A DNA stretch of 26,379 nt from a virus. Shown here piece by piece: positions 1 to 26,379 of this stretch. The notes below the pieces were generated by a model. It did no database searches and was not told where the DNA came from. It saw only the letters and a program-made list of their open reading frames with translations. Location of the stretch: IMG/VR virus record IMGVR_UViG_3300022602_000363, positions 1 through 26,379 of that record; one strand, given 5' to 3'. Position 1 is the first letter of the stretch; every line of letters starts with the position of its first letter. Both the position numbers and the translations under genes were made by a program.

Positions 1-62
1 GCTTGTGTGTTGTTGCCAATTGACATAAAGTTTTTTGCTGATACAGTTTTAATTTTTAGCAT
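1..62 (-). CDS. 46: gp46 recombination endonuclease subunit (Rad50/SbcC-like), N-terminal fragment
   Basis: Only the first 21 codons lie in the window; the rest runs off the left edge. Reading from the ATG at 62-60 gives MLKIKTVSAKNFMSIGNNTQ. T4 gp46 has KNIMSVGQN a dozen residues from its start, so KNFMSIGNN is a close match in both sequence and position. This is the start of the ATPase head, just before the beta strand that leads to the Walker A loop. In the family, gp46 is the ATPase that pairs with the gp47 nuclease to process DNA ends for recombination-dependent replication. Its start overlaps the last 14 bases of the upstream homing endonuclease gene. The ribosome binding site is weak (AAGA about 9 bases upstream). 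The frame stays open further upstream, so the start rests on the match to T4 length. The call depends on a short fragment, supported by its position after gp47. Confidence 0.72.
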   Translation of the reverse strand, partial: MLKIKTVSAKNFMSIGNNTQ

Positions 63-738
63 GTTTGCAATTCTTAAAGTGCCATCGTTGCATTGATGGT
101 CCGTTACCGGATACACCACAATGTGGACAGGTTTTTATAATTTTAGCAGAATTTCTCATGTTCTGTATAGTGGTTTCTGATTTTTTAATTCCAGATAATT
201 TTTTACTTACTTTATTACGAGACTCGTTAGTCCAACAATGTGGTGCATCCATTCCTTTTTTCGCAGAGGAAATATTTTTTTTGCGATTCTCGGGCATAGG
301 TCCTTTGGGTGCAGAATTTTGTTCTCTTTTTAATTTAGCGCCTTCTACTCCGTAAATATCTTCCCATGTTTTACCTAACTTAGTTTCGCTTAAATGTGTC
401 TTATGCAATTCTGTAAAAGTTAATCCTGCTGGAAAACCTGACATGCCATTTTCTGGAATTAAATTTGCCCATTGTTCTGACTCAACAATTTGTTGCTGTT
501 TGGAAAACATGAGTGCATAATTTTCGCATTCTTCTTTATTATGAAACAATTGGTACCATACAGTTATTACATGCTCAGCACCATATTTTTTTATATGATT
601 GAGCCACCGATCGCCGGATCCCTTATAGTCAAGCATTTTATCGTATGATAGTGTTGTCTTTCCAAAATATTTCAGACCTGTTACAGTATGCTGTTTAATA
701 TATAAAAACGTTGGTACAAATTTTGTGTTATCGAGCAT
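49..738 (-). CDS. Free-standing GIY-YIG homing endonuclease with NUMOD3-like repeats and zinc finger
   Basis: A 229-residue selfish DNA endonuclease. The N-terminal GIY-YIG nuclease domain covers about residues 8-95: FLYIKQH (Y13) stands for the GIY strand, LKYFGKT (Y24, G26) for YIG, followed by R44 in GSGDRW and a candidate metal-binding E72. A GKTWEDIYG segment (122-130), often seen in phage enzymes of this type, leads into basic NUMOD3-like DNA-binding repeats at about 148-162 and 173-187. The C-terminus ends in a probable zinc finger (C204, C207, H220, C224). Such enzymes cut phage genomes that lack the gene and copy themselves in by repair. It lies between genes 47 and 46, has its own late-type promoter, and overlaps the gp46 start by 14 bases, as expected of a mobile gene inserted in a tight operon. 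All the catalytic residues I can place are present, so it looks intact. The specific subfamily is not certain. Confidence 0.85.
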   Translation of the reverse strand: MLDNTKFVPTFLYIKQHTVTGLKYFGKTTLSYDKMLDYKGSGDRWLNHIKKYGAEHVITVWYQLFHNKEECENYALMFSKQQQIVESEQWANLIPENGMSGFPAGLTFTELHKTHLSETKLGKTWEDIYGVEGAKLKREQNSAPKGPMPENRKKNISSAKKGMDAPHCWTNESRNKVSKKLSGIKKSETTIQNMRNSAKIIKTCPHCGVSGNGPSMQRWHFKNCKHAKN

Positions 739-751
739 TTATAAATTCCAT
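728..751 (-). other. Possible 7-codon leader frame overlapping the homing endonuclease start
   Basis: An ATG at 751-749 opens a frame MEFINAR that stops at 730-728, in a different frame from the endonuclease ATG at 738-736. The purine-rich AATAAGATAA just upstream is better spaced for this first ATG than for the real gene. It might reduce or couple translation of the endonuclease. It could equally be chance. Confidence 0.2.
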
Positions 752-766
752 CAAGTTATCTTATTG

Positions 767-774
767 TATTTATA
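767..774 (-). promoter_or_regulatory. T4-type late promoter for the homing endonuclease
   Basis: On the minus strand the sequence reads TATAAATACAATAAG, an exact match to the T4 late box TATAAATA. It lies 28 bases upstream of the endonuclease ATG and overlaps the gp47 stop codon (772-770). It would let the gp55 holoenzyme transcribe the endonuclease late, separately from the 55-47-46 transcript. Confidence 0.75.
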
Positions 775-1786
775 AATTTCTGTAGATATCCAACAATAAT
801 TTGGGATTATATTTTTCACTGTCGATATTGGTGAGTTGTGAGGTAACAATTTGATCCACGCTTTCGAAAGCAATGTTGCCTTGTATTTCGTATTTGGTTA
901 GGTCTGTAACCTTTGCAGGGATTAGTGTAATTTCACGTAGTTTATAGGTATCAATGAACGTTTCTTTGATGAACGTTGCTTCTTCGTAGCTAATGTCAAT
1001 GTCCAAGTTAACACGGCAATGCATACCGGGCTGTAGCATAGCTTCGGTATGGTTAATAACATCGCTAAGTTGGAATACGCGATACCGAGGTTGCTGGTCC
1101 CATGCATAATATCTAGGACTCTCGCCCCATTCTAAGATGGTCAGACCTCTATCGTCGTCCCCGGCATCGGCGTAATTGTGCGGAAAACAGTTTCCAATAT
1201 AGGTAATGTTGCGCTGTGTTTGTCGTTTGTGGAAATGCCCACTAAACACATGTTCAAATCCACACATGTCGTCGCCGCGAAGCTCACCGTGATCTGGCAT
1301 AGCAACCATAGCGTTCATTAGATATCCGGGCAGCTCAAAGTGCCCGAACATGTACTTGCCTTCTAGCTTGGATATGCGCTTGTGATCATCTCCCACAAGC
1401 CACGGGGCAATAGTAACATCACCTTCACTAAACCAATCATTGCAGATTTGAATATTGGGCAAGTGCTTGGCCCACTCTACACTTTGAACGTCTCGTTTAT
1501 CGCGATAGTATAAATCGTGGTTACCGGGAATAAAATACACACGCTCAAAATTTGCATTTAAGTGCTCCAGCGCCTGTAGACTATATCCCAGTGTTAGGAT
1601 GTTGATACTTGCTCGATTATTGTGCCAGTCGCCAAGAAAGAGTGCAGTTTCGCACCCTTCCTCTCGTGCTTTGGCTGTGGCCCACTTAACAAAATTTAAA
1701 CAGTCTTCATTGTGTAGTTGACTGTTTGATTTAAGTCCAAAGTGGATGTCTGTAAAAATTGCGGCTTTCTTGAATAAATTACTCAT
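770..1786 (-). CDS. 47: gp47 recombination endonuclease subunit (Mre11/SbcD-like)
   Basis: At 338 residues this nearly equals T4 gp47 (339). The metallophosphoesterase motifs are all present in order: D13-x-H15 (FTDIHFG), GDWHNN with D53, GNHD at 88-91, GHFE at 148-151 and SGHFH at 182-186. These bind the two metal ions of Mre11-family nucleases. The C-terminal 120 residues would form the cap and the part that contacts gp46. In the family, gp47 with gp46 resects DNA ends so that the recombinase can start recombination-dependent replication. The gene follows gp55 after a 44-base gap and precedes the homing endonuclease and gp46, matching the T4 order 55-47-46 with one insertion. The ATG at 1786 has only a weak ribosome binding site, so translation may rely on the upstream transcript. 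No missing residues were noticed. Confidence 0.95.
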   Translation of the reverse strand: MSNLFKKAAIFTDIHFGLKSNSQLHNEDCLNFVKWATAKAREEGCETALFLGDWHNNRASINILTLGYSLQALEHLNANFERVYFIPGNHDLYYRDKRDVQSVEWAKHLPNIQICNDWFSEGDVTIAPWLVGDDHKRISKLEGKYMFGHFELPGYLMNAMVAMPDHGELRGDDMCGFEHVFSGHFHKRQTQRNITYIGNCFPHNYADAGDDDRGLTILEWGESPRYYAWDQQPRYRVFQLSDVINHTEAMLQPGMHCRVNLDIDISYEEATFIKETFIDTYKLREITLIPAKVTDLTKYEIQGNIAFESVDQIVTSQLTNIDSEKYNPKLLLDIYRNL

Positions 1787-1830
1787 TGACAGAGTTTAAC
1801 AGAAACCTAGAGCAGAACTCAAATGATATT

Positions 1831-2754
1831 TTAATCATCTTCACCATAACTGCCACCACCTCCACCCCAGGTGCCGCCTTGGCCTTGGCGTGTGTAACTC
1901 GGTGTAAGTCCGTTCATTTCTAAAATGTCATCGCGTAGGTTTTGGCTACGCTTTTCGATGTTCAAGACACGAGTAAAGCTATTAGTGATAGCGGCAGTAT
2001 AATACGCAAAAGGGTTCTGCGATTTGGACTCGTCAAATTGGAGTCCGATTTGGCTGAGTTGCAAGAGTGCTTGGCTTCGCATTTCATCATTGTAGGTATA
2101 TCCTCTCCAGTTGCTACGTGTAGCATAACGTTCACACAGTTTCATAAACATGTGCGCTAGTGTGCGTGTCATTTGTCCGTGGTCTTTGCTGAATTCCCCA
2201 GTAATCAAATCGCCCTTCCAATGGCTTTTGCCTACTAGTACAGGTGTACCTTCGTCATCTACTTTGTAATGGAAAAACGGAGGGAAGTTGCATTTAGTAT
2301 ACTTTGTGGGTGCTTTGATCTCTTCTGGATCATCGTACTCGCTTAGGATAATTTCTTCTGGCTCTTCGAGTACAACAGCAGCAGCACCTTTTTTAACTTT
2401 GGGCTCCGCAGCCGGCACATGTTCCCAGGTCATTACTCTAAAAACAACATCAGTTTGTGCAATGTCTTTGAGTTTAACTTCGAAATCTTCTAGTTTCTTT
2501 TTATTTGCTTTTGCTGATCCATCTGCGTTAGCTTCATCAAATGCCAGCTTGGTCAAACGTTCTGCCCGGTTCTTACGTGCTTGTAAAATGTTTTTCTTAT
2601 TGATCTTATCAACACTGGGCAAAATCATATCGTAGTCTGCGTCTTTCTTGTCTAAGAACGTGCAGTATGTTGTCTTGCTACGGTGTATTTCTTTTAAGAT
2701 ATCTTTGTTATTAAGGTAGTTTTTGACCTTGGGTGTAGTAATTAAAGTTGTCAC
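1831..2754 (-). CDS. 55: gp55 sigma factor for late transcription, enlarged
   Basis: T4 gp55 directs host RNA polymerase to TATAAATA late promoters, coupled to the sliding clamp. Here the N-terminus YLNNKDILKEI (14-24) matches the T4 segment YVNNKELLQAI. The sigma-2-like core lies at about residues 190-280: RGYTYNDEM, LQFDESKSQNPFAYYT and NSFTRVLNIEKR align with T4 GYTQSWKQEM, NFDETKYKNPHAYIT and AFVQRIKKERK. T4 gp55 has 185 residues. This one has 307, mostly through an insertion of well over 100 residues (about 30-185) rich in Lys, Glu and Ala. The C-terminus is glycine-rich and ends in GEDD, rather than the hydrophobic-acidic clamp-binding end of T4. The start is a GTG, with AGGA 10 bases upstream and a sigma70-like promoter just beyond. 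gp47 follows 44 bases downstream. Confidence 0.9.
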   Translation of the reverse strand: MTTLITTPKVKNYLNNKDILKEIHRSKTTYCTFLDKKDADYDMILPSVDKINKKNILQARKNRAERLTKLAFDEANADGSAKANKKKLEDFEVKLKDIAQTDVVFRVMTWEHVPAAEPKVKKGAAAVVLEEPEEIILSEYDDPEEIKAPTKYTKCNFPPFFHYKVDDEGTPVLVGKSHWKGDLITGEFSKDHGQMTRTLAHMFMKLCERYATRSNWRGYTYNDEMRSQALLQLSQIGLQFDESKSQNPFAYYTAAITNSFTRVLNIEKRSQNLRDDILEMNGLTPSYTRQGQGGTWGGGGGSYGEDD

Positions 2755-2780
2755 AGTAATAAAATCCTATTATTTGTGGT

Positions 2781-2810
2781 ACTATAGCATATTTAAGATC
2801 TGGTAGTCAA
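2781..2810 (-). promoter_or_regulatory. Sigma70-like promoter for gp55
   Basis: On the minus strand TTGACT (2810-2805) is followed after 18 bases by TATAGT (2786-2781). Both are one mismatch from the bacterial consensus. Transcription would start near 2774, giving a leader of about 20 bases that includes the AGGA site before the GTG. This suits a gene needed before late transcription. Confidence 0.7.
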
Positions 2811-2852
2811 CCTTTTGTTAAAAATTCTTTAAGTTAGCCTATATTGAAAAAC

Positions 2853-2860
2853 CATAAATA
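2853..2860 (+). promoter_or_regulatory. Late-type promoter of the baseplate operon
   Basis: CATAAATA is one base from the T4 late box TATAAATA. It sits 20 bases before the ATG at 2881, with an AGGA ribosome binding site (2870-2873) between them. No other good promoter was seen before 10781, so this box probably serves the genes from 2881 to 10759. Confidence 0.65.
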
Positions 2861-2880
2861 TCTAATAATAGGATAACGAC

Positions 2881-3891
2881 ATGGGATTGTTTGATGGATC
2901 AATAAGTAGCGCAGCCAGCTCTGCATTGGGTAGTGCGGCCAGCGCAATTGGTGCGGACCCAAGTGCAGCACGTCTAGCAGTTGCGGGATTAATTCCTGGC
3001 GGCAGTCTTGGCTTTAGTATTGGCGGCGCAAAAGTAAACGTTAACCTAAGTGGCGGTACGCCAGACTGGCGAGTGCGTATTGCACTGGCCGATTCGGCAA
3101 AGTATTTCTACAATGCACAGAATGTCGCTGACCGCGGCATAATGAGTCCTTTGTTTGGTAGTGCAACACAGAATGGCGTTATATTCCCCTACACCCCACA
3201 AGTTCAAGTAACTCATACTGCAAACTACAGTCAGCAAAAATTTACACACAGTAACTACCCTGGTTACTTTTACGAGAATAGCGAAGTTGCGGCTATTAGT
3301 ATCAACGGAGACTTTACAGTACAGAACGTAACTGAAGGTCAATACTTGCTGGCAGTTATTACCTTCTTGCGAGCAGCAACTAAAATGTGGTTTGGTTCTA
3401 GCAAGAGTGGCATGACAGGTTATCCACCTCCTATGGTATTCCTTAGCGGATACGGAGCTAACTACTTGCCTAACGTGCCTTGCGTTATTACAAGTTTTAG
3501 CCACACCATGCCACAGGACTGTGACTATATTGAAGTACCTGGTGTAATTCCGGGCAGCACAGGCGCAGCAGGTATTGGTGGTGCAATCACACAAGGTATC
3601 TCGGGCGCTATCAATGGTGATAGTAATGCATTAAGCGGAGCACTAAGCTCGGGCGTAAACAGCGTACTAGGATCTACAATGGGGGCTGCTGGTAGCGGCA
3701 TTAATCAATTGATTGGACAGGTAAGTGGCGGCAAATTTGGCTCCGGTCCTAGCACTCGTATGCCTACTATAAGCCAAGTTGCTGTAACACTACAACCAAT
3801 CTACAGTAGACAAGCAGTTAGCAAATTTAACTTAGATGATTTTGCTGCTGGCAAAATGGTCGTGAGTGGCAGCAAAGGAGGATTCATCTGA
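2881..3891 (+). CDS. Baseplate tail-tube junction protein, gp54/gp48-like
   Basis: This 336-residue protein probably sits where the tail tube starts on the baseplate hub. The conserved core (about residues 60-220) has the pattern of T4-like tube-initiator proteins: IFPYTPQVQVTH, then a strand-rich segment ending in TFLRAATKMWFG, then GYPPPMVFLSGYG and NVPCVITSFSH. The C-terminus resumes with MPTISQVAVTLQPIYSR and FNLDDFAAGKM. Between core and C-terminus, residues about 225-288 are almost all Gly, Ala and Ser, like the N-terminal 30 residues. These look like flexible or loosely packed linkers. T4 gp54 has 320 residues and gp48 has 364, so length does not separate the two. It is the first gene after a late promoter and overlaps gp53 by one base. 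The structural role is fairly secure; which of the two T4 proteins it replaces is not. Confidence 0.65.
   Translation: MGLFDGSISSAASSALGSAASAIGADPSAARLAVAGLIPGGSLGFSIGGAKVNVNLSGGTPDWRVRIALADSAKYFYNAQNVADRGIMSPLFGSATQNGVIFPYTPQVQVTHTANYSQQKFTHSNYPGYFYENSEVAAISINGDFTVQNVTEGQYLLAVITFLRAATKMWFGSSKSGMTGYPPPMVFLSGYGANYLPNVPCVITSFSHTMPQDCDYIEVPGVIPGSTGAAGIGGAITQGISGAINGDSNALSGALSSGVNSVLGSTMGAAGSGINQLIGQVSGGKFGSGPSTRMPTISQVAVTLQPIYSRQAVSKFNLDDFAAGKMVVSGSKGGFI
3875..3882 (+). promoter_or_regulatory. Strong ribosome binding site for gp53
   Basis: AAGGAGGA ends 8 bases before the ATG at 3891 and lies inside the last codons of the upstream gene, whose TGA overlaps that ATG. It is the strongest ribosome binding site in the window and fixes the gp53 start. 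Confidence 0.8.
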
Positions 3892-4193
3892 TGGCTGCAA
3901 CCTATTCAAAAACAAGTCCATACTATGGAACACCTATGTGGGGCAACTTCCTGGACATAATGGTTGATCGTACTATTACTCCTAAAGCCAGTGATGTTCT
4001 TTACAAAATAGACAAGGTATACGAATACCGTCCTGATCTGTTGGCACACGACTTGTACAACGACAGTTCTCTATGGTGGGTATTTGCACAACGCAATCCA
4101 AACACTATAAAAGATCCAATTAAAGATTTTCGCGCTGGTCGTAGCATCTACATTCCTGCACAGGCACAGTTAGTTCAAGACCTGGGACTTTAA
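3891..4193 (+). CDS. 53: gp53 baseplate wedge protein, short form
   Basis: A 100-residue wedge component that in the family joins neighbouring wedges around the hub during baseplate assembly. The diagnostic part is residues 40-93: Y-E-Y-R-P-D-L-L-A-H-D-L-Y, then SSLWWVFAQRN, then DFRAGRSIYIPA. This gp53-family segment resembles a LysM fold, as the pattern DLL..DLY.DSSLWWV and AG..IYIP shows. T4 gp53 has 196 residues, so this is about half length and lacks the C-terminal part, ending soon after the LysM-like unit with an intact stop. Short forms like this may be normal outside close T4 relatives. The start is fixed by a strong ribosome binding site inside the preceding gene. The next gene begins 3 bases after the stop, consistent with coupled translation of baseplate parts. 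Confidence 0.85.
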   Translation: MAATYSKTSPYYGTPMWGNFLDIMVDRTITPKASDVLYKIDKVYEYRPDLLAHDLYNDSSLWWVFAQRNPNTIKDPIKDFRAGRSIYIPAQAQLVQDLGL

Positions 4194-4196
4194 TCT

Positions 4197-7100
4197 ATGT
4201 CAACAACATTAGAGTTTGATCTTAAAGTTGCTGAACAAGGCTTGGCTATAGATCAAGCAAGACTTGCCAAGGTAACAGCCGCAAGAAATGCCGCAGCATC
4301 GGTTGGCGAAGATACCAGTGACTTTGATGCACAGATTGCTCAATTGCAAGCTGATGTAGATGCCGGTGAAGCCGACGTCATTGACGCACAAGCTGCTATT
4401 GAAGATCAAAAGCAAGCCGATGAAGGCGATACTGCGGATACCGCAGTAGAAGACAGCGGGGATGAAACAGATAAAGAAGACTTGTCTGAAGATGAACAGC
4501 AACAAGTCAACGACAGTGAAAAAGGCGCAGACGAAAATCCGCCAATTGTCACAGCCAGTGGCGCAGACTTAGATGCTGCCTTTGCAGCAGAAGAACCTGC
4601 AACAAAACCCGAAGCCGCTGCACAAGAAGAAAAAGCAAAAAAAGCAGTTGACCCAGTTCCTACCAGAACTCCAAGAACAAATCCTCTGCATCAATTTGCT
4701 ACCTATACCTATAGTATAGCTCTTTACATTCTCACAGAATCTGACATTAATCAGTTGTCTACTAGTCCCGGCACTTGGGCTCCTGGGGCAACTGGTGCTA
4801 ACTGTTTGATTGCCAGTGGTGGTAAAAATTCTGGGCAGTATGCTCGCAATGAAAATTTCAAAGAAGACTTTTACTTTGATAATCTGCAGATGACTACAGT
4901 TATTGGACTTAACAGTCGAAGCAAAGCAACAAATGCAATTGATTTGAGTTTTACAGTGATTGAGCCTTATGGTATGAGCTTACTAGATCGTATCATGGCC
5001 GCGGCTGATGGAATCAAAGCACCTAACTTTAAAGCGATGCCTTATCTATTGGAAATTGATTTCTATGGATATGATGACACAGGTGCAGTATACAAGGTTG
5101 CAGAACAGCGTAAACGTATACCTATACAGATCATTGAAATTAAAGTTAAGATGAACACCAAGGGTGCTGAATACGCAATCAAAGCAGTACCCTGGAATCA
5201 TCAGGCACTAAGTCAAAGTGCAGCAACAACACCTATTAACATTGAAGTGGCTGCTGCAACAGTGGCAGAGTTCTTTGCAAACAACGATGATGATTTTAGT
5301 TCTGTTACACAACAGGATCTAGCCAAAGCAAACTCAGCCGATACTAATCAACGCATTGAAAAAGAAACTGAAGTACAAACAGATCAGCACGGTGCAAAAA
5401 ATGCTAAAAACGATCCTAGGTCATTAACCTATGATCCGACACCTGATAAATCTGCACGTACTCCTAAGCAAGCAGATACTCTTAAAGAAAATCAAGCAAT
5501 CATTGCTAAAGCCTATGCAGTAAAAAGCTACTGCGGTGGTGTTAATGGTTGGTTCACTGACTTAACAGCTAAACGCTTACGAGCAGTACCGGATTCTATA
5601 TTTGTAGAGTTCCACGGCAGTGATGAAGTTCCTGTTGAAAAAATACGTGATGCAAAGATTACTGTACCAGAGCGCAAGGATGTAAGTAGAAGTGCAACCA
5701 CTGACGCTGATCCAAAAGCAGCAGCAGCCGCAGCGGCAAATCCTACTAACAAGGTATTCAGTGATGCTTCTGCTTTCCCGGTATCTGCAGGTACAAGTAT
5801 TCCGCATGTAATTGATATGGTGATGCGTAACAGCTCTTACATTACAGATCAAATAACTGACCCTAAAGATACTAAACCAGAAGAGATTGCAGAAAAACTT
5901 CAAAAGCCACTCTACTGGTATAAGGTTATTCCATCTGTGGAAGTAGGCAAGTACGATTACTCAGTCAACAAGTTTTCTACAAAAACAACCTATCATGTTG
6001 TTCCTTATATTGTTTACGACAGTAAACATCCCAACGGTCCTGCACTAGCACCACAAGGCGCAGTTAAAGAATATTCATATACCTACACAGGTAAGAACAT
6101 TGACATCTTAGATTTGCAAATTGACTTTGATACCTTGTTCTACACAGCAGTTACAGCAGGTTCCGCTAAGTGGCAAGCTGACCAAATACAAAAAGCAAAA
6201 GAACAATTAGATGACGCACAGAATACAGCTAGTTCTAGTAGCGAAGCAGCTAGAGAACTAGTTAATCGTCAATTACGATTAGTATCTGCACAGCCACAAC
6301 AACAAGGCTTAGGTGGACAACAAGGTTCTGCACAACAGGTATTGGCTGGTGACGTGCAAAAGAGTCAGTACAGCAACAGCCGCGGCGACATGCTTAACTT
6401 GAAGTTAAAGATCGTCGGCGATCCCGAACTGATCAAACAAGACGATATCTATACTAATCCTAATCAAGGTGGTTACGCTGATCAGGTATCAAAAGACATT
6501 ATGCCACAGAACGGCAGCGTACCCATGGATGATGGAGAAGTTATTGCACAGGTTAACTTCCGCACTATTGTGGACATGGATGAAACTACTGGCTTGCCTA
6601 GACAGGGCGCATTAGCAGACAAGAGCGTGTTCTCGGGCTTGTATCGTATGCTAACAGTAGCAAATACATTCCAAGCTGGTAAGTTTGAACAGACAATTGA
6701 CATGGTGCGTGTACCAGATCCTGTTCCGACTAAAACAGAAACCACACCTCCAGCTAAAACAGAGACTAATGCAGCGACTGGACCAGATCCTAGTTCAAGA
6801 ACAGTTGCCAGCGGAGCGTCCGGTGATGATCTAGCAGCCTTCTATGATGCAGGACCTGCACCTAGTCCCGATCCGGGCGAAGGTGGTACAAACTTGTTTG
6901 CAGACCAAGAACCTAGCGACTCGCAAGATGAAGTCATTGACGAACCACCATCAACTAGTGAAGAAGATGGTTGGTATGATGTAGACACAAATCCTGACAC
7001 AGAAGAAGTGTCAGCGGACGATTGGTGGAACAGCGGCGACGAAGTACCACTAGATCCAATTCAAACAGACGTAATACAAATAGATGAAAATCTGGCTTAA
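4197..7100 (+). CDS. Baseplate hub-like structural protein (gp27 position) with acidic tails
   Basis: A 967-residue structural protein in the gp27 position, just before the gp5 spike. Residues 1-155 are not hub-like: they start with a probable coiled coil (about 5-70, heptad Leu/Ala/Ile) and continue as a highly acidic Ala/Glu/Asp stretch. The folded core begins at N162 (NPLHQFATYTYSIALYIL). It contains FYFDNLQMTTVIGLNSR, FTVIEPYGMSLLDRIM and PYLLEIDFYGYDD, and ends near 840 with FSGLYRMLTVANTF and FEQTIDMVRV, a closing pattern shared by many tail hub proteins. A run of Ala lies near 505-512. Residues 842-967 form a second acidic, Pro/Thr/Ser-rich tail with several Trp. T4 gp27 has 391 residues, and I see no direct sequence match to it. 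The hub assignment therefore rests on position and the C-terminal pattern. Start ATG 4197 follows gp53 by 3 bases. Confidence 0.55.
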   Translation: MSTTLEFDLKVAEQGLAIDQARLAKVTAARNAAASVGEDTSDFDAQIAQLQADVDAGEADVIDAQAAIEDQKQADEGDTADTAVEDSGDETDKEDLSEDEQQQVNDSEKGADENPPIVTASGADLDAAFAAEEPATKPEAAAQEEKAKKAVDPVPTRTPRTNPLHQFATYTYSIALYILTESDINQLSTSPGTWAPGATGANCLIASGGKNSGQYARNENFKEDFYFDNLQMTTVIGLNSRSKATNAIDLSFTVIEPYGMSLLDRIMAAADGIKAPNFKAMPYLLEIDFYGYDDTGAVYKVAEQRKRIPIQIIEIKVKMNTKGAEYAIKAVPWNHQALSQSAATTPINIEVAAATVAEFFANNDDDFSSVTQQDLAKANSADTNQRIEKETEVQTDQHGAKNAKNDPRSLTYDPTPDKSARTPKQADTLKENQAIIAKAYAVKSYCGGVNGWFTDLTAKRLRAVPDSIFVEFHGSDEVPVEKIRDAKITVPERKDVSRSATTDADPKAAAAAAANPTNKVFSDASAFPVSAGTSIPHVIDMVMRNSSYITDQITDPKDTKPEEIAEKLQKPLYWYKVIPSVEVGKYDYSVNKFSTKTTYHVVPYIVYDSKHPNGPALAPQGAVKEYSYTYTGKNIDILDLQIDFDTLFYTAVTAGSAKWQADQIQKAKEQLDDAQNTASSSSEAARELVNRQLRLVSAQPQQQGLGGQQGSAQQVLAGDVQKSQYSNSRGDMLNLKLKIVGDPELIKQDDIYTNPNQGGYADQVSKDIMPQNGSVPMDDGEVIAQVNFRTIVDMDETTGLPRQGALADKSVFSGLYRMLTVANTFQAGKFEQTIDMVRVPDPVPTKTETTPPAKTETNAATGPDPSSRTVASGASGDDLAAFYDAGPAPSPDPGEGGTNLFADQEPSDSQDEVIDEPPSTSEEDGWYDVDTNPDTEEVSADDWWNSGDEVPLDPIQTDVIQIDENLA

Positions 7101-7109
7101 GGAATTTCG

Positions 7110-10100
7110 ATGGGAACCGATAGTAGACAAGGCGTAAAATTACCAGACTGGGCAGACCAGAATAAAGCCTACGGCATGAAATTCAATCCCGGCACCTATG
7201 CTGGTATTGTTAAACAAAACGTAGATCCACTACGCATGGGACGTTTGCGTGTGTGGTTACCTGACTACGGTGGCAACGAGGATGATGAAAAAAGCTGGAA
7301 ATGGGTTACCTACGCTAGCCCATTTTATGGATCTACACACAACCCTAGTAGGAACACAGACAACACAGACCAACAGTCCGAGCACACCTACGGTATGTGG
7401 TTTGTTCCACCGGACTTAGGCAACACCGTACTTTGCACATTTGTTAACGGAGACCCGGGGCGCGGATATTGGTTTGCAGTAGCCACAGACAAGCGACTGA
7501 GCCACAACATGGTTCCGGGTGTAGCAACACGCTTTGCTGACCAAGTTGATAAAATTAGTGTTGGTGGACTTGCTGAAGCTAGTTTGTCACGCACTGATCA
7601 TAAACCTTACTTGCCTTTAAGTGAGTTTAACGAAAGCAGAGAAAGCAACATCAACGGAACTTTCCTTGCTAACAAATTACCGGTACACGAATATCAAGCT
7701 GAAATTATCATCAACCAAGGTCTTGACACAGACCCTGTGCGTGGCGCAACAACATCTAGCAGTTTACGTGAGGCACCAAGTGGGGTATTTGGTATCAGTA
7801 CTCCTGGTCGCTCATCTAACCCAACTGATGTAACTCCTACTATACGCCGCGGAGGTCATAGCTTTGTCATGGACGATGGCGCAGCAGATGGTACAGATCA
7901 AGCCATTAGATTGCGTACAGCAGGTGGTCATCAACTGTTGATGAATGACAAAGAGCAGGTTCTGTATATTGCAAATGCCGCAGGAACCAGCTGGTTAGAA
8001 TTTGACAGCGGCGGCGGCATACAGATGTACAGCACTAACGGCTATTCTGTACGCACACAAGGCACACTAAACCTACATAGTGATACCACAGTTAACATTC
8101 AAGGTTCCACTATTAACATCAAAGCAGTTGCTGGTATGAAAGTTGCAACACAAACACTAGACATACGCAGCAGCGGTAACATGAGTTTGTTTGGTGCTAA
8201 AGTAGGAATTGGATCAGGTGGATCCACAAGTCTAACCAGTGGCGGCACAGTGGGCGTGGGCGCCAACGGCACATTGCTACTACACGGCGCAGCAATTAAA
8301 CTAAATGACGGCGATGTCGCACAGGTTCCAGATCCAGGAGATCTAACAAGCTACCTACACCACGACGCAAACAAAACACCAATTGGACTTTGGGAAGAAG
8401 CAGCAGGTACGCTTACTAGTATTGTTACTAAAGCGCCAACCCACGAGCCATACGATCGCGGCGCCCCTGTGGTACCGGCTTCGTCAGTATCTTTATCTGC
8501 GGTAAAGAATGTGTGTTCAGATCAAGCAGGGCCAACAACATCAGCAGGACAAGTAAGTCCAGGCGGAGCAGGGCCATTTGGCGATTACATTGCTGGCTTT
8601 GAATCTAGTAGCGTGGGGTACAATGCATTTAACCGTGGATCAAGTCCTCCTGCAGGCACAGGTAGTCCACGTGAAACAATGAACTTGGAAAACATGACCA
8701 TTGACGCAATTCTAGCAGCAATGGCCAGTTCAGACCCACGACAACGATTGTTTGCAGTGGGCCGTTACCAATGTATTCCTACTACACTAAAAGGCGCATG
8801 TTCTAAGTTAGGTATTCCTACAAGTTCTAAGTTTACTAGAGATATACAAGATAACATTTTTGTAAACTACCTATGCAAAACAAAACAACCTAAGATTGGC
8901 ACATACTTGGGCGGTAGCGATCCAAACAATGAAGCAGCATTGCTGAATGCATGTAGTGCAGCAGCGGGCGAATGGGCAAGTATCGAAGATCCGCAACTAA
9001 CACCTCCACGTGGACGTTATGACGGTCAAGGTACTAATCATGCCTACGGCAAAACAGCAGCAACTAAAGAAGCTCTTAAAGCACAGTGGAACTTCCTGCA
9101 CAAGCAAGGCGGTGGCGTTGTTACTACTGGCAGTGGTAGTGTATTAACTGACGGGTCTGGTAATCCTGTAAAAACTGGAACTAGTTCCGAATCTACAGTA
9201 GAAGCTGGTATACAAGCAGCAAGCGGTCAAAACGTAACCAAGCAAGCTCCTGCAGAGCTAATGAAACGTTCTAATACTCCAAACACCGGAGCAACAGTAT
9301 CGCCTATTGGCACATATGGTAAAGATGATTACATCGCTGGACTAGAGGCAACACAAGTATCTGCACTAATGACACAGATTGCTTTTAGCGAAAGCGATTT
9401 TGCTAGCGATTACAATGGTGGCGCACTAATTGGGCGTTATGGCGCAAATGCAGTTATGCTAGCCGAATACGGTTATATTAAACCTGACTATCTAACACGC
9501 TACAAGTCAGAAGCTATTGTCGATGCTAATGCATGGACTGGAAAAGACGGCGTATCTAGCATCAAAGACTTTTTAAATTCCACAGCAGCACAAGACTTAA
9601 TTATGGCTACATTTATACAAGATGCGTATAAAGCACTGAGCAAGTCTACCCCGGCTGGAATTAAAAATGGCGACAGTATATGTACAGTAGCAGGTATGAT
9701 CTATGTGACTTACTTGTTTAGAAGTGCAACAGCCAAGAATGTTGGGGACAATATGGATGCAATGGTTGGCGAAGCAGTTAACTGGAGAAAGAACAACAGT
9801 GGCGTAACCTTTGCAGGCAAAACACCAATTGAAGTCTACAATGAAGGACGTTATGCAATCGACGTACTAAGTGTTGCTGGACAAGCAGCTACAGAAACAT
9901 CGCCAAGTACCACAGGTATTGTACCTGAAGATGTACTGGCATTTGGTACAGGTGCAAACAATAACAGAGCTAGTTTTGATACTTGTGCTACCAGCTTCAA
10001 GAATGCATTGCTATCAGCAGCACAAGCATACAAAACAGCAAGTGGTAAGAAGATTACAGTTGCTAGTTTGTATAGAAGCCAAGCTGACCAAGAACGATTA

Positions 10101-10376
10101 TATAATCAATGGAAAGCAGCAGGCGGAGGCCCAGGTGTACCAACAGCAGGTGGCATTACAACTCCCGCACTACCAGTTAACATGGGTGGTAAACTTAACT
10201 CCCACGGTGAAGGCGTTGCTATTGACTGTGGACAACAAGCAGCAGAAGTTGCTAGAACCATTGACTTGTCTAAATTTGGACTACGTTGGGGCGGCACATT
10301 CAGTACTCCTGACCCAGTACACTTGCAGTTGGCCAGCTGGACACCGGGCGCAAAAGCACCAGCGAATAGCGACTAA
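7110..10376 (+). CDS. 5: gp5 baseplate spike with three putative cell-wall hydrolase domains
   Basis: The central spike that pierces the cell envelope. Residues about 25-140 form the gp5 OB-fold (GTYAGIVKQNVDPLRMGRLR, WFVPPDLGNTVLCTF). Residues about 250-410 show short alternating strands typical of the VgrG/gp5 triple beta-helix. Three enzyme-like domains follow. First is a lysozyme/muramidase-like domain at about 488-665, with E498 and FAVGRYQCIPTTL (549-561). Second is a transglycosylase-like domain at about 739-922, with FSESDF (E761) and IGRYGANAVML. Third is an M15-type peptidase at about 945-1080, with zinc ligands H1032 and D1039 in SHGEGVAID and H1071 in DPVHLQL. Ser/Gly/Thr-rich linkers separate them. 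T4 gp5 has 575 residues and a single lysozyme domain placed before the helix. An AAGGA site precedes the ATG. Enzyme activities are inferred from motifs only; the fold of the second domain is the least certain. Confidence 0.85.
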   Translation: MGTDSRQGVKLPDWADQNKAYGMKFNPGTYAGIVKQNVDPLRMGRLRVWLPDYGGNEDDEKSWKWVTYASPFYGSTHNPSRNTDNTDQQSEHTYGMWFVPPDLGNTVLCTFVNGDPGRGYWFAVATDKRLSHNMVPGVATRFADQVDKISVGGLAEASLSRTDHKPYLPLSEFNESRESNINGTFLANKLPVHEYQAEIIINQGLDTDPVRGATTSSSLREAPSGVFGISTPGRSSNPTDVTPTIRRGGHSFVMDDGAADGTDQAIRLRTAGGHQLLMNDKEQVLYIANAAGTSWLEFDSGGGIQMYSTNGYSVRTQGTLNLHSDTTVNIQGSTINIKAVAGMKVATQTLDIRSSGNMSLFGAKVGIGSGGSTSLTSGGTVGVGANGTLLLHGAAIKLNDGDVAQVPDPGDLTSYLHHDANKTPIGLWEEAAGTLTSIVTKAPTHEPYDRGAPVVPASSVSLSAVKNVCSDQAGPTTSAGQVSPGGAGPFGDYIAGFESSSVGYNAFNRGSSPPAGTGSPRETMNLENMTIDAILAAMASSDPRQRLFAVGRYQCIPTTLKGACSKLGIPTSSKFTRDIQDNIFVNYLCKTKQPKIGTYLGGSDPNNEAALLNACSAAAGEWASIEDPQLTPPRGRYDGQGTNHAYGKTAATKEALKAQWNFLHKQGGGVVTTGSGSVLTDGSGNPVKTGTSSESTVEAGIQAASGQNVTKQAPAELMKRSNTPNTGATVSPIGTYGKDDYIAGLEATQVSALMTQIAFSESDFASDYNGGALIGRYGANAVMLAEYGYIKPDYLTRYKSEAIVDANAWTGKDGVSSIKDFLNSTAAQDLIMATFIQDAYKALSKSTPAGIKNGDSICTVAGMIYVTYLFRSATAKNVGDNMDAMVGEAVNWRKNNSGVTFAGKTPIEVYNEGRYAIDVLSVAGQAATETSPSTTGIVPEDVLAFGTGANNNRASFDTCATSFKNALLSAAQAYKTASGKKITVASLYRSQADQERLYNQWKAAGGGPGVPTAGGITTPALPVNMGGKLNSHGEGVAIDCGQQAAEVARTIDLSKFGLRWGGTFSTPDPVHLQLASWTPGAKAPANSD

Positions 10377-10384
10377 ATACTGTT

Positions 10385-10759
10385 ATGAGTACATACCGCG
10401 GCTTTAGCACCATTAACTCCAGTAAGCGTTTTAAACTTACGGATGCTGATTTGATTAAACAAGATTTGGTTAATAACTTCAATATCCGTAAGGGCGAGAA
10501 GCTGATGCAACCAAATTTTGGTACAATCATCTGGGGTCTGTTATTTGAGCCGCTAACTGACGCATTGAAAAATGCTGTAGTTGCTGACATAACACAAATC
10601 ATTAACTATGATCCTCGTGTAAACGTCAACGATGTGCAGGTAAACGAGCAAGAACATGGCTTGCAAATCTTAATTTCGTTAACATATTCAAACACAAATC
10701 AGACTGACGCATTGTTTTTGAACTTCAACGGTAATACACAAAAGCTGACCTACGCTTAA
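10385..10759 (+). CDS. 25: gp25 baseplate wedge protein
   Basis: A 124-residue wedge protein of the gp25 family, shared by contractile tails, type VI secretion (TssE) and related injection systems. In the family it sits in the inner baseplate, touches gp6 and gp53, and starts sheath polymerisation. Family signs are FKLTDADLIKQDLVNNFNI, then RKGEKLMQPNFGTIIWGLLF, then the EPLTDALKN turn and a central DPRVNVNDVQV strand. The EP of FEP is kept, while the following residue is Leu where many relatives have another residue. The length is close to that of T4 gp25 (132). The start lies 8 bases after the gp5 stop without a clear ribosome binding site, so translation is probably coupled to gp5. A late promoter for the next gene starts 21 bases after its stop. 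Confidence 0.93.
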   Translation: MSTYRGFSTINSSKRFKLTDADLIKQDLVNNFNIRKGEKLMQPNFGTIIWGLLFEPLTDALKNAVVADITQIINYDPRVNVNDVQVNEQEHGLQILISLTYSNTNQTDALFLNFNGNTQKLTYA

Positions 10760-10780
10760 TATAAGCCGTTTTTGTACTAT

Positions 10781-10788
10781 TATAAATA
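10781..10788 (+). promoter_or_regulatory. T4-type late promoter for gp6 and the giant gene
   Basis: TATAAATACTACAATAAGG contains an exact T4 late box, 18 bases before the gp6 ATG at 10807. The leader includes TAAGG as a ribosome binding site. It lies in the only gap of any size (47 bases) in the baseplate operon and probably boosts expression of gp6 and the gene after it. Confidence 0.8.
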
Positions 10789-10806
10789 CTACAATAAGGT
10801 ACATAT

Positions 10807-13800
10807 ATGGCTTTAACCACTCGTCAAACTAGTCTTCTGATCCAGCAGGATTGGACAAAAATTTATCAGACATTCCAGTCAGCTGATTTTTCTAGCTACG
10901 ACTTCGAAACACTACGCAAGACAATGATCGATTACTTGCGTACCAACTATCCTGAAGATTTTAACGACTTCACTGACTCTAGTGAATACATTGCCCTAAT
11001 TGACCTTATTGCCTTTATGGGGCAAAGCATTGCTTTCCGTGCTGATTTGAACGCACGTGAAAACTTTATTGACACCGCACAACGCCAAGACAGCGTATTC
11101 AAACTAAGTCGTTTAGTTGGTTACAGTCCAAAACGTAATACTGGCGCCAGTGGCCTATTGAAAATTGATAATGTCAGCACCACAGAAACTATCTACGATA
11201 GTAACGGCACAGACCTAACAAACGTAGTTGTAAGCTGGAACGATAGCAGTAACGATAACTGGCAAGAACAAATGAACGCAATTTTAAATGCGACATTAGT
11301 TGATACACAAGTTATTGGTAAATCGGGCAGCTCCACTACAATCAACAACATTGCTACAGATACCTACAGTATTAGTATTGTACCTGGGCAAACACCTGTC
11401 TACAGTTTTAACGCCACAGTCGAAAACAAAACTATGGCATTTGAAGCAGTTAGTTCGTCAACAACTAACAGCACTACAATTTTTGAACCACCTCCTATCC
11501 CACGTAACATTTTTAACATCTTGTATCGTAACGATAGCTTGGGCAACAGCAGCAACAACACTGGATTCTTTATTCAGTTCAAACAAGGTACACTAAACAA
11601 GATTGATTTCAATCTAGCTGAAAGCATTCCTAACCGTACAGTTGCAGTTAACTTCAACAACATCAACAATGATGACACATGGTTGTATGGCTTAAACACA
11701 CAAGGTGCAGTATCCACAGCATGGACTAAAGTTAATGCCGTTGCTGGCGTTAACGTAACCTATAACCAAACTACAAACCGCAACATCTATCAAGTTAATA
11801 CTCGTGCTAGCGACCAAGTTGATTTAGTATTTGGTGATGGCGTATTTGCAAGTATTCCACAAGGTAACTATCGTTTCATCTATCGCCAAAGCAATGGTTT
11901 AAACTATAAAATTACCCCTAACGAAATTACAAGAATAAGCATTCCTATTGCTTATGTAAGCCGCAGCGGTCGTGTTGAAACTCTTACAGTTACAGCCAGC
12001 TTGAACTATACTGTATCTAACAGCTCAAGCTCAGAAACACTAAACTCTGTGCGCTCTAATGCACCACAAACATACTACACACAAAACCGTATGATTACTG
12101 GCGAGGATTATAACATCCTGCCATTTAGTTTGTTTAATAGTGTAGTTAAAGTAAAAGCAGCCAACCGTACTAGTTCAGGCGTAAGTCGTTTCTTGGACGT
12201 ACTAGACGTTACTGGAAAATATTCTAGTACCAACATTTTCTGCGATGACGGATATCTATATCGTGACACCAATGCTGGCGACCAATTTACATTCACTTTC
12301 CAAACAGTTGGTGATGTAAATGATATCATTGATAACGAACTACGTCCTATCCTAAGCCTGCAAAAAGTTACACATTTTAGATTGGAGAATACTCCACGCT
12401 ATCCTGTTACCAACGGAACAGGCATTGTAACTTGGAAGCATAATACTGATATTACTAATGGTAGTATTGGCAATATCATGGACAGCACAGGCAACACTCT
12501 GGTTAGCTTTGGTCCAGGACTTGCACCTACAAGCTCTAACCGTCAATACATTGAAGTTGGCGCAATGATTAAATTTACTGCGCCTGCTGGACAATATTTT
12601 ACAGCCCAGCGTGTATTGAAAACAGGCACAGCACAGTACCAAGGCGAGTCAAACTATATCTATGCTACAGTTGAATTGGTAAACGGTAACGCAGTTACAA
12701 TTAACGAACAAGTACCGACTGGCGCAATAGTTGCATACGTAGTGCCTAAGATGGCCAACGACTTTGCATTTTCATCTACCTACAGCGATGAAGCAACAAC
12801 ATCACGTTTGTCAACATTGATTCGCGGATATAACAGTTTTGGTATTCGCTACGACATTCCTACACGTACATGGAAGTTGATTACAATTTCCAATTTGGAC
12901 ACTATCAATCCGTTTAGCTTAACCTACGCAGGTGACGCCAGCGGTGGTGGATTAGACTCTAGTTGGTTGATTACAGTTATCTATAATAACGGTGTCTACA
13001 CAGTTAGCTATCGTGGCCTTAACTATGTATTTGAAAGTTTGGCAGAAACTACATTCTACTTTGACTCTAGCGTTAAAGTATATGACAGTAAGACTGCACA
13101 GACTGTACGTGACCAAATTAAAATTTTAAAAATCAATGCCGGTCCTGATTTATCAACACCACTAGGCCAAGATATCACATGGCAAATCTACAGCAACGTA
13201 GTTAGCACAGACGGATATCAAGACCCAAGTCGTGTGTTGGTTACATTCCCAGACAGTAACAACGATGGTATCCCAGACGATCCTGACTTGTTCCAAACTG
13301 TAGTAAACCCATCAATCAACTCTGCCAAGAAAGTTGTTTTCTTTACGCAGATGCCTGACCCAACCGATGGATCGTTTATTAACTTAGTTCCGGTTGACAA
13401 CAGCACAATCGTTACAGACTATACTACCAAGGCATCTATTTTATTAGTAGCCAGCAAATATAACGTGGGTACTGTATTCTATGCGTTTGCTGAAAACGTA
13501 TTCTACGAATTAACCAGCAATAGCCAAACATTACCGGCTGTGTCTGTATTAACAAATTACATTGCCTATGCTGGTCGCCAAGGCTTGAGCTTCCAATACA
13601 AGCACAACAGTCCTAACAATCGTCGTATTGACCCAAGTCCAAATAACATCATGGACTTGTACATTCTAACCAAAGAATACAGCACTGATTATGCTGCATG
13701 GTTAGCTGACACCAGCGGAACTCTAGTAGAACCAACACCGCCAACAACAGAAGAATTGTCTAGCGCATACCAAGCCCTGGACAATTACAAAGCATTGAGC

Positions 13801-14226
13801 GATACTATTGTTTATAACTCTGCGGTATTCAAACCATTGTTTGGTGCCAAAGCAGATGCAAGCCTGCAAGCTACATTTAAAGTAGTTGCTAACCCTAACA
13901 TTGTTGTTAGCGATAGCGAAATTAAGAGTGCAGTGATTGCAGCTATTAATCAATATTTTGATATTAATAACTGGGACTTTGGCGAGACATTCTACTTTAG
14001 CGAATTAAGCGCATACCTACATCAAACACTAGTACCAATGGTAGCTAGCATCATTATTGTAGCAAGCGACCCACGTATCCAATTTGGTACATTGTATCAA
14101 GTTAATGCAGAAGCAAATGAAATTATCACAAGTGCTGCAACAGTTGACAACGTAGAAGTTATTTCTGCAATCACCGCTGCTCACTTAAATCAAACAACTA
14201 CAACTAGTACACAACTAGGAATTTAA
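10807..14226 (+). CDS. 6: gp6 baseplate wedge protein, enlarged
   Basis: gp6 forms the inner iris ring that holds the baseplate wedges together and moves during contraction. The N-terminus (about 25-115) carries the usual block: YLRTNYPEDFNDFTDSSEYI, then IAFMGQSIAFRADLNARENF and LSRLVGYSPKR. The C-terminus (about 985-1139) has the matching end block: FKVVANPNI, INQYFDINNWDFGETFYFSE, and ITSAATVDNVEVISAITAAHL. T4 gp6 has 660 residues and this has 1139. The extra length lies mainly in the middle (about 480-960), made of strand-rich segments. Within it, residues 816-827 form a perfect calcium-loop pattern (DSNNDGIPDDPD), like dockerin or thrombospondin type 3 loops. The gene has its own late promoter, and the giant gene starts 2 bases after its stop. 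Confidence 0.92.
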   Translation: MALTTRQTSLLIQQDWTKIYQTFQSADFSSYDFETLRKTMIDYLRTNYPEDFNDFTDSSEYIALIDLIAFMGQSIAFRADLNARENFIDTAQRQDSVFKLSRLVGYSPKRNTGASGLLKIDNVSTTETIYDSNGTDLTNVVVSWNDSSNDNWQEQMNAILNATLVDTQVIGKSGSSTTINNIATDTYSISIVPGQTPVYSFNATVENKTMAFEAVSSSTTNSTTIFEPPPIPRNIFNILYRNDSLGNSSNNTGFFIQFKQGTLNKIDFNLAESIPNRTVAVNFNNINNDDTWLYGLNTQGAVSTAWTKVNAVAGVNVTYNQTTNRNIYQVNTRASDQVDLVFGDGVFASIPQGNYRFIYRQSNGLNYKITPNEITRISIPIAYVSRSGRVETLTVTASLNYTVSNSSSSETLNSVRSNAPQTYYTQNRMITGEDYNILPFSLFNSVVKVKAANRTSSGVSRFLDVLDVTGKYSSTNIFCDDGYLYRDTNAGDQFTFTFQTVGDVNDIIDNELRPILSLQKVTHFRLENTPRYPVTNGTGIVTWKHNTDITNGSIGNIMDSTGNTLVSFGPGLAPTSSNRQYIEVGAMIKFTAPAGQYFTAQRVLKTGTAQYQGESNYIYATVELVNGNAVTINEQVPTGAIVAYVVPKMANDFAFSSTYSDEATTSRLSTLIRGYNSFGIRYDIPTRTWKLITISNLDTINPFSLTYAGDASGGGLDSSWLITVIYNNGVYTVSYRGLNYVFESLAETTFYFDSSVKVYDSKTAQTVRDQIKILKINAGPDLSTPLGQDITWQIYSNVVSTDGYQDPSRVLVTFPDSNNDGIPDDPDLFQTVVNPSINSAKKVVFFTQMPDPTDGSFINLVPVDNSTIVTDYTTKASILLVASKYNVGTVFYAFAENVFYELTSNSQTLPAVSVLTNYIAYAGRQGLSFQYKHNSPNNRRIDPSPNNIMDLYILTKEYSTDYAAWLADTSGTLVEPTPPTTEELSSAYQALDNYKALSDTIVYNSAVFKPLFGAKADASLQATFKVVANPNIVVSDSEIKSAVIAAINQYFDINNWDFGETFYFSELSAYLHQTLVPMVASIIIVASDPRIQFGTLYQVNAEANEIITSAATVDNVEVISAITAAHLNQTTTTSTQLGI

Positions 14227-14228
14227 TA

Positions 14229-17200
14229 ATGGCCGTAACAAGTACTCTACCGTTCTTACCAACAATTTTTCAAACTGATTCTAACAAGAAGTTTTTAAAT
14301 GCAACGTTGGATCAGTTAGTTAATGACGCTGATTTAGTGAGGGTAAACGGCTACATTGGCCGTAAATTTGCACCAACATACAAAGCCGGTGACAATTACA
14401 TAACAGAGCCAGATGCAAATCGTGCAAACTATCAACTTGAACCTAGTGTTGTAGTACAAAACAAAGCAACTGACACAGTTAGTTTATTCAGCACCTATGT
14501 TGATTTACTAAATGAAATCAGTGTAGCAGGAGGTAACACCAAAGACCACAGCCGTTTGTTTAGCAACGAAAGCTACACATTCGGTGGCTTATTTGATTTT
14601 GACAAATTCAGCAACTACAACAATTACTATTGGTTGCCTGATGGCCCAGACGCAGTTGATGTGTTTTCTGGTAACATCCCTACTGAAGAAACTTTTTCAG
14701 TTGTTCGCAATACTGGCGCTGGTGGTTATAATTTCAGCGGCAGCGGTGTAAGTGCAAACCCAGTACTAACATTGGCCCGCGGCGGTACATACAAATTTAA
14801 CTTATCTCAAGCCGGTAACAAATTCTGGATCCAAACTGAACCAGGTATTAGTGGTACAATGGCTAAACAGTCAAATGTTAGCACACGTAATATCTATGGC
14901 GTACAAAACAATGGCGCAAGTTTGGGGCAGGTTATTTTTAATGTTCCAACTAGCAGCGCACAGAACGTATATGCTCAAATGCCGTTGGCTGCAACAGTTG
15001 ATTATGCAGTAACATTGCCATTCGCTAGTGTACAAAACACAATGCTAAGTGCATTGTTAAATCAATACCCTAACGTATTTGATGGCGTACAAACAAATCT
15101 AGATCGCAAGACCGTTGTGTTTATTGGCGACTTCCAAGACGATTCATACTGGGAAGCTGGCGGGGATTACGATTTAACTGGCAGCGGATTTGACAGTGAC
15201 TTATTTGATGGTGGTTCATCAATTCCTAAGGCACAACGCCCAGGACCTTGGACTATCGTACTAGTACCGATTGATGATGACTATCTAGTTACCTTCCAAC
15301 CAGCAAGCGCAGATAAACTTGTTGCAACAAGCAACAGAGTTTTTGTTACAAGCGGTGTTGAATACGGTTCTACTTCATTCTACTTAGACTACACAAGTCA
15401 ATATCAGCCAGTACCGGTTGATACTGCTAGCTTGGATCGTTTGTATTACCAAGACGGCAACAATCCAAACATGGTTGGTATTATTCAGCTTGTTGATGAA
15501 AATACAAACGTCATCAACGTTGAACAAGATATTATTGGCATTCCTAGCTACACAAGTCCAAATGGTGTTGTGTTTACCAATGGACTAAAAATACAGTTCG
15601 ATGATACTGTAAGCGATCCTGGTTACGCTAACAACACTTATTATGTCGAAGGTGTTGGCACAGGCATACAACTAGTTGAAGTTGATAAATTAATTACACC
15701 AGAGAGCTATGCTAGCAGCGGCATTGACACACAAGACTATATCACTGTTAATCGTTATAGCCTAGACGCTAATCCATGGTCACGCAGCAATCGCTGGTTC
15801 CACATTGATGTTATTAATGCCACTGCGGCCTACAACAACACAGTACCATTACCAGATCAAACAAAACGTGCCACACGTCCTATCATTGAATTTGAAAGCT
15901 GCTTGCAGTTGTTTAACTTTGGACGTCTAGCTAAAGCACCTGTTGATCAGCTTGACTACACAATTACTGATGCAATGAACCAAATTGAAAACTTGGTAAT
16001 TGGCACAAACTCCTCTGTAACTGTTAATTCTTTAACTATAGTTCCAGGACAACGTATTATATTTGCAAACGATGTGGATCCTGTTATTAGAGATCAGATC
16101 TATGTTGTAACTGCAATTGACGCCACAGGGCCAACATACCCATTGGGACACGGCACAAGCGACACAGTTATTCACTTGGTATTAGCTGATGATGCACAAG
16201 TACTTGAAGGACACAATATTACAGTTACCAGCGGCGTTAATGCAGGTAACAGCTATTGGTACGATGGTAGTGCATGGAATCTAGCACAAGCAAAAACTTC
16301 TGTTAACCAAAGCCCGTTGTTTGATGTTATTGACAGCAATGGCTACAGCATCAGCAACAACACCTATTATGAAACCAGCACATTTGCTGGTACAGCTATC
16401 TTCTCTTACAAACAAGGGACAGGTAATAATGATACAGTTCTAGGTTTCCCATTAAGCTATAGAAACTTTAACAGTATTGGCGATATTCAGTTTACCAACA
16501 ACTTTGACACAGACGTTGCAACTTACTCTAGTGGACAAACTTCTGTATCATTGCCAATTAACAACAACTTCATTAAACAAAATACCGGATACGATACTTT
16601 TGTTTATAGAAACACATGGGTTAAAAATACCGAAGTAACTAAACAGTACCAAGTATTCTCGTTTGAGTATACTGGACAGTCAAACTACTTCCCAATTGAT
16701 ATTGCACCAGAAGTTGATGCTACTATCCCTTATACCAAAGTTTATCAGAACAATAAACTGTTAAGCGGTTACACACCTGGCAGCAATGTTAAAGATGCCA
16801 ACGGTAAAACTCCCGATGACCTAGCATTTGAAGCTGGGTTACTTGACTACCAATATCACACAGTTGGTAGCCGTGCTACAGTACGTGTTAACATTAACTT
16901 GTTAACAGTTGGGGATAAGATTGATGTTTTAATCTACAGCAAAACTCCAAGTAAAACAGGCTATTACGAAATCCCTAACAACTTGGATTACAACAGCAAG
17001 AACGTTGTATTTGCTTCGTTGACGTTGGGACAATTACGTAACCACATCAAAACAATTGAAGAGAATACCAAAGTAATTTCAAGTCCTGGCGCAGCAAAAA
17101 CTGTTCCAGCACTACGTGATATTGTTTACAAAAGCAACGGCGGCACGATTGTACAGCAAAGTGCTCCAGCAATGTACAGCAATATTTTCTTAACAGATAA

Positions 17201-20200
17201 GAATCTTAATTTTATCAAGAGCTTGGAATTGTCTGCACGTGAGTACTCACGATTCAAGAACAAATTCTTAGAATTGTCTACTAAACTAGAAACAGTAGAC
17301 CCAACAAACATTCCAGCTAGTGTTGACAATATTCTAAAAAATATCAACAGTATCAAGAACAAAACGTTCCCATGGTACTACAGTGATATGGTGCCTTACG
17401 GCGATAATGCAAACATTATCACATATAATGTTATTAACCCATATCAATATCAATATGAAATCAGCCAGGTATTTAACGATACCAGCTTGAGCAACTTGTC
17501 TGTATTGGTTTACTTAAATGGCGTACAACTTGTTAATGGTGTAGATTTTTCTTTCCCACAAGACCGTTCTGCTATTATCATTAACAAGACTGCTATAACA
17601 CTGGCAGTTGGCGACACTATTTCTATCATTGAATACAACAACACAGATGGTTGTTTTGTTCCTGAAACTCCAAGCAAGTTGGGATTATATCCTAAATTTG
17701 TTCCTAGCATTTTTGTCGATGATAGTTACATTACCCCAACACAAGTTATCCGTGGACACGATGGTAGCATCATTCCAACGTTTGGCGACATTCGTGATGA
17801 TTTGTTATTGGAACTTGAAAAGCGTATCTACAACAACATTAAAATTGATTACACATCGCATCTGTTTAATGTATACGATTATGTTCCAGGTAAGTTCCGC
17901 AACACAGACTATACACTAACAGAGTTTAATCAACTGTTAAGTCGCCAATTCCTACGTTGGGTAGGCGACAATCAAGTTGACTACGCATCTAATACTGGTT
18001 TCCAAAGTAATAATCCTTGGACCTGGAACTACAAGAAATTTAAAGACCGTGTTGATGGCAGCGCACTACCGGGTAGCTGGCGTGCTATTTTCAGCTACTT
18101 CTTTGACACATACCGCCCACATACACATCCATGGGAAATGTTGGGCTTTGGCGAAATGCCAGACTGGTGGATCACACGCTACGGCGCAGCACCTTATACT
18201 GGTAGTAACCAATTGCTATGGGATGATCTAGAAGCAGGTTACATATACGCCGGCCCTCGCGCTGGTTACGATACACGTTTTGCACGTCCTGGACTAAGCA
18301 AAATTATTCCTGTAGATGACTACGGTAGTTTGTTGAGCCCTAACGAATGGGCAACAGCAACATTTGATAGTTTATCAGCAAGTGCTTCTTTTGCAGTAGG
18401 CGAACAAGGCCCTGCAGAATTTGCATGGCGCTCAAGCAGCTTGTATCCTTTTGCTATGCAGTTTGCATTGGCACTAGCTAAACCAGGCGTATACTTTGGT
18501 AGTTTGATTAACGTTGACCGTTACTACAGAAACACTCTAGTTGATCAGTTAATCAACAAAGACACTCTGCAACGTATTACATTGTCATCTGTTGTTATCA
18601 ACGGTGATACTACCAGCGGCACTACAGTTCGTAGCGCAGGTTACTTGAACTGGGTACGTGATTACTTGCTAAACAACGGCATGGATCCAGTTGCAACTAT
18701 TCAGTACTATCTAGACAATGTAAACATTCAATTGGGTTACAAGATTGGCGGATATACCGATCAGAAATTCATTGAAGTACTAGCCGAACAAGGTAGCCCA
18801 ACTAATTCACAGAATAGTATTGTTCTGCCTACTGAAAACTATAAGGTTTACTTAAACCAATCTACACCTATTCGTAAGGTTGTTTATAGTGCAGTACAAG
18901 TTGAGCAAACTGATGGCGGATACATAGTAACCGGATATAATACAAACAATCCATATTTTACAATTATCCCAAGTCGTGTAAACAATAGTTTCTATACTAT
19001 CAGCGTTCTCAAAGAACGTGCAACAATCTACAACGATTACCAAGCAGTTAAGGTAACGATTCCGTATGGTTACGAATTCTCTACACGAGAAGAAGTTGTT
19101 GACTTTTTGATTAGCTATGGACGTTATTTGGGATCACAAGGATTCCGCTTCCGTGACGTTGACCAACAGCTTGGCGACACACGTGACTGGGTACTAAGTG
19201 CAAAAGAATTCCTAAACTGGAGTCAACAAGGCTGGGCAAGTGGTAACTTTATTATCTTGAGCCCAGTTAACAACGTTCTAAACAACGTACAGCCAACTGG
19301 TGTAATTGCACCCGTTGATAATTCTCCAAGCGGTACTAAAGTCTTAGACCAAAACTTTAACTTTATCAAGAGTTCAGACTTTGTTGAAGTCAGGACCGGC
19401 AACACATTTAAACTTTCCGCAATTAACAATCAAACAATTTGTTTTGCGGACTTGAATGTTGTTCAATACGAACACGCAATTATTTTTGATAACGTCACAG
19501 TTTTCAATGACATTATCTATGTTCCAGAACTAGGCAACAGACAGTATCGTTTAAAACTAATTGGCAGCAAGACTGGTTCTTGGACTGGCGATTTTAATAT
19601 CCCTGGCTTTGTGTTCAACGACACAAAAGTAGACACATGGCAACCAGGTGTTGATTATAAAATGGGCAGCATTGTTCAATTTAAGAATCAATACTACACT
19701 TCATTGGTAGACATTGACGCAGCCAGCGACTTTGTACAAAATAAACAATGGGCTCCAATTAACAAAACTGATATCAAAACTGGCCTATTGCCTAACTTCA
19801 GTTACCTTGCTGATCGTATGCAAGATGTCTACGACGTTGATAACTTACCCGCAGACAGCACATTGGAAGGATTTGGCACAAGCCTAATTGGTTTCCGTAA
19901 ACGTGACTATTTGACTAACTTTGGTTTAGATGAAACAAGCCAAGTTAAGTTCTATCAAGGCTATATCAAAGACAAGGGTACACTAAACGCTATCACTGGT
20001 CTGACTAAAGCTCAACTTGATAACCTAACAAGTAACATTGATATCTACGAAGAATGGGGTCTGCGTGTTGGTGAGTACGGTGCGTTAAACAGCAACCAAT
20101 TCGTTGAGATTGTATTAGATGATTCTAAAATTACAGCTAACCCTGCACCAATTGAATTGTTATACAAAGACGATCTAGACAGCATCCAAGGTGTTGTGGG

Positions 20201-23200
20201 ATTCCGTCCCATTGACTTGTATAGAAGTCCAGCTGGATATGATAAGAACATTTTCTTCAATCGTACTGGGGCAAGTAATACCAACAATGATATTTTAACT
20301 GCTGGCTATGTAAACCTAAACGACGTTGATGATTCGTTGTTTGATTTTACTACCTACGCTGATCTAGACACAGTGGTTAATAACATTGGCCCAGGATATC
20401 ATATCTGGATCGCTAAAGATTTCAGCAACGACTGGAATGTCTATCGTGTAACAGAAACTAAGATTAACGTATTGTCATTGACATACACGATCGATAGTTT
20501 AATGAGTGTCGGGTTCAGTGATGTACCTAACCTATCAGTCGGCGATGTGTTTGCTATTAAAATGTTCAATGATCAATTTGATGGCTTCTATCAAGTATAC
20601 GCAATTGATGGAGTACACAGCGTTAAGGTTGTACCGCACAAGTATGCAGACATCCTTAAAAATGCCAAGACTATCGCAGGCACAGGTATCTTCTATACTT
20701 TGCAATCTGCACGTATAACAACACTGGATCAAGCAAACGCATTGGTACCATTGAATGGTTGGGCAGACGGTGATAAACTTTGGGTCGATGATGACAACAA
20801 CGGTAACTGGGGTGTCTACGAAAAAACTACTGCATGGAACTACAAAGCATCTGTATACGATGACGTAAACCAAGCAATTCCTAATAGCGGATTTGGTACA
20901 GCAGTAGCAACCAACTCAACTGGTCAAAACATGTTCGTTGGCATGCCTGCACGTAACCTAGTGAAGGTATTTGCTAAAAACAGCGCAGGATCATTGAGCC
21001 AAGTATCTGCACTACAACCGACAACTACTTCAACAGTTTCTACATTGAACTACGGTTCATCTTTGGCAGCAGCAACAACAACTGTAGCAGTTGGTGCACC
21101 AGGTAGCCTGGGCGGCAAAGGTATGGTTGCAGTACACGACATTACAACAGGATCTATACAATTTATTTGGGATGCTGACTCAAGCAGTACAACTAAATTT
21201 GGTACTAGCGTAGCCACAAGCGACGACGGCCAATGGCTATATGTTGGTGCACCTGGCGAAAACAAGATCTACATCTATAATTTCAATTCTACTATTTCAC
21301 AACACAGCGTTACAACAACTTGGTCAGGTGGATCAACACAAACTTTAACCTGGACACCAAGTAGCGTGTATCAAGTTAGAATTTCTGATGGTACTTACAA
21401 CTACGTACCGGGTGTTGACTACACATTGTCAACTAACGTGATTACATTCGTTAATGCACCTGCATTGTTGGCAACAGTTTCTTTTGTACAATCGCCATGT
21501 TATGTATACCACAGCGCAATCACTGGTAGCACATACGGTGCAGTGAGCGGTGACAACTTTGGTTATCGTCTAGCAACAAGTAAAGTTGGTAACGACCTGC
21601 TAGTTGGCGCTCCAGGCACAAACAGCAATGCTGGCGCAGTTTACTTACTGGAACGTTTCCGTCAACAGTTTATATCAAATACTGACAACGTTTATACCTG
21701 CATTGGTGCAGTAGACACATATACCAAAGTCTATGTTGGTAATACCCTACTGACACTGAATGTTGACTTTACAGTTTCTGGTGCAGGCAGCAACATTATT
21801 TCGTTTGCTATCCCATTAACACTGGGACAAATTGTTAGCGTAATTGCAACACCATTTAACTTGATCCAAGAAATCACAGAACCTGTTTCCTATCAATCAG
21901 CAGGCAACCAATTTGGTTCTGTAATTACAATGGATTGCGACAACACATCAACATTCTTTGTTGGTGCGCCAAACACACTAGTAAATGGAACACGTGGTTT
22001 AGTATATCGTTATTCTAATCCTGGTAAAATTCTAGGTACTGTGTCTTCGCCAAGCAGCACAGAATATGTTAAGAACTTGATTCTTAACGAAGGCCCAATT
22101 GGTACCTACACCGCAGGTGTATATTCTGCTGTAGCTGGTTTATATATTAACGGTACACACGTTGACTTGTCTCCAGCATTTACAACATTTGAAAATGATT
22201 CTACTAATCCAGTGACTTATGTATCTGGTTACTTGGATCCACAGACTTGTGTTAACTTGATTAACGCTGCCGCTATTCCTAACATTACAGCTAGCCTAGC
22301 TGACGGTGTATTCTTTAGCATTAGCACAAGTAGTATCAATCAAAACAGCAAGTTAGTTGTTACTAGCGATAGTTCCAACTTGTTTGAAAAATTAGATATT
22401 AACATCTACGAGTTATCTCAAGTTATTACACACCCAACTGTGACTACTAGCGCAGGCTTTGTGCAGTCAATGAAGTATGACGATTCTGTTGGAGTATTGC
22501 TTGTATCTAGTTACTTAGATCAAGTCGGATATCCGTCGCAAATCGACGAGTATACTACAACATTTGATTCTAACTCAACAATCTTTAAAGACAACTATCC
22601 TCAAGCAGGCGCAGTATATGTCTACGAAATGTTAGTTGACACCAATACAGGCTTTAACAATGTAGGCACCATGTCCTATGTCTCCTTGCTAACAAGCCCA
22701 AGCGGTGATTCAACAGATCAATTTGGTTATGCAGTTGATATCAACAACGGATTGATTGTTGTTGGCGCACCTGGCGATAATACTCTGGTTACAGGCGGCG
22801 GTACAGTACACGCTTACACAAACCCAACATTAGCTGCTAGCTGGAACTTATTCCGTTCACAAGAAGGCAAAGTTGATCTTGGCAACGTAAGTCGAATTTT
22901 TGTCTACAGCAACAAAACACAAACTATTAAATCTTACCTAGATTATATTGATCCAGTTAAAGGTAAAATTTTAGGTATTGCTGAACAAGACCTTGACTAT
23001 AAAACAGCAAATGATCCAGCTGTATACAACAATAGTACAAGCTCGACTATTGCAACCAGCCAATCATATCACTGGAACGAAAGCCAAGTTGGTAAGATTT
23101 GGTGGAACCTAAGTACTCTACGTTACGTTGATTACGAACAAGATACACTAATCTATCGCAGCAACAACTGGGGCAAACTATTTTCTGGCAGTAAAGTACA

Positions 23201-26200
23201 GGTTTGCGAATGGGTTGGTAGCAAATATCCTCCAAGCAAATATGTTGCCAGCGGTGGCGACGGTGTTCCATTGTATCCTAACGACACAGCCTATGTAACT
23301 GTGCCAGTTGTAGTCAACGGCAACGTTACTGTAATGTACTATTACTGGGTAACTGGTAAAGAAAATGCAGCCAAAGGCAAGCACAACAGCGTATCTGTTA
23401 TTGCTGACATCATTGAAAATCCACAGTTACAAGGTGTTCCTTACGCATTCCTAATGAAAACAAATGCGTTTGGTTTAGTAAATGTACAACCATATCTAAG
23501 TGGTACAGATACTATCTTGAATGTGGAGTACAACACAATAGAATCAGAAATTGGTATCCATACTGAGTATGCATTGATCAATGAAAACGATTCTAATAGT
23601 GTTATCCCTGATCGTATCTTAGAAAAACTAATTGATAGTTTGTCTGGTGTTGACAAGTTAGGTCAAGTTATCCCTGACCCAACACTAAGTGCAGCCGATC
23701 AAATTGGTATTGCAATTCGTCCACGACAAACAATGTTTGTGAACCAAGGTATTGCAATTGAAAACTTTGTAAAATATGTTAACAGCGTTTTGATACAGCA
23801 TCCTATTGTATTCCAGTACAGCTTGCTAGGACTAGAAGCACAAGATCCTATTCCGGCATCAACTGAATACGATATTACTGTAAACACAGTTGACGATTTA
23901 TCTAATATCGACACAAACCTAGTATCACCTGGATACAAAGTATTGGTATTGAGCGACAGTACCAATGCCGGTCTATGGACATTATATATACTAGACAACA
24001 ATCTACAGTTTGATACTCTGAGAGTTCAAGCCTACAACACTAACTTGTACTGGAGTAAAGTTGACTGGTACGATACCACATACGATCCAACAAGTCGTAT
24101 CAACTACACAGTAGCAGCCTACAAAGATATTGCATCATTAACATTAGTCGACGGTGACATCATTCGTGTTAACTATGACGAAAATGCACAGTTTGCAATC
24201 TATCGTGTAAACAGCGACTTGACATTGTCAAAAGTTGGTATCCAAAATGGTACAATTCAGTTAGCTGATACATTGTACAACTGGTCTACTGGACAAATGG
24301 GCTGGGACGAGGACTTGTTTGACACAATACGCTTCGACCAAACTCCAAGTACAGAAATTCGTAATATCTTAGTAGCCCTACGCAATGATATCTTCATTGA
24401 AGCACTAAGCGATCAGTTTAACAAACTGTTCTTTGTGTTGGTTAACTATGTATTACAAGAACAAAAATCAGTGGATTGGGTATTTAAAACCAGTTTCATC
24501 AGCATCTTCCACAAGTTGCGTGAATTGAGCCAACCACCTAGCTTCCAACTTGATAACCAAGACTATTACTTGGATTATATCAACGAAGTTAAACCATACC
24601 GTACGATTGTGCGTGAATATGTTGTTGATTATACAGGTAATGATTCTGCAAACAACAACGTGACTGACTTTGACTTGCCTAGCTTGTATGTTAAGAAACT
24701 AGGACAGTATCGTACACCCGACGGTAGTGCAACAATCGATTCGACTCTGTTATCTACTACAGGTGAATATCAGTATTGGAACAAGTATCACGGCTTCACA
24801 ATTGATTCTATTCAATTGAGTAACCAAGGTGGTGGATACTTATTCCTAACAGATCCTAAGAGCAATGTAATTGTTAGCCCTAGCGTAACTATTACTGGCG
24901 GAGGTGGTACAGGTGCAACAGCAGTTGTGTCTAGCTACAATGTGTTGACTGGCGCTATTACAGGTATTACTGTAACAAAGGCTGGATCAGGTTACACTAG
25001 CGCACCTAAAGTAACTATCAACGGTACTAAAGGGTCTGGCGCACTAGCTGCGGCACGTTTGTCAAACAAGACTATTCGTCAACTTGACAGCGTATTGAAA
25101 TTTGACCGTATTGCTTACGACAGTAATGTTAAAATCTGGAATAGCTCAAGTAGTTATAACGCAGGAGACGTGGTTGCTTATGCAGGATCTGCATACCTAG
25201 CATCTATTTCTATGCCAGCAGCAGAAAACTTTAACTTCAACACATTCACATTACTGACTGGTGATCAAGTCGGAAATGCAAATGATCGTATCATTGCATA
25301 TCTTGCAAGTGCAACAAAACAAAATCTTGATCTAACATCTACGCTAGGTGAAGAAATTGTTGGCACAGAAAACAACAACTACTGGTTGTCACAATACATT
25401 GGCGGAATTGATTACCCTGGCGTAAAAGTACAAGGTCTTCCATTTAATGCCAATGTGGGCGATCAACAATTGATTGATAGTATCATTCAAAGTCGTTATG
25501 TTGACACAGCATTAGGTACCCGTCCGGAAGATATTACTATCGACGGTGGCGCATACATTGACTACTACAGTAGCCATGCACCAGAAGAACTATTGCCGGG
25601 TATTATGCACGACAGTATCGACATCAGCGTGTTTACACAAGGTGTTGTAAGTTCTGGCAACTTGACTGTAGATAAAAACGGCTCGTCACTTGCATATCGT
25701 GAATTCTACGATATTCATAATAACCACAACTACTATCGTATCAGTGGTTTTAGCACAGCGTTCTTAGCAAACGACATTGATATTACAGCTAATACCATTA
25801 CATATATTGTGAACTCAACTAGTTCATTGCCAACTCCGGATATTACTAGAGCTATTCCTGGTGTTATCTTCATTGATGGCGAAATGATTACCTATTGGGA
25901 AAATGATACAGTTAATGATACATTGCGTAACATTCGCCGTGGCGTTGGTGGAACACCAATCCAACCTCACTATGCTAAAAACCCATTAACTGGACAACAA
26001 ACACCAATCTACGATGCAAGCTCTGCACAGGCTGTTCCTGATATGCAACAACGTTCTATCACTATCAGTACCAACGGTACATTTGATAGTAACAGTTCAT
26101 GGAACTATTGGAAAACTAGTACAGGCACATCAGTATTCCATACAGCAGATAACCCAACATACAAGTTATCCCTAAGTGGTAATATTGTAGCCAACATTGG

Positions 26201-26379
26201 TGATGTCATCACACAGCGTTACAGTAATGCAAATGCTGTGATTAGAGGTAACATCATCAGTGGAAATACCGCGGCGTTTGTATATAACAGTGGATTGTTT
26301 ACAACAGCCAATGCAAATTGCGTGATCTATGTAAATGGCGTGCAGTCCACATTGCACGTTAACGCAGTAAGCCAGTTGG
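14229..26379 (+). CDS. Giant baseplate or tail structural protein, open at the window edge
   Basis: The frame opens at ATG 14229, 2 bases after gp6, with AGGA 8 bases upstream. It has no stop for 4050 codons and runs off the right edge. The N-terminus (LPFLPTIFQTDSNKKFLNAT, then NGYIGRKFAPTYK) and several blocks belong to a family of very large virion proteins in aquatic T4-like phages: NPWSRSNRWFHIDVI (about 513), GLYPKFVPSIF and VIRGHDGS (about 1153-1180), YAGPRAGYDTRFARPGLSK (about 1340), SVDWVFKTSFISIFHKLREL (about 3415), LGTRPEDITIDGGAYIDYYS (about 3761) and ITYWENDTVNDTLRNIRRGV (about 3885). Inserted are a probable seven-bladed propeller (about 2220-2870), two modules like carbohydrate-binding family 5/12 (from W1804 and from W3637) and a glycine-rich repeat (about 3549-3612). 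T4 has gp7 (1032 residues) after gp6, so by position this may replace gp7 and perhaps other outer wedge proteins. The function is inferred from context. Confidence 0.85.
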   Translation, partial: MAVTSTLPFLPTIFQTDSNKKFLNATLDQLVNDADLVRVNGYIGRKFAPTYKAGDNYITEPDANRANYQLEPSVVVQNKATDTVSLFSTYVDLLNEISVAGGNTKDHSRLFSNESYTFGGLFDFDKFSNYNNYYWLPDGPDAVDVFSGNIPTEETFSVVRNTGAGGYNFSGSGVSANPVLTLARGGTYKFNLSQAGNKFWIQTEPGISGTMAKQSNVSTRNIYGVQNNGASLGQVIFNVPTSSAQNVYAQMPLAATVDYAVTLPFASVQNTMLSALLNQYPNVFDGVQTNLDRKTVVFIGDFQDDSYWEAGGDYDLTGSGFDSDLFDGGSSIPKAQRPGPWTIVLVPIDDDYLVTFQPASADKLVATSNRVFVTSGVEYGSTSFYLDYTSQYQPVPVDTASLDRLYYQDGNNPNMVGIIQLVDENTNVINVEQDIIGIPSYTSPNGVVFTNGLKIQFDDTVSDPGYANNTYYVEGVGTGIQLVEVDKLITPESYASSGIDTQDYITVNRYSLDANPWSRSNRWFHIDVINATAAYNNTVPLPDQTKRATRPIIEFESCLQLFNFGRLAKAPVDQLDYTITDAMNQIENLVIGTNSSVTVNSLTIVPGQRIIFANDVDPVIRDQIYVVTAIDATGPTYPLGHGTSDTVIHLVLADDAQVLEGHNITVTSGVNAGNSYWYDGSAWNLAQAKTSVNQSPLFDVIDSNGYSISNNTYYETSTFAGTAIFSYKQGTGNNDTVLGFPLSYRNFNSIGDIQFTNNFDTDVATYSSGQTSVSLPINNNFIKQNTGYDTFVYRNTWVKNTEVTKQYQVFSFEYTGQSNYFPIDIAPEVDATIPYTKVYQNNKLLSGYTPGSNVKDANGKTPDDLAFEAGLLDYQYHTVGSRATVRVNINLLTVGDKIDVLIYSKTPSKTGYYEIPNNLDYNSKNVVFASLTLGQLRNHIKTIEENTKVISSPGAAKTVPALRDIVYKSNGGTIVQQSAPAMYSNIFLTDKNLNFIKSLELSAREYSRFKNKFLELSTKLETVDPTNIPASVDNILKNINSIKNKTFPWYYSDMVPYGDNANIITYNVINPYQYQYEISQVFNDTSLSNLSVLVYLNGVQLVNGVDFSFPQDRSAIIINKTAITLAVGDTISIIEYNNTDGCFVPETPSKLGLYPKFVPSIFVDDSYITPTQVIRGHDGSIIPTFGDIRDDLLLELEKRIYNNIKIDYTSHLFNVYDYVPGKFRNTDYTLTEFNQLLSRQFLRWVGDNQVDYASNTGFQSNNPWTWNYKKFKDRVDGSALPGSWRAIFSYFFDTYRPHTHPWEMLGFGEMPDWWITRYGAAPYTGSNQLLWDDLEAGYIYAGPRAGYDTRFARPGLSKIIPVDDYGSLLSPNEWATATFDSLSASASFAVGEQGPAEFAWRSSSLYPFAMQFALALAKPGVYFGSLINVDRYYRNTLVDQLINKDTLQRITLSSVVINGDTTSGTTVRSAGYLNWVRDYLLNNGMDPVATIQYYLDNVNIQLGYKIGGYTDQKFIEVLAEQGSPTNSQNSIVLPTENYKVYLNQSTPIRKVVYSAVQVEQTDGGYIVTGYNTNNPYFTIIPSRVNNSFYTISVLKERATIYNDYQAVKVTIPYGYEFSTREEVVDFLISYGRYLGSQGFRFRDVDQQLGDTRDWVLSAKEFLNWSQQGWASGNFIILSPVNNVLNNVQPTGVIAPVDNSPSGTKVLDQNFNFIKSSDFVEVRTGNTFKLSAINNQTICFADLNVVQYEHAIIFDNVTVFNDIIYVPELGNRQYRLKLIGSKTGSWTGDFNIPGFVFNDTKVDTWQPGVDYKMGSIVQFKNQYYTSLVDIDAASDFVQNKQWAPINKTDIKTGLLPNFSYLADRMQDVYDVDNLPADSTLEGFGTSLIGFRKRDYLTNFGLDETSQVKFYQGYIKDKGTLNAITGLTKAQLDNLTSNIDIYEEWGLRVGEYGALNSNQFVEIVLDDSKITANPAPIELLYKDDLDSIQGVVGFRPIDLYRSPAGYDKNIFFNRTGASNTNNDILTAGYVNLNDVDDSLFDFTTYADLDTVVNNIGPGYHIWIAKDFSNDWNVYRVTETKINVLSLTYTIDSLMSVGFSDVPNLSVGDVFAIKMFNDQFDGFYQVYAIDGVHSVKVVPHKYADILKNAKTIAGTGIFYTLQSARITTLDQANALVPLNGWADGDKLWVDDDNNGNWGVYEKTTAWNYKASVYDDVNQAIPNSGFGTAVATNSTGQNMFVGMPARNLVKVFAKNSAGSLSQVSALQPTTTSTVSTLNYGSSLAAATTTVAVGAPGSLGGKGMVAVHDITTGSIQFIWDADSSSTTKFGTSVATSDDGQWLYVGAPGENKIYIYNFNSTISQHSVTTTWSGGSTQTLTWTPSSVYQVRISDGTYNYVPGVDYTLSTNVITFVNAPALLATVSFVQSPCYVYHSAITGSTYGAVSGDNFGYRLATSKVGNDLLVGAPGTNSNAGAVYLLERFRQQFISNTDNVYTCIGAVDTYTKVYVGNTLLTLNVDFTVSGAGSNIISFAIPLTLGQIVSVIATPFNLIQEITEPVSYQSAGNQFGSVITMDCDNTSTFFVGAPNTLVNGTRGLVYRYSNPGKILGTVSSPSSTEYVKNLILNEGPIGTYTAGVYSAVAGLYINGTHVDLSPAFTTFENDSTNPVTYVSGYLDPQTCVNLINAAAIPNITASLADGVFFSISTSSINQNSKLVVTSDSSNLFEKLDINIYELSQVITHPTVTTSAGFVQSMKYDDSVGVLLVSSYLDQVGYPSQIDEYTTTFDSNSTIFKDNYPQAGAVYVYEMLVDTNTGFNNVGTMSYVSLLTSPSGDSTDQFGYAVDINNGLIVVGAPGDNTLVTGGGTVHAYTNPTLAASWNLFRSQEGKVDLGNVSRIFVYSNKTQTIKSYLDYIDPVKGKILGIAEQDLDYKTANDPAVYNNSTSSTIATSQSYHWNESQVGKIWWNLSTLRYVDYEQDTLIYRSNNWGKLFSGSKVQVCEWVGSKYPPSKYVASGGDGVPLYPNDTAYVTVPVVVNGNVTVMYYYWVTGKENAAKGKHNSVSVIADIIENPQLQGVPYAFLMKTNAFGLVNVQPYLSGTDTILNVEYNTIESEIGIHTEYALINENDSNSVIPDRILEKLIDSLSGVDKLGQVIPDPTLSAADQIGIAIRPRQTMFVNQGIAIENFVKYVNSVLIQHPIVFQYSLLGLEAQDPIPASTEYDITVNTVDDLSNIDTNLVSPGYKVLVLSDSTNAGLWTLYILDNNLQFDTLRVQAYNTNLYWSKVDWYDTTYDPTSRINYTVAAYKDIASLTLVDGDIIRVNYDENAQFAIYRVNSDLTLSKVGIQNGTIQLADTLYNWSTGQMGWDEDLFDTIRFDQTPSTEIRNILVALRNDIFIEALSDQFNKLFFVLVNYVLQEQKSVDWVFKTSFISIFHKLRELSQPPSFQLDNQDYYLDYINEVKPYRTIVREYVVDYTGNDSANNNVTDFDLPSLYVKKLGQYRTPDGSATIDSTLLSTTGEYQYWNKYHGFTIDSIQLSNQGGGYLFLTDPKSNVIVSPSVTITGGGGTGATAVVSSYNVLTGAITGITVTKAGSGYTSAPKVTINGTKGSGALAAARLSNKTIRQLDSVLKFDRIAYDSNVKIWNSSSSYNAGDVVAYAGSAYLASISMPAAENFNFNTFTLLTGDQVGNANDRIIAYLASATKQNLDLTSTLGEEIVGTENNNYWLSQYIGGIDYPGVKVQGLPFNANVGDQQLIDSIIQSRYVDTALGTRPEDITIDGGAYIDYYSSHAPEELLPGIMHDSIDISVFTQGVVSSGNLTVDKNGSSLAYREFYDIHNNHNYYRISGFSTAFLANDIDITANTITYIVNSTSSLPTPDITRAIPGVIFIDGEMITYWENDTVNDTLRNIRRGVGGTPIQPHYAKNPLTGQQTPIYDASSAQAVPDMQQRSITISTNGTFDSNSSWNYWKTSTGTSVFHTADNPTYKLSLSGNIVANIGDVITQRYSNANAVIRGNIISGNTAAFVYNSGLFTTANANCVIYVNGVQSTLHVNAVSQL
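20892..22830 (+). other. Probable seven-bladed FG-GAP (integrin-alpha-like) beta-propeller inside the giant protein
   Basis: Seven units follow the pattern FG.S.A......LLVGAPG......G.VYVY. Their first residues are F2222 (FGTAVAT), Y2275 (YGSSLAA), F2324 (FGTSVATSDDGQWLYVGAPG), F2444 (FGYRLAT, LLVGAPGTN), F2562 (FGSVITM, FFVGAPN), F2744 (degenerate: GFVQSMK, LLVSSYL, AGAVYVYE) and F2832 (FGYAVDI, LIVVGAPGDN). Spacings of 49 to 182 residues fit about 50-residue blades with insertions in some loops. The motif pattern is plain in the translation; the closed seven-bladed fold is an inference. Confidence 0.75.
21366..21848 (+). repeat. Two related beta-modules inserted between propeller blades
   Basis: After blade 3 (residues about 2380-2421) comes YQVRISDGTYNYVPGVDYTL followed by NVITFVNAPA and VSFVQ. 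After blade 4 (about 2498-2540) comes TKVYVGNTLLTLNVDFTVSG followed by NIISFAIPLTLGQIVSVIA. Both follow V.V.....L...VDYT.S...I.F..P...G..VSV. A third relative lies far upstream at about 1090-1138 (VYLNGVQLVNGVDFSF, VGDTISIIEY). The repeats are diverged at protein level only. Confidence 0.55.
24870..25065 (+). repeat. Glycine-rich tail-protein repeat, about one and a half copies
   Basis: Residues about 3548-3612 read SPSVTITGGGGTGATAVV, then a turn TGAITGITVTKAGSGYTSAP, then KVTINGTKGSGALAAA. The unit [GxGYxxxPxVTIxGxxGxGAxAxA] is widespread in phage tail and fibre proteins, where it forms repeated beta turns. Function here is unknown. Confidence 0.6.

Follow-up and report, generated by a model that had tools for sequence, protein, structure and literature searches.

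Beta-propellers have been described on phages in several settings. The phi11 RBP (Gp45), which contains a five-bladed propeller, and PhiKZ gp131C, located at the baseplate periphery, have shown or proposed roles in host recognition (PMC4901313). A further precedent for a phage propeller is gp213 of Sinorhizobium phage AP-J-162, an integrin-like "hemagglutinin" (PMC11242549). Integrin-like propellers are also present in Atu_ph07 (A0A2L0UZX4, "hemagglutinin") and S-TIM5 (H6WG31); like gp213, these are separate proteins of ~375-410 aa, and the two baseplate propellers, too, are separate proteins. To our knowledge, the propellers of PhiKZ gp131C and phi11 Gp45 do not consist of FG-GAP repeats. Propellers on phages, and FG-GAP propellers as separate phage proteins, are therefore already known.

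Another set of described relatives comprises giant proteins of the phrog_10938 family, such as 121Q gene 582, PA5oct gp355 and Atu_ph07 gp180. The protein analyzed here shares with these giants the position after gp6 as well as homologous N-terminal, core and downstream segments; unlike them, it contains a propeller, with seven blades as opposed to the five of phi11, embedded in the giant itself. We found no report in the open-licence literature of an FG-GAP propeller embedded in a baseplate wedge-associated giant, and it is this arrangement that we consider new.

The window, that is, the entire 26,379-base IMG/VR record, encodes on its plus strand a small baseplate wedge subunit (3891-4193; phrog_7145), a gp5-like hub protein (hub lysozyme) with an OB domain and an endolysin-like C terminus (7110-10376), a gp25-like baseplate wedge protein (10385-10759; PF04965, E 1.1e-12) and a gp6-like baseplate wedge protein (10807-14226; phrog_10646, E 3e-291; phrog_219). 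The giant is encoded directly 3' of gp25 and gp6, in agreement with the earlier note, which had placed the propeller in a giant virion-type protein next to gp6. The hub protein consists of 1088 aa, with the endolysin-like domain (phrog_2649) at residues 951-1081. At the other end of the window, a homing-endonuclease-like ORF (49-738, minus strand; phrog_314) adjoins an SbcD-like gene (770-1786, minus) and a late sigma factor gene (1831-2754, minus).

The ORF of the giant (14229-26379, plus strand) is open for 4050 codons, through 26378, and runs off the end of the window, so that the protein has at least 4050 aa; given that the full-length giants of close relatives have about 4090-4520 aa, roughly the last 100 residues lie beyond the window. 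It belongs to phrog_10938, a family of giant virion structural proteins (1084 bits, E 0), with homology in the core and flanks, and is about 25-35% identical to the cultured relatives in most segments. In tblastn searches, the conserved core (residues 1100-1990, 17526-20198) matched 87 phage records and the downstream part 84, all at less than 60% identity, and the propeller segment matched none. The flank matches are mostly to jumbo phages of Escherichia, Pseudomonas, Klebsiella, Salmonella, Erwinia and rhizobia, including PA5oct, 121Q and Atu_ph07. The record of the PA5oct homologue is annotated ESI-MS/MS, which by homology makes the giant of the window a predicted virion protein. Identity with T4 gp7 was considered and rejected at the sequence level: hhalign comparison of nine segments of the giant with five gp7 sequences gave probabilities below 1%, and the agreement is limited to gene position after gp6. 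Profile searches yielded no solved relative of the core, and a Foldseek search with the core model (pTM only 0.52) produced nothing better than E 0.05, the best matches including short CBM-like and baseplate pieces. The assignment to the baseplate wedge thus rests on gene order and homologues.

The propeller occupies residues ~2202-2871 (20832-22841, plus strand), as delineated by Pfam, AlphaFold2 (AF2), Foldseek and the alignment of relatives. All seven repeat units lie where the earlier note had located them, from the FG of blade 1 at residue 2222 (nucleotide 20892) to the end of blade 7 at about 22830-22841. Four of the seven carry an exact VGAPG, two carry near-matches (VGMPA and VGAPN) and one is degenerate (VSSYL). 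Of the Pfam profiles proposed as a check, FG-GAP_2 (PF14312) scored 56.4 bits on the propeller segment (E 3.5e-15) and 43.7 bits on the whole giant, against a cut-off of 23, and matched all 14 aligned relatives; the classical FG-GAP profile (PF01839) stayed below its cut-off (19.4 and 16.6 bits vs 22.1). A blade HMM had no matches in shuffled giants. The family profile of the propeller matches integrin alpha-4 (E 1.9e-6). Calcium binding, which the earlier note had associated with such propellers, did not hold up: between their FG and GAP, integrin-type blades have a loop with the strict motif D-x-[DN]-x-[DN]-G-x-x-D, and even the relaxed form, D-x-[DNS]-x-[DNS]-G, is not matched in the slot of 11 giants.

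Structure prediction bears out the proposed seven-bladed, integrin-like fold. The AF2 model of residues 2178-2900, built with 14 related sequences, has a mean pLDDT of 79.7 and a pTM of 0.84, and its strand list gives seven blades of four strands each, 28 strands altogether, plus an additional strand upstream of blade 1 (residues 2204-2209, 20838-20855; model strand 27-32). This is the candidate closing (Velcro) strand: judging from strand order and the fold match, the ring would close between blade 7 and the strand preceding blade 1. In a Foldseek search against solved structures, the 28 best matches are all integrin alpha headpieces (best E 2.8e-9), with a TM-score of at most 0.60 when normalized to alphaIIb. 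Among predicted viral proteins, a protein from an uncultured phage ranks first (E 1.3e-29); next come giant-virus FG-GAP proteins and the propellers that Atu_ph07 and S-TIM5 encode as separate proteins. With the integrin alpha propellers (alphaIIb, alpha4, alphaV), its best fold and profile matches, the window propeller shares seven blades and FG...GAP repeats; it differs from them in being only about 10-15% identical, in lacking the calcium motif, in carrying extra domains in c-d loops and in being embedded in a phage protein.

The blades are delineated by the repeat listing and the AF2 model, and the inserted domains by the alignment and the model. Blade 1 (FGTAV...VGMPA; 20892-21014) lacks the alanine of GAP, and blade 2 (YGSSL...VGAPG; 21045-21167) has YG at residue 2274 and VGAPG at 2288. 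The next three blades are each split between strands c and d. In blade 3, strands a-c (FGTSV...VGAPG, FG 2324, VGAPG 2339; 21198-21293) are separated from strand d (21498-21524) by a small all-beta domain of about 70 residues (21294-21497) with a weak, sub-cutoff match to CBM_X2 (E 0.017). In blade 4, a small all-beta domain of about 50 residues (21675-21830) lies between strands a-c (FGYRL...VGAPG, FG 2444, VGAPG 2459; 21558-21674) and strand d (21831-21878), and in blade 5, an alpha/beta domain of about 130 residues (22023-22409) lies between strands a-c (FGSVI...VGAPN, FG 2562, VGAPN 2578; 21912-22022) and strand d (22410-22430). None of the three inserted domains matched a Pfam family above the cut-off, and a resemblance of the blade 5 insert to flagellin-IN, seen by eye, found no support. 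Because the same type of loop carries the insert in three consecutive blades, propeller topology places all three extra domains on the same face.

Blade 6 (22452-22691; F(V) 2742) has a long b-c loop that is modeled with low confidence and a degenerate GAP site at residue 2759, and blade 7 (FGYAV...VGAPG, FG 2832, VGAPG 2845; 22722-22841) is regular. The earlier note was right about the degeneracy of blade 6, where VSSYL replaces VGAPG; its suggestion that this marks the ring closure is contradicted by the strand order and by the close relatives, in which the site is also degenerate (LLVSS, LLITSN, LLVTSD). Some more distant relatives retain VGSP or VGTP, and from these sequences the degeneracy looks like clade-specific drift.

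The sequence on either side of the propeller forms the two arms of a beta-hairpin. The first arm (KLWVDDDNNGNWGVYEKTT, residues ~2183-2201; 20775-20831) was identified from the alignment and the AF2 model, and the second (WNLFRSQEGK; 22842-22871), where the conserved frame resumes, from the alignment; across the slot, the window reads NWGVYEKTT-propeller-SWNLFRSQEGKVDLGNV. In relatives that lack the propeller, the sequence itself shows the empty site, as NRWAVYYFNSGKWNLDYKEQDVIDCNLM in SCTP-2, NDWAVAVVSGSTITNIRSRQNLVDSKLF in PA5oct and AGWAVYASGNYTTPARKEGPLVDSELF in L124; in these three and in L127, a W[AG]V hairpin continues uninterrupted into the conserved downstream segment. The propeller thus takes the place of a beta-hairpin turn, and since the two ends of a closed ring lie side by side, such a ring can be inserted there without disturbing the frame.

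In the full-length alignment, the slot spans 660 aa in the window and 650-793 aa in close relatives. Among the propeller-free giants, those of 121Q, XaC1, PA5oct and Vibrio phage 2.275 have 63-113 aa at this position, SCTP-2 has ~300 aa, and Phosso and Atu_ph07 have ~1050 aa made up of other repeats. Among 138 giants scanned with the blade HMM, 102 have at least two blades, five have one and 31 have none; all matches fall in the interval between the core and the downstream anchor, with none elsewhere in any of the 138 proteins. Ten long slots without blade matches contain no FG-GAP by Pfam either, and a LamG domain suggested by eye in the slot of SCTP-2 has no Pfam match. Unrelated sequence of about 200 to 1500 aa is accommodated in the slot, which makes a tight interface at this site unlikely.

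On a tree built from the core only (117 rows, 879 columns; unrooted, with the sample chosen by similarity, and with single-blade-match giants assigned to the propeller side), the presence or absence of the propeller requires one change, on a branch with an SH-aLRT of 100, compared to about 25 changes with shuffled labels. Together with the alignment and the slot scan, the tree shows the propeller to be present in some relatives and absent from others, with the flanks conserved. The propeller-free side includes all named cultured relatives (PA5oct, 121Q, XaC1, Vibrio 2.275, SCTP-2 and Phosso) as well as L141, the Atu_ph07 genome in IMG/VR. An unrooted tree of a similarity-chosen sample is compatible with either gain or loss; one gain is the natural reading because the propeller-free slots are either short or filled with unrelated sequence, and the propeller was probably acquired by a single insertion event.

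A scan with the propeller alignment identified 364 viral contigs encoding relatives, the best 80 of which were retrieved. Contigs of 354 and 289 kb are among them, which identifies at least some of the carriers as jumbo phages, and the carriers apparently form a large group of uncultured jumbo phages. A single scan of prokaryote genome contigs, limited by its search patterns, confirmed no bacterial relative that could be the source of the propeller, plasmids gave no match, and psbA, a possible hint of a cyanophage host, was absent from 12 contigs.

The propeller and the frame differ in their rates of divergence. Between the window and the relatives L016-L030, identity is 70-73% in the core and 62-68% in the downstream part; it drops to 46-53% in the blade cores and to 36-43% in the loops and extra domains. 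In round figures, the propeller retains about 49% identity and the frame 71%. At the sequence level, then, the propeller is diverging faster than the frame. This pattern is consistent with an exposed, changing surface; relaxed constraint can also produce it.

Taking these observations together, we consider it somewhat probable that the window comes from an uncultured T4-like jumbo phage whose giant is a wedge-associated virion protein, with an inserted and inherited propeller serving as a surface-displayed adhesion module on the baseplate. Under this scenario, an FG-GAP_2 propeller would have been inserted into the beta-hairpin turn in the lineage of the giant and inherited thereafter, without detected loss. 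The wheel would be displayed as a platform from the baseplate wedge, where it may contact a glycan or protein on the host surface, with specificity set by the variable loops and the extra domains, and the baseplate would supply several copies. If so, the family illustrates how splicing a ring-shaped domain into a hairpin turn can equip the baseplate protein of a jumbo phage with a surface domain, and one clean character marks a large, apparently uncultured phage clade. A bolder version, in which the clade is defined by one insertion of an integrin-type propeller in the wedge, the receptor-binding surface belongs to the baseplate frame and not to a detachable fibre, and ligand binding could couple directly to baseplate triggering, appears rather unlikely to us. 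More generally, the embedded propeller opens to testing whether the wedge, rather than fibres, can carry the host-recognition function, and the cultured propeller-free relatives 121Q and PA5oct offer a natural comparison.

The main rival to adhesion is a structural role: the propeller could serve as a platform that never touches the host, either as a docking site for a tail fibre or a further baseplate protein or as a brace between adjacent wedges. Beta-propellers are common protein-protein scaffolds, and in relatives, virion-structural and tail-fibre families are represented among the genes 3' of the giant, a context that we count in favour of adhesion as well. All propeller-side rows of the tree keep the propeller, and this unbroken retention, with no loss detected among 89 rows of the similarity-chosen tree, would be expected of a structural component no less than of an adhesin. 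The absence of a match to the integrin calcium motif also tells against adhesion. What tells against a docking platform is the existence of propeller-free relatives with conserved flanks, including the cultured PA5oct and 121Q, along with the variable length of the slot and the divergence above that of the frame, although a coevolving fibre could also account for the latter two. We regard this alternative as possible and clearly less probable than adhesion.

Less probable again, and in our view unlikely, is weak general stickiness toward exopolysaccharide, mucus or particles, dispensable for infection, as in some decoration proteins. The CBM5/12-like modules in the same giant protein, the several unrelated fillers of the same slot and the FG-GAP propellers that Phosso carries as separate, repeated modules are all compatible with such a role, whereas a dispensable part would be expected to be lost at times, contrary to its persistence across the sampled rows. 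The last possibility, that no propeller forms and that a low-complexity virion protein has simply produced a repeat pattern by chance or degeneration, as blade 6 and the imperfect GAP of blade 1 might suggest, is hardly credible given the profile, the predicted structure, the fold search and the shuffled control.

Several additional observations concern the relatives and the remainder of the giant. After the giant, the closest relative (L031; 14609-19021) encodes a tail-fibre-like protein that weakly matches Peptidase_G2, then a phrog_11259 protein and a member of the subtilase family (PF00082, E 2.1e-14); such an enzyme is unusual in a tail gene cluster. The giant of another relative, L068 (IMGVR_UViG_3300010885_037795; 430-17589), has 5720 aa and is the largest of the set. 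Sinorhizobium phage Phosso (L004, PV764938.1) has 42 FG-GAP_2 matches outside its giant, at 48386-68852 and 92370-93980, most of them in two very long open frames (3702 and 3182 aa) and the remainder in two of about 400-430 aa; a jumbo phage thus provides a second FG-GAP array, of far greater size. Finally, at 24900-25200 of the window, residues ~3560-3600 of the giant contain a GGGGTGA...AGSGYTSAP repeat that, by eye, resembles the slot-filling modules of Phosso and Atu_ph07, and a CBM5/12-like module adjoins it at residues 3637-3657; repeat and CBM module types may be moving around within the giant family.
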